From the NCBI RefSeq assembly GCF_014697475.1, contig NZ_JACJRV010000029.1, positions 1-64,000 of the forward strand: a stretch of 64,000 nt of DNA. The letters are read 5' to 3'. A program made the position numbers and the translations under genes. Below the pieces are notes generated by a model. The model was not told where the DNA came from. It made no database searches and saw nothing but the letters and a program-made list of their open reading frames with translations. Of the stretch, positions 1 to 64,000 are shown piece after piece. The stretch's first letter is position 1. Each line of letters starts with the position of its first letter. The DNA comes from Nostoc sp. FACHB-152. Lineage in GTDB: Bacteria; Cyanobacteriota; Cyanobacteriia; Cyanobacteriales; Nostocaceae.

Positions 1-163
1 ATTCGGTTTATAGCTTGGGTTTTCTCTATTAACCAATCTAAATTATCTAAGTTTTATTTAATTTTCTTATATTATTTTACCATAGTTACTCTGGGAGAGC
101 CATGATTTATAGCTTTAAGCTATATTAAAGTAAGTTTATTATTCTGATTCAAAAATTGCTTAA

Positions 164-550
164 ATGGAAATACTCATTGAATCAACTAAAGAATTTGAAC
201 AAGATTTAGAGAAATTTACGAATAGAGAAAAATTCAAAGTTATTAAAAAGCTAAATCGGTACGTTGAGCTTATTTCCAAAAATAAAAAACTCTTAGAAAA
301 TCAAGCCTTTAAGTTAAAAGATATTAAATTTAGTGCTGAGTATGATTCTTCTCTTTACGCTTTAGTTATCGATAAAAATTTAAGAATAATACTTACTATT
401 GATGACGATCCAATTTTTGATGCAACAGTGGTAACTTTGTTTAGAGTTGTCTGTACTGAAGATGCTTCCAAAGCTTATGGCTCTATAGCTGAGTCTCTCT
501 ACCAAGATTTTAGTATGAAAAATCAAGAAATTGAGGTTCACTCTAGCTAA
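164..550 (+). CDS. RelE/ParE-fold-like protein (putative toxin)
   Basis: A 128-residue protein that opens with a strand followed by a charged helical hairpin (E-F-E-Q-D-L-E-K-F), then strands around 'SSLYALVIDK' and 'LRIILTIDDD'. This helix-helix-sheet order with alternating basic residues resembles RelE/ParE/HigB toxins, but I cannot name catalytic residues. The stop codon overlaps the start of the next gene by one base (TAATG), so the two are translationally coupled. No AbrB, MazE or HTH antitoxin is visible beside it. Role in RNA cleavage or growth control is inference; an uncharacterised cyanobacterial protein family is the alternative. Confidence 0.45.
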   Translation: MEILIESTKEFEQDLEKFTNREKFKVIKKLNRYVELISKNKKLLENQAFKLKDIKFSAEYDSSLYALVIDKNLRIILTIDDDPIFDATVVTLFRVVCTEDASKAYGSIAESLYQDFSMKNQEIEVHSS

Positions 551-882
551 TGCCACAGATTAAACCACTTTTAGATGAGCATGGTGTTATTTATGAAGCT
601 ATGAAAATTTTACCTGAGAACTTAAAAATTGACTTTTTAGAAGCGTTAGCAGAATTAGAAGATAATGAATGCCATAGAACAAGGAATTTTCCGAAAACTA
701 GACTGCGTAAAGTTAAAGGTATTAAACAAGCAATATACCGTGCTGATATCGATAAGTTATCTGGATGGCGTATTCATCTGCAATATATTGAAGGCAAAAT
801 TCATTTAAACGACATTATTGAAGGTCAACGTCATGATGATGTTATTGAAGTGATTAAATCTAAAAAGCATAGATATGAGTAG
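550..882 (+). CDS. RelE-like small protein, coupled partner of the preceding gene
   Basis: A 110-residue basic protein whose second half ('KVKGIKQAIYRADID', 'GWRIHLQYI', 'DIIEGQRHDDVIEVIKSKKHRY') looks like the sheet and C-terminal basic segment of RelE-family toxins, ending in a K-K-H-R-Y cluster. It starts inside the stop codon of the upstream gene, so both are made from one transcript. Two RelE-like proteins in tandem rather than a toxin-antitoxin pair is unusual. One of them may have lost toxicity and act as the antidote. Confidence in the reading frame is high, in the function low. Confidence 0.45.
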   Translation: MPQIKPLLDEHGVIYEAMKILPENLKIDFLEALAELEDNECHRTRNFPKTRLRKVKGIKQAIYRADIDKLSGWRIHLQYIEGKIHLNDIIEGQRHDDVIEVIKSKKHRYE

Positions 883-1095
883 CTTTATATTTTACAAAAT
901 AGAACTGTTGATATTTTTAATATTTTATAAAAAATATTTTAAATCTATTATGCATAGCATATCTACCAAAGGTAGGCTATCTTGAGAAATATAAAAATAT
1001 ATTCTGTCTAACCTTCGACTGATGATTAATTAGATTAATTAAATTAAGTTTTAGGTATTATTATATATAAATTATGTATTAATTTGAAAAAAATA

Positions 1096-1647
1096 ATGAA
1101 CCACCAAAACTTTCAATTAAAAGTCACTTTTTCTCTAATAGCTAGTGTTACTGCTGTTTTGTTTGCTAACCATGCGATCGCTGCTGAAAAAGTTATCTTT
1201 AAATATCAAAGCTTCCGCCCATCTATATCAGTTGATGAATTAACAGATCTTGCCGAGACTGGGAAAGTTTCGCAAAACTTGAATTTTTATTTTAATCAGG
1301 CTCGTCAAAACCCAGAAACAGTTCGCAGTATCTTAACAAAAGAAGTAAAAGCTGAACCTGTAATTTTAGATCGTGTATTAAATAGCCGCGTAGGTGAATT
1401 GATCCTAGATAGAATTGGTAAGTCCGTTAGTACATCTTCTGGTAAAGCAAACCAGCAGGCTTTACGTTCAGCTATAGTTTTATCCGCTAACAAAGACAAC
1501 AAAGTGTCACTAATGGAAATTATTCAGAATTACCCAACCACAGAAGTTGTTGTTGATGGCGAACGTTTAGCGCAGACTTATCAGCAACTATACATTCTGG
1601 CAGAAAACTTACAAAGAATTTTGCCAAGTCCAACATCTTCAAATTAG
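1096..1647 (+). CDS. DUF1400 domain-containing secreted protein
   Basis: About 183 residues with a signal peptide (hydrophobic stretch ending A-I-A-A) followed by a DUF1400 domain: 'SVDELTDLAETGKVS', then 'LNFYFNQA', 'ILDRVLNSRVGELILDRIG' and 'QALRSAIVLSA'. In cyanobacteria this domain usually precedes an alpha/beta hydrolase; here it stands alone without a nucleophile elbow, so it is the accessory domain only. Probably periplasmic. An in-frame TTG at 1084 could extend it by four residues, but the ATG at 1096 is the simpler start. Its stop overlaps the stop of the convergent NUDIX gene by four bases. Confidence 0.75.
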   Translation: MNHQNFQLKVTFSLIASVTAVLFANHAIAAEKVIFKYQSFRPSISVDELTDLAETGKVSQNLNFYFNQARQNPETVRSILTKEVKAEPVILDRVLNSRVGELILDRIGKSVSTSSGKANQQALRSAIVLSANKDNKVSLMEIIQNYPTTEVVVDGERLAQTYQQLYILAENLQRILPSPTSSN

Positions 1648-2093
1648 TTATCTAGTAAATAATCAAAAAACTCTTCCGGGACTAACCTGAGTTCACCAGA
1701 CTTAAAGCGGTCAATTTCTAACCACAAAGCCCGGTGATGATGTGTTCCCGATTCCGAAAACATGAGGCTTTCTATTTGGTAAAACTTGGGTTCGGCAAAA
1801 TCACATTGATAAAGTTGAATGATTTCATGCCCTTGCCGACCATTGTATATAAATATGTTTTCAATACAACCTAAATAGCGGATATTAGTTAACTGGGCTT
1901 GAATTTCTTCTTGAAATTCTCGCTGTAAAGCTGTATGACTAGTTTCACCAAAATCAACACCACCACCCAAGGCGCGGTAAAACTTAGACTGCTTAACAGG
2001 ATCATAGCCTTCAGAAACAAAAATTCGTTCGCCATCTCGAATTAGTCCTAAAGCTATGACCCGAATTTCCCCTGATTTACCCATTTTGACCAC
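1644..2093 (-). CDS. NUDIX hydrolase
   Basis: A 149-residue protein with a full Nudix box: 'GGVDFGE', seven residues, then 'REFQEE', matching Gx5Ex7REUxEE and supplying the metal-binding glutamates. It should hydrolyse a nucleoside diphosphate linked to another moiety; the substrate cannot be read from the sequence. Translation starts at a GTG overlapping the upstream DUF3531 stop (TAGTG), so the genes are coupled. An ATG three codons further in is possible. Confidence 0.85.
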   Translation of the reverse strand: MVKMGKSGEIRVIALGLIRDGERIFVSEGYDPVKQSKFYRALGGGVDFGETSHTALQREFQEEIQAQLTNIRYLGCIENIFIYNGRQGHEIIQLYQCDFAEPKFYQIESLMFSESGTHHHRALWLEIDRFKSGELRLVPEEFFDYLLDN

Positions 2094-2545
2094 TAATTAT
2101 CGTAAATGGAGTAAGACCGGCTATCGCTGTCTTCGATAGGCCAATCTTCATTTTCGCCGCCAATATACAATTGTTCAATAGTGACATATTCTTCACTTAG
2201 CTGGGTGAGGGCGTTGATTAAAATATCTAAAGAGATCGCATCACTAGTTCCCAAGTCAAACCAGCAACGCGCCCATTGTCCTTCGTACTCAATCTCACCC
2301 ATGTTGTGCATCAGGGCTAACAAGCTTTTGTCATAACCTTGGGGGTCATAATCCATATAGCTGATTTCTAAGCCTGTTTCTTGAATTTGCAGGTTTTCAG
2401 CATTAAATGCACCTAATTTGCCCAAATAAAACCAGGAGTTAAAAACTTCTTCTATATATTCTTTTTCTCGTTGCGAAGGTATAGTACTAAACTGCAACCA
2501 AATCCATACATCAAAGGGGTTAAATTCACGAAATTGAATGTGCAT
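2093..2545 (-). CDS. DUF3531 family protein
   Basis: A 150-residue acidic protein with the features of DUF3531, a family found in cyanobacteria and chloroplasts: N-terminal 'FREFNPFDVWIWLQF', central 'EVFNSWFYLGKLGAFNA', and 'WARCWFDLGTSDAISLDIL'. It has no signal peptide or membrane segment. Function is not established. It lies upstream of the NUDIX gene in the same transcript. Starts with ATG. Confidence 0.75.
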   Translation of the reverse strand: MHIQFREFNPFDVWIWLQFSTIPSQREKEYIEEVFNSWFYLGKLGAFNAENLQIQETGLEISYMDYDPQGYDKSLLALMHNMGEIEYEGQWARCWFDLGTSDAISLDILINALTQLSEEYVTIEQLYIGGENEDWPIEDSDSRSYSIYDN

Positions 2546-2592
2546 TCAACTATCTCATTTACTTTTACTCAAAATAAGCATATCAAAGAGAG

Positions 2593-2704
2593 GGTTAGAG
2601 GTTAGGGATTAGAGGCTAGAGGTTACAGGTTAGAAGTAAAGGATGGGCTAATATTTTCACCTAGTCCCTCATCTCTAATCCCTAGCCTCTAGTCCCTAAT
2701 TTTT
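2593..2704 (-). repeat. Heptamer repeat tract forming a long inverted repeat
   Basis: A run of degenerate 7-mers of the type GGTTAGA/GGCTAGA (about 2593-2635) faces a run of their complements (about 2661-2704, TAGCCTC/TAATCCC type). The two arms could fold into a long imperfect hairpin between two minus-strand genes. This is the short tandem repeat type common in Nostoc-like genomes. The right arm reaches the stop codon of the TPR gene. Confidence 0.6.
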
Positions 2705-3649
2705 AGCCCCTACGCCCTGCTTATTTAGTTGGTTGACAGCACTATTGCGTTCTCGTTCAATTTGTTTAACTAAACTAGCTGGTAGTTGAGATCTTTTAGT
2801 CAAAGCTTTGTCAAAATTAGCGATCGCATCTCGAATTAACTGCTGACTTTTTTCTCTTCTACTTTGCTCTTTTAAGATTTGGGCTTTGAGATAATATAAC
2901 TCTGGATTATCTGGCGTAGCTTTGATCGCCCGATTTGCGTAAGTTAAAGCCTGAGAATATTGTTTTAAATCTCGGTAGCCAATTGCAATCCCTCTATCTG
3001 CTAAATACTCAGGCGCAGCATTTCTGTCTAACCTTTCAATTGCTTCATCAGGATTAGCAAAAGGTAGACTGACAGATAGCATTAAATCCATGAAACCTCT
3101 AAGTAAATTCAGTTCTGGATCTTGAGGAGAAATTGCTTCTGCTTTATCTAAATATTGGTAAACTTGCCGCAACCGACTTAAAGCTTGAGGCGCACCTTTA
3201 ACTGTACCCTCACGCGTAAGAATTACCGCCCCTTCAAAAAAATGTCCGACAGCCGTGTATATATTGCCACGTAGCGGGTCATTTGCAATTAATTTTTCTC
3301 CAGCTGCTAAAGTTTGCTTGCTGTAGTTATTTACTCCTGTTAAATCTCCTTTAGTGTATGCCAATGATGCTTGCATCGCATAAGCTAGAGGTTCATTTGG
3401 CTCTTTCTCTAATGCTTCTTTCAGGTGGCGTTCGGCTTCTGGATAATTACCTTGCTGGAAAATAGCTTTAAAAGCCGCTTCTGTTTTATCGCCAATTTGA
3501 TGGGGTTGACTACGCCCAAAGGGATCGCCCGCTAGGGATGGAAGCAGCGAAAAATTAAGTGCGATCGCCACTGTAAAACTTGTCTGAGCCAGCCTAGTTA
3601 ATTTAGTAAATACTATTTGCGAAGCAGTAAATAGTTTAGTCATCAGCAC
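2696..3649 (-). CDS. Sll0314/Alr1548-type TPR repeat protein
   Basis: A 317-residue protein with an N-terminal hydrophobic segment (about 20-40) that fits a signal peptide or anchor, then TPR helices: 'GNYPEAERHLKEALEKEPNEPLAYAMQASLAYTKGD' near 65-105, 'AEAISPQDPELNLLRGF' near 165-185, and 'LTYANRAIKATPDNPELYYLKAQILKEQSR' near 230-270. TPRs bind protein partners, so a periplasmic or membrane-side scaffold is likely. The match to the Sll0314/Alr1548 family is from memory of its layout. Monocistronic, on the minus strand. Confidence 0.75.
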   Translation of the reverse strand: MLMTKLFTASQIVFTKLTRLAQTSFTVAIALNFSLLPSLAGDPFGRSQPHQIGDKTEAAFKAIFQQGNYPEAERHLKEALEKEPNEPLAYAMQASLAYTKGDLTGVNNYSKQTLAAGEKLIANDPLRGNIYTAVGHFFEGAVILTREGTVKGAPQALSRLRQVYQYLDKAEAISPQDPELNLLRGFMDLMLSVSLPFANPDEAIERLDRNAAPEYLADRGIAIGYRDLKQYSQALTYANRAIKATPDNPELYYLKAQILKEQSRREKSQQLIRDAIANFDKALTKRSQLPASLVKQIERERNSAVNQLNKQGVGAKN

Positions 3650-3944
3650 CCTCAGAATAATTGCGGTTGAAATGGTTGTATATGTTACTTAAAATGCAAA
3701 AAAGAATTTATGTTTAGCTAATTCTGTTTCAGTGAACACATTCTAAACAGGTTGACTTGGGTTATTTTTTCAAGTTCCCCTATATTGTTGCAGCTCTGAT
3801 TGAAGGGTTATTCTGCCAAAATAGAGATATAGCCTGGCTGTGAGATCACGCTTGAAAGCAGGTAATATGGCATAAATTCATTCGGAATTCTTCAGTGGTA
3901 TTTGGTGTAGTTAATTATTCGCCAACTTTTGGTAATCTTAACAA

Positions 3945-4619
3945 ATGCTCTATCTCAGAAATTTAATTTATCATCCCACAGCTTGCCCAACAGCAATTCT
4001 CAAATCTATTAATCTAGAATTACCGCCTCAGCAGCTAGGTTTAATTATTGGCCCCAGTGGTTCTGGTAAAAGCACCTTATTAGAAATTTTGTCTGGACTT
4101 GCCGAACCAACTTCTGGTGGAGTGTTTTGGAGAGAACAAGAACTCATTGCTGAACAGTTACAACAATTAGCTGGGTTAGTATTTCAGTTTCCCGAAAGGC
4201 ACTTTTGCGGTGGTACGATTTTAGAAGAATTGCGATTAGGGCATCCTGAGTTAGGGTCAGAGCGAGTCAGACAAGCGTTAAGTGAAGTGGGATTAGAGCA
4301 TTTATCCCTTTCTGCTGCACCTTATGCTTTAAGTGGAGGACAGCAGCGACGTTTGGCTTTAGCAGTGCAATTAATTCGTCAGCCAAATGTACTGTTGTTA
4401 GATGAACCAACGGCTGGGTTAGATTGGTCAATGCGCCAGCAACTAGTAAGTTTATTGGCGAAACTCAAAAAAGACTGGACACTGTTAGTAGTAACCCATG
4501 ATGCGGGAGATTTGTTAGCGATCGCTGATTGTTGTTGGACACTCAATCACGGCGAACTAAAATCAGTAGATCCGGCAACACTTAGTAGTAAAGTGAAAGA
4601 ACCCCAACCAGCAGCCTGA
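3945..4619 (+). CDS. ABC transporter ATP-binding protein
   Basis: A 224-residue ABC ATPase, close to the minimal size of a single nucleotide-binding domain. Walker A is 'GPSGSGKST', the signature is 'LSGGQQRR', Walker B is 'VLLLDEPTAG', and the switch histidine is in 'VVTHD'. The Q-loop 'LVFQFPERHFCGGTI' resembles ECF/cobalt-type ATPases. No permease lies beside it, so the partner is encoded elsewhere and the substrate is unknown. Confidence 0.85.
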   Translation: MLYLRNLIYHPTACPTAILKSINLELPPQQLGLIIGPSGSGKSTLLEILSGLAEPTSGGVFWREQELIAEQLQQLAGLVFQFPERHFCGGTILEELRLGHPELGSERVRQALSEVGLEHLSLSAAPYALSGGQQRRLALAVQLIRQPNVLLLDEPTAGLDWSMRQQLVSLLAKLKKDWTLLVVTHDAGDLLAIADCCWTLNHGELKSVDPATLSSKVKEPQPAA

Positions 4620-4677
4620 GGGCGGATGAGGGTATGCGGGGAGTAACGAAAGACAAATGACCATTGACAAATGACTA

Positions 4678-5427
4678 ATGACTAATTCCACAACTCCCTT
4701 GCTGCCAGAAATGGCAGAAATCTGGCAGCAAACTCTCAATTGGCAACCGACTATTCAACAGCAGTCACAATTTCAGCAGCTTTACGAGTTAATTTTAGAA
4801 GGTAACGCTCAGTTAAATTTAACTCGCATCACTGAACCTCAAGAATTTTGGGAAAAACATCTCTGGGATTCCTTGCGAGGAATTGCGCCTCAAGGGAAAA
4901 TTATCCCATCCTTGCAAGCGGGTGCATCTGTAATTGATATTGGCACAGGTGCGGGTTTTCCAGGTGTTCCGGTAGGAATGATTGCACCAAATAGTACAAT
5001 TACTCTGCTTGATTCAACTCGTAAAAAAATTAATTTTCTTGACCAAGTATTAACTAAACTAGAACTCAGCAATTGCAAAACTCTAATTGGCAGATCTGAA
5101 GAAATTGGTCAGCAAACCCAACACCGCCAAACTTATGATATTGCCCTTATTCGCGCCGTTGGTAATGCTTCTGTATGTGCGGAGTATACCTTGCCTTTGC
5201 TCAAACAAGGTGGTTTAGCAATAGTTTATCGCGGTACTTGGACAGAAGAGGAAACTAAAACTTTAGACAATGCTGTCAAACAATTGGGTGGCGAAGTTGA
5301 ATCAATTGAACAGTTCGCTACTCCTCTCAGTAATAGTAATCGTCACTGTTTATATTTGCGGAAGGTGGCAAGTACGCCAAATAAGTTTCCTCGTGCTGCT
5401 GGTGTACCTACTCAAAAACCATTATGA
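4678..5427 (+). CDS. rsmG: 16S rRNA (guanine(527)-N(7))-methyltransferase RsmG
   Basis: A 249-residue class I methyltransferase. 'LNLTRITEPQEFWEKHLWDSL' is the RsmG/GidB signature; the SAM-binding glycine loop is 'DIGTGAGFPGVP', followed by 'LLDSTRKKINFL' and 'ALIRAVG'. RsmG methylates N7 of G527 in 16S rRNA. The start ATG follows degenerate TGAC/AATGAC heptamers, so translation initiation sits in repeat-derived sequence. Confidence 0.92.
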   Translation: MTNSTTPLLPEMAEIWQQTLNWQPTIQQQSQFQQLYELILEGNAQLNLTRITEPQEFWEKHLWDSLRGIAPQGKIIPSLQAGASVIDIGTGAGFPGVPVGMIAPNSTITLLDSTRKKINFLDQVLTKLELSNCKTLIGRSEEIGQQTQHRQTYDIALIRAVGNASVCAEYTLPLLKQGGLAIVYRGTWTEEETKTLDNAVKQLGGEVESIEQFATPLSNSNRHCLYLRKVASTPNKFPRAAGVPTQKPL

Positions 5428-5576
5428 TTTAGCGATCGCTTTTATAGCAGGGGACAGGTGATAGGTGACAGGTGACAGGGTTAAAAGTCTTTAAGTATCT
5501 AAGTTTTCTCGTCTACTGAGGTCTTAACACTACTGGCTATAGCTTTTATCTGGCATTTGAGCAAGTACGATTTTTC

Positions 5577-5617
5577 TAAATTAACGTGAGTCTCCAACGG
5601 AGGCGCACGTTAATTTA
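5577..5617. terminator. Perfect-arm hairpin between convergent genes
   Basis: Twelve-base arms TAAATTAACGTG (5577-5588) and CACGTTAATTTA (5606-5617) are exactly complementary. Inside them TCTCC and GGAGG pair around a short loop after an AG/CG mismatch. The position between convergent rsmG and the Uma2 gene suits a bidirectional terminator, although the T-run is short. It could also be a small dispersed palindromic element. Confidence 0.5.
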
Positions 5618-5658
5618 AACAGAATTGCGATCGCAATCCTAGATTATTTACAAACAGT

Positions 5659-6372
5659 CTAATCTTGTGGTTCAATACCTGCTGCTCGTAATTGTGCAGC
5701 TAGGCGTTCAGCACGTTGTTTTTCTTGTTCGACTAATTCAGCACCCCAAAGTAGTAATTGTTCGCTTTCATCCCACCAGCGCAACCAATTTCCTGTGCGA
5801 TTTTCATGTGTACCTTGCCATACGCCCAAGTAGAGATTCATTTCTGCTATCCAATAATGTTGACTATTATTGGGCGTTTGTATTGTGTACCTACCTGTAT
5901 TTTGATCTAGGCGATAAACTTCTAAGTTGCCACTGGCTGGTTCAAAAATGGCATAATTAGGTACTTTTAAAATGCACTCATAAAAAAACCATTTACCAGG
6001 GGGATAGGTAGGTTTAATAGAATATTCCCCACCATCTTTGTCAGAAAGAAATTCCATGACAATTACGGGGAGGTCTCCTTCTAGTTGAGGGGTGTAACTG
6101 CGAATTACTTCTTCTCTAGTGACAATAATTTTGGGAATATATGCCCAGTCTGGGGCTTTAACTACTGTTTGACCATTTAAATTAGCACAGATGCCGTAAT
6201 TTGTTGGCGTAAGCGCATTAGGTGGGAGTTTTCCTGCAAGTTCTAGGCTTTGGGTTAATGCTGCGGCTAAGGCTGGTTGGTTGATGTTGTCCACTGGCTC
6301 ATCTGGAAGAATGTAATCCTCAGGTAGTTTTTCCCAAGTGATTTGGTAGTTTTGGGTGATGGTGGCTGTCAT
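5659..6372 (-). CDS. Uma2 family endonuclease-like protein
   Basis: About 237 residues with the Uma2 (PD-(D/E)XK fold) layout: N-terminal 'TWEKLPEDYILPDEPVDNINQPALA', then 'GICANLNGQTVVKAPDWAYIP', core strand 'PVIVMEFLSDKDGGEYS', and 'KWFFYECILKVPNYAIFEP', with a C-terminal helix rich in E/R/A. These are very numerous in cyanobacteria and their biological role is not settled. A start at 6399 is open in frame but would place the N-terminus in repeat sequence, so the ATG at 6372 is preferred. Confidence 0.75.
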   Translation of the reverse strand: MTATITQNYQITWEKLPEDYILPDEPVDNINQPALAAALTQSLELAGKLPPNALTPTNYGICANLNGQTVVKAPDWAYIPKIIVTREEVIRSYTPQLEGDLPVIVMEFLSDKDGGEYSIKPTYPPGKWFFYECILKVPNYAIFEPASGNLEVYRLDQNTGRYTIQTPNNSQHYWIAEMNLYLGVWQGTHENRTGNWLRWWDESEQLLLWGAELVEQEKQRAERLAAQLRAAGIEPQD

Positions 6373-6395
6373 AAGTAAGGGGTGTAGGGGTGTAA

Positions 6396-6482
6396 GCAAT
6401 ACGGTTCGGTTAAAGGGGAAAGGCGAAGGGGAAAGGGGAAGAAAAAACCTTTAACCCTTACCCTTTAACCTTGTCCCCAAAC
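6396..6482 (-). repeat. 87-bp dispersed repeat, copy 1
   Basis: This segment, built of TTAAAGGGGAAAGG-like purine heptamers facing their complements, is an almost exact reverse complement of 57758-57844; I count two mismatches over 87 bases. It lies just upstream of the Uma2 start and downstream of nothing coded on the plus strand. Confidence 0.8.
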
Positions 6483-6528
6483 AAGGGTTTAGGGGAAATT
6501 CTGTAACCTATCCCCTATCACCTGTTAC

Positions 6529-8106
6529 CTATTCATCGTCTGGATCTAAATCGCTTTCTTCTATTGTGTGATGGGGGATGGCTGCAATAATTGCATCAAT
6601 TACTTTGGAGACTGGTAAAATCTCAATATTATAATCGGGAAATTTTTGACCTTTTGGAACGATCGCTCGTTTAAATCCCAATTTAGCAGCTTCCTTTAAC
6701 CGCAGTTCCATCTGAGAAACTGATCGCACTTGTCCCCCTAATCCAACTTCACCAATTAATACTGTACCTGGATCAACAATGCGATCGCGGAAACTAGCAA
6801 CAATCGCAATGGCTATACCTAAATCAACCGCAGGTTCTCCAACATTTAACCCCCCAGCCGAAGCTACGTAAGAATCTAGCTTTGACATCGGAATTCCCAC
6901 GCGCTTTTCTAATACGGCGAGAATTTGGACTAATCGGTTGTAATCTATACCAGTTCCCGCCCGTCGGGGTGAGGGATAACTCGTAGGACTTACTAAAGCT
7001 TGCAACTCAACGACAATCGGGCGTGTACCTTCGCAAGCTACAACAATGGCTGTACCGGGTGCAGGATCGTCACGATTGCCTAAAAATAACTCTGAAGGGT
7101 TAGAAACTTCTCGCAGCCCTTGTTCCACCATTTCAAAGATGCCGATTTCGTGGGTTGCACCGAAGCGGTTTTTAACTGTTCTTAATAAACGGTGGGAGGC
7201 AAAGCGATCGCCTTCAAAATACAATACTGTATCTACTAAATGTTCTAAGACTTTCGGCCCGGCGATCGCACCTTCTTTAGTAACGTGTCCGACAATTAAC
7301 ATCGTGATATCTTCGTGTTTTGCCACTTTCATCAAGGCGGCGGTACATTCCCGCACCTGCGCTACAGAACCGGGTGCAGAAGTCAGGGCTGGAAAAAACA
7401 CGGTTTGAATACTATCAATTACTGCCACATTTGGCCTGAGGGAATCTATTTCTCGCAAAATTTCTTCCAAATCTGTTTCTGGCAAAACATACAAATTTGC
7501 ACCTATACCCTCAGTTGGGACTATTTCTATTTCTGCTGGCAATACTTCAGTATTTACAGGGACTTCTGATTCTTCTGTATCTACTGCTGCTTCAGCTTTT
7601 TTTCCGTTCCCATTACCAACCACGCTTAAAGATTTGGAGACACCTAAGCGCAAAGCCCGCAATTTTACTTGTTGTCCTGATTCTTCGCCAGAAACGTAGA
7701 GGATGCGGTATCTCTGCGCCAGTTGATTTGATACTTGCAGCAATAAAGTAGATTTACCAATCCCCGGATCACCACCAATTAATACCATCGAACCAGGAAC
7801 TACACCACCACCCAATACCCGATCTAATTCTCCGTAACCAGATTCCCAACGGGTGACTTGGCGATCGCTAATTTGATCAAATGTTAGAGAGGCTCGTGGT
7901 TTTGCTGGTTTTGTAGTAGACTTTCCATTGCTTTGCTCTTTATGCCAACTGCCGACTCCCCCTCTAGTGGGTACATCAACGGATGATTGAATGGCAATCT
8001 GTTCTTCTAAAGAATTGTAAGTACCGCAATTAGGACATCTACCAAACCATTGGGAGGATTCTGCCCCACATTCGTTACAAATATAAAAGGTTTTAGGCTT
8101 TGGCAT
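6529..8106 (-). CDS. radA: DNA repair protein RadA
   Basis: A 525-residue RadA/Sms branch-migration helicase. It has an N-terminal zinc ribbon (Cys10, 13, 24, 27), Walker A 'GGDPGIGKST' at 111-120, Walker B 'VAVID' near 227-231, the RadA motif 'KNRFG' at 312-316, and a C-terminal Lon-like domain with 'GGLNVGEPAVDLGIAIA'. RadA processes recombination intermediates with RecA. It is longer than typical bacterial RadA because of an acidic, Pro/Val-rich insert at about 160-205 after the Walker A region. Divergent from rpaB, sharing a 167-base promoter region. Confidence 0.93.
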   Translation of the reverse strand: MPKPKTFYICNECGAESSQWFGRCPNCGTYNSLEEQIAIQSSVDVPTRGGVGSWHKEQSNGKSTTKPAKPRASLTFDQISDRQVTRWESGYGELDRVLGGGVVPGSMVLIGGDPGIGKSTLLLQVSNQLAQRYRILYVSGEESGQQVKLRALRLGVSKSLSVVGNGNGKKAEAAVDTEESEVPVNTEVLPAEIEIVPTEGIGANLYVLPETDLEEILREIDSLRPNVAVIDSIQTVFFPALTSAPGSVAQVRECTAALMKVAKHEDITMLIVGHVTKEGAIAGPKVLEHLVDTVLYFEGDRFASHRLLRTVKNRFGATHEIGIFEMVEQGLREVSNPSELFLGNRDDPAPGTAIVVACEGTRPIVVELQALVSPTSYPSPRRAGTGIDYNRLVQILAVLEKRVGIPMSKLDSYVASAGGLNVGEPAVDLGIAIAIVASFRDRIVDPGTVLIGEVGLGGQVRSVSQMELRLKEAAKLGFKRAIVPKGQKFPDYNIEILPVSKVIDAIIAAIPHHTIEESDLDPDDE

Positions 8107-8273
8107 TCTTAAATCTTAATTAAGTTAATTAATCTTAATTTTTTCTTAATTCTCAAAAAAAACTAAAGTCGAATAATAGTGGTTTTTACAGCATTTTTCA
8201 AATCAATTGGGAGAATGATATCTTAATATTATGGTATTAAAAATTAATCATGAAAAATTTTAGTTAAGGAGCG

Positions 8274-9011
8274 TTGAGAAACTTGGAAACTCATAAAGAA
8301 AAAATCCTAGTAGTAGACGATGAGGCCAGCATTCGTCGGATTTTAGAAACGCGCCTTTCTATGATTGGCTACGATGTTGTTACTGCTGGCGACGGCGAGG
8401 AAGCGTTAGATACTTTTCGCAAATCCGAGCCTGATCTGGTTGTTTTGGATGTGATGATGCCAAAGCTAGATGGCTACGGTGTATGTCAAGAGCTACGTAA
8501 AGAATCGGATGTCCCTATTATTATGCTAACAGCCTTAGGGGACGTTGCCGATCGCATCACTGGCTTAGAATTAGGTGCGGATGACTACGTAGTTAAGCCA
8601 TTTTCCCCCAAAGAGCTAGAAGCGCGGATTCGCTCAGTATTACGCCGCGTAGATAAAACTGGTGCTTCCGGAATTCCCAGTTCTGGAGTCATTCATGTAG
8701 GAAATATCAAAATTGATACCAACAAGCGGCAAGTTTACAAAGGTGATGAGCGCATTCGTCTGACAGGAATGGAATTCAGCTTGCTAGAGTTGCTGGTTAG
8801 CCGTTCTGGAGAAGCTTTTTCCCGTTCTGAAATTTTGCAGGAAGTTTGGGGATACACTCCAGAACGCCATGTAGACACTCGTGTGGTAGATGTGCATATA
8901 TCTCGGTTACGGGCAAAATTAGAAGACGATCCTAGTAATCCAGAATTAATACTGACTGCACGAGGTACAGGTTATTTGTTTCAACGCATAATTGAACCCG
9001 GAGAAGAATAA
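8274..9011 (+). CDS. rpaB: OmpR-type response regulator RpaB
   Basis: A 245-residue response regulator: receiver domain with acidic pair 'VVDDE', phospho-Asp59 in 'VVLDVMMPKLDG', and the lysine of 'VVKPF', then a winged-helix DNA-binding domain ending 'DTRVVDVHISRLRAKLEDDP...ARGTGYLF'. The sequence fits RpaB, the essential cyanobacterial regulator that binds HLR1 sites and controls photosystem and high-light genes. No ATG is available. TTG at 8274 lies only three bases from AAGGAG (8267-8272), while TTG at 8283 has a longer but usable spacing and gives a protein beginning M-E-T-H-K-E-K. Confidence 0.92.
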   Translation: MRNLETHKEKILVVDDEASIRRILETRLSMIGYDVVTAGDGEEALDTFRKSEPDLVVLDVMMPKLDGYGVCQELRKESDVPIIMLTALGDVADRITGLELGADDYVVKPFSPKELEARIRSVLRRVDKTGASGIPSSGVIHVGNIKIDTNKRQVYKGDERIRLTGMEFSLLELLVSRSGEAFSRSEILQEVWGYTPERHVDTRVVDVHISRLRAKLEDDPSNPELILTARGTGYLFQRIIEPGEE

Positions 9012-9105
9012 ATAGGCAGAGAACCAGGGGAGCAGAGGAGTAAGGGAGAATAACTTTTGGCTATAAACAAATGACCAATGACAAAGGACAATTGACCATT
9101 AACTA

Positions 9106-9759
9106 ATGACAAAACCTGATCCCAATCGAGTTCTGCGCCGTTTACCCATAGTTGTCGGTGGGTTAGGCGCAATACTTTTGCTGATTAACCGTTTATTAAC
9201 ACCAGAACTTACAGAGTCTCAATCTCGTGGTGATGTGTTGGGTGTAATTTTAAGTGCTGTGTTAATTTTAACAGGTTTAATTTGGCAGCAAGTACAGCCG
9301 CGATCGCCTGATGCTGTCGAACTAATTGGGGAAGAAGGTTTTGTGCTGGCAGCCGAATTACCAGAAGCCGTGAAAACCGAACTAGCTTGGGCATCTCATT
9401 TGATATTAACTAACACAGTCACGCGATCGCTGATAGTGATATATCAAGGCCAAGTTTTGTTACGTCGCGGTATTCTGGGTTCTAAATCTGAAGTCGTACC
9501 TGGACCAATCTTAAAACGTGTATTAGAAAAGCAACAACCAGTTTATTTAGTTGCTTTAAACGTTTATCCCGGCAGAATTGAATTTGATTATTTACCCGAA
9601 AATACTCAAGGCGTAATTTGTCAACCCATTGGCAATCAAGGTGCAATGATTTTAGGAGCAAATGCGCCGAGAAGTTACACCAAACAAGATGAAAATTGGA
9701 TTGCTGGCATTGCTGATAAATTAGCGGTAACTCTCCAACAATTAGGAATAAAAGCTTAA
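9106..9759 (+). CDS. Cofactor assembly of complex C subunit B (CCB2/CCB4-like)
   Basis: A 217-residue protein with two N-terminal membrane helices ('LPIVVGGLGAILLLINRLL' near 13-31 and 'GVILSAVLILTGLIWQQV' near 46-63) followed by a soluble domain. This is the layout of CCB2/CCB4, the factors that attach heme c(i) to cytochrome b6 of the b6f complex. The soluble part includes 'RRGILG' and 'CQPIGNQGAMILGAN'. Expected in the thylakoid membrane. The intergenic space before it is filled with TGACAAATGAC-type repeats like those before rsmG. Confidence 0.8.
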   Translation: MTKPDPNRVLRRLPIVVGGLGAILLLINRLLTPELTESQSRGDVLGVILSAVLILTGLIWQQVQPRSPDAVELIGEEGFVLAAELPEAVKTELAWASHLILTNTVTRSLIVIYQGQVLLRRGILGSKSEVVPGPILKRVLEKQQPVYLVALNVYPGRIEFDYLPENTQGVICQPIGNQGAMILGANAPRSYTKQDENWIAGIADKLAVTLQQLGIKA

Positions 9760-9778
9760 TAATTAAAAATTAAAAATT

Positions 9779-10297
9779 ATGCTAATTATTTATTGGTTAT
9801 TAGTTGCCTTAATGGTTGTCGGAATTATCGGTGCTGTAGTGCCGGCAATTCCTGGGAGTAGTTTGATTTTAGCAGCAATTATTATTTGGGGACTTGTTAG
9901 TGGTTCTTTTGCAGCGATTAAGATACCGTTAATAATCACAGTGATTGTTTTGCTTTTAAGTGTCGGAGTTGATTTTTTAGCGAGTTACATAGGAGCAAAA
10001 CAAGCAGGTGCTAGTAAATGGGGACAAATTGGCGCAGTTGTCGGGTTAGTTTTAGGAATTTTAGGCTTATTACCAGCTTTACCCTTTGGTGGGCCATTAT
10101 TAGGAATGTTATTTGGGCCTTTAATAGGAGCAATTATTGGTGAATTTATTTACCGTCGAGAATTATGGCCAGCAGTCAAAGCCGGTATTGGAATTGTCGT
10201 TGGTACATTAGTTGGTAATTTGATTCAAGGTTTGTTAGCAGTTGCAGCCGTTGCAGTTTTTCTCGTCACAACTTGGCCGCAAATATATGGCGGATAG
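9779..10297 (+). CDS. DUF456 family membrane protein
   Basis: A 172-residue, very hydrophobic, Gly-rich protein with about five membrane helices and the DUF456 motifs 'IGAVVPAIPGSSLILAA', 'DFLASYIGAKQAGASKWGQIGAVVGL' and 'FGPLIGAIIGEFIY'. Function is unknown in the family. It follows the CCB gene by 19 bases, so the two are probably cotranscribed. Confidence 0.85.
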   Translation: MLIIYWLLVALMVVGIIGAVVPAIPGSSLILAAIIIWGLVSGSFAAIKIPLIITVIVLLLSVGVDFLASYIGAKQAGASKWGQIGAVVGLVLGILGLLPALPFGGPLLGMLFGPLIGAIIGEFIYRRELWPAVKAGIGIVVGTLVGNLIQGLLAVAAVAVFLVTTWPQIYGG

Positions 10298-10740
10298 CCT
10301 CAACTTAAACCCCAGAAAGCAAAGCTTAACTTTGAGAATCTTACTTATTTTTATCAGCTTGCTCAATACTCTGCTTAATTGCTTCTTCCGCTATCCGAAT
10401 ATTCTCTTCAATTGGTGTACGAAGCCATTACACTCACCATGTACACTTCTTGTTCTTCACTGCACATAGACCATCTGAGGCGATTGCTTTGAAGTAGAAG
10501 CACATCATCAATAGTGCAGTTAAGTTTCGAGAATCGGTTGTTGTCTCCGAAGCTGGCTTAATCTTGAAGGGGGGACTGAAAACCCAAAGAAAGCTCTATT
10601 TCCTGATTAATTCAGAATTTCTAGAGATTTTAAATGAGGTTAGTTCAGAAGAACCATTACCTGAAGCATTAATTTTTACCAGCTTAAAAGGAAAATTTAT
10701 AATGTGTTAAAATTATCTGATCAGTGGCAGTAAAATTACC
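10298..10740. pseudogene. Non-coding stretch with decayed coding remnants
   Basis: There is no intact gene here. On the minus strand, about 10512 to 10343, two reading frames can be joined only by a frameshift and end 'EEAIKQSIEQADKNK'. On the plus strand a 70-codon open stretch without a usable start ends at 10710, including 'KLYFLINSEFLEILNEV'. Both have coding-like composition, so I read them as remnants of two small genes. I cannot assign families. The remaining bases upstream of 10741 presumably carry the kinase promoter. Confidence 0.35.
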
Positions 10741-12528
10741 ATGAACGGTCAACTCTTGGACGGGCGTTATGAAATAGTTCAAGTCTTGGGCGAGGGGGCT
10801 TTTGGAAAAACGTTTTTGGCAAAAGATCTCAAGCGTCCCGGTCATCCCGAATGTGTGGTTAAACAACTGATCTACTCTAGTAATGACACACAAGCCTTAG
10901 AAGCAGTCCGGCGTTTATTTAAAGCCGAAGCAGAAACGCTCGAAAGATTAGGGCAACACGATCGCATCCCTACACTGTTAGCTGAATTTGAATATAATCA
11001 CGAGTTTTACTTAGTTCAGCAATTTATTCATGGTCATACTTTAAACCAAGAAATTTTACCTAATCAACCTTGGACAGAAGAACAAATTCTTAAGCTGTTA
11101 ACAGATATTTTGCCAATCTTAGCATTTGTCCACGGACAGGGTGTGATTCACAGGGATATTAAACCAGCTAATTTGATGAGACGCACCTCGGATGGTAATT
11201 TAGTGTTGATTGACTTTGGTGCAGTTAAAGAAATTGACTCTAAAATTTCCCAAATACAATCAGACCCCAGCGTTGCTATTGGCACAGCCGCATATATGCC
11301 TGTGGAACAATTTCAGGGGTTTCCCAAATTTAACAGTGATATCTATGCTTTGGGAATGATATGTATTCAAGCACTGTTGGGTGTAACCTCTAATCAGCTA
11401 ACAAAACTTATAGGTAATAGTATTACCAACACAAACCAAACCCCTTGGCGTAAACAGGCCAATATCAGCCCTGCGTTAGCAGACGTGATTGAAAAAATGG
11501 TGGTTTTTGATTGGCGACATCGCTACCAATCAGCAGTGGAGGTCTTGCATGATATTAGCGAAATTATTCAACAATCAGAAAATTTAACACCAGAACCTGT
11601 CTTAAGTTCTCAAAATATTGTTGTACCAAAGACTAAGCCAGCACTTCCTATAAAATTGCCACTTTTGTTAGGAATAGCAGGATTAATCATGGCTGGTGGT
11701 ATAGGTTTTATAGTTTATAATCAACTACCTCAGACTAAAGCTATAGGGTTTTTCCAACAAGGGCTGAAAAAGTTAGATGAAAAAGATAAACAAGGAGCAA
11801 TTCAAGCGTTAACCGAAGCAATCAACATATATCCTGAGTATGCTGAAGCTTATTATCAAAGGGCAAATGCTCAATTTCAGTCTGGTAACTATCAGCAAGC
11901 AGTAGAAGATGCAACTAAGTCCATTGAATTGAAAAGTAACTATGCAGAAGCTTTTACTCGTCGTTGCGCGGCTCATGTGCTTTTGCAAGCTCCTCAAAAA
12001 GCGGAAGAAGACTGCAATAAGGCTATTGACATCAACCCCAAGTATGGAGATGCCTATCTTAACCGTGCCAATGCTCGTCGCAACTTAGGCAATAAAAATG
12101 GAGCTTTAAATGATTTGAGCGAGTTAATCAACATTGCGCTCTCTGATCCACAAGCTTACATCAACCGAGGTGTGCTTTATATTGAACAGTTTAAAGATTA
12201 CGACAAAGCGATCGCTGATTTTAACCAAGCACTCCAACTAGCCAGCAACAAACCAGAAATTGCTGCTGTTGCTTATGATGGTCGAGGTAATGCCCTAGCT
12301 GCTCAACAAAAACTAAATGCAGCATTAGATGACTTTAACAAAGCTATAGAAAACAAAAAAGATTTTGCCCAAGCCTATTTTAACCGGGGACTTATCCATG
12401 TTCAATTGGATAATAAGCAACAGGCAATTGAAGATTTTCAGAGAGCTGATACACTTTGTAGTCAACAAGGACTGACGAATTGCTCTAAATTAGCACAATC
12501 TGCTATTGAACAGTTGCAAGAGCAATAG
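10741..12528 (+). CDS. Ser/Thr protein kinase with TPR repeats
   Basis: A 595-residue Hanks-type kinase. The glycine loop is 'GEGAFGKTF' (17-25), the ATP lysine is in 'CVVKQL' (Lys41), the catalytic loop is 'HRDIKPANLM' (137-146) and the metal motif is 'DFGAVKE' from residue 158. One membrane helix lies at about 303-325. The rest (about 330-590) is a chain of TPRs such as 'GAIQALTEAINIYPEYAEAYYQRANAQFQSGNY'. The kinase would face the cytoplasm with the TPR array across the membrane, a frequent cyanobacterial design. All catalytic residues are present. No substrate is evident from neighbours. Confidence 0.9.
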   Translation: MNGQLLDGRYEIVQVLGEGAFGKTFLAKDLKRPGHPECVVKQLIYSSNDTQALEAVRRLFKAEAETLERLGQHDRIPTLLAEFEYNHEFYLVQQFIHGHTLNQEILPNQPWTEEQILKLLTDILPILAFVHGQGVIHRDIKPANLMRRTSDGNLVLIDFGAVKEIDSKISQIQSDPSVAIGTAAYMPVEQFQGFPKFNSDIYALGMICIQALLGVTSNQLTKLIGNSITNTNQTPWRKQANISPALADVIEKMVVFDWRHRYQSAVEVLHDISEIIQQSENLTPEPVLSSQNIVVPKTKPALPIKLPLLLGIAGLIMAGGIGFIVYNQLPQTKAIGFFQQGLKKLDEKDKQGAIQALTEAINIYPEYAEAYYQRANAQFQSGNYQQAVEDATKSIELKSNYAEAFTRRCAAHVLLQAPQKAEEDCNKAIDINPKYGDAYLNRANARRNLGNKNGALNDLSELINIALSDPQAYINRGVLYIEQFKDYDKAIADFNQALQLASNKPEIAAVAYDGRGNALAAQQKLNAALDDFNKAIENKKDFAQAYFNRGLIHVQLDNKQQAIEDFQRADTLCSQQGLTNCSKLAQSAIEQLQEQ

Positions 12529-12566
12529 GCGTTATCCCAATTTTTTATGAGGCTGCATAGCATTCT

Positions 12567-12697
12567 ATCCCCCTTAGCCCACGCCAGTCACCTCAAGTCG
12601 GGAAACTCGCCCACGGTGCTGGCTGCCTTTATTAAAGGAAGCCACTGCGTTGCGGGGGTTCTCCCCGTTGTAGCAAGTGGCGTGGATTTAGGGGGAT
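12567..12697. repeat. Nested palindromic element between convergent genes
   Basis: Outer arms ATCCCCCTTAGCCCACGCC (from 12567) and GGCGTGGATTTAGGGGGAT (to 12697) are near complements. Inside sit two smaller hairpins: GCCAG/CTGGC (12583-12623) and GCCACT/AGTGGC (12641-12681), the second with a GGGG/CCCC core. This nested type is common in Nostoc-like genomes and would also act as a terminator between the kinase and the exoprotein gene. The core of the second hairpin recurs, reverse-complemented, at 44410-44452. Confidence 0.65.
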
Positions 12698-12724
12698 CGA
12701 GATATGTGCAACTTCACATTAAAT

Positions 12725-15700
12725 TTACCAGGGGCTACCAATCATAGTGAAGGATGCCCAGAAAAATGGATGTTTGAGATTCAACTGCTTGGCTTCTGTA
12801 GGAGTAACAGCAATTTTTTCTAATGGAATACTTAAACTATTGTTGTCAGTAATTAAGTTTTTACCATCTTGGTCTATGCCAACTGCACCGCTAATCATGG
12901 CTAATTGTGCTTGTCTGAGTGCTTCTACTTTAATGGGTTGTTTCTGTAACTGGCGATGAAACTCAGTCATTAGCCCTAAAGTTCCTGTATCTGAAACCTG
13001 CCACAAACTTGCGACCACAGATTTTACACCAGTTTTTACTGCTGACCCTGCCAACCCCAACTGAGAGTCTTCATCTCCATAAGCTGTTTGACAAGCACTT
13101 AAAATTAGCAAGTCTACTTGGGGATTATTCCAACCTAGCTTTCTCACATTATTTAAAGTTAACTTGCTATCGTACAGTTGGATATATGAGTTCAGAGGGT
13201 CGCCAGGAGTAAATACTGCGTGGGTTGCTAAATGAATAATTCCAAAGGGTTCTTTAGGGTTGCGTTCTTTTTCGAGACGCGGAAGGGTAAAGTCTTTGTT
13301 GATTAAAATTTTACCTCGCCCTTGCCAAACTTGATTGACGATGGTTTCCGCTTCTATAGGAGCAGCCAGCAATTCTGTGATTTGGTTACTATTATCTGGG
13401 CCTGGATCAAAAGTTTCCGCTCCCATTGCTAAAACTTCTAAATTCTTAGAAGGAACATACTTCGGATTGATGAGACTGAAAGTAGGGATTATCGTCACAC
13501 CGTACTTCTGAATCAAAAACTTTTCTTGCTCATCCATGAGTGCAGCTATGGGTAGCGATCGCAAACTTGCATCACGCATCACAAACATCAAGTTGTCAAT
13601 GCCTTGATTTTTTAACTCTACTTCTATGGGAGAAATTAACCATTTATACAGTTGTTGCGCTGATTGTTTGTAGCTAGTGGACTTCAGTTTTTGCAGATCA
13701 GGAGGAGAGTCCAAATCTTCTTTAAGAGAAACTTCCTGATAAAATTTATCAGCTATTTTTTTGAAATTGCCGCGAGTCACACCAGGTACTTGATGACGAA
13801 TAAGTTGGCCATCAGGAGAAACCATAAGCAACACTAAAGGGTCGCTATCTTTGATATCTTCCTTGGGTTTAGCAGTATTAAGTGTGTAACTTTCGCTACT
13901 AAATTCCACATAAACTAGCCCTGTTTTAATCCGAGTTTTATTTTGAATTTCTTTCAGATCAGCAATAATCTCTTGTTGCGATTTTCTTCTGACTCTACCT
14001 AGGTTGAGTTTTTGTTCAAACAGGCTCGTTTCAGTATCTTCTATGTTGACAATAGCTGATGCTACTGGAGAAGGAGTGTTATTGATGACGACTTGATTAG
14101 GCAGTTGTTCATCCTTTCCTGGTACTACCTGTCCTTGAGTGATAATTTGAATATTGCCTCTATTTTGAATACTGCCTATGGTTTCGCTATTAGTAAACCC
14201 TCGCAGAGGATCAATGAAATTTGCCTCGGTAGTAATTCTAGCAGCAGTACCGTTGGTTTTAGGGTCACCTATAGAGAATGGAATGGTACTATCACCACCG
14301 TGATCTATTTTGACAGTACCGCCATTACCAAACACTCCTCCAATAGTCGAAATACTTGCAGCAGGTGAATCTTTAGCATTAAACTGACCTTCAGCACGGA
14401 AGAATCCGTTGGTTTTAATATCTACGTCACCGCCGAAGTTTCTTCCTTCGGCATTGATCGATTGCACTACAATAGAGTCGCGGAAATCATTAATATTTTT
14501 ATATTTATCTCTTGGAGTTTGAACCGTTATTGTTACATTACCTCCGTTCCCCTGCCTAGAACTACTATTAATCTCTCCAGCCTGAATTTTTACTGGATTC
14601 TCTCCGCCCGATTGAAGAGTGATATTACCGCCATTATTAGTTCTATCATTATTATTAGAATCTAATTTTTTAGTTGTAATATTGCCATTTTGACTAGTAA
14701 CAGTAATGTCCCCTCCTTGCGTAATTAAATCGCCGGTTGTGACTGTGTTATTAGCAGCCAGAGAGATATTACCAGTAGTGTTGATATTGTTAGCAGCAGT
14801 ATTGCCAGCACTAGTATTTAATGTTTGAGTCGTAATATTGCCATTTTGACTAGTAACAGTAATGTCTCCTCCTTGCGTAATTAAATTGCTGGTTGTGACT
14901 GTGTTATTAGCAGCCAGAGAGATATTACCAGTAGTGTTGATATTGTTAGCAGCAATATTGGCAGCATTAGTATTTAAACTATTTAATCTTGTAGTTCCAC
15001 CTATCTCATTTCTAAAGGAAACGTTTCCTCGGGTATTTACTGTTAAATCGCTACTACCGTTAATTGTGTTGTTAAAGTCAATGTTATTACCAGCACTCAA
15101 GGTAGCGTTACCAGTTAGCTGAATCTGACTATTAAAGGTTTGATTCCCTGTGGTGGTGATGTTGTTGGCAATGTTGGTGTTGGCGGATGTGACAGTTAAG
15201 CCTGTTAATGGAGTTGTATTCCCAATAGCACCACCTAAAGTAATGTTACCTGTGCCTGCGTTCAAGGTTAAGTTGCTTGCACCATTGACTGTGTTGCTAA
15301 AGTTGATATTTCCAGCAGCAGACCCAGTAGTGATATTTGTGGCACCATTAGCCAAGTTAACAGACCCTGTGAAACTAATATTGCCGGCGGTGTCATTACT
15401 ATCGGAGTCGGAATTTACATTTCCAGGATTAATTTGTCCACTGCTGCTAGTAACACTGATATCACCACTTTGTGTCTCAATATTACCAGTAGTGATATTT
15501 TGATTTGCTAGTAGAGTGATTGAAGCGTTGTCTATACCGAAGATATTTCCGGCAGTGATGCTTCCTGCACCTGCTGTTGCTTGAATTGTCACTGGATCTT
15601 GGAATGTGACTGGGTTAGTAACTGTAATCGCACCACTGCCATCATTACGCCCAATGGTGATGGAACTAAAGCCATCTGTTAAGGCAGACAGTTCACTGCT

Positions 15701-18700
15701 AGTCAGGTCTAAAGTGGTTGTACTGCTACTATCACTAGCTGCACCTATAGCCATGTTAAGGCTAGGTGTCGATGGTTGTAATACTAAGTTGCCAGTGCCT
15801 GTGATGGAGTTAGTTCCACCATTGAAGTTGATTTCATCTGCTGTCAGTATCAGGTTGTTAGTACCTGCGTTCACATTATTAAAAGTGATCTCTCCTGTGC
15901 CTGCGTTGACTGTGAAATCGCTATTAGTGGCTATAACTTGGTTATCAAAAGTGATGTTGTTGTTGGTCGTGGTGAAGGTTTTGGCATTTGCACCTGTGAG
16001 ATTGACTTGACCACTATATTGTTGAGTGCCTGTGGTGGTGATGTTGTTAGGAATATTGAGATCGTTGGCGGCTGTGACAGTCAAGCCTGTTAATGCAGTT
16101 GTGTTACCAACAGCCCCACCTAAAGTGATATTACTGCCACTCAGAGTTAAATTTCTAGCTCCATTGATGGTGTGTATCGGTTCAAAATTAATGTTGCCAC
16201 TGCCTGCATTAATTTCGGTGTCAGCAATCAAGTTGACATTACCATTGAGGGTGATGTTGTTATTGTTAGTGCTAATTGTGCCTTGAGTATTGAGTTGACC
16301 TTCGGGCGATTGAATCGTGATGGGGTGGAAGAAGTTAATGGGGTTGATATTAAAAATCCCACTGCTATTGTCACGTCCAATGGTGATGGAACTAAAGCCT
16401 TCTACAGGAGATTCACTTCTCGGTTGTAAGGCAGACAGTTTACTGCTAGTCAGGTCTAAAGTGCTTGTACCACTATCACTAGCTGCGCCTATAGCCACGT
16501 TAAGGCTAGGTGTCGATGGTTGTAATACTAAGTTGCCAGTGCCTGTGACTGAGTTATTTCCGCCATTGAAGTTGATTTCATCTGCTGTCAGTGTCAGGTT
16601 GTTAGTACCTGCGTTCACATTATTAAAAGTGATCTCTCCTGTGCCTGCGTTGACTGTGAAATCGCTATTAGTGGCTATAACTTGGTTAGCGAAAGTGATA
16701 TCGTTGTTGGTCGTGGTGAAGGTTTTGGCATTTGTACCTGTGAGGTTGACCTGAGAGTTAAATTGTTGAGTACCTGTGGTGTTGATGTTGTTGCCAACAT
16801 TTATGGTTCCGGTACCTGCGTTCAAGGTCAGACCACCTGCGCCAGTTACTTGGTTAGCGAAAGTGATGTTGTTGTTGGTCGTGGTGAAGGTTTTGGTATT
16901 TGTACCTGTGAGGTTGACCTGAGAGTTAAATTGTTGAGTACCTGTGGTGTTGATGTTGTTGCCAACGTTGGTGTTGGCGGCTGTGACACTCAAGCCTGTT
17001 AATGCAGTTGTGTTACCAACAGCACCACTTAAGGTAATGTCGCCTGTGCCTGCGTTCAGGTTTAAGTTGCTTGCACCATTGACTGTGCTACTGAAGCCAA
17101 TATCGTTGTTGGTCGTGGTGAAGGTTTTGGCATTTGTGCCTGTGAGGTTGACTTGACCAGTATATTGTTGAGTACCTGTGGTGGTGATGTTATTGCCAAC
17201 GTTGGTGTTGGCGGCTGTAACAGTTAAGCCTGTTAATTGCGTTGTGTTACCAACAGCAGTGCCTAAGGTAATGTTTCCTGTGCCTGCGTTCAAGGTTAAG
17301 TTGCTTGCACCATTAAGTGTGTTGCTAAAACTGATATCTCCAGCACCAGACCCAGTGGTAATATTTGTGGCACCATTAGCCAGGTTAACAGGGCCTGTGA
17401 AAGTAATATTACCGCCAGCATTACCAGAGGAATCAATACTATTGGCAATAGTAATGCTGCCACCTGTTGTGCTAAGAGAAATTGCTCCTCCATTATTGGT
17501 GCCAATGGCAGAAGAATTTAAATTACCTGTAGTTATGTTACCTGTAGCTGAAAAACTTATAGGGCCTCCATTAATACCAGCTGTTGTCGATGAGGTATTA
17601 ATATTGCCTACCTGAATACTTCCAGGTGGTAGTAAAGGAGTTCCTGGTGTTGTAAAGTTAGTTCCTGCTTGGTTGGAAGGAAAATTTACAGGAGTAACTG
17701 AAGCTAAACCAGCCCGTAAAATTACAGCTTGACTGGTTGTTAAGGCTGTAAAATCTGGGTCGGTATTTGGAATACTACCGCTAGTATCTGGTGAAGTAAT
17801 GGTAATATTTCCACCGGTAATACTTGCTGTTGTCTCTACTTTGAGTGCTGCACCAGTGTAGTTACCAAATGTAACATCTCCATTGGCTCTGATAATCGGA
17901 TCGTATAAACTAACAAAATTACCAGGTTCACCTGACAAATTTAAAATTTTAAACTGCCCACCACTAGCAAAGTGAGCATCGCCAGAAATAATCCCATCAC
18001 TGACTAAACTCAAATTATTGCTGCTGACAAAGGGTGTCGGTGGATGATTCAGGGCTAGGATATCGATGCCTTGATTGCCTTGAATGTAGAGGTTGCTGCC
18101 TGATTGTGCAAGGAAGGGATTTGTTGCAGTATCGCGCACACGCACTGTATCTCTAGCTAAGAGGTTTAAATCTCCTTTTGTGTTGAGTTGACTTGCTGGC
18201 AATGTTAAATTGTGGGCGGCTGATAGGGTAGCACTACCTGCTGTTATTCCGGTTGCGACTACATCGCCAGAATTGATGGGGAGACCAGTATTTGTTAACT
18301 GTACTTGTTGGTTGCTATTAACTGTCAAACCACCAGTATTTTCTAAATCAACATTAATTAATAACTTGGGCAAGGTGGCAACTGAGATATTTCCAGATGC
18401 AGAGGCGTTGGTAGGAATTTCTAAACTCAGGAGGTTTCCTGATTGGCTAATGCGTAATAAGTTTTCACCAGGAACGGCTGCAATGGTGATATTTCCACCT
18501 GGTGCTGATAATTGTCCAGTGCTAACTACTGTACCACCGATTAATCTTAAGTTAGCTTCATTAGCTACCGCCAAATTACCAAAGTTGACGATGCTTCCTG
18601 GTTGAGATGTATTGAAATTAAAGCTTGTCGGTGTGCCTACTAATGTGGCGTAGTTATTGTCTGCCAGCGCATGAAACCAATTTGTACCAAAGCCTATACT

Positions 18701-19138
18701 ATTGGCTGTGCTGGCAACAAAGTCTGCGGGTAAGTTTAAACTGGCATTAGGGCCAAAGACGAAGCCAGATGGGTTGAGGAGAAAGAGGTTGGAGTTTCCA
18801 CCGGAGACTTGAATTAATCCGTTAATCATGGAAGGATCTCCACCCTTTATCCGCCCTAAAATATTTTTGATGTTGGGATTAGATAAAAAGTTGGCTATTT
18901 GGTTGGTATCTAAACCAAATTTTTGGAAGCTATGAAAGAGGTTGATCTGATCTGCGGAAAGGGTACCACCACTAATATCAATCCGGTTTCCATTGGTGTT
19001 GATGATAGTGTTTGTGTCGTTATTCGGAGTAGGGGTAATTGACTGTGCTTGTACAGGGAGGATGGGGTAAACTCCACCGTAGGCGATCGCACCACTCGTA
19101 ATCAGTACTAATATTTTTTTTATACCGCAGAAGTTCAT
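12725..19138 (-). CDS. Two-partner-secretion exoprotein (TpsA-like) with C-terminal CHAT peptidase domain
   Basis: A 2137-residue exoprotein. Residues 1-32 are a signal peptide (…V-Q-A-Q). Residues about 33-260 are the filamentous-hemagglutinin TPS domain, with 'LFLLNPSGFVFGPNASLNLPADF' (in two parts) as its hallmark. Then come roughly 1300 residues of Gly/Asn/Thr-rich beta-helix repeats of the type 'NLTLNAGTGNITLGG'. The C-terminal about 400 residues are a CHAT domain: catalytic His1973 in 'HLATHAVF', Cys2016 in 'ILSACQTAYG', and 'GLAGSAVKTGVKSVVASLW'. CHAT proteins are caspase/separase-like cysteine peptidases. The likely exporter is the TpsB protein encoded at 20885-22693. Secretion of an intact peptidase domain is inferred. 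Confidence 0.9.
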   Translation of the reverse strand: MNFCGIKKILVLITSGAIAYGGVYPILPVQAQSITPTPNNDTNTIINTNGNRIDISGGTLSADQINLFHSFQKFGLDTNQIANFLSNPNIKNILGRIKGGDPSMINGLIQVSGGNSNLFLLNPSGFVFGPNASLNLPADFVASTANSIGFGTNWFHALADNNYATLVGTPTSFNFNTSQPGSIVNFGNLAVANEANLRLIGGTVVSTGQLSAPGGNITIAAVPGENLLRISQSGNLLSLEIPTNASASGNISVATLPKLLINVDLENTGGLTVNSNQQVQLTNTGLPINSGDVVATGITAGSATLSAAHNLTLPASQLNTKGDLNLLARDTVRVRDTATNPFLAQSGSNLYIQGNQGIDILALNHPPTPFVSSNNLSLVSDGIISGDAHFASGGQFKILNLSGEPGNFVSLYDPIIRANGDVTFGNYTGAALKVETTASITGGNITITSPDTSGSIPNTDPDFTALTTSQAVILRAGLASVTPVNFPSNQAGTNFTTPGTPLLPPGSIQVGNINTSSTTAGINGGPISFSATGNITTGNLNSSAIGTNNGGAISLSTTGGSITIANSIDSSGNAGGNITFTGPVNLANGATNITTGSGAGDISFSNTLNGASNLTLNAGTGNITLGTAVGNTTQLTGLTVTAANTNVGNNITTTGTQQYTGQVNLTGTNAKTFTTTNNDIGFSSTVNGASNLNLNAGTGDITLSGAVGNTTALTGLSVTAANTNVGNNINTTGTQQFNSQVNLTGTNTKTFTTTNNNITFANQVTGAGGLTLNAGTGTINVGNNINTTGTQQFNSQVNLTGTNAKTFTTTNNDITFANQVIATNSDFTVNAGTGEITFNNVNAGTNNLTLTADEINFNGGNNSVTGTGNLVLQPSTPSLNVAIGAASDSGTSTLDLTSSKLSALQPRSESPVEGFSSITIGRDNSSGIFNINPINFFHPITIQSPEGQLNTQGTISTNNNNITLNGNVNLIADTEINAGSGNINFEPIHTINGARNLTLSGSNITLGGAVGNTTALTGLTVTAANDLNIPNNITTTGTQQYSGQVNLTGANAKTFTTTNNNITFDNQVIATNSDFTVNAGTGEITFNNVNAGTNNLILTADEINFNGGTNSITGTGNLVLQPSTPSLNMAIGAASDSSSTTTLDLTSSELSALTDGFSSITIGRNDGSGAITVTNPVTFQDPVTIQATAGAGSITAGNIFGIDNASITLLANQNITTGNIETQSGDISVTSSSGQINPGNVNSDSDSNDTAGNISFTGSVNLANGATNITTGSAAGNINFSNTVNGASNLTLNAGTGNITLGGAIGNTTPLTGLTVTSANTNIANNITTTGNQTFNSQIQLTGNATLSAGNNIDFNNTINGSSDLTVNTRGNVSFRNEIGGTTRLNSLNTNAANIAANNINTTGNISLAANNTVTTSNLITQGGDITVTSQNGNITTQTLNTSAGNTAANNINTTGNISLAANNTVTTGDLITQGGDITVTSQNGNITTKKLDSNNNDRTNNGGNITLQSGGENPVKIQAGEINSSSRQGNGGNVTITVQTPRDKYKNINDFRDSIVVQSINAEGRNFGGDVDIKTNGFFRAEGQFNAKDSPAASISTIGGVFGNGGTVKIDHGGDSTIPFSIGDPKTNGTAARITTEANFIDPLRGFTNSETIGSIQNRGNIQIITQGQVVPGKDEQLPNQVVINNTPSPVASAIVNIEDTETSLFEQKLNLGRVRRKSQQEIIADLKEIQNKTRIKTGLVYVEFSSESYTLNTAKPKEDIKDSDPLVLLMVSPDGQLIRHQVPGVTRGNFKKIADKFYQEVSLKEDLDSPPDLQKLKSTSYKQSAQQLYKWLISPIEVELKNQGIDNLMFVMRDASLRSLPIAALMDEQEKFLIQKYGVTIIPTFSLINPKYVPSKNLEVLAMGAETFDPGPDNSNQITELLAAPIEAETIVNQVWQGRGKILINKDFTLPRLEKERNPKEPFGIIHLATHAVFTPGDPLNSYIQLYDSKLTLNNVRKLGWNNPQVDLLILSACQTAYGDEDSQLGLAGSAVKTGVKSVVASLWQVSDTGTLGLMTEFHRQLQKQPIKVEALRQAQLAMISGAVGIDQDGKNLITDNNSLSIPLEKIAVTPTEAKQLNLKHPFFWASFTMIGSPW
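15630..16745. repeat. Internal 744-bp-offset duplication in the exoprotein gene
   Basis: About 370 bases near 15630-16000 recur at about 16365-16745 with an offset of 744 bases (for example GTTGATTTCATC at 15827 and 16571) and about a dozen differences plus one short insertion. It duplicates part of the beta-helix. Shorter 'TTGAGTACCTGTGGTGTTG'-like units recur through 14.7-17.4 kb. Confidence 0.75.
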
Positions 19139-19168
19139 AACATTCCTTTAATCAAATTGCAGTGCAAA

Positions 19169-19201
19169 ACCTCCCCCGAAATAACTTATGGGGGAGTTTT
19201 T
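19169..19201. terminator. Hairpin CTCCCCC/GGGGGAG with T-run
   Basis: CTCCCCC (19171-19177) pairs with GGGGGAG (19190-19196), followed on the plus strand by TTTTT and on the minus strand by a shorter T-run. It lies between the end of the trypsin-like gene (19385) and the start of the exoprotein gene (19138), both on the minus strand. It may therefore end the first transcript or attenuate read-through into the exoprotein. Confidence 0.55.
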
Positions 19202-19384
19202 ATTACTGAGTCAAGAATAAGGGTGTGGGGTGTAGGGGTTGGGGGCTTGAATCCTGATTGGTTTCGTTTCTGGGTGTACAAAAATATACCTTTTTTGTTT
19301 TTTTCTTACATCCTTACACCCTCATACCCATTTTTAAGGCAGGTTTATGGATGACTACTTAATCAGCCTCTGACTTGGTATGGA

Positions 19385-20263
19385 CTATTTACTCACAGTC
19401 TCAATATCTTTTTCTTTGATGATTTCGGTAAAGTTAAAGGGGTTACGACCTCTGAGAGAAATTGTTAATAGTGGTGGTGTGGTTTGCAATCTAATTCGAT
19501 ATCTTCCATAGTTACGTAATATACTAAAACCTTTTCTTTTGCTACTTGCTTTTTGTTGAGTTGGAGTTTGATTGTAAATGGTTACAACTCGACCAGCATC
19601 ATCAAAAACTGGGCCGCCTGTGACTCCAGCAAAATCATACTCACGCGGCGATAAGTTACTATATGTTTGTGAACCATTCTGTTCTTTTTTCCGCAGTTGG
19701 GTGATATGAAAAACTCTGTCTTTCACATCTAACCGAGAGTTAACAAATCCTGCTACGTACACACCGTTGCAAAGTTTAGGATCTGATAAAAAACATTCTT
19801 GGGGTTCAGGAGTTTCTATTAATTGGGCGGTTTGATACTTGCGATTACTACGAAAAGTAATTAAGGCTAAATCTTCACCCGCTAATTCTTCAATGTCCTG
19901 TTGTGTGGAAATCCTGATTTTTTGGCGTTTTGTAGTTTTGCCGTCTAGAGGTATGGGTGTAACAATATCATAGGTAGCATTCTTGTCTTGCACCAGTTTT
20001 TTAGCTGTCAATACCACATACTTGCCTTCTTCTGGTACGGTACTAATTATCACTCCCGAACCTGGAGTACCAACACTAGGTTCAATTCTGACTACTGTAG
20101 CTTTAGCGATCGCTACTATTTTATTAGGCTGCAATTCCTTTGCTGTTTCCGCAGTCTGTACAGGTGTTAAAGGCTTTGTGGGTTGCTGACTAAATACTGG
20201 CACGTTCAATGTCAGCACTGCGGCACCTATTAAACAACTTGACAATAAATGGCGGTTTAACAT
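19385..20263 (-). CDS. Secreted trypsin-fold protein with degenerate catalytic triad
   Basis: A 292-residue protein with a signal peptide (…V-F-S-Q-Q near 22-27). The chymotrypsin-like core is recognisable: 'GTPGSGVIIS' (66-74), 'YVVLTAKKLV' (82-91), 'EDLALITF' (130-137) and 'GVTGGPVFDDAGRVV' (213-227). In active proteases the second motif is TAxH and the last is GxSGGP. Here the His position is Lys89 and the Ser position is Thr215, while Asp131 is kept. I therefore expect no normal serine protease activity. It lies 246 bases upstream of the exoprotein-CHAT gene on the same strand and opposite the transporter, so a role as binding partner or chaperone of that secretion system is plausible. 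Confidence 0.75.
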   Translation of the reverse strand: MLNRHLLSSCLIGAAVLTLNVPVFSQQPTKPLTPVQTAETAKELQPNKIVAIAKATVVRIEPSVGTPGSGVIISTVPEEGKYVVLTAKKLVQDKNATYDIVTPIPLDGKTTKRQKIRISTQQDIEELAGEDLALITFRSNRKYQTAQLIETPEPQECFLSDPKLCNGVYVAGFVNSRLDVKDRVFHITQLRKKEQNGSQTYSNLSPREYDFAGVTGGPVFDDAGRVVTIYNQTPTQQKASSKRKGFSILRNYGRYRIRLQTTPPLLTISLRGRNPFNFTEIIKEKDIETVSK

Positions 20264-20884
20264 GGTACTCCGTCCTTATAAATATTAATTTAAGTGAATT
20301 CTGAAATTGGTTAGTCTTTACTTTTACAAGTATTTATGGTGTATTACCTATTCTCTGTATTATACAATTCCGGCATGGGTGATTTCGGTTTTCAATATTA
20401 TGAACTACATTAACTTTTTTTACTAGTAAGGTATATTTTAAGACTTATCGAACTATTGATCAATTATTATAAAATTTTTGTAAAGCATTAAAAAATAAGC
20501 ACACTTAAGTATAATATTCTGTTTGGATATGGAATATTTATTTTTTTACTTATAGGAATTAAAAAGTTTATTGCCACCATAAATATTTCCATAGGTGCAG
20601 TTACTCAATAACTATCTACTAGAAGTTTGGGTACAGGTTAATCAAGGCAAAAAAGAAACTGTAAAAGCTGTTTCTTTGCTTCCCATAAATTCAGTTGTGG
20701 GGAAGAGACAATAATATTATCACCAGCATATGCATCTAGATGTAATCTTTTGTTGAGTGCGGTGGCTCTAAAAAATTTTATGACCCAAATTACACTAAAA
20801 ATAATTAAAAATAGTGTATTGTTTATTACATAAAGTCTGCAATTAAATCTTAAGTTATTTCCAGAAATACCTAACATAATAAAG
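20264..20884. promoter_or_regulatory. Divergent AT-rich promoter region
   Basis: There are 621 bases between the divergent trypsin-fold gene and tpsB-like gene. The stretch is AT-rich with no convincing coding frame; a minus-strand open frame that overlaps the transporter start has no family features. Promoters for both directions must lie here, but I cannot place boxes with confidence. Confidence 0.4.
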
Positions 20885-22693
20885 ATGCGCTTAATCTTGG
20901 GAAATAAATTATTGTGGTGTGTGTTACTGATATCAAATATTACTATTAATGCAACCACCTTTGCCAGTTATGCTAATGCCGAGTCGCTACCAGAAGTAGA
21001 AAAACAGAAATCGTCAGACACAGATATAGTAACTAATAGTTCTATATCTTCATTGATATCTGAATTAGCAACAGACAAAACAACTGCATCTGATTTAATT
21101 CCATCGTTGTCAGCAGCGAATGACAATGAGCAAAATTCATCGTTGCAAAGCACACCCAACTCCCCAAGGTTGCTAAGTCAAGAAGAATCTCAAAAAATCA
21201 CTGTTAAGAAAATTGAATTGACAGGTAGTAGTTTTGCCAACTCTCCAACATTGAGGAAGTTGATTGAGAGTGTTGAAGGAAAAACAGTAAGTTTGGCAAC
21301 TTTAAGAAATCTAGCTGATCAAATTACTGGTTGGTATTTTGAGCAAAACTACATCACGTCTGTAGCAATTTTAGATGAGTCGGCAATTCAAGATGGTATT
21401 GTACCGATTGAGGTGATTGAAGGTACGATAGAAGAAATTAGAATTGAGCCACCGACAAGACGCATCAATCCTAAATATGTGCGATCGCGCGTTGCTTTAG
21501 GTGTGAGTAAACCTTTCTCGCAAACAAAGCTAGAAGAACAGTTACGACTACTACAACTTGATCCTTTATTTACCAAAGTTGAAGGTAGCCTCCGTCCTGG
21601 TACCAAGCAGGGTCAAAGTATTCTTATAGTCAGAGTTACCGAAGCACAACCTTTTGAACTGATTTTAAATACAGATAATTACTCACCACCCAGCATTGGT
21701 TCCGAGAGATTAGGTGTGGATGCAGTGTATCGTAACCCTATAGGTTTGGGTGATCAACTGAGTGCGTCTTATTATTTCTCTACTCATGAAGGAGGCTCAA
21801 ATTATTACGATTTTAGCTATCAGGTACCCCTAAATCCGATGAACGGCACTTTACAATTAAGGACAGCAATTAATAATGTGAAGGTCGTTCAGCCTCCCTT
21901 TGATGTCTTCGATATTCGTGGGGAATCAGAACTATATGAAATTAATTACCGTCAACCTCTGTGGCGATCGCTAAGAGAGGAATTTGCTTTATCCTTAGGC
22001 TTGAGTGTGCAGAATGGTCAAACATTTACTTTTGCCGGGCCAACTCCTTTTGGTATCGGGCCAGATGCCAACGGTAACAGCCAAACCCGTACCATTCGAT
22101 TTGCTCAAGATTACGTAAAACGAGATACGAGAGGTGTTTGGGGGTTGCGTTCTCAACTCAACTTTGGAATTGATGTGTTTGACGCTACAATTAATCCTGA
22201 ACCTAAACCTGATGGCAGGTTTTTTAGTTGGTTATTCCAAATCCAACGTCAACAACGCTTGACTCAAGATAATCTTTTCATTGCTCAACTTGATTTTCAA
22301 CTCACGCCAGATGGTTTGTTACCATCTGAACAGTTTGTCATTGGTGGTGGTCAATCGGTGCGTGGTTATCGACAAAACGTTCGTGCTGGCGATAATGGAT
22401 TACGCTTTTCTGTAGAAGACCGCATCGTTTTACAACGAGATTCTAAAACGAGGGAAGATTTATTACAGATAGCACCATTTTTTGATTTAGGCTTAGTTTG
22501 GAACGTAGATAACAATCCCAACATCATTCAAAGACAAAAATTAATCGCTGGTTTAGGATTGGGTGTGTTATGGAAACCTATACCAAATTTAAATGTGCGT
22601 CTAGATTATGGTTTTCCTTTAGTTGATTTGGAAGACCGAGGTAGAAACGCTCAGGATGATGGATTTTATTTCAATGTCGGGTATCGGTTGTAG
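20885..22693 (+). CDS. ShlB/FhaC/HecB-family two-partner transporter (TpsB)
   Basis: A 602-residue outer-membrane protein with a signal peptide, a Ser/Thr-rich linker, POTRA domains at about 100-260 ('VKKIELTGSSFANSPTLRKLI', then 'IEVIEGTIEEIRIE'), and a 16-strand barrel of the Omp85/TpsB type carrying 'GGGQSVRGYRQN' (VRGYR is the conserved lid-lock motif). It ends in an aromatic-rich strand, 'GFYFNVGYRL'. TpsB proteins recognise the TPS domain and export the partner. The exoprotein at 12725-19138 is the only visible partner. Confidence 0.9.
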   Translation: MRLILGNKLLWCVLLISNITINATTFASYANAESLPEVEKQKSSDTDIVTNSSISSLISELATDKTTASDLIPSLSAANDNEQNSSLQSTPNSPRLLSQEESQKITVKKIELTGSSFANSPTLRKLIESVEGKTVSLATLRNLADQITGWYFEQNYITSVAILDESAIQDGIVPIEVIEGTIEEIRIEPPTRRINPKYVRSRVALGVSKPFSQTKLEEQLRLLQLDPLFTKVEGSLRPGTKQGQSILIVRVTEAQPFELILNTDNYSPPSIGSERLGVDAVYRNPIGLGDQLSASYYFSTHEGGSNYYDFSYQVPLNPMNGTLQLRTAINNVKVVQPPFDVFDIRGESELYEINYRQPLWRSLREEFALSLGLSVQNGQTFTFAGPTPFGIGPDANGNSQTRTIRFAQDYVKRDTRGVWGLRSQLNFGIDVFDATINPEPKPDGRFFSWLFQIQRQQRLTQDNLFIAQLDFQLTPDGLLPSEQFVIGGGQSVRGYRQNVRAGDNGLRFSVEDRIVLQRDSKTREDLLQIAPFFDLGLVWNVDNNPNIIQRQKLIAGLGLGVLWKPIPNLNVRLDYGFPLVDLEDRGRNAQDDGFYFNVGYRL

Positions 22694-22708
22694 TTTTATA
22701 GCATTTAA

Positions 22709-23371
22709 TTACATCACATACACTGTAAAACGCACTAGATTATCCTGGCCAAACTGTAATAAATCACCATTCATCAGACGATACTGCACACCAGGACTCA
22801 AAGCGGTTCCGTTCAAATACATCCCATTTGTACTCATATCAATAATCATGTAGCTATTTTGCGACCAGTCCCAAGACACTCGCCCATGACGACGAGAAAT
22901 TATTCCTTCGTGGGGAATACCAGTCAAGTCAATTTCTGGTGGAATATTCATAGCTTTGCTGCGACGACCAATAAAACCGGCTTCTCCTGACCATTGAAAT
23001 TCTTTACCTGAAGTGTGGATAAATTTCAGGAGTGGTAATCTGGGAACCTGCGGGTTATAGGGTGGTGAGACTGGTTGTGTGGGTGGACGTTGCTGATAAT
23101 CTGTTGGATAATCGGTGGGCGGTTGATAAGTAGGCTGGGGTGTTATCGGTCGCGATGGTACAACAGGTTGCTGTGGTGTGATAGGTTGTGATGGAGTAGG
23201 TTGTGATGGAATATATTGTTGTGGAATAGGTTCAGGGGAATTAGGTTTATTAGGTGTAGGTGCTATTACATTACCCAAAGGGGTAGAACACCAAGGGCAA
23301 ACCTTAGCATTATTAGGTAGAGCGCGGTTAAAATATTCACAACTGGGATTAGGGCAGCGATTTGCAGGCAT
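22709..23371 (-). CDS. FHA domain protein with N-terminal zinc ribbon
   Basis: A 220-residue protein. Cys-x4-Cys and Cys-x2-Cys pairs in the first 33 residues ('CPNPSC', 'CPWC') form a zinc ribbon. A Pro/Gln/Thr-rich linker (about 38-115) follows, then an FHA domain (about 125-220) with 'FIGRR', 'ISRRHGRV' and 'STNGMYLNG', the residues that bind phosphothreonine. It would read phosphorylation by a Ser/Thr kinase. The gene overlaps the pseudokinase gene by 23 bases and must be cotranscribed with it. It converges on the transporter gene with only 15 bases between them. Confidence 0.88.
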   Translation of the reverse strand: MPANRCPNPSCEYFNRALPNNAKVCPWCSTPLGNVIAPTPNKPNSPEPIPQQYIPSQPTPSQPITPQQPVVPSRPITPQPTYQPPTDYPTDYQQRPPTQPVSPPYNPQVPRLPLLKFIHTSGKEFQWSGEAGFIGRRSKAMNIPPEIDLTGIPHEGIISRRHGRVSWDWSQNSYMIIDMSTNGMYLNGTALSPGVQYRLMNGDLLQFGQDNLVRFTVYVM

Positions 23372-25481
23372 AGTTATCTATAACATCAGGTATAGGTTGT
23401 AAAGGGACAAGACCTACTTTGTTAAGTAAACATTGACCCTGACGAGTAATTAATAACTCAGAAAATTTAAAACCAGCTGGTGGACGGCTGTTGTCTTTAG
23501 GGTAAACTACAAATATAGGGTATCCTAAAGGATAACTTTTAAAATTATTGACATCAAAAAAATAGTCATCATGTTCGCATAAGTCATCTGAAGTTTTGAT
23601 AGGACGGCGATCGCGCTTTTTAAATAAAGGTTGAATCGCTGGTTTGTTATCATCAGCTATCGCTAATGGATAGCCCGTACACTGACCTTTAACTTTACTG
23701 ATAATTCCAAAAGCAATAGTCCCAATTCTTTTTTCCTTATCGCTTTCTTGACGAATCTGGTTTTGGGTACTGGTGGTATCTAATGAGGTTACTTTATCTG
23801 TAAATAAAGCTATATCCTGAGGATCATTTTTGAGGACGATTTCTTTAAATTTACTGATAGCTTCTGGTTCAGTTGGCTTAAAAGGGATAATTTCTATGTT
23901 TGGCAGCTTACTGCTAATTTGCCGCCAATTCGTAATTTTTTTAGTGTAAATCTGGCGCAATTGTTCAAGAGTTATTTTTTCATTAAGTTCATCCACTAGA
24001 TTATCATTTTGCTGATCAAATGCAACATAAACCAGTAACCCATCATAAGCTACAGGCTTTTTATCTAACTGACCTGGGATATTATTTGTCAAACTTGTAA
24101 TGGCAAAATCTTTCTCTCCTTTTACTACTGCTGCTATAGGTTTATCGGGATTCTCTAAATTTGAAGATACAGGAGTATATTCAAAAAATGCTTGTGCTTC
24201 TGGGCTAGGGTTTTTAAATAAATCATTGAGAACAATATTGTCCACTTGCTGCTTGATAATATAATTCCATGTTCCCCGATTTTCTCCTGTATACCCAAAT
24301 TTACCTGAAGGTATATTAGGTACATCTAAAAATTTATTATTCAGTCCGTACCATGCTAAATATCTATTGCTATCTTCTCGTTGATTATTTAACAATAAAT
24401 AATAAAATATTCCCCCTCCCAGCAATAAACAACCTAAAACTAATAACCAAAGATACCATTTTTTAAAATTTTGGTTTGCTGGCTCAGTTTCAGAGGATTG
24501 AGATAGATTATTTATCTGACCTTCTTTAGGTAATTGCATAAGTGCTTGACGAGCAGCTTCCGCACTGATAAAAGGTTTACCTAAACCTATTAATCGTTCA
24601 ATAAACTGTTTTAGATGAGTATCTTTAGTAGACCATTGTTGATTGTCTCTTGGGTTAAAGGGCTGATTTGAAGCATAATCTACAGTCCGCCCTGCTAGTA
24701 AATAAGCAGCTACCAACCCTAATGATTCTAAATCTTTTTCTTTTTGAGCCGGTGCAGGTTGATGAATAGCTGAAGGAATAAATAAGTTCTCCCAGATTGC
24801 TAAATCACAAAGATATATAGAGAAGTTTTGGTTATTAGTAAATTTAATTAAAATACTATGCAAATTTATATTGCCATGAGCTATTCCTGGCTGTACTTGA
24901 TTGGAGGGAAAACGTAATTTTTGACTGTGGAGAAATTCTAATGTTTGTAAAGCTTGGTTGAGTAGCTCTCTAACTTGAGAGGCTGTCATTTTACCTTTTT
25001 CTGTGATGTATTGGCTTAATGTTTGAGATGCGTCTATTTTTTGAGTGATTAAATAACAGCGTTCTGCTTTTTCATCAGCAATCGCTTCTATAGTATTAAC
25101 TAAGCGAAAATTTTGGATTCTACTATCTGCTAATTTTACTCCGCCTACTCTTTGGAAAATTTGTTTACGATCTAGAGTTTCTTGTTCATTAAAACAACGG
25201 TTAGGGAGAAGATATTCTTTAATTTCTACAGGTTGTTTATCTTTAACTTGCACACCTGAGTATATACGCCCATAACCTCTTACGCCTAAATAATTATTTG
25301 CTTGATAAGTACCCCAATTGCCTTTAATTTCTATTTCTTGGGGTAAAGTAGCAGGAAAGCCGCATTCTAAACAAAATTTAGCACCTTTGAATTCTTGTGC
25401 CGTATTTAATGGGCGATCGCAATTTAAAGGATTATTGTATGCACAGGAATATTCTGGATAAATAGCACCAAATGAGGTCAT
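23349..25481 (-). CDS. Pseudokinase-transmembrane-PstS-like fusion protein
   Basis: A 710-residue protein in four parts. Residues 1-45 carry four cysteines (13, 21, 37, 40), as in the 4-Cys prefix of cyanobacterial kinases. Residues 55-315 have a kinase fold: glycine loop 'GVRGYGRIYSG' and Lys88, but the catalytic loop reads 'AHGNINLHSIL' instead of HRDxKxxN and the DFG position reads 'CDLAIW', so it is probably inactive. Residues 341-365 are a membrane helix. Residues 385-710 are a PstS-like binding domain ('YDGLLVYVAFD', 'LEQLRQIYTKKITNWRQI'). This suggests sensing of a small ligand outside with a protein-binding pseudokinase inside. Overlaps the FHA gene. Confidence 0.8.
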   Translation of the reverse strand: MTSFGAIYPEYSCAYNNPLNCDRPLNTAQEFKGAKFCLECGFPATLPQEIEIKGNWGTYQANNYLGVRGYGRIYSGVQVKDKQPVEIKEYLLPNRCFNEQETLDRKQIFQRVGGVKLADSRIQNFRLVNTIEAIADEKAERCYLITQKIDASQTLSQYITEKGKMTASQVRELLNQALQTLEFLHSQKLRFPSNQVQPGIAHGNINLHSILIKFTNNQNFSIYLCDLAIWENLFIPSAIHQPAPAQKEKDLESLGLVAAYLLAGRTVDYASNQPFNPRDNQQWSTKDTHLKQFIERLIGLGKPFISAEAARQALMQLPKEGQINNLSQSSETEPANQNFKKWYLWLLVLGCLLLGGGIFYYLLLNNQREDSNRYLAWYGLNNKFLDVPNIPSGKFGYTGENRGTWNYIIKQQVDNIVLNDLFKNPSPEAQAFFEYTPVSSNLENPDKPIAAVVKGEKDFAITSLTNNIPGQLDKKPVAYDGLLVYVAFDQQNDNLVDELNEKITLEQLRQIYTKKITNWRQISSKLPNIEIIPFKPTEPEAISKFKEIVLKNDPQDIALFTDKVTSLDTTSTQNQIRQESDKEKRIGTIAFGIISKVKGQCTGYPLAIADDNKPAIQPLFKKRDRRPIKTSDDLCEHDDYFFDVNNFKSYPLGYPIFVVYPKDNSRPPAGFKFSELLITRQGQCLLNKVGLVPLQPIPDVIDNYACKSLP

Positions 25482-25534
25482 ATATAGATATTTGGCAAGA
25501 TTTTGGCGAAATTATATTTATCATCATGCCGTAT

Positions 25535-26221
25535 TTAAGCCTTTACTAGCCCTAGTTTCCAGGCAGTAACAATAGCTTGAGTACGGCTATTAACCTTCAA
25601 TTTTTCAAAAATACTAGTAAGATGAGCCTTAACAGTTGCAACTGTTACATATAAATGCTTGGCTATTTCTTCATTAGAAGCACCTTGAGTTAACCAGTAT
25701 AAAACTTCTTGCTCTCTTTCTGTTAAGTGCATCTGATGACAAGCACGCAAGCAAGAATCTGAATAAGTCTGAAAAAACCGGAAAAATCGACTAGCAACTT
25801 CTGAAGGTAAATAAATTTCTGACTTAGTTACTGTGTTAATGGCTTCAAACAGTTGAGTTCCTACATGATTTTTAAAGACATAACCAGATGCGCCTGCTTG
25901 CATAGCGCGAAAAACCCATTCGTCTTCTTGATGAGCCGACAAGACTAAAACTTTTCCAGGGTAAGCAATTTGTTTGAGAGAAACTAGAACTGTAATGCCA
26001 TCACAGCCGATTAATTGCAAATCTAGTAAAATTAAATCAGGTAATTTTTCTTGTGTTAACTTTAATACCTGATCTAAAGATTTAGCCTCACCTACTACCT
26101 CTAAAGGTAATAAACTATTACTAGTATAAAAACTCAAGAGAGTACGTAAACCTTGGCGAAAGCGTTCGTTGTCTTCTACTAGTAAAACAGTCAGAGGATT
26201 GCCATCAGCCATTTTTGACAC
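25535..26221 (-). CDS. NarL/LuxR-type response regulator
   Basis: A 228-residue regulator: receiver domain with 'LLVEDNE' and phospho-Asp67 in 'LILLDLQLIGCDG', then 'GYVFKNH' with the conserved lysine, and a LuxR-type helix-turn-helix (about 162-222) with 'LTEREQEVLYWLTQGASNEEIA' in its usual place. The histidine kinase gene ends two bases upstream, so they form one operon. The DNA target is unknown; neighbouring secretion and signalling genes are candidates. Confidence 0.92.
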   Translation of the reverse strand: MSKMADGNPLTVLLVEDNERFRQGLRTLLSFYTSNSLLPLEVVGEAKSLDQVLKLTQEKLPDLILLDLQLIGCDGITVLVSLKQIAYPGKVLVLSAHQEDEWVFRAMQAGASGYVFKNHVGTQLFEAINTVTKSEIYLPSEVASRFFRFFQTYSDSCLRACHQMHLTEREQEVLYWLTQGASNEEIAKHLYVTVATVKAHLTSIFEKLKVNSRTQAIVTAWKLGLVKA

Positions 26222-26223
26222 TC

Positions 26224-27342
26224 CTAAATATTTTTGGTTCGAGGCAAAATTATGTTAAATTGCGCTCCACCTTCTAATACACTTTGCGCCCATAAGTTTC
26301 CGTGATGGTCTAAAATAATCTTCTTAGCAATAGTTAAACCTAACCCTGTACCTCCCGAACGACGAGTATAAAAAGGGGTAAATATTTTCTGCATATCTTC
26401 TGGTGACAGCCCTTGACCTTGGTCGGAAATTTTAATTAGCACTTCAGTTTGAAAAATCTGCCAACTACAGCTAATCGTGCTAAATTCAGGGCTAAAGTAT
26501 ACAGCATTACTAAATATATTGTTAAAGACTTGTTTAATTTGCAATGAGTCTATTAACAACGTCGTCGAAGTTTCAGGAATTGAGATTTTAATTTGCTTTT
26601 GATTAAGTAAAGGTTGTAGTGTTTTGATACTTTCACCTACTAAATTTCGTAAGTCTTGTGGAGCCACTCTTAATTTTTCAGCTTGACCACAATTAATCAG
26701 TTCTGTAAGATTAGTATCTATATCTTGAATACTTTCACGAATAATTGTGGCTTGTTCATACTCTTGACTTTCTTTTAAGCTGAAGCATAAATTATTTGCA
26801 TACAACCCTATTAAAGATAGATGGCTCCGCAATTGGTGTCCAACTCGATGCAGTACTTGTTCTAGCAGCCTAATTTCTGATTTTTGCCTAGCATAGTCTA
26901 AATATATCTCTGCATAGTTGCTCAGAAGCATCGCAGATTTTTTGATGTACTCCTGTACATTTTTGGCGAGGGGTTGCGCTGCCAATATTTGAATATATTC
27001 TGGTTTTTGATTCCTATATCCAGTGAAACAAATATATGAAAATAAATCCAAATCCTTTAAAGGAATCTCATATATTTGCCCAACAGGATAAAAATCTACT
27101 AACCATGATTCTGAGCGTAAATATGTTAAAGCCCTGAATGATAATGGTGATTGGTTTTCTGCATATTTAAGTACTTCTTGATGTTTCTTAGCAAAACAAT
27201 CATAGTAGAAAATCCGAGCCACCAGTATTGGATAGCAATTCGTTAGTTGCTCAGACTGTAATTCGCAAAAGGATTGAATATTTGATTGTTTTAAACCATG
27301 AATATCATTTTTTTCTTTTGGTAGAAGATTTTCCCTGTTCAT
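26224..27342 (-). CDS. Soluble sensor histidine kinase
   Basis: About 372 residues with no membrane helix. The N-terminal about 140 residues form an unrecognised sensor region resembling the DICT-type domains of cyanobacteria ('LTYLRSESWLVDFYP'). The DHp helix has 'VGHQLRSHLSLIG', the presumed phospho-His being His169. The ATPase has the N-box 'NNIFSNAVYFSP', 'DQGQGLS', and 'GGTGLGLTIAKKI'. A TTG at 27396 could extend the frame, but the ATG at 27342 has AAAGG upstream and is preferred. The partner regulator follows after two bases. Confidence 0.88.
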   Translation of the reverse strand: MNRENLLPKEKNDIHGLKQSNIQSFCELQSEQLTNCYPILVARIFYYDCFAKKHQEVLKYAENQSPLSFRALTYLRSESWLVDFYPVGQIYEIPLKDLDLFSYICFTGYRNQKPEYIQILAAQPLAKNVQEYIKKSAMLLSNYAEIYLDYARQKSEIRLLEQVLHRVGHQLRSHLSLIGLYANNLCFSLKESQEYEQATIIRESIQDIDTNLTELINCGQAEKLRVAPQDLRNLVGESIKTLQPLLNQKQIKISIPETSTTLLIDSLQIKQVFNNIFSNAVYFSPEFSTISCSWQIFQTEVLIKISDQGQGLSPEDMQKIFTPFYTRRSGGTGLGLTIAKKIILDHHGNLWAQSVLEGGAQFNIILPRTKNI

Positions 27343-28297
27343 AGCTTGGTTAACCTTTACATACCCAAAAATTACTGACCTACTTCTACTGCCCAATAGT
27401 ACAAGTCAACACCTAAATATGTAGAGATGGTATTTGATTTTTGACAAAAATCAGTATATAGCTAGTTACCTTCTTTACTGTTTTTTCTCTATCTACTCAG
27501 GTGTATCTGGTAATCAAACCGGGTTCCTATACGCTAAATCAATTGACATAATTACACGAGATTACGCCAATAAAAGTAAATTGAATACCTACCTCTTGCT
27601 GACAGTTATCTAAGTCGTCACCACTAACCAAATTTGCGCTAATCTACTGATTGCAGTCATTAGTTTTGGTATGGCTAAAAATTACTAGTTAATAGCTACC
27701 AATTAAATACACTACGGCTATTAGCAATTTCTCATGAGATAGAATAAATTTATTCTAAAAAAATAATTTCATTTTTTATTCAATTGAAAATATAGAGAAC
27801 TTTGTTGATTGCAGAAGTAAGTGCGTAGGCAGAGATTACACAACAGTAAGAAGGTAAGTTTCAAGTTACTGAATCTTTTCAAAAATCAAATAAGTTTCCT
27901 ATATTGATTTTGAGCTTTCCAGTAAGCAGGTACAATTACTATTGTAAGTATACTGATGACTAGTTATAAACACAACAGTATTAATTGCTGAAAACTGAAG
28001 ATTATAAGAAAATATACAATGCTAATCATAGCAGCCAATAAAGAATAGACTCAAAAGCTGCTTGCTATTAGACTTTTATATGTAAGTTATAATTTATTCA
28101 GTAATTGTTATAAAACTCAAAAGTGTAAATTATTAAAAATAAAATTAAATTTATATGAACAATAGTTAAATTTGATGAAATATTTTTCCAATTAAATATT
28201 TTTAATCTTAATAAAATCTTAAATAGTTGGTGATTATTTATAGCGCGATCGCTTCATCTCCTGGAGTAGTAATATTCAAAAAATCTAGATTGATAGC
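27343..28297. other. Long AT-rich intergenic region with dispersed motifs
   Basis: About 950 bases without a convincing gene on either strand. I see two copies of an AATCAAA...TCCTATA motif (27511-27532 and 27883-27904) also present at 55244-55265 and 55352-55373, and one HIP1 octamer near 28243. The kinase promoter should lie at its left end. No RNA gene is recognisable. Confidence 0.5.
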
Positions 28298-29428
28298 CTA
28301 AGGTTCAATTTGGGCGATCGCTTCCTCTGGCGATACATTACCATAGATAACAGACAAAATCCCCGGCAAATACTCATCCATCATCATCACATTGGCGTAA
28401 ACCAACCGTTGGATAAGTGCGGTGGTGAGTCTGTCACCTTCTACATCAATACTGGTTTTGTAGCTAATCTCGCCATCGCTAAAATCTAGCTCAAAGTTGC
28501 CAACCATCATACCAGCATTAGCTCTCGTGATAAACTCTGCTACAGCCAGTCGCTTTTCTACTGGTGCGTTGACTGGACAAATTGAGTAAAAAACAAATTG
28601 TTGTTGTTCCTCTCTAGCTCTAGCGTAACAATTCCACTTGCCATTCTCACCTTGAAAACCTATTTGTAAAGCTGACTGTCCTGGAAGTTGCACAAACGGC
28701 CACTCATTAGATGTGAAGAAATTAATCATTTCTTCATAAATATTGCCATCTGTAGAATCAGGTGGTAGATTTGCCTCTAATTGCTGGCTAATTTCCTCTG
28801 GATTAATATTATTTAATTCTGTTAAAAACTTATCAATTCCTTCCAGCATTCTGGTAGCAGATTTTTTAGTTTTCGCAGATAGATTAGCCTCACTCCAATC
28901 TTGAAAAAAATTAATAATTCCCTGGGCAATTTCTTCACCAGAATTTGCTGCTTGCGTAAGATTTGCTGGACTGATATACGACCAAAGAGTGCGGTAGCCG
29001 ACTTCCCCTGATTCCTTTTGCTGTTTGACAGATAAAGCTAACCAACTTTCGGTAGATAGTAGTATATGGTCTGGTTCTTCTTGGCTTAATTTGAGAATGT
29101 AATTTGCAGGTTCTTCAGCATTGGTGGCGTGTTCTGCTAAGAGTGGTAATAAATCTGGTTTAAGGCTGGTTTCTATAGTAATTTCAGTTTCAGGGATAAA
29201 TTTTACTGACTCAAAATTGCGGATATCTGGTTTGAGACTAAATAATTCTTCAGTTTCTATACGATTGTAGACTTGTGAGTTTACTTTAAACGTGAGGCGA
29301 CAGTCGATAAGTTCGTTGTTTTGTTTGGTTATAGATAGGGCGATCGCATGAATTATTATAGGCAGGGATATTTTATACAAAAAAGTTAATTTGCTATTTA
29401 TTTGATAAATTTCAAGCTTTCCTTGCAT
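28298..29428 (-). CDS. YbjN domain-containing protein
   Basis: A 376-residue acidic protein. The C-terminal about 150 residues fit a YbjN domain: 'EEMINFFTSNEWPFVQLPGQSALQIGFQGENGKWNCYAR' (in two parts), then 'RANAGMMVGNFELDFSDGEISYKTSID'. YbjN resembles type III secretion chaperones in fold. The N-terminal part is unrecognised. It is the last gene of a minus-strand run after the nuclease-like cargo gene and the SUKH-like gene, with spacers of 39 and 51 bases. A chaperone or immunity-related role is therefore worth considering, but is inference. Confidence 0.65.
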   Translation of the reverse strand: MQGKLEIYQINSKLTFLYKISLPIIIHAIALSITKQNNELIDCRLTFKVNSQVYNRIETEELFSLKPDIRNFESVKFIPETEITIETSLKPDLLPLLAEHATNAEEPANYILKLSQEEPDHILLSTESWLALSVKQQKESGEVGYRTLWSYISPANLTQAANSGEEIAQGIINFFQDWSEANLSAKTKKSATRMLEGIDKFLTELNNINPEEISQQLEANLPPDSTDGNIYEEMINFFTSNEWPFVQLPGQSALQIGFQGENGKWNCYARAREEQQQFVFYSICPVNAPVEKRLAVAEFITRANAGMMVGNFELDFSDGEISYKTSIDVEGDRLTTALIQRLVYANVMMMDEYLPGILSVIYGNVSPEEAIAQIEP

Positions 29429-29479
29429 TAGCTATAATATTTAGTATTTTTATTTTTAATTATTCATACTTTAGTTATT

Positions 29480-30163
29480 TTATTTGTTTACATTCGCAAA
29501 TCTATCAAAATATTCTTTATAGTCATTATTTGGAAATAATTTAGGTAGTATATTTAACATTTTTTCTAATTGGTTTCGTGCTGTAGCGAAGTAGTAATCT
29601 GATAAATCAACTTCACAAAATAAATACTGCCAGCCGTAAAAACCTTTTGTTTCTAAGGTTTTTTCCAAATAACTAGGATAATCTAAAAGCATTTTATGGC
29701 ACATACCATTGCTATCATAAAGCCAAACTTCTGGAGAAGCTTCTCCATTTTCCATTTTAAAAACGCTCATAACTCCATCACCAGTATTGGGATGATCATC
29801 AAAAGGAACTAATTTTTTATAAAACTCCTTTTCTTGATCTTCCATTTCTTCATACCATAATTCAGCTTGATTACTGCTAATAATATGATAAAGGTTACTT
29901 AACCTAAATTCTCCTCCATTCTCATATTCATTTTCTTCTAACTCATAACCCCATGATAAAGAAATCTCATCAGTTATAAATAAGCAATCTTTTAGCTTCT
30001 CATCTAATTTATATCCTAAAAAATTTTCTATTTTCGTAAATTGATCATTTATTTCATCTTGACTAACTTTAGGAATTTCATCCTTTATCGCAGTAATATC
30101 AATTTTTGAGCAAGCTTTTATTTCTTTAAACATACCTAAAAATCTTTCTCGATAGGCATTCAT
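29480..30163 (-). CDS. Putative SUKH-like immunity protein
   Basis: A 227-residue acidic protein starting with ATG 39 bases after the stop of the large cargo gene. The segment 'FTKIENFLGYKLDEKLKDCLF' followed by 'ENGGEFRLSNLYHII' resembles the E-x-x-lg-x-x-LP...nGG pattern of SMI1/KNR4 (SUKH) proteins, which commonly neutralise polymorphic nuclease toxins. The long C-terminal part ('YDSNGMCHKMLLDYPSYLEKTLE') also fits that family's layout. The position right after a nuclease-like toxin supports it. The family call is by eye and needs a profile search. Confidence 0.45.
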   Translation of the reverse strand: MNAYRERFLGMFKEIKACSKIDITAIKDEIPKVSQDEINDQFTKIENFLGYKLDEKLKDCLFITDEISLSWGYELEENEYENGGEFRLSNLYHIISSNQAELWYEEMEDQEKEFYKKLVPFDDHPNTGDGVMSVFKMENGEASPEVWLYDSNGMCHKMLLDYPSYLEKTLETKGFYGWQYLFCEVDLSDYYFATARNQLEKMLNILPKLFPNNDYKEYFDRFANVNK

Positions 30164-30202
30164 TAACTTTACTCCTTGCTTTTACAATTTTAATCAATTA
30201 CT

Positions 30203-33200
30203 TTAGCTAAATTTTATTTTTTTATTATTGTGAGCGTCCTTAATTTTATTCATATCTTCATCAAATTTATTAGCATCTCTTTTAGTTTTTCTAGCATTCA
30301 TTTTCAAATTAAAATCTACTAAATTTTTAAATTTTCCATCTGCCTCTCTTACATAGACAACTTTTCTAGCAAACGATTGTCTTACACCAATTATATTTTC
30401 TATCTGTACACGACCATCTGAAGAATTTAATTCAATTACGGTAGTTTGAGTAAAATCAGGTGGTTGAGGAGCTTCTTCAAACTTTTCAGAAGAGGCTGGT
30501 TGTGCTTCCCACTTGTTTGCTTGGTTGACTTGATACTCGCCCCAAGTTGCTTTTACGTAACTTATATAATCTTCATTAGGAGAACTGTGGTAAGCAATAT
30601 CAACTTTATACCAGATCATTTTTCCTTGGTTTACTGCATTTATTGCTGATTTCTCGGCAGTTCTGTAAAATTTGCTATTTGTTTGAGTTTTAGCAGGTGT
30701 CAAATTAGAATCAGTTGCCATTCCACCTAGCTGCTCTGTCAACAAGTGCATTTTTACCCAAGCGGCATTTTTAGTCATACCTTGTGCCTGAAGAGCATCC
30801 CAGCCTGCTAAATTACCGCTATGTTGATTAGAGTCTTGCCCTGGCGGAAAACTGCCCTTACTGATAAATTCAGCTTTGATACTCTTAGCTTTTACATTAT
30901 CTGAAAATGGCGGCATAATAGCTGGTGGAAATTCTTGAGCATTAGGAATAAATAAGTTCTTCACAATTCCAGCCATTGTATTTATATTTTGAGTTAAATC
31001 GCCATATAATTTTTTATTTTCATCGTATGATTTTGATTTTTTACTTGCTGGTTTTCCTTTATTAGATTTTATTAAAGCATCTTTTTGCTTTTCTATTTGA
31101 GTATTTAGTTGTTCTGCTTCTTGTATATATTTATTCTGCTCTTTTTGCGACTTAACATCAGTAATTTTCTTGATTTCTTTCTTTTTCTTATTTAAGAAAT
31201 TGCTTATTTCAATTGGCTCTGATGCCACGCATAATTTGGCATTTTCTGCTTTACCTTTAAAAAATATAGTGTGCTTTTCACCATCTTGGGCTTTGAAATT
31301 CTTCTTAACTTTCCACCATTCTATTATTGCTGCTAATTTTTCCTTACCTTTATTTACAGTCTTGTTATACTTGTCTTTTAAGGCTTTTTTCTTATCTTCA
31401 ACCCATTTTTTAGCGGCTTGTTTCTTCTTACTACCCCAAGCTTTTGCTGATTCAAACTTCTGTCCTAGCTTGCTTTTATTAAATTTATTCTTGACACTTT
31501 GTTTCTTATCACTAACCCACTGCTCGGCAGCTTGCTTTTTATCATTAACCCATTTCTGACCAGCTTCTTTCTTATCCTCAACCCACTGCTTACCAGCTTT
31601 ATATTTCTCCTTAGGCGCATCTTTAGCAGCGTTGAATTTATTACCTACCTTGCTATTGTTGAACTTGTTACCAATTTTCTTAAACGCCTTCGCGCCCTTA
31701 TCAATGATCCAATCAACTGCTTTCTCCATTGGTTTCCGCAGTTTCTGGAAGATAGCTTGAATCTTACCAGCAATACCACCCAAGCCTAACAGGCTAGCTA
31801 GGAAACTGATGACTACAGGTAAAGATTTAGCTAGGGCATTTTCCACACCTTTGATTGCTTGGTCAATAGAACCAGATGCGATCGCCCCAATTGCATCCAG
31901 TATGGCATTAATTAGATCAGCAATCTGCGCTGCGCGTTCAATGAAGAATTTGACAATCTCATAAATCGCCTTCGCAGCTTTGATGAATGCTGACGCTGGG
32001 GTTAACAGGCTCAGAATCCACTCAATCCCTGCTGTAATTACTTTTTCAATGACGAAGTTCTTGATAGGTTCAATCACCAAGGTATTGAGGTCGCCAATTC
32101 TGTCTTGCACAAACTGCCACATCCCAGCTATTCCTTGACTAGCTAAGACTCTAAATACCTCAACACTTTGTTCCATCCGGCTAACTTTCTTCTCACCCAA
32201 TCGTTTCACGGCTTGGGCGCGAATTACTTCATAGGTAAAGCCCAAAAGCTGCATTGCTAGGCTAAAAATACCTTTGATGTCAAGATTTTCTGGGATTTGA
32301 AGTCCACTTGCTGCCATAGTCCCAGTCAGCCAGCCGATTAAACCTGCCTGGAGATGCTTCCCAATATTCTTCATAAAGTTGAGGAAGCCTTGCTTCACTG
32401 CCTGAATCAAGTTACTCAAGAAACCAATCGGGTCTTTGAGGATTTGCCCAACGACACCAGCAACCCGTGCTAGTACTTGAAGCAGCATTTTTGTCAGTTC
32501 GATGATCGTCTTAATCACGCCGACGATGAAATCTAAGGCTTTCTGCACCAAACCTTTATTTGCCGCCTTCATCTCTTCAATGCGGGCATCCACAGCATCC
32601 AGGTTTTCTTTATACTTCTGGGCTAGGGTATCAATTAGCTCATCTTGCTTGCTGTCAACAGTCTGCTGTAATTCGGCAAATTTACTCTCGATGTCTGCGG
32701 CTGCTTGTTGACCAACTCCTTTCAGGTCTTGGGGTAGTTTGTTGACGTAATTTTGAATTTCCTGCTTACCAGAGGCGATTTCCGCTTTGGCTTGGGTCAG
32801 ACCTTTACTGATAATGGCGACAACATTGTTGATTACACCATCCATCTGTTTGATGTAAAGATTGCGACCTTCTTCATAGAAAGCGTTCACCTCTGAGGGC
32901 ATACCGAATAATTTGTCTCCCAGCCATTTTGCTGGCCCCAAAATGCCACTGTAGCGATCGCTCTTATAATCATCCATCCGCTTGCCGACGTAATCCTCAA
33001 AGGCCTTCTTCGCTTCAGCAGCACCACTATCAAAGGCTTGGATAACTTGACCGTCTAATTCACTGAGGGTTTTCTCAACTTTGACTTTAGTTTTCTCATA
33101 AATCTTGTTAATATCACCTGCAACTTTGGCCCGTGCTTGCTCATCCTTACCTTTGGCTCCCACCTGATGATCTGCTACCTGACCCAAATTTTGATTACGG

Positions 33201-35386
33201 GTATTGTGCATTGCATCTAGATGCTGTTTAGCTGTAGTTTCCGCCGTAGCTTGAGCCGTTGCGAGGATAGCTTGTTCTTGCTGACGATATTTAGGTGGTG
33301 CTTCTACTGCATTGGTTTGGGCATCCTTCTTGACCGCCAGTGCTTCTTGGAACTGCGGTTCATTGGATTTTGCTAACTGTTCCTCGGAAACATCCGCCTG
33401 ACTCATCTGCTGCTCAAGGTGTTGACTATCGACTTGCAGAGGTGCTTCCACTTCACCTTGCCCTTTAGATTTAGGTGCGGCTTGCTCTGCACCTACACCT
33501 GATGGCGGTGTACCTGGCTCAGTGTTTGGCAATGGCGTGACTTGTTTCGCTTCAATACCGCTAGTATCTGGTTTTTCTTTGGTCTTCTCTTCTAGTGGTT
33601 CTTGAGTAGCTTTCTGCTCTTCTTTCACTTGACCACTCAACTCACCTTTAACTGAGTCAAGTTGGTTATTATTTTTAAAATTGTCAGCATCTTCTAATGT
33701 CTTGGGAGCCATGTCAGCAATTCGCTGCATCAATTTGGCTTTAAAAGCGGCTGCATCAAATGCGGGAGTTTCCGCCTGTCCCATTTCACCAACTTGATTA
33801 GCTTGCGCCTTACTATCTACTTCATTTCCCGGAGGTTCTGCTGCTGCTTGGGCTTCCCCTGCTTTCTTATCAGCAGGTGCGTGTTTTTTCTCCTGGTGTG
33901 CAACTTCTTTAGTTGTGTTGACTACCCCTTGAAATGCTGGGTCTTCTTCAGGGGAAGCCGGAGCCTTTTCACCATTATCAGCGATCGCTTCACCACCTAC
34001 TGCTGTTTCAGGTATAGTACCAGTGTTACTAGCTACATTTGACGCAGGTAAATTACCTGCCGCTTGATTTGCTTTGACTCCCGGTAATCCTGTCGCAGCC
34101 TTTGGTAATTCAGGTTTATCTTTATCTTGTGCCTGGGGAGCGACTTCCTGATTATTAGTCTCTTTTGATACTTGCTTATTTTCTTGATTTTTCGGAGCCT
34201 GTTTCCCAGATGTATCATCTTTTGGCTCTGGCTGTTTTTGTGGATGCTCCTCAGCCTGTTTCTTAGTTGCAGATTTGGTTTGAGAAGATGCTACTGTTGC
34301 ATCATCTTTTTTTGTCGGGGGTGGATCTGTTCCGGCATTTCCCTCATCTGCTGGTGGTGGAGAAGCAGTTTGCTGCTTTTGTGTCGGATTTTGATTTTGT
34401 TGTTTCCCTTCTTCCGTATCAGTTTTTACTTTTACTTCGTCTGTTTTTTGTTCAGTATTGCCCTCAGTTGGCTTTTGCGGACTCTCCCGCATTTGGATGG
34501 CTTGCCCAGATTCAGCAATATATTTTGTTTGAACTTTGTTTTCTTTTGGTGCTATGTGCAGCGATTTTGGCTGTAATGAACTGCTATTCTGCTGGATGAC
34601 GTGGGTTAACTCATGGGCGAGTAATTCCTTACCTGAATTACTTCCTGGTGAATATTCGCCTTGGCGGAAGAAAATATCTTGACCTGTAGTAAATGCACGA
34701 GCTTGTATAGATTTATTTAAACTATCAGACTTGGCACTAGTATGAATACGTACACCGCCGAAATCAGCCCCAAATGCTTGCTCCATTGGTTGCTTGATAT
34801 CATCTGCAAGCGGCTGTCCACTACCACGGGACTGTTGAATAGAAGTTTCTAAATCGGATGCGGCAGTTTTTTCAGCCCCACTAGGACGACGCTGCACCAT
34901 CGGCTTCATTTGTAATTCTTCTTCCTGTGGTGCTTGTTGGCGTTGCAGCCAGGAAGTAGAAGAACTAGCCAGCGATTTCATTTGTAATTGTTCTTCTTCC
35001 TCTTCCTGTGGTGCTTGCTGTCGTTGCATCACAGGCGTGATGGAATTAGCCAGAGGTTTCATTTGCAATTTGTCCTCTTCCTCTGGCATTTGCTGAGGTT
35101 GCACATACTGGCGTGCAGGTTGGGCAATTCTTCGCATTACCTGCTGTGCTATGTTATCCGCTTGCTGTTCGTAAAAATCTCCTGGCTGGCTAATTGAGAG
35201 TTTGGCTTGGGGACGCAGGGAAATTTTACTGATGTCGTGGCCTGGAGGCTTGTCGAGGAGTTCGGTTTCGGTAACTGTTTGGGGTGAAGCTTCAGGCGAC
35301 TCTAAACCGAACCCGCGCGTCGGTTGTTTGAGAGTGGGTATAGAGACAGTGGTGGTTTTCTTCCCCTGGCCTAGGTGTTCTCTCAT
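30203..35386 (-). CDS. eCIS cargo-like protein: DUF4157 core, coiled coils, nuclease-like and HhH C-terminus
   Basis: A 1727-residue protein. Residues 1-90 carry the eCIS-cargo signature ('RGFGLES', then 'PQAKLSISQPGDFYEQQAD'). Next come three acidic 'EEELQMK' repeats and a DUF4157 (eCIS-core) domain with 'HELTH' at 258-262. Then follow a long Pro/Gln/Lys/Glu-rich linker, coiled coils (about 700-950), amphipathic and hydrophobic helices (about 960-1230) and Lys-rich repeats ('WVEDKKKA'). The C-terminus has 'MHLLTEQLGG...NLTP...TNSKF...AEKS' (from about 1546), resembling DNA/RNA non-specific endonucleases, then a ComEA-like HhH (about 1650-1696: 'IELNSSDGR', 'IIGVRQSFARKVV'). The start at 35386 has GGGAG at proper spacing. 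Probably a cargo toxin. Confidence 0.8.
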   Translation of the reverse strand: MREHLGQGKKTTTVSIPTLKQPTRGFGLESPEASPQTVTETELLDKPPGHDISKISLRPQAKLSISQPGDFYEQQADNIAQQVMRRIAQPARQYVQPQQMPEEEDKLQMKPLANSITPVMQRQQAPQEEEEEQLQMKSLASSSTSWLQRQQAPQEEELQMKPMVQRRPSGAEKTAASDLETSIQQSRGSGQPLADDIKQPMEQAFGADFGGVRIHTSAKSDSLNKSIQARAFTTGQDIFFRQGEYSPGSNSGKELLAHELTHVIQQNSSSLQPKSLHIAPKENKVQTKYIAESGQAIQMRESPQKPTEGNTEQKTDEVKVKTDTEEGKQQNQNPTQKQQTASPPPADEGNAGTDPPPTKKDDATVASSQTKSATKKQAEEHPQKQPEPKDDTSGKQAPKNQENKQVSKETNNQEVAPQAQDKDKPELPKAATGLPGVKANQAAGNLPASNVASNTGTIPETAVGGEAIADNGEKAPASPEEDPAFQGVVNTTKEVAHQEKKHAPADKKAGEAQAAAEPPGNEVDSKAQANQVGEMGQAETPAFDAAAFKAKLMQRIADMAPKTLEDADNFKNNNQLDSVKGELSGQVKEEQKATQEPLEEKTKEKPDTSGIEAKQVTPLPNTEPGTPPSGVGAEQAAPKSKGQGEVEAPLQVDSQHLEQQMSQADVSEEQLAKSNEPQFQEALAVKKDAQTNAVEAPPKYRQQEQAILATAQATAETTAKQHLDAMHNTRNQNLGQVADHQVGAKGKDEQARAKVAGDINKIYEKTKVKVEKTLSELDGQVIQAFDSGAAEAKKAFEDYVGKRMDDYKSDRYSGILGPAKWLGDKLFGMPSEVNAFYEEGRNLYIKQMDGVINNVVAIISKGLTQAKAEIASGKQEIQNYVNKLPQDLKGVGQQAAADIESKFAELQQTVDSKQDELIDTLAQKYKENLDAVDARIEEMKAANKGLVQKALDFIVGVIKTIIELTKMLLQVLARVAGVVGQILKDPIGFLSNLIQAVKQGFLNFMKNIGKHLQAGLIGWLTGTMAASGLQIPENLDIKGIFSLAMQLLGFTYEVIRAQAVKRLGEKKVSRMEQSVEVFRVLASQGIAGMWQFVQDRIGDLNTLVIEPIKNFVIEKVITAGIEWILSLLTPASAFIKAAKAIYEIVKFFIERAAQIADLINAILDAIGAIASGSIDQAIKGVENALAKSLPVVISFLASLLGLGGIAGKIQAIFQKLRKPMEKAVDWIIDKGAKAFKKIGNKFNNSKVGNKFNAAKDAPKEKYKAGKQWVEDKKEAGQKWVNDKKQAAEQWVSDKKQSVKNKFNKSKLGQKFESAKAWGSKKKQAAKKWVEDKKKALKDKYNKTVNKGKEKLAAIIEWWKVKKNFKAQDGEKHTIFFKGKAENAKLCVASEPIEISNFLNKKKKEIKKITDVKSQKEQNKYIQEAEQLNTQIEKQKDALIKSNKGKPASKKSKSYDENKKLYGDLTQNINTMAGIVKNLFIPNAQEFPPAIMPPFSDNVKAKSIKAEFISKGSFPPGQDSNQHSGNLAGWDALQAQGMTKNAAWVKMHLLTEQLGGMATDSNLTPAKTQTNSKFYRTAEKSAINAVNQGKMIWYKVDIAYHSSPNEDYISYVKATWGEYQVNQANKWEAQPASSEKFEEAPQPPDFTQTTVIELNSSDGRVQIENIIGVRQSFARKVVYVREADGKFKNLVDFNLKMNARKTKRDANKFDEDMNKIKDAHNNKKIKFS

Positions 35387-35417
35387 GATGATTCTCCCGA
35401 TGCCCAAGCAGTAGATA

Positions 35418-35432
35418 TTTTGCCAGTATAAA
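35418..35432 (-). promoter_or_regulatory. Shared 15-mer upstream of cargo gene 1
   Basis: TTTTGCCAGTATAAA (plus-strand reading) lies 32 bases upstream of the 35386 start and is identical to 37626-37640, which lies 35 bases upstream of the second cargo gene. It may be a promoter or leader element, or just the remains of gene duplication. Confidence 0.4.
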
Positions 35433-35588
35433 CAATTAGGTTACGGCGATCGCTCTCACAACGCAATTCTCCTAAAGTCTAAATTATAGTCATCGCACAC
35501 AAATCATCCAGGCGATCGCATTCAACTAGCAATTCTTACTCCTGTTGCCGATAATAATTTTAGAGGTAATTGTTCAAGAGGTCTGATT

Positions 35589-36188
35589 GTGGTCTTTGCT
35601 CAAACTAGTCCCCCAGATGTGATAACAACTCACCTCACCTTAGACGAGTATCGGGCAATGGAGGAAACTAACCCAGAACGCCACGAATACCGCAATGGAG
35701 AGATTATTACTATGTCGGGAGGTTCAGAAGCCCACAGTGCCATCTCTAGTAACTTATTAATTTACCTGGGGTTTTTGCTGAGAGATACCGATTTTCGATT
35801 GTATAACAGCGACTTGCGTGTTTGGATTCCTAAATACCAGTGTGGTACTTATACCGATTTGATGGTTGTGAATGGTAAACCAGAGTTCAACGGAGAACGC
35901 AATGATGAAATTCTCAATCCATTACTGATTGTCGAAGTTCTATCGCCCTCTACTGAAGCCTATGACCGAGGCGAAAAGTTCAGAAAATATCGTTCTATTG
36001 CCAGCTTTTGTGAATATCTGCTGGTGAGTCAAACTGAACCTTACATTGAGCAATATTATAACCAGGATCATCAAAGTAGCGATCGCTGGTCATGGCAAGT
36101 TTACTCTGATATCCAGCAAGCGATCATTCTGCACAGTTTAAATATAGAAATTCCTCTGGCTGAAATCTATCGTCGCATCGATTTTTAA
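35589..36188 (+). CDS. Uma2 family endonuclease
   Basis: A 199-residue Uma2 protein: 'MTLDEYRAMEE'-like N-terminus (here 'LTLDEYRAMEETNPERHEYRNGE'), 'LRVWIP' and 'YTDLMVV', core 'LLIVEVLSPSTEAYDRGEKFRKYRSI' and 'EYLLVSQTEPYIEQY'. The D...E-V pair of the PD-(D/E)XK fold is present. It starts with GTG. The gene lies as a passenger between two cargo genes that run the other way. Its last codons are duplicated just downstream (see 36157-36326). Confidence 0.88.
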   Translation: MVFAQTSPPDVITTHLTLDEYRAMEETNPERHEYRNGEIITMSGGSEAHSAISSNLLIYLGFLLRDTDFRLYNSDLRVWIPKYQCGTYTDLMVVNGKPEFNGERNDEILNPLLIVEVLSPSTEAYDRGEKFRKYRSIASFCEYLLVSQTEPYIEQYYNQDHQSSDRWSWQVYSDIQQAIILHSLNIEIPLAEIYRRIDF

Positions 36189-36326
36189 GGGTGGATAACT
36201 CTCTTAATAATCATACAAAAAGCAGGCGATCGCACTATACTTCGTTAACGCACCTTACAAGAGCAGGCGATCGTACTGTGGCTGAAATCTATCGTCGCAT
36301 CGATTTTTATGGGTGGCTAACTCTCT
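36157..36326 (+). repeat. Direct repeat of the Uma2 3' end
   Basis: About 48 bases covering the last codons of the Uma2 gene and its 3' flank (36157-36204) recur at 36279-36326, offset 122, with about two mismatches. The second copy loses the stop codon (TAA becomes TAT). Three similar GCAGGCGATCG... stretches flank the copies. It reads as a partial tandem duplication. Confidence 0.75.
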
Positions 36327-36364
36327 CCATCATACAAAGAGCAAGCGATCGCACTCTTCTTTGC

Positions 36365-37591
36365 TCACGCAATCCCATCGAAATGGTGCAGGATAAAACC
36401 ACCTGCACCGTTCGGTATAGCATCATAATAAAAATGATTGTTTATGGTTTTTCCCTTTTTAACTCTGTTCTTCCCGTCGTAACTGAACTCAAAAATCTTA
36501 TAAGAATTGTCGGTTAAGAACTGGTTGTTGCCTGTTGACGGATTGACAACTCTATTGGCTGCAACTGCATGGTAGCCATTAGTTTCTCGATTATTTATTT
36601 CGCTGCGAATACTGCTCAATTCGTCTATTGAAATTACATGACATGCGCCTGGAATTGTGCCAGCCCGTTCTTGTGCAATATCTTGCGCCTTTTTAAAGTT
36701 ACCCATATGTTGCTGTCTAAACAAATCAGAGATAACGCTGGCTGCACCCGATTTTCGTAAGGTTTTACCCAAGCTTGCTCTAAAGAGCGATTGCTGCACC
36801 GCCCCCCCATTCTGCTGCACAACGTGGGTCAACTCATGCGCCAACAACTCCTGACCCCCGCGACTCCCTGGATTATATTCCCCCTGCCGAAAGAACACAT
36901 CTTGCCCTGTCGTGAAAGCCCGCGCCTGAATTGATTTATTCAACTGGTCAGATTGAGTATCTGTGTGAACCTTCACCCCACTAAAATCAGCCCCAAACGC
37001 CTGTTCCATCGGTTCTCTGATATCGTTCCCTAGCAGATGACCACCGCCCCTAGCTTGATTAATCGAGGTTTCTAAATCAGATGTAGCCGCCATTGCACCT
37101 CCACCTTGACGCTGTACCAGAGGCTTCATCTGCAATTCTTCTTCTTCCTGCGGCACTTCTTGACGTTGCAGTATGCTAGAGTCCAAAGATTTCATCTGCA
37201 ATTCTTCTTCTTCCTCTGGTGCTTGCTGACGTTGCAACGTGTTAATCTCCAGAGGCTTCATTTGCAATTCTTCTTCCTCTGGTGCTTGTTGACGTTGAAT
37301 AGACTGGCGATTTCCAGACTGCGCTATTCTCTGCATTACCTGCCGCGCTACACTATCAGCTTGTTGTTCGTAAAAATCTCCAGGCTGGCCAATTGTCAGT
37401 TTTGCTTGTGGATGATGCAGTGCAATACGGCTAATATCGTGACCCAGAGGCTTATTCATGGGTTGTACCTCTGTCACTGCTGGCGGTGAAGCGTTCAACG
37501 ACTCTAAACCAAAGCCGCGTGTTGGTTGTTTGAGAGTCGGTATGGAGACAGAGGAAGTAGTTTTTTTCCGTTGAGCTATACGTTCTCTCAT
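36365..37591 (-). CDS. eCIS cargo-like protein with DUF4157 core and unknown C-terminal domain
   Basis: A 408-residue protein. Residues 1-95 closely match the N-terminus of the larger cargo protein ('SIPTLKQPTRGFGLES', 'AKLTIGQPGDFYEQQAD'). Four acidic 'EEEELQMKPL/LQRQQAP' units (about 98-161) follow, then DUF4157 (about 185-262) with 'HELTH' at 252-256. The last about 140 residues are a distinct basic domain with 'GACHVISIDEL' (Cys317, His318), 'NGYHAVAANRVV' (His341) and 'LHHFDG' at the end; I do not recognise it. AGGAG precedes the ATG at good spacing. No immunity-like gene follows. Likely a second payload; the HELTH site may be structural or catalytic. Confidence 0.78.
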   Translation of the reverse strand: MRERIAQRKKTTSSVSIPTLKQPTRGFGLESLNASPPAVTEVQPMNKPLGHDISRIALHHPQAKLTIGQPGDFYEQQADSVARQVMQRIAQSGNRQSIQRQQAPEEEELQMKPLEINTLQRQQAPEEEEELQMKSLDSSILQRQEVPQEEEELQMKPLVQRQGGGAMAATSDLETSINQARGGGHLLGNDIREPMEQAFGADFSGVKVHTDTQSDQLNKSIQARAFTTGQDVFFRQGEYNPGSRGGQELLAHELTHVVQQNGGAVQQSLFRASLGKTLRKSGAASVISDLFRQQHMGNFKKAQDIAQERAGTIPGACHVISIDELSSIRSEINNRETNGYHAVAANRVVNPSTGNNQFLTDNSYKIFEFSYDGKNRVKKGKTINNHFYYDAIPNGAGGFILHHFDGIA

Positions 37592-37625
37592 ATTATGCTC
37601 CTAATAATTCAGCAGTGAATACTAT

Positions 37626-37640
37626 TTTTGCCAGTATAAA
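37626..37640 (-). promoter_or_regulatory. Shared 15-mer upstream of cargo gene 2
   Basis: Identical to 35418-35432 and at nearly the same distance from the start codon of its gene. Downstream flanks differ. Confidence 0.4.
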
Positions 37641-37704
37641 GATAAGAATACAGCAATCATCATCATCACACTATTCGCTAAAAGTCTAAGACAGCAAAAA
37701 TCAA

Positions 37705-37718
37705 GTTCGACTTTTGGC
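37705..37718 (+). promoter_or_regulatory. 14-mer GTTCGACTTTTGGC upstream of eCIS operon
   Basis: This 14-mer ends 64 bases before the start codon at 37782. The same 14-mer at 45077-45090 ends 67 bases before the gp25 start at 45157. A related inverted sequence (57932-57948) ends 64 bases before the DUF4255 start at 58012. Equal spacing upstream of three eCIS genes suggests a regulator site or promoter element. Confidence 0.4.
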
Positions 37719-37781
37719 TAATTTTGATTCTCATGCAGTCCGTTTAGCCTGGATCTGAGGACTAATTTTGAGTTTTAGTTT

Positions 37782-38015
37782 ATGGACTCAACTGGAAAGG
37801 AAAAGTTTTTCACACCCAGTAGTGATATCGGCGGTACGGCTGGTTATGCAGGTTCGGCGTTTGCATCCAATGCAAAAGGAGTAGGGAAAACAGCCGATAA
37901 ATATCTTAATGATTCGTTGCTATTAAATCAGCTAACTGAACGCGTATATCAACTTTTACTAGAAGATATGCGTATCCAGCGAGAAAGAGTTAACTATGGT
38001 CATCAAAGGTGGTAG
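37782..38015 (+). CDS. Small eCIS protein with tape-measure-like C-terminus
   Basis: A 77-residue protein that opens the structural operon. The N-terminal half is Gly/Ala/Ser-rich; the C-terminal half is an amphipathic helix 'LTERVYQLLLEDMRIQRERV' ending 'GHQRW'. That end resembles the last 30 residues of the tape-measure protein two genes downstream ('IYYRLRQRIELERERQG...RLPW'). The stop is two bases before the tube gene start. Probably a small tail-completion or assembly factor; no family name is offered. Confidence 0.65.
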   Translation: MDSTGKEKFFTPSSDIGGTAGYAGSAFASNAKGVGKTADKYLNDSLLLNQLTERVYQLLLEDMRIQRERVNYGHQRW

Positions 38016-38017
38016 CT

Positions 38018-38530
38018 ATGGCTGGAAACAATAACGGTAACGTGACTCATGAATTAAACTACGTCACTACTAATAGATTTTATGTAGAAATAGACAAAGC
38101 GATCGCTGCATCTTTTACGGAGTGTTCTGGCTTAAGCGTCCAAATTAAAAAAAATGTATTTTACGAAGGTGGAGTCAACGACCAGCAGAGAATTTATTTA
38201 GGTCAAACAGAATTTGCTGACGTAACTCTAAAACGTGGAATCACAGATAACCAAGGTTTTTGGAAATGGATTAGTTCAGTTTTTACTAAAAAATCAACTC
38301 GGCGTAATGTGAATATTTTAGTATTCAATCAAGCCGGAGAAACCATGATGAGTTGGACTTTGATTGGTGCTATTCCCATAGCCTGGAAAACTCCTGGACT
38401 GCAAGCTGATGGTAATGCAGTTGCTATTGAAGAATTAACTTTAGCTTATGAAGGTTTGGAAGTAGGCAAAGATAAAGGTGGCGGTAATCCTACATCACGT
38501 ATGTCAACGGGATTTTTCTCATCGCATTAG
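38018..38530 (+). CDS. eCIS tube protein (T4 gp19-like)
   Basis: A 170-residue tail tube protein: 'NRFYVEIDKAIAASFTECSGLSVQIKK' (split motif), 'DVTLKRGIT', 'FWKWISSVF', 'NVNILVFNQAGETMMSWTLIGAIPIAWKTPGLQADGNAVAIEELTLAYEGLEV' in shortened form. These are the hallmarks of the phage tail tube family used by eCIS (Pvc1/Pvc5 type). A GTG at 38009 is open, but ATG at 38018 has AAAGGTGG upstream at good spacing. It is one of three tube paralogues, the others at 60584 and 61063. This one, beside the spike genes, may be the tube initiator. Confidence 0.9.
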   Translation: MAGNNNGNVTHELNYVTTNRFYVEIDKAIAASFTECSGLSVQIKKNVFYEGGVNDQQRIYLGQTEFADVTLKRGITDNQGFWKWISSVFTKKSTRRNVNILVFNQAGETMMSWTLIGAIPIAWKTPGLQADGNAVAIEELTLAYEGLEVGKDKGGGNPTSRMSTGFFSSH

Positions 38531-38554
38531 GTATAACCTAATTTATATAAGAAT

Positions 38555-41500
38555 ATGCCAATTATTCAATCACTATTGGGTAGTCAAGGGAATCCACTTG
38601 GGCAAAAATCCTATCTTGGATATCAGCACAATATATCTTCACAATCAAACACTAACTCCCTGCATTATCGAAATAGCAATTTTATTAAACCTTTAGTTAC
38701 AACAAAACCAATTTTTCAACCATCTAAATTTTTATTAGCCCGTAAACGTCACCCCTTTATAGATACACTAATTACAGATGGAGATAACTTTGGAATTCCA
38801 GAGATCGATTCTGATTTGCCAGCAATAGAATTAGACAAATCTAATTCTATTGCACAGGCAAATATTCCCGATGGAGGAACAAAGATAAAATTTGATATTA
38901 GCAAGATGTCAAATTTATTACAAACTCAAATAGCAAGTAATTTAGATAATAAGATATTAACTGAAAAATCTTCTCAAATAACAGCACCAAAAAATACAGC
39001 TAAAACTAAAAAATCATCACAATCAAAATCGGTTCACAAACCCAAAGCCCAAAAATCACCCAAGTCATATAATTCTCAAAGAAAAACAAAAATTATTGAT
39101 AAAATTTCTAATAATAGTGATGGTAATTTATTAACTACAGATGGTTTGTACAGCGAAATAGATAATACCTCAACAATACAACCACTTAATTTAAATAATA
39201 GTGCGATCGCTATTAATCCAACCGAGACTATAATTAGTGATTCAGAAGATAACTTATCCTTGCTTAGAAAGTTGAATAGTGATAAATCATCAGTAATTAC
39301 TGATTTACCATCTAATTCAACCGATATTTTATCTGATGTTGCTCATGCTGACAAAGAGGAAATATTAAATCAAAATAGTGAACCATATATTGATAGCAGT
39401 AATCTAATAGAAGATAAAATCTTAGAACTTGAATCATATCAGAATAGCCAAGATATTAATACAATAGATGAATTTTCTAATCAGCCCCAAGCACTAGATA
39501 ATGAAACACAGCTAGATAATGATCCTTTCATTAATCCTGGGTATTCAAAAAACAATGAATATCCAAATTTTACGCAGCCAGATGCTTTAAGAGAACCTAA
39601 TAAAATTTCACCATTATCAATTTCTCCCAAAACAGAATCACATCTATTTTATAGTCATAGCAATATAGATGAAGTTCCTGAAGAATCATCAAACACAGTC
39701 TTGGAAACAAACCAAGATTCTTCATCATCAAGTAATACCAATAATAGTAGTTTACTAGAAACGGAACCTTTAGTTTCAGAAATTATCTCGCCTAAGCTTG
39801 AGAATATACCAAATTCATCTAATTATTTAGATAATACTCAGGAACAACCGATGATTTATGATATAAATTATTTTGACAACAAAGCTAACTCTGTAGATGA
39901 GGTTATTGCGTTAGATACCAAAAAAAATATTATTAATATCCCAAAAACACAATCTATAAATACTGAAGATATTGAATTAAAGTCAACATCACCTATTATT
40001 GACAGCCAAACTAATTTATTCATAACGCGTGAAGAAGTTAGTACACCAAAACCAAAAAGAGTTACACCTGATATCACATCGACAGATTCATCAGATATTC
40101 AGGAAGATAACATCATACAAGCAACGACTATTCACCCAGAAATTCAATCCTCTATATCATCACAGGAAAATCTCGCACCGTTAATTACGATTCAACCTGA
40201 CACTACATCACCAGCAGCACAAGAGATTGAAGATACTAATACATTAGAATTAACAGCAGTTACACCTGTTACTAATTCACCCATATCCCCACAATCTGAG
40301 GAAGAATATACACCAGAATTAACTACAATTCAACCTGATACCACCTCAAGCACAGCACCAAATATTGAAGATATTCACACAAAAGAATTAGCTACAATTA
40401 CGCCTGATATATCACCTATATCACCGCAATTAGAGGCAGAATCTACACCAGAATTCACTGCAATTCAACTTGATACTATATCAAACACATCACCAGAAAT
40501 TGAAAATCAAAACACAGCAGGATTAACAGCAATCACGCCTGCTAGTACATCATTCATATCACCACAGTCTGACGAAGAATCTACACTGGAATTAACTAAG
40601 ATTCAAGCTGACGCTACCTTAATCACATCACCAGAAATTGAAAATCAAAACATAGCAGAATTAACAGCAATTACGCCTGTTGCTACATCTCCCCTATCAC
40701 CTCCATTGGCGGAAGAATATACACCAGAATTAACTAAGATTCAAGCTGATACAACCTCAAATACATCACCAAATATTGAAGATATTCATCCAAAAAAATT
40801 AGCAGCAATTACGCCTGCTAGTACATCATCCATATCACCACAATCTGAGCAAAACTCTACACCAAATTCAAATATAGTTAACTCAGAGACTGCTGATATA
40901 TCATTAAAAAATATCACTGAAGCTGAGAATTTGGCGACTTTCAGCAAGATGATAGAAAATGAACAACCAATTCAATCAGATGCAAGTTTAGCAATTAATA
41001 ATTTTGAACTGTCCAACTTTGTACCTAATTTTAATACATCAGAAAACACATCTCCTCCAGACAATGTAGATAATACTTCCAGCATTGACATTGAGCCAGC
41101 ACCTATCTTAAATAATTTACCAGCACCTAAAGGTTATGCTACTGGTGGTCATGTTACCGCAACCTCAGTAGAAAATCATCAACCAGTAGCACCCTCTGAT
41201 ACTGTACCTGCAATGCTGACACCTGGAGAATTTGTGATTAATGCTAAAGATGCACAAAAAAATCTCCAGATACTCCAGCATATCAACACCGGAGGTTCAG
41301 CCGAGGAGATGATATCTCCTAGTTTTGAGGAAAGTTATCTTCAAACCCCGGAAGCCAGGAATTTGCTAGAACATACGACTAAAGTCGATTCTTTTTTAGA
41401 GACTCCATTACAACGCCAAACTGCTGAACCTGATATATCTACAGAACCGACTCCTATAAGTTCGCCTTCTTTGGGTATGGAAATTGGGAAGCAAAGGCGA

Positions 41501-42025
41501 TCGCTACTTAACCCTCCACAAATTAATATGGTGGAAGAAACAACAAATATTTCTGATCAATCTTCACCACATTATTCTTCACCTTCCCTGATTTTCCGTA
41601 AGACTAATTCAACTACTAACACTCACACCCCCTCTCAATGGTCAAGTGTTGAAGAATTATTAAATGGTAGTAATGATGAATTTACTAACTTTAACTTCGG
41701 CGGCGTAGAAAATAATTGGCAAAATAGCCCATCTTCTCAGTTTGCATCATCTTCCACATCAACACAGATTTTGACTAAGCGACTTCCTACACCTCAAGGT
41801 TTTGCTAATGGAGGTGAAGTAATAGCACCCGATATATCACGAGACATTGCACCCATCACCGAAACTATACAAAGCCCATTATCATCTTCAGCAACAGAAA
41901 ATAATGATGATCATGATGATGAAAAAATTGAAGCTTTAGCCCAAGCAATTTATTACAGGTTAAGGCAAAGAATCGAACTCGAAAGGGAGCGTCAAGGAAT
42001 ATATGTAGGTCGCTTACCTTGGTAA
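38555..42025 (+). CDS. Tape-measure protein with long disordered repeat region
   Basis: A 1156-residue protein rich in Ser, Thr, Asn, Ile and Glu. Residues 100-540 look disordered. Residues about 545-775 hold five degenerate 44-46-residue repeats ('TTSxTSPxIEDxxxxEL'). Residues 860-905 have the tape-measure signature: 'GYATGGHV', then 'DTVPAMLTPGEFVINAKDA'. A second 'GFANGGEV' lies near 1083. The end is a charged helix, 'IYYRLRQRIELERERQG'. Tape measures set tube length. At about 0.15 nm per helical residue it would span roughly 170 nm, which is a rule of thumb only. No hydrophobic segment typical of many phage tape measures is seen. Confidence 0.72.
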   Translation: MPIIQSLLGSQGNPLGQKSYLGYQHNISSQSNTNSLHYRNSNFIKPLVTTKPIFQPSKFLLARKRHPFIDTLITDGDNFGIPEIDSDLPAIELDKSNSIAQANIPDGGTKIKFDISKMSNLLQTQIASNLDNKILTEKSSQITAPKNTAKTKKSSQSKSVHKPKAQKSPKSYNSQRKTKIIDKISNNSDGNLLTTDGLYSEIDNTSTIQPLNLNNSAIAINPTETIISDSEDNLSLLRKLNSDKSSVITDLPSNSTDILSDVAHADKEEILNQNSEPYIDSSNLIEDKILELESYQNSQDINTIDEFSNQPQALDNETQLDNDPFINPGYSKNNEYPNFTQPDALREPNKISPLSISPKTESHLFYSHSNIDEVPEESSNTVLETNQDSSSSSNTNNSSLLETEPLVSEIISPKLENIPNSSNYLDNTQEQPMIYDINYFDNKANSVDEVIALDTKKNIINIPKTQSINTEDIELKSTSPIIDSQTNLFITREEVSTPKPKRVTPDITSTDSSDIQEDNIIQATTIHPEIQSSISSQENLAPLITIQPDTTSPAAQEIEDTNTLELTAVTPVTNSPISPQSEEEYTPELTTIQPDTTSSTAPNIEDIHTKELATITPDISPISPQLEAESTPEFTAIQLDTISNTSPEIENQNTAGLTAITPASTSFISPQSDEESTLELTKIQADATLITSPEIENQNIAELTAITPVATSPLSPPLAEEYTPELTKIQADTTSNTSPNIEDIHPKKLAAITPASTSSISPQSEQNSTPNSNIVNSETADISLKNITEAENLATFSKMIENEQPIQSDASLAINNFELSNFVPNFNTSENTSPPDNVDNTSSIDIEPAPILNNLPAPKGYATGGHVTATSVENHQPVAPSDTVPAMLTPGEFVINAKDAQKNLQILQHINTGGSAEEMISPSFEESYLQTPEARNLLEHTTKVDSFLETPLQRQTAEPDISTEPTPISSPSLGMEIGKQRRSLLNPPQINMVEETTNISDQSSPHYSSPSLIFRKTNSTTNTHTPSQWSSVEELLNGSNDEFTNFNFGGVENNWQNSPSSQFASSSTSTQILTKRLPTPQGFANGGEVIAPDISRDIAPITETIQSPLSSSATENNDDHDDEKIEALAQAIYYRLRQRIELERERQGIYVGRLPW
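40189..40870 (+). repeat. Five degenerate in-frame repeats in the tape-measure gene
   Basis: Units begin near 40189, 40321-40327, 40459, 40597 and 40735 with the ATTCAAxCTGAxxCTA core, about 132-138 bases apart. Each encodes an I-Q-x-D-T-T-S...P-E-I-E...L-T-A-I-T-P module. Length change by one unit would change the encoded rod by about 45 residues. Confidence 0.75.
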
Positions 42026-42053
42026 AGTATTTAATAATTTGAGGAGCAATATT

Positions 42054-42572
42054 ATGGCAAACCAGACACTTGTAAAAGCGAAACTCGTAGCCTATAACGG
42101 TGAAGCCCCAGACATAGAATTCATGTTTAATCCTAGCGATATTAGTTTTTCGCGCACAGTAAATTGGTCAAGTAATCAAGGTAATAGAGGAACTACTTTA
42201 CTTCCGAAAGTAAACTTTTCTAGTGTGGAGCCTTATAAGTTTACTTTAAAACAGTTACTTTTTGATACTTATGAAACTAAAGAATCAGTAATGAATAAGT
42301 ATATCAATAAGATAAAAAAAGGAGTAGAAACTATTAATGGTTCCCCAGACCAACGTCCACCAGTTTATATATTAACTTGGGGAAGTGAATATTTTTATTG
42401 TGTGATGACAAGTTTAACCTATACATTGAATATGTTTTTGAATGATGGTACACCAGTTAGAGCAATAGTAGAGATAGCTTTACAAGAAGTAGATAAAAAT
42501 AATATGCCTGGAGGAAAAGAATCAGCTTCTCAAGGTGAGGCTCGGACAGCAGATCCTAAAGTAACATCATGA
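42054..42572 (+). CDS. eCIS tube adaptor protein (Pvc7-like CIS tube family)
   Basis: A 172-residue protein: 'KAKLVAYNGEAPDIEFMFNPSDISFSRTVNW' in outline, then 'FTLKQLLFDTYETKESV' and 'PPVYILTWGSEYFYCVMTSLTYTLNMFLNDGTPVRAIVEIALQE' in outline. This is the contractile-injection tube-end family that joins the tube to the spike; the usual C-terminal LysM module is absent. ATG at 42054 has GAGGAG seven bases upstream, so the TTG at 42039 is not used. Confidence 0.88.
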   Translation: MANQTLVKAKLVAYNGEAPDIEFMFNPSDISFSRTVNWSSNQGNRGTTLLPKVNFSSVEPYKFTLKQLLFDTYETKESVMNKYINKIKKGVETINGSPDQRPPVYILTWGSEYFYCVMTSLTYTLNMFLNDGTPVRAIVEIALQEVDKNNMPGGKESASQGEARTADPKVTS

Positions 42573-42611
42573 GATAATTATCAATAAAAATTTATAAAAT
42601 CATTAATTATT

Positions 42612-44378
42612 ATGCCAGACCGTAGCCTTTATTTAAGTGAACCAAAAATTCAGATAGAGGGGCAAGATGCTTCTCCAGAATTAGTCAAAGATATATTACA
42701 AATTACCGTTGAAGAAAGTCTGCATTTACCAGCAATGTTTACGCTGGTAATACATAATAGTTATCTGCCTACTGTTAAACGTTCAGAATACAAAGAGTGG
42801 CGACACCAAAAGCTATTTGAAATTGGCAAACAAATAAAAATCGGCTTTGTTTCGAGTACAACTCAAGATAGTAACTTTAAAAAAAAATTAGAACATGGCT
42901 TAATTGAGGGAGAAATTACAGGTATAGAAACTCACTTTAATGAGAAAACAGAAGCACCCATTATTATTCGTGGTTATGATATTTCTCATCGGCTGCATAG
43001 AGGGCGTTATAATCGTTCATTTTTGAATCAAACTGATAGCGATATAGTTAAGAAAATAGCCAATGAAGTGGGTATATTGTTAGGGAAAATCGACGCTAGT
43101 GGCGTAAATCATGAATATGTCTTTCAAGAAAACCAAACTAACATGGAGTTTTTGAGAGAACGGGCGGCTCGGATTGGATATGAATTATTTATCGAGGATG
43201 GAAAACTAAATTTTCGACAACCAGAAAGTAAAGAATCTCTAAACCTAAAATGGTTAGATGAAATTAGTAAATTTAGTGTTCGGGTGACAAATGCTGAACA
43301 AGTAAATGCTGTAGAAGTGCGTAGTTGGGATTATACTCGAAAAAAATTGATTGCTTCAGAAGCTAAATCAGAAAAAGTAATTACTGAAACAGGTAATGGC
43401 AAAGGGAGTAAAACCAGTACAGCATTTAAAGGTAAACCTCCCAGCCCAAAAATGATAGTTGTAGATCAACCAGTGGCGACAGAGAATGAAGCTAAAAAGA
43501 TGGCTCAAGCTTTGTGTGATGAACTGGGAGGAGAATTTGTCTATGCAGATGCTCAAGCATACGGAAATCCGCAAATTCGTCCAGGGCGGATTATCAATCT
43601 TGAAGGTATGGGCGATCGCTATAGTGGTAAGTATTATGTAACAGAAACACGCCATTTCTACACTCAAAGAGTGTATACAACAGATTTTAGTGTGCGGGGT
43701 TTACGTCCAGGCAACTTATTTTCTACCTTATCCACACAAACACACCTGCAACCAGGGCAAACATTCTTAGTAGGAATTGTCACCAATAATAAAGACCCCA
43801 AAGGTTGGGGAAGAGTAAAAGTCAAGTTTCCTACCCTAACCGAACAAGATGAAAGTCACTGGGCGAGAGTAGTCGCCATCGGTGCAGGCCCTAATCGTGG
43901 TTTTGATTGTTTACCAGAAATAAATGATGAGGTCTTAGTAGGTTTTGAACATGGCGACATCCACCGTCCATACATACTTGGCGGTGTGTGGAATGGTAAA
44001 GATGCACCGCCAGAAAAAGTAGATGACTCAGTTGTTAAAGGTGTCCGATTACGTACCTTTAAAACTCGTACAGGGCATACTCTACAGTATATCGAAGAAG
44101 ATAAGGCAGCGAGTAAAGCAGGTATTCGTTTACAAACAACTAAAGGTCACAAAATTTATCTTAATGATAGCGATCAGTTCATCGAGATTAAAACCACTGG
44201 TGGTCATAGTATCAAAATGGACGATAGAGGTAAATCAATTACTATAGAAACAACAGGTGGACATAGCATCAAAATGAGCGATGCAACTCAATCAGTCACC
44301 ATTAAATCAACAGGCAATCTCGATATTAACGCAACTGGCATAATTACAATCAAAGGTTCCTTAATTAAACTCAATTAA
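42612..44378 (+). CDS. VgrG-like spike protein (Pvc8 type)
   Basis: A 588-residue spike. Residues 1-370 are gp27/late-control-D-like ('IIIRGYDISHRLHRGRYNRSF', 'NMEFLRERAARIGYELFIEDGKL', split). Then comes a gp5-like OB domain ('LVGIVTNNKDPKGWGRVKVKFPTL', 'WARVVAIGAG', 'LPEINDEVLVGFEHGDIHRPYILGGVWNG', split). The end is a beta-helix with near repeats 'TGGHSIKMDD', 'TGGHSIKMSD' and 'SITIETTG'. Trimers of such proteins form the membrane-piercing hub, tipped by PAAR. Between tube adaptor and PAAR, as in other eCIS. Confidence 0.92.
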   Translation: MPDRSLYLSEPKIQIEGQDASPELVKDILQITVEESLHLPAMFTLVIHNSYLPTVKRSEYKEWRHQKLFEIGKQIKIGFVSSTTQDSNFKKKLEHGLIEGEITGIETHFNEKTEAPIIIRGYDISHRLHRGRYNRSFLNQTDSDIVKKIANEVGILLGKIDASGVNHEYVFQENQTNMEFLRERAARIGYELFIEDGKLNFRQPESKESLNLKWLDEISKFSVRVTNAEQVNAVEVRSWDYTRKKLIASEAKSEKVITETGNGKGSKTSTAFKGKPPSPKMIVVDQPVATENEAKKMAQALCDELGGEFVYADAQAYGNPQIRPGRIINLEGMGDRYSGKYYVTETRHFYTQRVYTTDFSVRGLRPGNLFSTLSTQTHLQPGQTFLVGIVTNNKDPKGWGRVKVKFPTLTEQDESHWARVVAIGAGPNRGFDCLPEINDEVLVGFEHGDIHRPYILGGVWNGKDAPPEKVDDSVVKGVRLRTFKTRTGHTLQYIEEDKAASKAGIRLQTTKGHKIYLNDSDQFIEIKTTGGHSIKMDDRGKSITIETTGGHSIKMSDATQSVTIKSTGNLDINATGIITIKGSLIKLN

Positions 44379-44409
44379 TCTCCATAAAATCTCCGCGCCA
44401 CTCTGTCTT

Positions 44410-44452
44410 GAAAAGTTTGCTCAACGGGGGAAACCCCCGCACGCAACTTTTC
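44410..44452 (+). repeat. Palindromic element with CGGGGG/CCCCCG core
   Basis: GAAAAGTT (44410-44417) pairs with AACTTTTC (44445-44452), around GGGGG-AAA-CCCCC (44426-44438). The core TTGCTCAACGGGGGAA matches the reverse complement of the hairpin at 12641-12681, but the outer arms differ and stay complementary. It lies between the VgrG and PAAR genes. Confidence 0.65.
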
Positions 44453-44502
44453 GCTGCGCTAACCTCTGTGTACCTCTGCGTTAAAAAATCATTCAAATAA
44501 TC

Positions 44503-45015
44503 ATGTCTAAACCAGCCGCCAGAATTACCGATAACGTCGCTCATCCCTTACCCCCAGTATTAACAGGAGGCCCCGGTAGCCCTAATGTACTGATTGGCAA
44601 TTTACCAGCGTGGCGGGGAATACCCGCAGCCGCCCTTCCCGCTTTACAGTCTGCCAAACAAGCATCAGATATAGCTGTTCAAACGGCTGAAGCCGCCAGC
44701 AAAGCCGCAACTGGTACTCCAGGCGCACCAGCAGCCATTGCGGCTGAACAAACTACAAAAGCCACCGCCGCCGCCACTATGAGTAGCATGATTTCTGCTG
44801 CTGCTGCTTCCTCTCCTCCCTCGATGGCGGATATTCACCAATGTGCCACTCCCTTACCTATCCCACCCCACGGGCCGGGTGTGGTAATTGATGGTAGTAA
44901 GACGGTTTTAATTAATGGTCTACCCGCCTGTCGTCTGGGTGATACTATTCTCGAAGCATTGGGGCCTACTAACAAAATTGTGAAAGGCGAGCCTACGGTG
45001 TTGATTGGTGGTTGA
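44503..45015 (+). CDS. PAAR-like spike tip protein
   Basis: A 170-residue PAAR protein split by an insert. The first half has 'AARITDNVAHPLPPVLTGGPGSPNVLIGN' in outline; the second has 'HQCATPLPIPPHGPGVVIDG', 'VLINGLPACRLGDTI' and 'GEPTVLIGG'. Between them (about 45-105) is an Ala-rich helical stretch. PAAR caps the VgrG spike with a metal-bound tip (His/Cys candidates: H15, H and C of 'HQC', C of 'PACR'). It follows the VgrG gene, as expected. Confidence 0.9.
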   Translation: MSKPAARITDNVAHPLPPVLTGGPGSPNVLIGNLPAWRGIPAAALPALQSAKQASDIAVQTAEAASKAATGTPGAPAAIAAEQTTKATAAATMSSMISAAAASSPPSMADIHQCATPLPIPPHGPGVVIDGSKTVLINGLPACRLGDTILEALGPTNKIVKGEPTVLIGG

Positions 45016-45076
45016 GTGAGGGGTTAGAGGCTAGAGGAATGACCTCATTGGGATGAAAACTGCTGTAAGAATTATT

Positions 45077-45090
45077 GTTCGACTTTTGGC
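45077..45090 (+). promoter_or_regulatory. 14-mer GTTCGACTTTTGGC upstream of gp25 gene
   Basis: Second exact copy of the 37705-37718 element, 67 bases from the next start codon. Confidence 0.4.
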
Positions 45091-45156
45091 GAATAGGCTT
45101 ATGGCTATTGTGTCGGTATCTTTTTAAGGTATAGATGTAATAGCCATATCATACCT

Positions 45157-45564
45157 ATGGTTTATGATCAGCGAAAAGATTATCTAGGGACTGGTTGGGC
45201 TTTCCCTTTGCAGTTGAGTTTGCAAGGGGGAATCCAAAAGACTAGTGAAGACCAAAAAGTTAGAGAGTCTATCTGGATTATTCTCCGGACGGGAGTTGGT
45301 GAGCGCGTTTATCGACCTAATTTCGGTTCGCGCTTGTCGGAGTTGGCATTTGCACCTTTGAATACCGATACTCTGCTGCGAATTCGTCTTTATGTCTTGG
45401 AAGCTTTGGAAGTGTGGGAACCACGAATCACTATTGATGAAGTTCTGACGGAACCCGACCCTATACGTGGCAGAGTGAACATCATCATCAATTATCGGTT
45501 GAAAGATTATGCCGATATTCACAGCTTTGTTTATCCATTCTATTTGCTGGCTGCTGGAGAGTAA
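45157..45564 (+). CDS. Baseplate protein gp25/GPW-like (Pvc9 type)
   Basis: A 135-residue gpW/gp25 protein: 'GTGWAFPLQL' at the start, 'SIWIILRTGVGERVYRPNFGSRLSELAFAP' (split) in the middle, and 'ALEVWEPRITIDEVLTEPDP'. The EPR motif and 'RPxFGS' are family hallmarks. It nucleates the sheath on the baseplate. Two bases separate it from the gpJ-like gene. Confidence 0.93.
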   Translation: MVYDQRKDYLGTGWAFPLQLSLQGGIQKTSEDQKVRESIWIILRTGVGERVYRPNFGSRLSELAFAPLNTDTLLRIRLYVLEALEVWEPRITIDEVLTEPDPIRGRVNIIINYRLKDYADIHSFVYPFYLLAAGE

Positions 45565-45566
45565 CT

Positions 45567-47765
45567 GTGAAATTTGACTTTTTGCCACAATTACCTTCTT
45601 CTAACTTAGACGATCGCACCTTTGATGACTTAGTAGAAGAAAGTATCATGCGTATCCCTCGGTACTGTCCGGAATGGACAGACCATAACCTCAGTGACCC
45701 AGGAATCACGCTGATTGAATTATTTGCTTGGTTAACAGACCAAATGTTGCTGAGATTTAACCAAGTACCGCGTAAAAATTATGTAGCTTTTTTAGAATTA
45801 CTGGGTATTCGTCTTCAACCACCAGCCCCAGCCCATACAGAATTAACTTTTTATTTAAGTTCTGACTTACCTGAAGCCTATACCATTCCCGCAGGTCTGG
45901 AAGCTTCCACAGTACGCACTGAAACTACTCCAGCTATTACCTTTAGTACCGATTCACCTCTAATCATCGGTAAACCCCAGATTCAGCACTTTTTAACTGC
46001 CCAAACAACCGAAGAAATCCCCCAATCTCTGCGCGAAAGGCTGGCTAATGTCTGGACTCGTCAATCTAATGGCTTGTGGGCGGGGAGTGAACAATCTATA
46101 TTTAATGAACAACCCCAACCGGGAAATTGTTTTTATTTAGTAATTAATTCTGATGATTCTCTTGATGGTAATGTCTTAGAAATTACCTTCCAAGGAGCAG
46201 CAGCCACCCCTACAGGAATTAACCCTAATCAACCGCCCCGCGCTTGGGAAGCTTGGGATGGAGAAAATTGGCAGCCAGTTTTATTAAAAGAAACCGACGA
46301 CTATACCAAGGGTTTCAGCTTTTATGAAATTGAACAACAGGGTACAAATCCCGCTCAAGGTGCTGATGTTCGCCTGCATTTACCGCAGACTTGGCCTGTA
46401 ACTAACTTCACCGTTTATCGAGGTCGCTGGCTACGCTGTCGATTCACTACCCCGCCAAATCAAGAGGGTTACAATCGTCCACCGCAAATTACGGGGTTAG
46501 CTGTACGGTCAATTGGTGGTACTGTCAGGGCTACCCACAGTACCCTGATTCAAGATGAGCGTTTAGGAATTAGTGATGGTAAGCCAGGACAAAGTTTTCA
46601 GTTATTGATGACACCAGTTTTAGAACGGCGAGAAAATGAGTATATTGTCGTGACTCCTCCCGGTGGTTTACCGCAGACTTGGCATGAAGTCAGAGATTTC
46701 GCTGATTCTAGCCCCCAAGACCGTCATTACACGATTGATTCCATCACTGGGACTGTGCAGTTTGGGCCGTTGATTCGGGAACCTGGACAACTCAAACGCC
46801 AAACAAAAATGCGATCGCGGATTCAAGAATCCATCGTCACAGATGAGACAGTTGTGCAAGCATCTGACCTGGAAAACGCCCAAGAACATCAGTATGGGGC
46901 TGTGCCGCCACGAGGTTCAGAAATCAGAATGTTAGCCTATCGTACTGGTGGCGGTAGAGAGGGGAATGTGCAAACTGGCTCAATTCAATTTTTGAAGTCT
47001 GCATATCCCTACGTAGCCAGTGTGATTAATTATCCACCAGCAATTAATGGTGCAGATGGGGAATCTTTAGAACAGGCAGTGATTAGAGCGCCACGCATCC
47101 TGCGTACCCGCGATCGCGCTGTCACAGCCGAAGACTTTGAAGTTTTAGCACAACAAGCAGGGGCTGGTGCGATCGCACGAGTTCGCTGTTTACCAGCCGA
47201 TGCTCATAGACAAGCTGGTACAGTGGGTTTACTGCTTGTTCCCTATGCCAATACAGATGGTATTGCACTAGGCGAAGGTATTGCACCACAACAGTTTGCC
47301 CTCAGTCCGGCACTGCAAGAGCAAGTCCTGAAATACTTAGATGAAAGAAGATTACTAGGAGTACAAGTACAACTACAAGAACCAGATTACGTAGGCGTTT
47401 CTGTACAAGCAGAGGTAGTCTTAGAACCTACCTATAACAACCCTCTAGCAAGAGCCGAAATTTTGCGTAATCTGAGAACAACTTTGTATAGATATTTAAA
47501 CCCTCTAACTGGCGGTATGGAGGGTAAAGGGTGGCCTTTTGGAAGACCCGTTTATATATCTGAAATTATGGTGTTACTGCAACAAACTCCTGGTGTAAGG
47601 CACTTAGAGTCAGTCTTACTCTTCGCCATCCGCAAGCAAGGAGATACATGGAGGCGGCAATCTTCTCCTGAACAAATAATAGATCCTGGGACTCAAGGTT
47701 TAATCTGTTCTTGGGCTGATAATAACCTGCGTTCTGGCCATGACATTCAAATCAGCAATCGCTAA
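45567..47765 (+). CDS. Putative baseplate assembly protein (gpJ/Pvc11-like)
   Basis: A 732-residue protein: 'IPRYCPEWTDHNLSDPGITLIELFAWLTDQMLLRFNQVPRKNY' in outline at the N-terminus, and gpJ-like C-terminus with 'RAVTAEDFEVLAQQ', 'ARVRCLPA' and 'YLDERRLLGVQVQL'. The middle carries Ig-like or carbohydrate-binding-like strands. It forms the baseplate wedge with the gpI-like protein. Starts with GTG two bases after the gp25 stop. Confidence 0.92.
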   Translation: MKFDFLPQLPSSNLDDRTFDDLVEESIMRIPRYCPEWTDHNLSDPGITLIELFAWLTDQMLLRFNQVPRKNYVAFLELLGIRLQPPAPAHTELTFYLSSDLPEAYTIPAGLEASTVRTETTPAITFSTDSPLIIGKPQIQHFLTAQTTEEIPQSLRERLANVWTRQSNGLWAGSEQSIFNEQPQPGNCFYLVINSDDSLDGNVLEITFQGAAATPTGINPNQPPRAWEAWDGENWQPVLLKETDDYTKGFSFYEIEQQGTNPAQGADVRLHLPQTWPVTNFTVYRGRWLRCRFTTPPNQEGYNRPPQITGLAVRSIGGTVRATHSTLIQDERLGISDGKPGQSFQLLMTPVLERRENEYIVVTPPGGLPQTWHEVRDFADSSPQDRHYTIDSITGTVQFGPLIREPGQLKRQTKMRSRIQESIVTDETVVQASDLENAQEHQYGAVPPRGSEIRMLAYRTGGGREGNVQTGSIQFLKSAYPYVASVINYPPAINGADGESLEQAVIRAPRILRTRDRAVTAEDFEVLAQQAGAGAIARVRCLPADAHRQAGTVGLLLVPYANTDGIALGEGIAPQQFALSPALQEQVLKYLDERRLLGVQVQLQEPDYVGVSVQAEVVLEPTYNNPLARAEILRNLRTTLYRYLNPLTGGMEGKGWPFGRPVYISEIMVLLQQTPGVRHLESVLLFAIRKQGDTWRRQSSPEQIIDPGTQGLICSWADNNLRSGHDIQISNR

Positions 47766-47813
47766 AAGCAATTAGAAAGCCGTAGGCTGAATCAGTTATC
47801 AGGTGATGTTCAC

Positions 47814-47848
47814 TGTTCACTGATAACTGTTCACTGATAACTGTTCAC
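47814..47848 (+). repeat. Tandem heptamers TGTTCAC-TGATAAC
   Basis: The two heptamers alternate two and a half times in the 134-base gap between the gpJ-like and gpI-like genes. Typical short tandem repeat of filamentous cyanobacteria; similar bases recur at 61560-61585. Confidence 0.8.
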
Positions 47849-47899
47849 TGACACTCCCACTCCCCTCTGTAATTTTAAATTAATATCAGGTCACATCCT

Positions 47900-48934
47900 A
47901 TGGTGCAAAGTCGTTCTAGTCCGGCTGTTCGCATTAACTTAACCCCGATGCAAATTCCAGAGGCTGTACCTGGTGCGGGGTTAGCATTCACCAAACCAGA
48001 AAGCATGGATGCAACAGCACAGAGTTTAGTTCTGCATCCAGGGGAACCGAGCGAGATGATTGTGCAAGTGCAGAACTTAGAACAACGTCCGATCACAGTA
48101 ACTCTCAAAGTTGAAGGTAACTTTCCGGCTGAGTGGTGCCAAATTGGTACAGAAGGAAATGAAATTCCGCCACGGGGACAGATGGATGCTGTTCTCTATT
48201 TCACAGTTCCCGCCAGCTTTTTTGAGGATCAACAAGCTATCATTGCTGGGCAAAAAGATAAATTAAATCTTGACTATCGTAGCTTAGTTGCGATCGCTAT
48301 TAACTCAGGCACAGACACAGAACAAATCCAGCACAGCGAGTATTTTAATTTATATGTGCGTCCTTACAGTGCCTACATGGAATTTTTGCCAGTTTTATAT
48401 CGAGAAGTAGACTTTATCGGTCGCTTTATGAAGATATTTGAACAGGCTTATCAACCTGCGATCAATAGTTTTAACGCCATGTGGGCAAATCTTGACCCCT
48501 TAACAGCACCAAAAGCACTATTACCATTTTTAGCTCATTGGGTCGCATGGCAAATAGATTCTGTTTGGGATTTGCAGCAACAACGGCGTTTAATTCGGCG
48601 TGCAGTTGAACTTTATCGTTGGCGAGGAACTCGTAAAGGGTTGCGGCTATATTTACATCTTTATACAGGCTTACCTTTAGATGAGGATATATCTAATGAA
48701 GCTGACAAACATATTAGTATCACCGAACCCTTCGGCCCTAGTTTTGTTTTAGGTTCAGCACAATTAGGTAGCGCAGTTTTAGCAGGTGGCGACGCGTATA
48801 ATTTTCGAGTCTGCTTACGCCCTAATCGTCCTAACATGAACCTCAATGAACAATTAATCCGCCGAATTATTGACCAAGAAAAGCCTGCTTTTTGTACTTA
48901 TGAGTTGGTAATAGAAAATTTTAGTAACTCATAA
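47900..48934 (+). CDS. Phage tail protein gpI-like (Pvc12 type) with Ig-like N-terminus
   Basis: A 344-residue protein. Residues about 40-150 form an Ig-like beta domain ('LVLHPGEPSEMIVQVQNLEQRPITV', split). Residues about 155-260 are gpI-like: 'YMEFLPVLYREVDFIGRFMKIFEQAY', 'LPFLAHWVAWQID', 'RRAVELYRWRGTRKGLRLYL', split. This family links wedge proteins at the baseplate rim. Ordered after gpJ as in other eCIS. Confidence 0.9.
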   Translation: MVQSRSSPAVRINLTPMQIPEAVPGAGLAFTKPESMDATAQSLVLHPGEPSEMIVQVQNLEQRPITVTLKVEGNFPAEWCQIGTEGNEIPPRGQMDAVLYFTVPASFFEDQQAIIAGQKDKLNLDYRSLVAIAINSGTDTEQIQHSEYFNLYVRPYSAYMEFLPVLYREVDFIGRFMKIFEQAYQPAINSFNAMWANLDPLTAPKALLPFLAHWVAWQIDSVWDLQQQRRLIRRAVELYRWRGTRKGLRLYLHLYTGLPLDEDISNEADKHISITEPFGPSFVLGSAQLGSAVLAGGDAYNFRVCLRPNRPNMNLNEQLIRRIIDQEKPAFCTYELVIENFSNS

Positions 48935-49028
48935 ATTATTCAAATAACAGACATGATTACTGAATTGGTCTATTTAAAATTATTAATATTTTTTCTCTAT
49001 TTTCGTGCCAAAAATTAGGAGCAAAAAC

Positions 49029-50231
49029 GTGACTCATCCTTTCCCACAACCAGAGATTCAACCGTTTGAACGTTTACATCCTACGGATGGTTTACTCATC
49101 AATGCTGAACGTTGGAGTAAAGCTCATGAATATCATCGTCTGCGGCAAAATACCCATTATCAAAGTTTAAATCAACCTGGAATTGTCTGTGGTTTAGGTG
49201 TGCGTTCAATTCCTGCACCGCGTCAAGTAGAAGCAAAATATCGAGATGGACGTTGGCTACAAATTCAGCCGGGAATTGCTATTGATGTCATGGGCAATTT
49301 AATAGTTGTGACTGCATCTTATGATTTTCCCATTGATTTAGAAGTAGCTAGTTCTGAACCACTCACGATTTACTTAGTAGTCAGCTATGTAGATCCTGAT
49401 GAACTGCGGCGAGGACAGCAAAGAGATATTGTGCAAGAAACCTATCGTATTGACCAAAAAAATTCAACACCAGAAGCTTCGGAAATCGAAATTTGCCGCA
49501 TACTTTTGGAACCAGGACAAAATGTAATTAGTCAAGCAGCAGATGCTTTTTATCCTGGTTATAACAATATTGATTTACGCTATCGTCGTTATGCACAGGC
49601 GCGTCCTCAAGCTTTAGTGAGAATAGCACAAGTTTCTCACGGTGAGGATGGTGAATATGCCCGGAATTTTTTCAATCTTGCTTACTTACTACAATCAGTT
49701 GAAGCTTTATATCCACGTTTACGCGGTGCTGATGAACCTAGTGAAGTGCCGTTATCAGAAAATATTCAAGAATATGATTTACTTTATCTGACAGGTAAAG
49801 AGTCACTATTTTTAAATGATTTTGAATTTAATGCACTCAAAAATTATTTAAACTTAGGCGGTATATTATTAATTGATGCTCCATTAGATGCTAATAACTT
49901 AATTGAAAGTACTCATGCCTTAGCTCAACAATTAGAAACTCCGTTAAAACCATTAACAGAGTTACAAAGAAGTCATCCATTGCGAACCAAGCCTTTCTTA
50001 TTTTCAGCTTTACCCATTATCAACCAGCAGCTAATTCAATTATTTTTAGGAGGGGGAATAATTTTAATAGTTGGTGATTTAGCCTCTGCTTGGGGAATAG
50101 ATAGAGAATTTAATTTACCCAGGTTAACTATTCGCACAGCACAGGAATTAGGAATTAATATATTGAACTATGCTTGGAAGCGGCGACAGTTGTTAGGGTT
50201 GCAACAAGAGGATAATTTAGGGAAGTGGTAG
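49029..50231 (+). CDS. eCIS-associated protein with DUF4159-like C-terminus
   Basis: About 400 residues. The N-terminal half has 'DGLLINAERWSKAHEYHRLRQ', 'GIVCGLGV' and 'IQPGIAIDVMGNLIVV', a pattern recurring in eCIS operons. The C-terminal half ('YDLLYLTGKESLFLNDFEFNALKNYLNLGGILLIDAP', split) fits DUF4159, a GATase-like fold. GTG at 49029 has AGGAG eight bases upstream; GTG at 49005 is also open. It ends the + strand baseplate operon where a tail-fibre gene would often lie, so a baseplate-peripheral or anchoring role is possible. I see no clear membrane helix. Confidence 0.65.
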   Translation: MTHPFPQPEIQPFERLHPTDGLLINAERWSKAHEYHRLRQNTHYQSLNQPGIVCGLGVRSIPAPRQVEAKYRDGRWLQIQPGIAIDVMGNLIVVTASYDFPIDLEVASSEPLTIYLVVSYVDPDELRRGQQRDIVQETYRIDQKNSTPEASEIEICRILLEPGQNVISQAADAFYPGYNNIDLRYRRYAQARPQALVRIAQVSHGEDGEYARNFFNLAYLLQSVEALYPRLRGADEPSEVPLSENIQEYDLLYLTGKESLFLNDFEFNALKNYLNLGGILLIDAPLDANNLIESTHALAQQLETPLKPLTELQRSHPLRTKPFLFSALPIINQQLIQLFLGGGIILIVGDLASAWGIDREFNLPRLTIRTAQELGINILNYAWKRRQLLGLQQEDNLGKW

Positions 50232-50238
50232 TATCCCA

Positions 50239-50262
50239 AAGGGCGCAAGGTCTTGCGCCCTT
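50239..50262. terminator. Perfect GC-rich hairpin between convergent operons
   Basis: GGGCGCAAG (50241-50249) and CTTGCGCCC (50252-50260) are exact complements with a GT loop, flanked by AA and TT. It lies between the convergent DUF4159-like gene and cargo gene 3. A compact bidirectional terminator or a dispersed palindrome. Confidence 0.65.
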
Positions 50263-50293
50263 ACAAGCCCACTGTATTTATTAGATGAAATTA

Positions 50294-51559
50294 TTAACTT
50301 GCATTATTTGAATTTATTTCATTCCTGGTATTGTTCTGCACATCTCTCATCAGAGATTCTAAATCGCTATTATTATTACCACCTCTGCTTAATAATTTCT
50401 TGATTTGATTGGTAATTGAATTCATCTCTTTAGCTAACCATCTACCTAGGTTATTGATAAAGTTCTTCAACTTTTCAAACATACCTAATTCCATAGTTAA
50501 ATATTCATTGCCACGCGGATAGACAACCTTACCCTTTTCGGTTTCATAATATTCTCCTTCTGGCATCAGCATAGATTTTAGTGGTTTTTCTTGCCTTGCC
50601 ATGTCAGCTTCAGTGCGTTTATTGCTCAGGAATAAAACATCATATACTTTGTTGTTCCAAGTAGCCCAATAATGATTTTGGAAAAACCACCGTTTCCCGT
50701 TATCACAATTGCGTTTTCTGCCTTGATATAAAGTTTCAGGAGCTTCACTTAAAAAAGGTTTCTTAATTTGTTCAATGGCAACATTCTGAATGCCGAAATA
50801 TTCTTGGGCTACTGTTTGGAAAGCTTCAGCTAATGTCTTACAATCTCCTTCTCTGGTTCCTTTTAATAGAGTTACACCTTGCTTGTAAGTCATGGTGTAT
50901 TTGAATGATATATTTTTAAAATTGTTCAAGAGTTGATCAAGTATTTTTTCCTGTGGTAAAGTGTCATCTATTCCATGAACTAATTCTTTGGCTACTGCAT
51001 AGTTACTGAGAAACGTTTGTTTTGGGTCAGAGGCGTTACTGTTTGCGCCTTCAGCATTACTTTTTTGATTTTGTTCAGTTGTAGTTTGTGATGTCTCTTG
51101 TTTTTGGATAGTTTTTTGATTAATTTGGTTAACTACAGTAGCTGCAACTTGATCAGCTTGCTGCTCGTTTTTGTCTCCTGGTTGAGCGATCGCTAACTTT
51201 GCCTGTACAATTGGCGACGGCATTCTGTCAGGATGATGCAGCGCGATTTTCTCTAAGTTATGACCAAAACCAGACCCTTGTTCAACTCGCCTTTGCAATA
51301 CGTCATTCATCTTGGCTTGTAATAAGGTCAGTTGTGTCTGTCCTTCTGGGGTAATAGTGCCATGTTTAGCTTGAATTGCTAATTTTGTCGCCTCAAGTTG
51401 CTGCTGTTGAAATTCTTGATTTTCAACTTCCGTTTGCGAAAGCGGCGTATTTGTCTGCTGTTGCGTTTTGTGCTTCAATGGTTGCGATTGAAACTGAGCC
51501 TCTTCTGACACAGTAGCGGATGAGTCAGCCTTTTGAAGAATGTGCTGCCGTTGTTTCAT
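50294..51559 (-). CDS. eCIS cargo-like protein with transglutaminase/papain-like domain
   Basis: About 421 residues. It has the cargo signature ('GFGHNLEKIALHHPD', then 'AKLAIAQPGDKNEQQADQVA', near 97-141) but no DUF4157 HELTH core. Residues about 180-330 look like a transglutaminase/papain-type fold with a Cys-His-Asp order: Cys240 in 'EGDCKTLAEAF', His296 in 'QNHYWATW', Asp307 in 'VYDVLF'. Such domains can be proteases, deamidases or cross-linkers. The tail is helical. The start at 51559 has TGAGG upstream; a GTG at 51571 is also open. It precedes no immunity-like gene and lies next to the eCIS ATPase. Confidence 0.7.
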   Translation of the reverse strand: MKQRQHILQKADSSATVSEEAQFQSQPLKHKTQQQTNTPLSQTEVENQEFQQQQLEATKLAIQAKHGTITPEGQTQLTLLQAKMNDVLQRRVEQGSGFGHNLEKIALHHPDRMPSPIVQAKLAIAQPGDKNEQQADQVAATVVNQINQKTIQKQETSQTTTEQNQKSNAEGANSNASDPKQTFLSNYAVAKELVHGIDDTLPQEKILDQLLNNFKNISFKYTMTYKQGVTLLKGTREGDCKTLAEAFQTVAQEYFGIQNVAIEQIKKPFLSEAPETLYQGRKRNCDNGKRWFFQNHYWATWNNKVYDVLFLSNKRTEADMARQEKPLKSMLMPEGEYYETEKGKVVYPRGNEYLTMELGMFEKLKNFINNLGRWLAKEMNSITNQIKKLLSRGGNNNSDLESLMRDVQNNTRNEINSNNAS

Positions 51560-51738
51560 CGCTAACCTCACAAATCAACAAGGTAATTAATTAAAATCTT
51601 ATTATCTCACTCAGCTATAGGTAAGTTTTTCGACTTTAGTCTAGTTTTTGAGGTTTGCTGACCAGTGTTTTTTGGCGATCGCATCAAGGCGATCGCTCTC
51701 GACTAAAGTATAAAGTCATAAGCTATTATCCTTTCTTC

Positions 51739-53727
51739 TCAAACCCAACCGCCGATTTCTGCTTCTGTCAGCGATTTCTCTAACTTGGCATATTCTGTAC
51801 GCGCTGCTCGTAATAAATGTTTCATTTGTACTGCTTCTTCGGCATCAGCAGCAAGGAAGGCAGCATTTAAGGCTATGTTGCGAATATTACCCCCTGCTAC
51901 ACTTAATTGTGATAACTTCTTCGCATCTAAGCCATCAGTAGGAGTGTTAGTTGGGTAAACGCGCCGCCAAATTTCGGCGCGTTGCGCTGCATCAGGGAAG
52001 GGAAACTGCACTACAAAACGAATGCGTCGTTGAAAAGCTGTATCTATGGAACTCTTGAGGTTGGTTGTCATAATTGCCAAGCCGGGATAGCTTTCCATTC
52101 TTTGCAATAGATAGCTCACTTCGATGTTGGCGTAACGGTCATGGCTATCTTTAACTTCGCTACGTTTACCAAATAAAGCGTCTGCTTCGTCAAATAACAA
52201 GATAACTCCACCTTCTTCGGCAGCATCAAATACCCGACGCAGGTTTTTTTCAGTTTCTCCAATATATTTACTAACTACTGATGACAAATCAATTCTGTAT
52301 AGGTCAAGGTGCAATTCCTGGGCTAAGACTTCCGCCGCTAGGGTCTTACCTGTACCACTAGACCCAGCAAATAAGGCACTAATCCCTAACCCACGGCTAT
52401 TTTTCGCAGCAAATCCCCAATTTTGATACACAGTAGCGCGTTGACGCACATGAGCGGCAATTTCTCGCAACATTTCTGCTTGGGCTGGGGGTAATACTAA
52501 ATCCTCCCAGGTGGCGGTGGGGGGAATGCGTTGGGCTAGTTCATCTAAGTGAGGACGGGCTTGCTTACGACAAGCATCCCAGATGATTTGACCTACATCT
52601 TGTTCCTGTCCTGTAGTTAATTGTCCTAAAGCTTCTGCACAAGCAGCACGAATAGTGTTGGGGCTGAGGTTGAATTGAGTGGCTAATTTTTTCACTTGCC
52701 CATTTAATTGGGGCTGTATTTGGGCTAAACTGCTTTGCCAGAGTAAGCTTTGCTCTTCAATGGTGGGTTTGTGAATATCAAAACTGACTATAGGGCGTTG
52801 TTGTATTGATACTCTTTCTCGACTAGTGACAAACACTAAACCTTTGATGCGTTCGAGAAAACGTCCAATAGTATGTGTACGAGCTAAATCTGTCAGGTCA
52901 ATTTTGTCACAGTCTATTAGTAAAGCACTGTTACTTAAAATCGACTCTCGCTCCCACAGCCGTGAGAGGGTTTCCATCTCTGCGGGTGCAGATGGCACAA
53001 CTTGAACTGGCATAATGTGTAGTGTCACACCTAGCATTTTACAGACTGTGGTGGCGATCGCTCGCTTACTTGTCGGCTCGATGCCACATAGCTGTAAGAT
53101 AGGTAACTTTTCTGTCTGGGATGACTGCATCCAGACGGCGGCTATTTGCTCGGCTATTTGCTGTTGGGAGTGGACTAATTCTCCTACTTCTGGTACAGGT
53201 TCGACAATTCCTGTTAGTCTTTCATCAATGTATTGTCTACCAATCAAATAGTGTAAGATTCGCTCATCAATCCGTAGAGGGCTAAGAGTTAAAGCTCTAC
53301 CCTCACCTAACTCAATTAACCGCCAATATCGTAATTTAGCATCAGGAGCGATCGCATCCCAATGGGGATTAGGCAACGCGGCTAGAGCTAAACTTAAACT
53401 CGGATATGCTCTTTGTGTGTCTCCCTGAGCTAAACCACATAAAGCTGCAAAATCGCCATAAAACTCCATACAGGCGCACATCAGTAGTATATCCCTCTCA
53501 AACTGGGATAACCCGAATAGCTGACATATCCGCTCTAATAACGGTGGTGCTGTCATAGCCGCCATTGCAGCTTGTAAAGCTTGTTGTTTGTCCTGTTGTG
53601 CTTGAGATGTAGATGGCTGCGTTTTGTGTGCATATCTTTCAATCACATCACGTACCATACCTAAAGCAGCTAATAAGTAGCGTTCATTGGCCTCATGCCA
53701 ATTGTGATTAACTGTTGTCGCATTCAT
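51739..53727 (-). CDS. eCIS AAA+ ATPase (Pvc15-like)
   Basis: A 662-residue protein with a degenerate first half and a C-terminal AAA+ module: Walker A 'GSSGTGKT' (455-462), Walker B 'VILLFDEAD' (508-516), sensor 'MTTNLKSS' and arginine finger 'AFQRRIRF' (564-571). The eCIS ATPase is needed for assembly or cargo loading in related systems. Its start overlaps the stop of the DUF4255 gene by four bases (ATGA), so the two are coupled. Confidence 0.93.
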   Translation of the reverse strand: MNATTVNHNWHEANERYLLAALGMVRDVIERYAHKTQPSTSQAQQDKQQALQAAMAAMTAPPLLERICQLFGLSQFERDILLMCACMEFYGDFAALCGLAQGDTQRAYPSLSLALAALPNPHWDAIAPDAKLRYWRLIELGEGRALTLSPLRIDERILHYLIGRQYIDERLTGIVEPVPEVGELVHSQQQIAEQIAAVWMQSSQTEKLPILQLCGIEPTSKRAIATTVCKMLGVTLHIMPVQVVPSAPAEMETLSRLWERESILSNSALLIDCDKIDLTDLARTHTIGRFLERIKGLVFVTSRERVSIQQRPIVSFDIHKPTIEEQSLLWQSSLAQIQPQLNGQVKKLATQFNLSPNTIRAACAEALGQLTTGQEQDVGQIIWDACRKQARPHLDELAQRIPPTATWEDLVLPPAQAEMLREIAAHVRQRATVYQNWGFAAKNSRGLGISALFAGSSGTGKTLAAEVLAQELHLDLYRIDLSSVVSKYIGETEKNLRRVFDAAEEGGVILLFDEADALFGKRSEVKDSHDRYANIEVSYLLQRMESYPGLAIMTTNLKSSIDTAFQRRIRFVVQFPFPDAAQRAEIWRRVYPTNTPTDGLDAKKLSQLSVAGGNIRNIALNAAFLAADAEEAVQMKHLLRAARTEYAKLEKSLTEAEIGGWV

Positions 53728-54998
53728 GGAATTGTTACCTGTGGCGAATGGTACTCACCTGCTGGATTTGTTTCTAATGGACTAGCTGCACCGTCTACCT
53801 GTACTCTGACAAGATAAGTTCCTGGTTTGATATTTTTTGCAGTAATACTCATCACGTCTGTATCTGCTTGAGGTGACGGCACAACAATAGATTGGGCTAA
53901 AGTATGAGGACTAGATATTTCATTAAGTAGCAAAATTACTCGTTGGGTTTTAGCAAGTTTGGGATAAAACTTAACAGAGATTTCTACTGAACGGAAATCT
54001 GCGGTACTCTCTACCACCTGATGCGATATTACTAAAATTTTGGGATGTATAATCAAAGCCGCTACATTAGATATTAAATTTTCTTTGTGTCCGGCATTAG
54101 CCATAGTTAAATGCACAACTTGTATAGGTTGCACTCCGGCAGACAAATCATCTGGTAACTTCAAGCTAATTTGCGTTTCTTTAATATCTTCGGGTACTAA
54201 TAGTTTTTCATTATGACCCAATCGAATACGGGTGATTTCACCGCGCAAGCGTTTACCGCGAATGATGACTATGCTACCTGCAAAAATTAAGGGCTGTGTC
54301 TGTTTTAGTGCTGTAACTTGCTCAATACTTGGTTCACTCCAAAGTCCTGTGTAACCATCTTCTGATTGATTTACGTTTTGACTATCAATTAATACCATCG
54401 AAACCTGATAACTAGCTGATGGTCGATAATGGGTTTGTAAGGCAGACCAGACTTTAGAATTGTCTTCCATGCTCAAAAATTCTGGCGAAAGTTTAATCTG
54501 CCCAATTTGTTCAGCCAACTTAGATATAGATACGCCAGCTAAAGCTTGTGAGAGACTGGTAGTATTGCTTTTTGAGGCGTTTTTTAAGGCATTTTCGATG
54601 AGTTCCGAGGTGATAACCGTGTTGGTGTGCAGTAATTGCATAGCATAACCTAGCAGCAGTTCTGCCTGGAAATCTTTAGCCCCATAAGCGGTTAATAAAT
54701 AGTGTAAGTCTAAAGCTAGTGGTGGATTTAGAGAACGTTGACTTTTATTAACTTGTGAGTGCTTGTTCCGCAAATCTTGAGATACCCAATCAACGTTGCG
54801 ATTCTGCGTCACATGATAGAGAAAGAAGTTGAGTTGCGCCCGCTCATCAGTTCCCACTTTAATTACGTCAGGTGGTAAGGCTGTAACCATAACATCACCA
54901 ACGCTGGCAGTAATAGAGTCATTAACTAAACCATTTTCTAGCAAATCTTTTAGCACTGCTGTCACAGCAACTATAGAAAGCGCGTTACTCATCATCAT
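53724..54998 (-). CDS. DUF4255 cap/terminator protein with Ig-like C-terminus (Pvc16-like)
   Basis: A 424-residue protein. Residues 1-200 are DUF4255 ('ALSIVAVTAVLKDLLENGL', 'ERAQLNFFLYHVTQNRNVDW', 'LALDLHYLLTAYG'), the tail-terminator family of eCIS. The rest has Ig/IPT-like strands ('PLIFAGSIVIIRGKRLRGEI', 'VISHQVVEST'), unlike the shorter paralogue at 58012. Translated together with the ATPase. Confidence 0.9.
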   Translation of the reverse strand: MMMSNALSIVAVTAVLKDLLENGLVNDSITASVGDVMVTALPPDVIKVGTDERAQLNFFLYHVTQNRNVDWVSQDLRNKHSQVNKSQRSLNPPLALDLHYLLTAYGAKDFQAELLLGYAMQLLHTNTVITSELIENALKNASKSNTTSLSQALAGVSISKLAEQIGQIKLSPEFLSMEDNSKVWSALQTHYRPSASYQVSMVLIDSQNVNQSEDGYTGLWSEPSIEQVTALKQTQPLIFAGSIVIIRGKRLRGEITRIRLGHNEKLLVPEDIKETQISLKLPDDLSAGVQPIQVVHLTMANAGHKENLISNVAALIIHPKILVISHQVVESTADFRSVEISVKFYPKLAKTQRVILLLNEISSPHTLAQSIVVPSPQADTDVMSITAKNIKPGTYLVRVQVDGAASPLETNPAGEYHSPQVTIP

Positions 54999-55599
54999 CC
55001 TTGACGCACCTGCACAGATTAATCATAGACCCTACCAGATTTCACCAATACTTTTTGCTAAAAATTTAACATTCAAGTTAGTAGCAATCACAGTAATTTA
55101 CCTATGAACTTATAATTTAACTGGTAAAAAATTACTCCTATATAAATAAAAAATAGTTTTGAAAACTTAGTAGGAGAACTCTAAGCCATAACCGGACACG
55201 AAACCAGCTAAAAGCAGAACAAGATAGTTAGAACAAATTGGATGTATAGGAATCCGGTTTGATTACTGAACATACTTGTGTAGTCAGGCAATAGGCAATA
55301 GGCAATAGGCAATAGGAAAGAAGGAATAAAGGTATACTGAGTTTTTTTCAGAAATCAAATATGAGTCCTATATAAACTCTTTTGGAGTTTCTAAATATTT
55401 TTTTGAGAAAAAATTTTAATTATTTATTAAATCTTCTTATTAAAACTATAAATTCGGCTTGACTTAGGTAATGATAGAAGATGAAAATCAAGTTAAGTGA
55501 AACTTTATCAGTATTATATCATTCAATATTTATTACAATTAATATTCTTTTTGTTAGCAATTTAGTAACTAAAATTAAACATAGGATGGCTGTTATCAG
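54999..55599. promoter_or_regulatory. Divergent intergenic region with heptamers and dispersed motifs
   Basis: 600 bases between the divergent DUF4255 and kinase genes. It contains four GGCAATA heptamers (55287-55314) and an inverted pair of the AATCAAA...TCCTATA motif (55244-55265 minus, 55352-55373 plus). It is AT-rich, with no gene seen. Promoters for both operons must lie here. Confidence 0.55.
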
Positions 55600-57603
55600 A
55601 TGAACTCCCAACCTTCTTCAAATTATTGGAATGGACACTATATAGGTGAGAATCAGCGATACCGAATAGAAAAACCTTTGGCTGCTGGTGGTATGGGAGA
55701 AGTCTTATTGGCGACCGATACCCGTATTGGTCAGCAGGTGGTGTTGAAATTACTCAAAGATACTCTGGTAGCATCCCAAGAAATGAGAAAACGCTTTGAA
55801 CGCGAGGTGGCAGTTTGTGCAGCGTTACAGAGTGACCATATTGTCAGAATTAGTGATTGCGGGGTGACTCCAGAAGGATATCCATTTTATGTAATGGAAT
55901 ATTTGCGCGGTCAAACATTGCGACAATTATTGCTGCGCGAACGGCGATTATCTGTGGAACGAACGGGGAAAATTATCTCTCAAGTTTGTCAGGGTTTACA
56001 GATGGCGCATCAAGGGGTGACTTTGCAAAAAGATGGAGGCCATGAACATATTCGGGTAATCCATCGTGACCTAAAACCAGACAATATCTTCCTGGTGCCT
56101 ACAGATTTGGGAGAGTGGGTGAAGATTTTAGATTTTGGTGTCGCTAAAATCCGGAATGATTCTTCTGAACAGACAAATATAACTAGTACTTTTATCGGCA
56201 CATTTCGCTATGCTGCACCTGAGCAGATCCAAAACAAGCAAAATCTAGATGCTAGGGCAGATATTTATAGTTTAGGAATCATTCTGTATGAAATGTTAAG
56301 TGGAGCAGATCCTTTTGGGTTCAGCACTAAGGGTAGTAATGTTAGTGAGGCTTCTTGGGTTTTAGCCCATGCCTATGAACCACCGACACCTTTGCGATCG
56401 CAACCCGGATGTGAGCAATTATCATCTGAAATAGAAGCGGTAGTATTAAAATGTCTACACAAAAACCCCGATAATCGCTTTGCATCGGTAGCCGAACTAA
56501 ATCTAGCTTTGCAAACAGCAGCCCGTCTCGCTACAGCAAGTAACGCCACTGCACAGCCTGAACAAAATTTGGCTCACCCACAACCTAATTTCGGTCAGGA
56601 AACAGTTCTCCGACCACTACAGCCAGCCCAACCAGAATCACCTGTATATAATCAAAATTTAAATAACGAAACAGTTCCGCGACCACTACAGCCAGCCCAA
56701 CCAGAACCCCCTGTATACAATCAAGCTTTAAATAACGAAACAGTTCCGCGACCACTACAGCCAGTCCAACCAGAACTACCTGAAGGGACAATTTTTCAAC
56801 TACGTCCTTCAGCAAGTTCGGCTGGAAATAACGATACAGTTCCCCGCCCGCTACAGCCCTCAGAACCAGACCAACCTGAGGGGACAATCATGCAACTACG
56901 TCCTTCAGCTAGTCCTGGTGGGAATAACGACACAGTTCCCCGTCCGCTACAGCCCTCAGAACCAGACAAGCCTGAGGGAACAATCATGCAACTACGTCCT
57001 TCAGCTAGTCCTGGTGGGAATAACGACACAGTTCCCCGTCCGCTACAGCCCTCAGAACCAGACAAACCTGAAGGGACAATTTTCCAACTACGTCCTTCAG
57101 CTAGTCCTGGTGGGAATAACGAAACAGTTCCCCGACCACTACAGCCCTCAGAACCCGACAAACCTGAAGGGACAATTTTCCAACTACGTCCTTCAGCAAG
57201 TTCGGCGGGGAATAATGACACCGTTCCCCGCCCACTACAGCCACCCCAACCCGACCAACCTGAGGGAACAATCTTACAAATACGTTCTTCATCTAAGCCA
57301 GAATCTCATCAAAACTCCGCAAATTGGCAAAATAACAATCAGCCAACTAGCAATCCGGAAAATACGCTATATCAGCAAAGACCTACTGATTATCAAAGTA
57401 TAAATAACACACAAGATAACACCATATTTCAACCAAGAACACACAAAGTAGTTGAATCAAAAAATGCTCCTATTTTTGGACGAAATCTTTGGGTTGGGAT
57501 AGCAGTTGTCCTAGCTTTTTTTGCAGGAATGTTAATCTTTCAGTTACAAAGCAATCAGAGTTCTCAAGATCAGCCTAGTGTACAGGACTCAAGCCAAAAT
57601 TAG
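55600..57603 (+). CDS. eCIS-linked membrane Ser/Thr kinase with Thr-motif repeat tail
   Basis: A 667-residue Hanks-type kinase. The glycine loop is 'LAAGGMGEV', the ATP lysine is in 'VVLKLL', the catalytic loop is 'HRDLKPDNIFL' (from 155) and 'DFGVAKI' starts at 178. The domain ends near 300. Residues 335-615 are Pro/Gln-rich repeats with 16 threonine motifs: eight 'TVPRPLQP'-like, six 'GTIFQLRP'-like, and 'NTLYQQRP' and 'NTIFQPRT'. One membrane helix lies at about 629-649 with a short outer tail. The repeat tail is therefore on the kinase side and may be self-phosphorylated. It is encoded at the head of the sheath operon and near an FHA gene, pointing to control of eCIS assembly or firing. 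Confidence 0.9.
   Translation: MNSQPSSNYWNGHYIGENQRYRIEKPLAAGGMGEVLLATDTRIGQQVVLKLLKDTLVASQEMRKRFEREVAVCAALQSDHIVRISDCGVTPEGYPFYVMEYLRGQTLRQLLLRERRLSVERTGKIISQVCQGLQMAHQGVTLQKDGGHEHIRVIHRDLKPDNIFLVPTDLGEWVKILDFGVAKIRNDSSEQTNITSTFIGTFRYAAPEQIQNKQNLDARADIYSLGIILYEMLSGADPFGFSTKGSNVSEASWVLAHAYEPPTPLRSQPGCEQLSSEIEAVVLKCLHKNPDNRFASVAELNLALQTAARLATASNATAQPEQNLAHPQPNFGQETVLRPLQPAQPESPVYNQNLNNETVPRPLQPAQPEPPVYNQALNNETVPRPLQPVQPELPEGTIFQLRPSASSAGNNDTVPRPLQPSEPDQPEGTIMQLRPSASPGGNNDTVPRPLQPSEPDKPEGTIMQLRPSASPGGNNDTVPRPLQPSEPDKPEGTIFQLRPSASPGGNNETVPRPLQPSEPDKPEGTIFQLRPSASSAGNNDTVPRPLQPPQPDQPEGTILQIRSSSKPESHQNSANWQNNNQPTSNPENTLYQQRPTDYQSINNTQDNTIFQPRTHKVVESKNAPIFGRNLWVGIAVVLAFFAGMLIFQLQSNQSSQDQPSVQDSSQN
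56782..57260 (+). repeat. 96-bp tandem repeats in the kinase tail
   Basis: Five consecutive units 96 bases long, near-identical (for example GGGACAATCATGCAACTACG), encode the 32-residue module E-G-T-I-x-Q-L-R-P...D-T-V-P-R-P-L-Q-P. Older, shorter versions precede them from 56599. Confidence 0.9.
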
Positions 57604-58011
57604 AGGCTAGGGGCTAGATAGGAGATGTGAGGAATGGCTATAGACTGTAACCTATGAGCAAAACAGGGTTAGTGGTGCTTGGTGTGGGGGGAGCAAGCTG
57701 TGTTTTGTACACCCTGCCCCAATACGATTCGGATTAAGCATTTTGAACTCAGAATTGGTTTGGGGAAAAGGTTAAAGGGTAAGGGTTAAAGGTTTTTTCT
57801 TCCCCTTTCCCCTTCGCCTTTCCCCTTTAACCGAACCTTATTGCACCCTGCCGTAGCCAACTGGAAGCCGCCACTGATTTTTCCCTACACCCTACACCCA
57901 ACCCCCCACACCCTTCTTCTTGACTAAATTATCGACAAAAGTCTAATTACCTTTAAATGGTGAGTCCAGATATTCTAGATGCATCTGGATTAATACCAGC
58001 CTCACACTTTC
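57604..58011. other. Intergenic region carrying dispersed repeat copy 2
   Basis: 408 bases without a gene. 57758-57844 is the inverted copy of the 6396-6482 repeat. 57921-57948 contains TCGACAAAAGTCTAATT, related to the 14-mer at 37705 and 45077 in opposite orientation, 64 bases before the next start codon. Confidence 0.6.
57758..57844 (+). repeat. 87-bp dispersed repeat, copy 2
   Basis: Reverse complement of 6396-6482 with about two mismatches. See that entry. Confidence 0.8.
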
Positions 58012-58851
58012 ATGCTTATCTCTGTTGTTCAAACATTAGCAGAAATTCTAGCTGGAGGAACTTCACTTACCAGTACTGAGCAAATTGACTTTAATCATCC
58101 TAGCCATCGCAGGGAAGAGGGTGCAGGCCCGACGCTTAACTTGTATGTTTACGACTTACGCGAGAGTAAACAAATACAGCATTCCGGTAGGCAAGTGGAA
58201 CGCAAGTTGAACAACAGTCTGCAACCTTCAACGGTCAATTGGTCACCTAGTTGGTTTGATGTCTCTATATTATTAACAGCTTGGGATAGAACTGCTTTAG
58301 GCGAGCATCACTTGTTAAGTGAAGCTTTGAATGTGTTGTTACGTCATCGGTCTTTGCAAGAGGATTTTTTAGTTCCAGAATTGCGGGGTTATGGCAATTT
58401 GTCGATGACTGTTGCTCTTGATCCAACAATTGAGATCGGCTCTTTATGGAGTGCGCTCAATGTACCCTTACGGGCTGGTTTGTATTTGACGGTGACAATA
58501 CCCTTCGAGCCACAACCGCTTCCAGTTCCATTGGTGTCGGAAAGAATTTTCAATTTACAAAACCAATTTCATGCTAATGGTAATACCTCCGTTGCTACTA
58601 AACGAGTAGCGATCGCTGGAATTGTGAAAAGCGCAGTAGCTAACAGACCGTTGGTGGATGCAAGAGTCTCTGTCTTAACAACTGAAAAATCTGTAGTTAG
58701 CAATCAAGAAGGGCTGTTCTTTTTTGAAAATCTGCGTATAGGCAATTATGTTTTGACAGTCAATTGTCCTGGCTATTTATCCCAGAATGTCAATGTCTTG
58801 GTCGATAGTCAAGGTTATACCTTCAAAGAAATCTTATTAACTCCTGAATAA
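58012..58851 (+). CDS. DUF4255 protein with carboxypeptidase-regulatory-like domain
   Basis: A 279-residue protein. Residues 1-185 are DUF4255 ('SVVQTLAEILAGG', 'PTLNLYVYDLRESKQ', 'WFDVSILLTAWD', 'LLSEALNVLLRH'). Residues about 200-279 are a beta domain of the carboxypeptidase-regulatory type ('VAIAGIVKSAVANRPLVDARVS', split; 'GLFFFENLRIGNYVLTV'). It is a second terminator/cap-like protein, placed just before the sheath gene. Confidence 0.88.
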   Translation: MLISVVQTLAEILAGGTSLTSTEQIDFNHPSHRREEGAGPTLNLYVYDLRESKQIQHSGRQVERKLNNSLQPSTVNWSPSWFDVSILLTAWDRTALGEHHLLSEALNVLLRHRSLQEDFLVPELRGYGNLSMTVALDPTIEIGSLWSALNVPLRAGLYLTVTIPFEPQPLPVPLVSERIFNLQNQFHANGNTSVATKRVAIAGIVKSAVANRPLVDARVSVLTTEKSVVSNQEGLFFFENLRIGNYVLTVNCPGYLSQNVNVLVDSQGYTFKEILLTPE

Positions 58852-58866
58852 ATTTAGGTTGCTTTT

Positions 58867-60528
58867 ATGGCTAGACTTGATTACTTTGCCCCTGGTGTTT
58901 ATATAGAAGAAATTGACCGTGGGAGCCGACCAATCGAAGGTGTGAGTACGGCGATCGCTGGTTTTGTCGGTTTTACAGAAGACATTCGTGATGGGGCTGA
59001 GTTATTCAAGCCCATGTTAGTTACTAATTGGACGCAATATCTCAACTACTTTGCTCGTCCTAATTCGGATGGATTCACCGACTTTAACGCTTACTTACCT
59101 TTTTCTGTCTATGGCTATTTTATGAATGGTGGTGGTCGTTGTTGGGTCACTAGCATCGGTACTCAGTTACCCGGCGCACCCAAGCCACCAAATCCAGAAC
59201 CAGCCACTTTGAGAATTACTGGTAGAGGCAATCGTCCTGCACTACGTTTGACTTTACGCCCTGAACAAGCAGCAGGCGGAGCAGTCAATGTATTGATTAT
59301 CGATGGTGGGCCTCGTGCTTTACCAGAAGGGACAGAAGGGGAAGCCCCTCCTAACACGGGTGAGTATTTTACTGTGCAGATTCGTCGTGGAGATGAGGTG
59401 CTTGAACAGTACGAGAACTTAACCATGAATCGTGAAGCTCAAGCCCAAGTTGCAACTTATGCAGTCACTGCTTTGCGAAACTCTATGTATGTCATTGCAG
59501 AAGACGTTTCTCAAAGTGGACAGCCACTATCACGCCGTCCAACGAATGGTCAATACGAACTAGCACCACCGATTGTCCCGGCTTCAGTTGATAGATTGTA
59601 CAGCGACTTGGAAGGGGTACGTGATGATCGGACAGGGGTACGGGGGATTTTTGAAATTGATGAAATCACCATGCTGGCTTGTCCTGATTTAATGCGGGCA
59701 TATCAAGCAGATGTTTTAAACTTGGATCAAGTCCACGGCATCATGGAACTGATGATCAGTATGTGCGAAGGTTCAGCCAGTGGTGATATTCCCAATCCAC
59801 CTAACCGCATGGTTTTGCTTGATTCTCCTCCCGAATGTGCCAAACCCCAGCAGGTAGTGGAATGGTTGAATAGGTTTAACCGTCGTTCTATGTTTGCCGC
59901 CCTGTATTATCCTTGGATTAAAGTTGCTAATCCACGCGATCGCGGTAATCCGATTCTTATACCTCCCTGTGGACATATGATGGGAGTTTGGGCGCGTACC
60001 GATGAAACCAGAGGTGTCTACAAAGCCCCAGCCAATGAAGTACCTAGAGGCGTAATTGGTTTAGGTTACGAAACCAACTTCCGCGAACAAGAACTATTAA
60101 ACCCCTTGGGAATTAACTGTATTCGCACCTTCCCCAATCGTGGTATTCGCATTTGGGGTGCTAGAACCCTCGTTGAACCAGATAAAACCGAGTGGCGTTA
60201 TATCAGCGTCCGTCGATTGATTAGTTATATCGAAAAATCTATTGAACTAGGTACTCAGTGGGTAGTATTTGAACCCAACGACGAAGATTTATGGGCGCGT
60301 GTCAGACGTACTGTTAGTAACTTCCTAGAAAGAATTTGGCGGGAAGGCGCATTATTTGGTGCTAGTCCACAGCAAGCATTCTATGTGAAGTGCGACGAAG
60401 AACTCAATCCACCAGAAACTAGAATCTTAGGTCGTCTGTATATTGAAGTTGGAGTTTGTCCCGTTAGACCTGCGGAGTTTGTCATCTTCCGCGTTAGCCA
60501 ATGGAATGGCATCGAAGATGAACAGTAG
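58867..60528 (+). CDS. Contractile sheath protein (Pvc2-like)
   Basis: A 553-residue sheath protein. The N-terminus 'YFAPGVYIEEIDRGSRPIEGVSTAIAGFVG' (split) and C-terminal domain 'RRLISYIEKSIELGTQWVVFEPND', 'LWARVRRTVSNFLERIWREGAL', 'VGVCPVRPAEFVIFRVSQW' (split) are the classic phage-sheath features. A variable domain lies in the middle. A single sheath gene is seen, whereas PVC/Afp have several. Upstream of the tube genes. Confidence 0.96.
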   Translation: MARLDYFAPGVYIEEIDRGSRPIEGVSTAIAGFVGFTEDIRDGAELFKPMLVTNWTQYLNYFARPNSDGFTDFNAYLPFSVYGYFMNGGGRCWVTSIGTQLPGAPKPPNPEPATLRITGRGNRPALRLTLRPEQAAGGAVNVLIIDGGPRALPEGTEGEAPPNTGEYFTVQIRRGDEVLEQYENLTMNREAQAQVATYAVTALRNSMYVIAEDVSQSGQPLSRRPTNGQYELAPPIVPASVDRLYSDLEGVRDDRTGVRGIFEIDEITMLACPDLMRAYQADVLNLDQVHGIMELMISMCEGSASGDIPNPPNRMVLLDSPPECAKPQQVVEWLNRFNRRSMFAALYYPWIKVANPRDRGNPILIPPCGHMMGVWARTDETRGVYKAPANEVPRGVIGLGYETNFREQELLNPLGINCIRTFPNRGIRIWGARTLVEPDKTEWRYISVRRLISYIEKSIELGTQWVVFEPNDEDLWARVRRTVSNFLERIWREGALFGASPQQAFYVKCDEELNPPETRILGRLYIEVGVCPVRPAEFVIFRVSQWNGIEDEQ

Positions 60529-60583
60529 CAGAAGCAATCTTGAACTTTTTTCTCTCACTTATTGCACAGGAGTTTAAACCACT

Positions 60584-61039
60584 ATGCCAGGCGAATTTTT
60601 AACGGCGTGTAAATTTTACTTTGAAGCCGACGGAGTTACTGATAAATTTATCAAAGAGATTAGTGGATTAGGGGTTGAAAGCACACCAGCACAAGATGTA
60701 CATGGTTCATCTAAGTCTGGTAAAATCATGCGTCAAGCAACACCGACAGTTGTAAAATTTACAAATATTACACTTAAGGTTATAGCTACTGATGATGTAG
60801 ACCTGTACCAATGGTATCAAAAATGTAACGAAGATATGGGAGATCCCAGACAGTGGTCGCAAAATCGTAAAACTGGTTCCGTAGTTGCATACGACCAGCA
60901 AGGCAGTGAAAAAGCACGCTGGAACATTGTTAACTGTTATCCCTGTAAATATACTGGCCCTACCTTAACTGCATCTGGTGGAGATATGGCCAATGAAACT
61001 ATTGAGTTGGTTCACGAAGGCGTTAAACGTGTCAAATAA
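60584..61039 (+). CDS. eCIS tube protein
   Basis: A 151-residue T4 gp19-like tube protein: 'GEFLTACKFYFEADGVTDKFIKEISGLGVES' (split), 'FTNITLKVIATDD', 'LYQWYQKCNEDM', 'SVVAYDQQGSEKARWNIVNCYPCKYTGPTL' (split) and 'NETIELVHEGVKRV'. Its likely role is the main inner tube inside the sheath. ATG start, 55 bases after the sheath stop. Confidence 0.93.
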   Translation: MPGEFLTACKFYFEADGVTDKFIKEISGLGVESTPAQDVHGSSKSGKIMRQATPTVVKFTNITLKVIATDDVDLYQWYQKCNEDMGDPRQWSQNRKTGSVVAYDQQGSEKARWNIVNCYPCKYTGPTLTASGGDMANETIELVHEGVKRVK

Positions 61040-61062
61040 TTTAGTTTAAGCAGCAATTAACA

Positions 61063-61554
61063 GTGCCACAAACAGCAGGTCAAGTTCCAGAAATTCTCAC
61101 AGCCCATCGGTTCTACCTAGCTTTGACTCTAGATGGTCAACAAGATAATATTGATGGCTTCTTTTTGGAGTGTCAAGGCTTTAAAAGAACTCAAGATGCG
61201 ATTGAAATTGCTGAAGTCACCTCCAATAAATGGGGTAAATCAGATAAAGGTCAAGTCGTCAGAACCAAAATTCCCGGAAATATTAAGAGTGGTAATATCA
61301 CTCTCAAGAGAGGTATGACCAATTCTCTAACTATCTGGAAGTGGTTTGAAGCCGTTCAAGAAGGTAAATGGGCTGATCAACGTAAAAACGCTTCTTTGAG
61401 TATCTATGACCAAGCAGGCGTAGAACAAGCAAGATTTGAGTTAGCTGGTGCTTGGCCTGCTAGTTATAAAATAGCCGATTTCAGCGCTCGTAGTAGCGAC
61501 ATAGAAATCGAAGAAATCGAAGTTGCTTTCGAGGAATTTAAGCGGGTGAAATAG
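61063..61554 (+). CDS. eCIS tube protein
   Basis: A 163-residue tube paralogue: 'ILTAHRFYLALTLDGQQDNIDGFFLECQGF' (split), 'NITLKRGMTNSLTIWKWFEAVQEG' (split) and 'EEIEVAFEEFKRVK'. It starts with GTG and follows the previous tube gene by 23 bases. It is closer to the 38018 protein in having 'TLKRGMT' and 'WKW'. A second tube or adaptor layer. Confidence 0.92.
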   Translation: MPQTAGQVPEILTAHRFYLALTLDGQQDNIDGFFLECQGFKRTQDAIEIAEVTSNKWGKSDKGQVVRTKIPGNIKSGNITLKRGMTNSLTIWKWFEAVQEGKWADQRKNASLSIYDQAGVEQARFELAGAWPASYKIADFSARSSDIEIEEIEVAFEEFKRVK

Positions 61555-61641
61555 TCAGTTAACAGTTATCAGTTGACAGTTGTTAGTAGTTTTATTCTCA
61601 TCTGCTTCCTTGTCTTCCCCCTACTCCCCACTCTCCCAAAT

Positions 61642-61989
61642 ATGTTTCCCACAGAGTTTGAATTTACACTTCCTAAAGGTTATTTTGACTCAGAAGGTAA
61701 TCTTCACCGCCAAGGTGTCATGCGTTTATCAACAGCTATAGATGAGATTGCACCTATGCGTGATCCTCGTGTCAAAGCTAATCCTGCTTATGCCACAATT
61801 ATTATTTTGTCGCGTGTGATTACTCGTTTAGGCGCTTTATCTGAGGTGAGTCCAGCGATAGTAGAAAACTTTTTTGCCCAAGATTTAAATTATCTTCAAG
61901 ACTTTTACCGTCATATCAATGGCTTAGAAGCAGAAACTAACCTCCCAGAACAGAAGGTAAGTCCCTCTGAGCCACTTCTGCAAAATTAA
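61642..61989 (+). CDS. Small eCIS assembly protein, paralogue 1
   Basis: About 115 residues: 'TEFEFTLPKGYFDSEGNLHRQGVMRL' (split), 'RDPRVKANPAYATIIILSRVITRLGALSEVSP' (split) and 'YLQDFYRHING'. It is clearly paralogous to the 62168 protein. The layout resembles phage tail-assembly-chaperone-type proteins found after tube genes in eCIS. The frame is open from 61573, but ATG at 61642 marks the conserved start. Confidence 0.78.
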   Translation: MFPTEFEFTLPKGYFDSEGNLHRQGVMRLSTAIDEIAPMRDPRVKANPAYATIIILSRVITRLGALSEVSPAIVENFFAQDLNYLQDFYRHINGLEAETNLPEQKVSPSEPLLQN

Positions 61990-62167
61990 ATTAACTAGAT
62001 AATAACTACCTCAAAGCAGAAATATACAAACTGCTCCTTTATTTATGAATTTGGAATTTCAAACTAAACAAACTTATATCATTTCACGAAATAAATGATA
62101 CAAATAATTTCTCCTCTGCTCCCCTGCTGCCTATTTGTATCAAACTTAAAATGAAACGGTATTACCT

Positions 62168-62551
62168 ATGCCACGTAAACAGGATTATCTCTGGACTGAA
62201 TTTGACTTCACTCTGCCGCGAGGTTTGATTGATAGTCAAAACCATGTACATCGTCATGGCAAAATGCGCCTAGCAACGGCTAAAGATGAAATCTTGGTAC
62301 AAAAAGAACGCCAAGTGCAAGAAACTCCTGGTTACGGTGCTTTGGTCATGTTATCTCGTGTAATCACACGTTTAGGGAGTTTAAATTCTGTTAGCCCCAA
62401 TCTCCTTGAAGGACTACTTTTACATGACATTGCCTATTTAAGAGAATTTTACAATCGAATTAATCAGCAAGGTAATACACATATACCTACTTTGTGTCCC
62501 CACTGCAATACGCAGTTTTCTGTCGAATTAACCCTAGCGGGGGAGTCATAA
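62168..62551 (+). CDS. Small eCIS assembly protein, paralogue 2, with CxxC
   Basis: A 127-residue protein matching paralogue 1 over most of its length ('TEFDFTLPRGLIDSQNHVHRHGKMRL', 'LSRVITRLGSL', 'REFYNRIN', split), plus a C-terminal extension 'LCPHCNTQF' with one CxxC pair. The single pair could bind metal with a partner. Followed by an overlapping DUF6760-like gene. Confidence 0.8.
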   Translation: MPRKQDYLWTEFDFTLPRGLIDSQNHVHRHGKMRLATAKDEILVQKERQVQETPGYGALVMLSRVITRLGSLNSVSPNLLEGLLLHDIAYLREFYNRINQQGNTHIPTLCPHCNTQFSVELTLAGES

Positions 62552-62697
62552 GCTACCCCTCTGATACTTTATATGAGGAGGTAGCTTTTATTGCTTATCA
62601 TTTCCATTGGTCGCAAGATGATATTTTAAATTTAGAACACAATTACCGTCAGCGATGGGTAACAGAAATTAATAAAATTAACCAAAAATTAATATGA
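62494..62697 (+). CDS. DUF6760-like small eCIS protein
   Basis: The conserved part is 'GGVISYPSDTLYEEVAFIAYHFHWSQDDILNLEH' (split) and 'RQRWVTEINKIN', typical of small proteins in eCIS operons of cyanobacteria and actinobacteria. No ATG exists in frame. GTG at 62494 would overlap the previous gene by 58 bases; family similarity begins only at 62539, near a GGGGGAG that could be a ribosome site for a non-standard start. Its stop overlaps the next ATG (ATGA). Confidence 0.7.
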   Translation: MSPLQYAVFCRINPSGGVISYPSDTLYEEVAFIAYHFHWSQDDILNLEHNYRQRWVTEINKINQKLI

Positions 62698-64000
62698 AAG
62701 TCAAAATAACATATTTACCCGCACCAAATGAGGTAAATGAATTTGATTTAGTAGTAGCAACTACACCAAAAGGAGAGTGCGTCATCGGTCGTTCTCCTGA
62801 TTGTGACTTACCTCTAGAAAGCGCAGATGTTAGCCGTATACATGGTAAGTTTTTTGTTCAAGGTGGTAATTACTATTACTGTGATACTGGTAGTAGGAAT
62901 GGTTCAATAATTAATAATAAATTAGTCGAAAAACATCAGCCATATATTTTAAAGCATGGTGATTCTATTCAAATCGGAGATTACATTCTGCTGATGGAAG
63001 GGATTACACCTGCGGCTGAACAATTACCAGAAACAGTATTTAGAGTAATAGATCCTGCACTATTTTCTAGGCCAATATCAGACAATTTTAATGTTGCTAG
63101 CATTAGTAATGAAGCATCAGAGGTAGTTAACGAATCTACAAAAGAAGTTGTCAGCAAACCTGAAGAGGAAATTGCAGTCCCTGAAGTTCCAGCACCAGCA
63201 ATTGTTGATGCTGTCTCCTCAGAAAACCAAGAAATAATCACTGCATCTGAACCTCCAGTTGTAGGAGAAGTAACTTTTGTACAACCACAGGATATTACTA
63301 CTGAAGAACCAGACATAATTGGGAGTGACGAAAATCTAGATTTAAGTTCTGCAATTGCGGAAGAAAGAACCTTTGTGCAGCCTCGCGATCTAGCACAACC
63401 ATCACCATCAGTCAGTTATTTGTCTACAAGCGATGATAGTCAAGATGTAGATTTAGGTACAAACATTTTACAAGAATACACTATCGTACAGCCTCGTGAT
63501 TTGGCAATTCTAGAATCTCCAACTGGTAGTGATGAAAATGTAGAGGTGGTAACAGCTGAAGATAGTAATGTAGAAACCTCAGAAGTTGTTACAGAATCTA
63601 ATACAGTGACAGAAGACAACCCCACTGAAATAGAAGATTCTGTTAGCACACCGCCAGAAGATGTTTGTCATATAGATGCAGTAACAATAGAACCAAATAT
63701 TGAAGCATTCTCAGAATTGCAGACTGAAGCCGTAACCTTAGCTGAGGATAATATTCAGACTCAAAGCGAAGTTATAGAAGTTTCGCACAGCGACTCTAGT
63801 GATTTAAGTACTACTAGCCTAGAAGAAATAGGTGAGGAAGCAACAACCGCAGATGTGACTGCTAGTACAGAAACTGTAGAACCAGAAACCGCTATTTCTA
63901 CAGCAGAAGTAGGCGAGGAAGCAACAACCACAGATGTGACTGCTAGTACAGAAACTGTAGAACCAGAAACCGCTATTTCTACAGCAGAAGTAGACGAGGA
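62694..64000 (+). CDS. eCIS-linked FHA domain protein (3' partial)
   Basis: The frame opens at ATG 62694 and runs off the window (435 codons seen). The FHA domain is at about 20-105: 'CVIGRSPDC', 'VSRIHGKF', 'GSRNGSIINN', with the Arg, Ser and Asn residues that bind phosphothreonine. A long acidic, Ser/Thr/Glu-rich tail follows, with three threonine motifs: 'TFVQPQD' (Thr194), 'TFVQPRD' (Thr226) and 'TIVQPRD' (Thr263). They resemble the repeats in the eCIS kinase tail. From residue 381 come 27-residue tandem repeats. It overlaps the DUF6760-like gene by four bases. Confidence 0.9.
   Translation, partial: MKVKITYLPAPNEVNEFDLVVATTPKGECVIGRSPDCDLPLESADVSRIHGKFFVQGGNYYYCDTGSRNGSIINNKLVEKHQPYILKHGDSIQIGDYILLMEGITPAAEQLPETVFRVIDPALFSRPISDNFNVASISNEASEVVNESTKEVVSKPEEEIAVPEVPAPAIVDAVSSENQEIITASEPPVVGEVTFVQPQDITTEEPDIIGSDENLDLSSAIAEERTFVQPRDLAQPSPSVSYLSTSDDSQDVDLGTNILQEYTIVQPRDLAILESPTGSDENVEVVTAEDSNVETSEVVTESNTVTEDNPTEIEDSVSTPPEDVCHIDAVTIEPNIEAFSELQTEAVTLAEDNIQTQSEVIEVSHSDSSDLSTTSLEEIGEEATTADVTASTETVEPETAISTAEVGEEATTTDVTASTETVEPETAISTAEVDE
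63834..64000 (+). repeat. 81-bp tandem repeats in the FHA gene
   Basis: Copies start at 63834 and 63915 with very few differences, and a third begins at 63996 at the window edge. They encode a 27-residue E-E-A-T-T-x-D-V-T-A-S-T-E-T-V-E-P-E-T-A-I-S-T-A-E-V-x module. The array continues beyond the window. Confidence 0.9.

Follow-up and report, generated by a model that had tools for sequence, protein, structure and literature searches.

In phosphoswitches of the GarA/OdhI type (PknB, PknG), a conserved threonine site next to an FHA domain is read in cis. Rv1747 of Mycobacterium tuberculosis, an ABC transporter with FHA domains and a phosphorylated linker, forms condensates and is not known to have a repeat-bearing kinase tail. 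It has been reported, in a study on Acidovorax citrulli, that PpkA and Fha condense together and draw in T6SS components, and that the substitution T640A in Fha leaves Fha foci unaltered, so that clustering there is independent of that mark (PMC12607579). In Agrobacterium, Fha binds phosphorylated Thr14 of TssL, and FHA domains are described as phosphothreonine-specific (PMC3953482).

The excerpted text of one large eCIS survey discusses transcriptional regulators and sometimes kinases acting on them, and post-translational control of eCIS assembly and firing seems, from such partial sources, largely open. The thylakoid-anchored CIS of Anabaena PCC 7120 is also a membrane-anchored, cyanobacterial eCIS-type machine; the words kinase and FHA are absent from the main text of the paper (PMC8894136). 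In the open-licence literature we found nothing on point about kinase or FHA control of eCIS among the matches listed, and no paper joining an FHA domain with methylglyoxal synthase (MGS).

The locus described here resembles the T6SS PpkA/Fha/PppA pathway in that a membrane kinase (its anchor is predicted here) and an FHA protein are encoded with a contractile machine. It differs in the machine, which is an eCIS, in the MGS-fold end of the FHA protein (hereafter FHA-MGS), and in the many repeated motifs on both partners. The T6SS pathway has PppA, whereas a search with the PP2C_2 family (PF13672) gave five matches in this genome and none on either eCIS contig (C113, C123). Neither FHA-MGS protein matched TIGR03354 (T6SS Fha/TagH) at E 0.01. 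By sequence and fold, the closest solved FHA domains are those of the GarA/OdhI type, which likewise have a conserved threonine next to the domain; in FHA-MGS this site is C-terminal of the domain, more sites lie in a long linker, and the score against the OdhI model is 38.4 bits (cut-off 200). With Rv1747 the system has in common an FHA protein with a linker whose kinase-marked threonines give clustering (here proposed); the differences are the ABC transporter there and the repeat-bearing kinase tail here.

The kinase and its neighbourhood

The window, a 64,000-nucleotide stretch of Nostoc sp. FACHB-152, contains a 667-aa eCIS-associated Ser/Thr kinase (55600..57603, + strand) with a kinase domain at aa 21-295 (Pfam Pkinase, E 8e-46) and, as a further difference from the T6SS pathway, no Pfam domain C-terminal of it. 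Alignment showed an intact active site (K50, HRDLKPDN at 155-162, DFG at 178-180), making this a Hanks-type kinase, as in the T6SS threonine phosphorylation pathway. Across relatives the Lys and DFG are invariant, HRN replaces HRD in three of 35 kinase sequences, and the DFG+1 residue is beta-branched in all 35 (Ile 26, Val 9). Since a beta-branched residue at this position has been tied to the threonine preference of Ser/Thr kinases (PMC3898841), the eCIS kinase type is predicted to be Thr-selective. A predicted C-terminal membrane segment (aa 631-649; 57490..57546, +) was called from hydropathy alone (mean 2.29), and by the same measure a 19-residue stretch with a mean of at least 1.9 occurs in 26 of the 35 sequences; the kinase is probably membrane-anchored at its C terminus.

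Divergent from the kinase lies a Pvc16/DUF4255-type protein (53724..54998, -; Pfam Pvc16_N, E 1.3e-43, and the neighbourhood in relatives), followed by the AAA ATPase of the eCIS (51739..53727, -), named from reading the sequence and matched beside the kinase in relatives. On the + strand the kinase is followed by a Pvc16-type protein (58012..58851; Pvc16_N, E 7.3e-20), the contractile sheath (58867..60528; Phage_sheath_1C, E 1.2e-18), two tube proteins (60584-61039 and 61063-61554; Phage_T4_gp19, E 1.2e-34 and 1.9e-31), two small proteins without a Pfam match whose order is kept in relatives (61573-61989 and 62168-62551), and the FHA gene. The sequence-only reading placed both partners in the sheath operon; strand and neighbourhood bear this out, but a gap of 408 bp separates the kinase from the next gene, and in relatives the kinase adjoins a second Pvc16 gene (Pvc16b) in 17 of 19 kinase-bearing regions. 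Promoter-like (19 against 16.7) and terminator-like (4 against 6.6) matches were within the shuffle range. Both the kinase and FHA-MGS genes are linked to eCIS genes (sheath, tube, Pvc16, AAA). Of 80 named sheath loci, 46 have an unbroken FHA-MGS gene 3' of the sheath, against none of 20 further loci, and five lone FHA-MGS genes have none of the queried eCIS genes nearby.

An FHA protein with an inactive methylglyoxal-synthase fold

The FHA gene (62694..64000, +) extends beyond the window to contig position 64787 and encodes 697 aa ending in a methylglyoxal-synthase fold without the catalytic Asp, a new observation. Its FHA domain (62778..62978, +; Pfam FHA, E 1.1e-18, and a fold model) has a complete phosphothreonine pocket (R33, S47, R48, H50, N69, in the signatures GR, SR.H and N-G) that is invariant in the alignment of 48 distinct FHA-MGS proteins. 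To judge from these pocket residues, FHA-MGS is likely a phosphothreonine reader.

The last 130 aa match MGS in both sequence (phmmer against the PDB, 1.4e-20) and fold (Foldseek, 2e-12), as measured on the paralogue on C123 and its model. In comparison with MgsA, fold and sequence are common, but the catalytic Asp of GGDQ is replaced by Tyr or Phe in 48/48 distinct proteins, the TGTTG phosphate loop is altered, and FHA-MGS does not reach the curated cut-off of either MgsA model. Enzymes with this fold form hexamers.

A threonine motif common to both partners

The kinase's repeat tail (aa 335-608; 56602..57423, +) lies between the kinase domain and the C-terminal hydrophobic segment. Our count agreed with the earlier one of 16 T-[VIL]-x-[QRL] copies from Thr335 to Thr608, against 0.66 expected from shuffling aa 311-625; a 17th match, T106, is inside the kinase domain. 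The Pro, Leu or Arg said to follow each copy does so in 14 of 16, the exceptions being T557 (TILQIR) and T589 (TLYQQR). The copies sit in DNA tandem repeats (56599..57295, +; 69 bp x 2.7 at 56599-56782 and 96 bp x 5.9 at 56731-57295) and are therefore not 16 independent events. Because some copies arose by tandem duplication, we examined relatives for the motif.

In the FHA linker (+ strand), the positions given earlier are exact: T194 (TFVQPQD; TFVQP at 63273..63287), T226 (TFVQPRD; 63369..63383) and T263 (TIVQPRD; TIVQP at 63480..63494). T194 and T226, however, read T-F and fall outside the T-[VIL] class first stated, by which the window's FHA linker is at chance (2 against 1.2 expected); the idea of a common site holds with T-[VIFL]-x-[QR] as the better form of the core. 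The first list lacked a fourth site, T114 (ETVFR; TVFR at 63033..63044, +), which lies directly after the FHA domain and outside the repeats. T114-V115 is present in all 48 distinct proteins aligned, with R at +3 in 38; the FHA fold model did not dock T114 with confidence (pLDDT near 53 at that site).

The survey covered 35 eCIS kinase sequences from 34 genes (L134 and its cut copy L176 are one gene) and 48 distinct FHA-MGS proteins, leaving out two-frame genes (L091, L098) and genes cut by contig ends (L023, L061); L047 and L048 are identical over their first 100 residues, and the alignments, of 36 and 49 rows, count the window proteins twice. The search over other cyanobacterial eCIS kinases and FHA proteins, which the sequence-only reading had proposed, found T-[VIF]-x-[QR] 228 times in the kinases against 25.5 expected (8.9-fold; 223 against 24.9 for 34 genes) and 193 times in FHA-MGS against 36.8 (5.3-fold). 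In 830 other proteins it occurred 406 times against 344.2 (1.2-fold), in sheath proteins 19 against 65.0, and in AAA proteins 32 against 29.4. A general kinase feature was rejected, as 48 other kinases had 33 against 40.9 (0.8-fold). The longer form TxxQPR occurs 70 times in the 35 kinase sequences (20,707 aa), 44 times in the 48 FHA-MGS proteins (30,576 aa), 14 times in 1561 other proteins (630,848 aa), and 5 times in 18 other FHA rows, 5 of which are cut FHA-MGS genes.

In the comparison with unrelated disordered tails, the counts were 162 against 9.9 expected in the kinases and 71 against 15.2 in FHA-MGS. Disordered windows of other proteins had 69 against 54.4 (258 windows), or 44 against 52.0 (246 windows) without three motif-rich proteins of other kinds (L040, L076, L092), and only 7 windows were sampled from this genome, with 2 against 1.4; the motif is thus not equally common in unrelated disordered tails, and we rejected it as a side effect of Pro/Gln-rich disorder.

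Threonine at the motif's first position is enriched 11.5-fold in kinases and 5.6-fold in FHA linkers, compared with 0.72 and 0.81 for Ser and, for the runners-up, 1.4 (His, kinases) and 2.5 (Phe, linkers). With no preset motif, Q/R at +3 and R at +5 of Thr were enriched in both families, and +3 was the best of ten spacings in 16/24 kinases and 12/23 FHA linkers after thinning of similar tails (binomial, 3e-11 and 5e-7). Proline at +1 is favoured in FHA linkers (300 against 131 expected), a preference that kinases do not share. In a lineage comparison in which the L140 tail was mis-cut and some control genes were present twice, the repeat units varied (TVPRPLQP, TIMQGSPS, TLFQPRPG and TIAQIPLA in kinases; TFVQPRD, TVVQVSD and TVIQLPQ in FHA proteins) and the core was kept. 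The tail motif is absent in three of the 35 kinase sequences (L138, L142, and L185 at 3112), and L146 has one. Taken together, these computations support a genuine linear motif that is specific for threonine and strongly over-represented in eCIS kinases and FHA-MGS, but not in other kinases or other FHA proteins.

Co-occurrence across genomes

The 217 family genomes include 84 with matches to the kinase as well as to the FHA-MGS end domain, 6 with the kinase only and 8 with the MGS end only, in raw genome counts uncorrected for descent and with the FHA part checked in some of the MGS-end matches only. Two kinase-only genomes keep the motif (5 copies in G569; 11 in G491, which is 72% complete), and four have few or no copies (2 and 1 in the two kinases of G561, 1 in G460, 2 in G461, 0 in G019). 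In the seven genomes examined of the eight that have FHA-MGS but no detected kinase (all but G551), the protein has 1 to 4 sites N-terminal of its MGS domain; in five such genomes of one genus, the T114-V115 position reads T-I or is unmatched. The genome of L049 had no kinase match at 1e-60. The genome of the window has a second eCIS, whose FHA-MGS linker contains a single strict motif and has repeats that read T-T-I-Q.

Proposed mechanism and alternatives

The same threonine motif occurs many times on the kinase and on the FHA protein, both eCIS-encoded, which makes a phosphorylation switch likely. We think it probable that threonines of both proteins are marked by the kinase and that the FHA domain binds the marks, in an eCIS switch resembling the T6SS one but separate from it. 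The sequence-only reading had already proposed a phosphothreonine switch on eCIS assembly or firing, and the computations support it in part. We infer a chain of phosphorylation, binding, oligomerization, membrane anchoring and action on the machine, as follows. A threonine-selective Hanks kinase with a C-terminal membrane anchor, belonging to the eCIS of one lineage of mostly filamentous cyanobacteria, would phosphorylate Thr of approximately [DE]-x-T-[VIFL]-x-[Q/R]-(P-R), both within its tail and within the FHA protein's linker. The FHA domain would bind the phosphorylated motifs, helped by the +3 residue, and through this binding could cross-link marked kinase tails and marked FHA-MGS. The inactive MGS-fold end probably makes FHA-MGS an oligomer, and it may be a sensor for some small phosphorylated metabolite. 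The resulting multivalent, phosphorylation-dependent hub would hold or release eCIS parts at the membrane and could so control eCIS assembly or firing, as PpkA and Fha do for the T6SS. Weighing against this reading are the kinase-only genomes that retain the motif, the few kinases without it, the three motif-rich proteins of unrelated type, the preference of FHA linkers for proline at +1, the single strict motif in the second eCIS of this genome, the undocked T114, the eCIS contigs without a PP2C_2 match and the unaltered Fha foci of the A. citrulli T640A change. A bolder version, which we offer tentatively and regard as doubtful, is that a hexameric FHA-pseudo-MGS scaffold and the kinase, the latter phosphorylated on up to 16 threonines, condense in a phosphorylation-gated manner and thereby nucleate or restrain the eCIS, with the dead enzyme fold as a metabolite gate, and that this arose independently of the T6SS pathway.

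The motif might instead be a phosphosite whose reader is elsewhere, with the kinase marking its tail and the FHA linker, another FHA protein or domain binding the marks, and FHA-MGS reading a third protein. The genome has 20 FHA matches, including a second FHA protein beside an eCIS AAA gene with its own TVVR at T112 (L019:1844-2809); in one species the protein in the position of the window's 38555 protein has 21 TIIQPAFP-like copies, and a separate 232-aa protein in L092 has 5. Other FHA proteins are nevertheless near chance, with 3 against 3.3 in 13 (excluding cut FHA-MGS genes) and 15 against 10.9 in 14 of this genome, so that a general FHA-protein feature was rejected, and five long proteins identified through the C-terminal signature of the 38555 protein are at chance (9 against 10.0), by which that protein was rejected as a general third carrier. 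We consider this reading unlikely.

Less probable still is that the motif serves in docking or in substrate recognition by the kinase domain or the MGS-fold domain and only joins kinase and substrate, with no FHA-read phosphosite. A motif common to two partners need not be phosphorylated, the P and R that follow the core might have a docking role, and the MGS fold binds phosphorylated ligands; the first position, however, is Thr and not Ser or Val, which a phospho-acceptor with an FHA reader fits better. The +3 position, moreover, is a named FHA recognition position (PMC3953482). Ordinary low-complexity tails, in which Pro/Gln/Thr-rich linker repeats expanded around a functionless motif, would agree with the tandem repeats in the DNA and with a motif-free repeat array in the window's FHA linker, but the near-chance counts in other disordered windows, the core retained among differing repeat units and the invariant T114-V115 already disfavour them and make them highly improbable.

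On the preferred reading, in which the kinase writes and the FHA domain reads, one motif predicts the writer, the reader, the exact threonines and, through the pseudo-MGS fold, a possible metabolic input. If this is true, contractile machines of two classes would be under phosphothreonine control through different proteins.

Results

The window, on contig C113 of Nostoc sp. FACHB-152 (genome size 8.6 Mb), contains an eCIS cluster. A Hanks-type kinase (55600-57603) bears a repeat tail and, at its C terminus, a hydrophobic segment; a gene run encoding Pvc16, the sheath, two tubes, two small proteins and an FHA protein starts 408 bp downstream. The FHA gene, last of the run, starts at 62694 and continues beyond the window end (full length 697 aa from the genome). 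A second eCIS on contig C123 of the same genome has its own kinase and, adjacent to it, its own FHA protein ending in a methylglyoxal-synthase fold (FHA-MGS). Elsewhere in the window, a second signalling block (22709-27396, minus strand) encodes an FHA protein weakly matching the T6SS FHA model and a fusion of a PstS-like binding domain with a weak kinase match, together with a response regulator of LuxR type and an ATPase of the histidine-kinase type. Two eCIS_core proteins are encoded at 30203-35407 and 36365-37591 (minus strand), the larger of which matches a DNA/RNA non-specific endonuclease domain.

The sequence-only reading had counted 16 threonine motifs in the kinase tail and three in the FHA protein and proposed a search over relatives; its counts proved right, with corrections, on recounting the sequence, and the search revealed a strong excess in both families. 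Testing T-[VIF]-x-[QR] over 1662 distinct protein sequences, we found 228 motifs in 35 eCIS kinase sequences, where 25.5 were expected (223 for 24.9 as 34 genes), and 193 for 36.8 in 48 FHA-MGS proteins. For comparison, 830 other proteins gave 406 (344.2 expected), 48 other kinases 33 (40.9), sheaths 19 (65.0) and AAA proteins 32 (29.4). Higher ratios were seen in some small or effector-like groups, named by window coordinate (w50294-like, 5 for 1.6, n=5; w45157-like, 1 for 0.3, n=2; w36365-like, 33 for 22.4, n=41). The excess among other FHA proteins (17 for 4.9, n=18) arose because cut FHA-MGS genes were included, and it fell to 3 for 3.3 (n=13) without them. Within the window's own genome, T-[VIFL]-x-[QR] occurred 15 for 10.9 in 14 other FHA proteins and 107 for 88.7 in 165 other proteins. 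Disordered windows of other proteins gave 44 for 52.0 (n=246) with three motif-rich proteins set aside and a less clean 69 for 54.4 (n=258) with these restored; 46 kinase windows gave 162 for 9.9 and 98 FHA-MGS windows 71 for 15.2. Taken together, these results demonstrate that the motif is more frequent than chance in eCIS kinases and FHA-MGS proteins.

Three further loci encode motif-bearing proteins. At L092:2255-5702 (minus strand), a block like that at window 22709-27396 includes a separate 232-aa protein with five T-[VI]-x-Q motifs, whose gene adjoins an FHA gene and a gene reading like the kinase-like/PstS-like fusion. At L040:1-2769 (minus strand), a positional counterpart of the protein at window 38555-42025 has 21 TIIQPAFP-like motifs; in its five counterparts elsewhere the motif is at chance. 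At L076:17787-20291 (plus strand; record partly masked), an eCIS locus encodes a repeat protein of 834 aa with seven T-[VI]-[AV]-Q motifs.

The excess is specific to threonine. When position 0 was swapped through all residues, Thr was enriched 11.5-fold in kinases and 5.6-fold in FHA linkers (the stretch between FHA domain and MGS end); Ser stood at 0.72 and 0.81, and the runners-up were His (1.4, kinases) and Phe (2.5, FHA linkers). A motif-free count of residues after Thr showed position +3 favouring Q or R and position +5 favouring R in both families; P at +1 was prominent in FHA linkers only. With similar tails thinned, +3 came first among the ten spacings compared in 16 of 24 kinases and in 12 of 23 FHA linkers; under lighter thinning the figures were 21 of 29 and 19 of 34. 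TxxQPR occurred 70 times in kinases, 44 in FHA-MGS, 5 among the remaining FHA rows, which include cut FHA-MGS, and 14 in 1561 others. Repeat units differ by lineage while the core stays constant, which counters the view that the copies merely reflect duplication. Furthermore, T114-V115, outside the repeats and adjoining the FHA domain, is present in 48/48 FHA-MGS, with R at +3 in 38.

Both proteins appear fit for the proposed roles. All 35 sequences keep the kinase Lys and DFG, and HRN replaces HRD in three (loci L059, L061 and L091), in two of which (L061, L091) the HRN kinase adjoins a second kinase with HRD. The tails of these three HRN kinases bear TIMQGSPS repeats. DFG+1 is Ile or Val in 35/35 kinases, a feature that in yeast and human kinases is linked with a preference for Thr (PMC3898841). 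A hydrophobic stretch (19 residues, mean hydropathy at least 1.9) lies beyond the kinase domain in 26/35. The FHA pocket residues are invariant among relatives, and the modelled FHA domain has the standard fold, with GarA/OdhI closest.

A sheath scan yielded 80 named loci, to which we added 20 more, most of them belonging to other eCIS subtypes. The sheath is followed by an unbroken FHA-MGS in 46 of the 80 and by one cut at a contig end (L023, L061) or in two frames (L091, L098) in four more; none was found in the fetched stretches of the 20. A close kinase relative was present in 18 of 19 genomes searched, including those with none within 10 kb of the sheath. Pvc16b closely adjoins the kinase in 17 of 19 kinase-bearing regions, and an AAA gene comes directly next in 10 of those 17. 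Among 217 family genomes (cut-offs 1e-85 for the kinase and 1e-20 for the MGS end, weakest match 8e-36), 84 had both, 6 the kinase only, 8 the MGS end only and 119 neither; these are raw counts that ignore kinship and rest on MGS-end matches not each confirmed as carrying the FHA part. In a phylum sample of 386 genomes (MGS match <1e-38 in a frame >600 aa), the six MGS-match genomes, all with FHA-MGS fusions, fell within the eight kinase-bearing genomes, kinship again ignored. Lone FHA-MGS genes occur in five genomes of one genus (L229-L233; G474-G478) without a kinase at 1e-85; the queried eCIS genes were absent from the fetched stretches, and T114-V115 is T-I or unmatched.

The methylglyoxal-synthase fold occupies the C-terminal 130 aa of the FHA protein (C113 64395-64784, L017:2395-2784, just beyond the window end). 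Both FHA-MGS of the genome match NCBIfam MgsA models (2e-19 to 3e-23, below the models' cut-offs), and the C123 paralogue matches solved methylglyoxal synthases at 1.4e-20. The AlphaFold model of the paralogue domain (mean pLDDT 91.5) superposes on methylglyoxal synthases at 0.9-1.6 A over ~120 residues in the best 14 matches listed, with a weaker match to the allosteric domain of carbamoyl-phosphate synthetase. Among 48 distinct FHA-MGS relatives, the catalytic Asp of GGDQ is replaced by Tyr (45/48) or Phe (3/48) and the TGTTG phosphate loop is altered; therefore, this end very likely serves binding or oligomerisation rather than catalysis. Among the open-licence papers searched, none combines "methylglyoxal synthase" with "FHA domain".

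Discussion

Several observations count against a phosphothreonine switch. In the second eCIS of the genome, the FHA-MGS linker contains a single strict motif. Three of the 35 kinase sequences lack the motif and one has a single copy. Among kinase-only genomes, G019 has a readable tail without the motif, with repeats such as DSVTQLLQP, and G460 and G461 have 1 and 2 motifs; in contrast, G569 keeps 5, G561 carries 2 in one kinase and 1 in another, and G491 (72% complete genome) keeps 11. The G019 kinase relative (L207; 84% in the kinase domain, assembly gap in the gene) comes from a genome without an FHA-MGS match. In each of the seven FHA-MGS-only genomes examined, between 1 and 4 sites are kept. 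The T114 stretch is undocked in the FHA model, and PP2C_2 matches are absent from both eCIS contigs. The marked Thr640 is not required for Fha foci in A. citrulli (PMC12607579).

The type VI secretion system (T6SS) is a close working model for the proposed kinase/FHA-MGS switch. Condensates of PpkA and Fha recruit T6SS parts (PMC12607579), and in Agrobacterium Fha binds pThr14 of TssL (PMC3953482). The pair is not assigned to the T6SS pathway, since tests found neither a match to the T6SS Fha model nor a phosphatase in the cluster; PP2C_2 matches were absent from the C113 and C123 eCIS contigs. By word count, "FHA" is absent from the main text of an eCIS survey (PMC8213781), and "kinase" and "FHA" from that of an Anabaena CIS paper (PMC8894136); an eCIS phosphothreonine switch was not found among the open-licence matches listed.

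The most likely reading remains close to the switch that the sequence-only reading had proposed: the kinase would mark threonines in its own tail and in the FHA linker, the FHA domain would read these marks with the help of the +3 residue, and the outcome would be a multivalent hub at a membrane.
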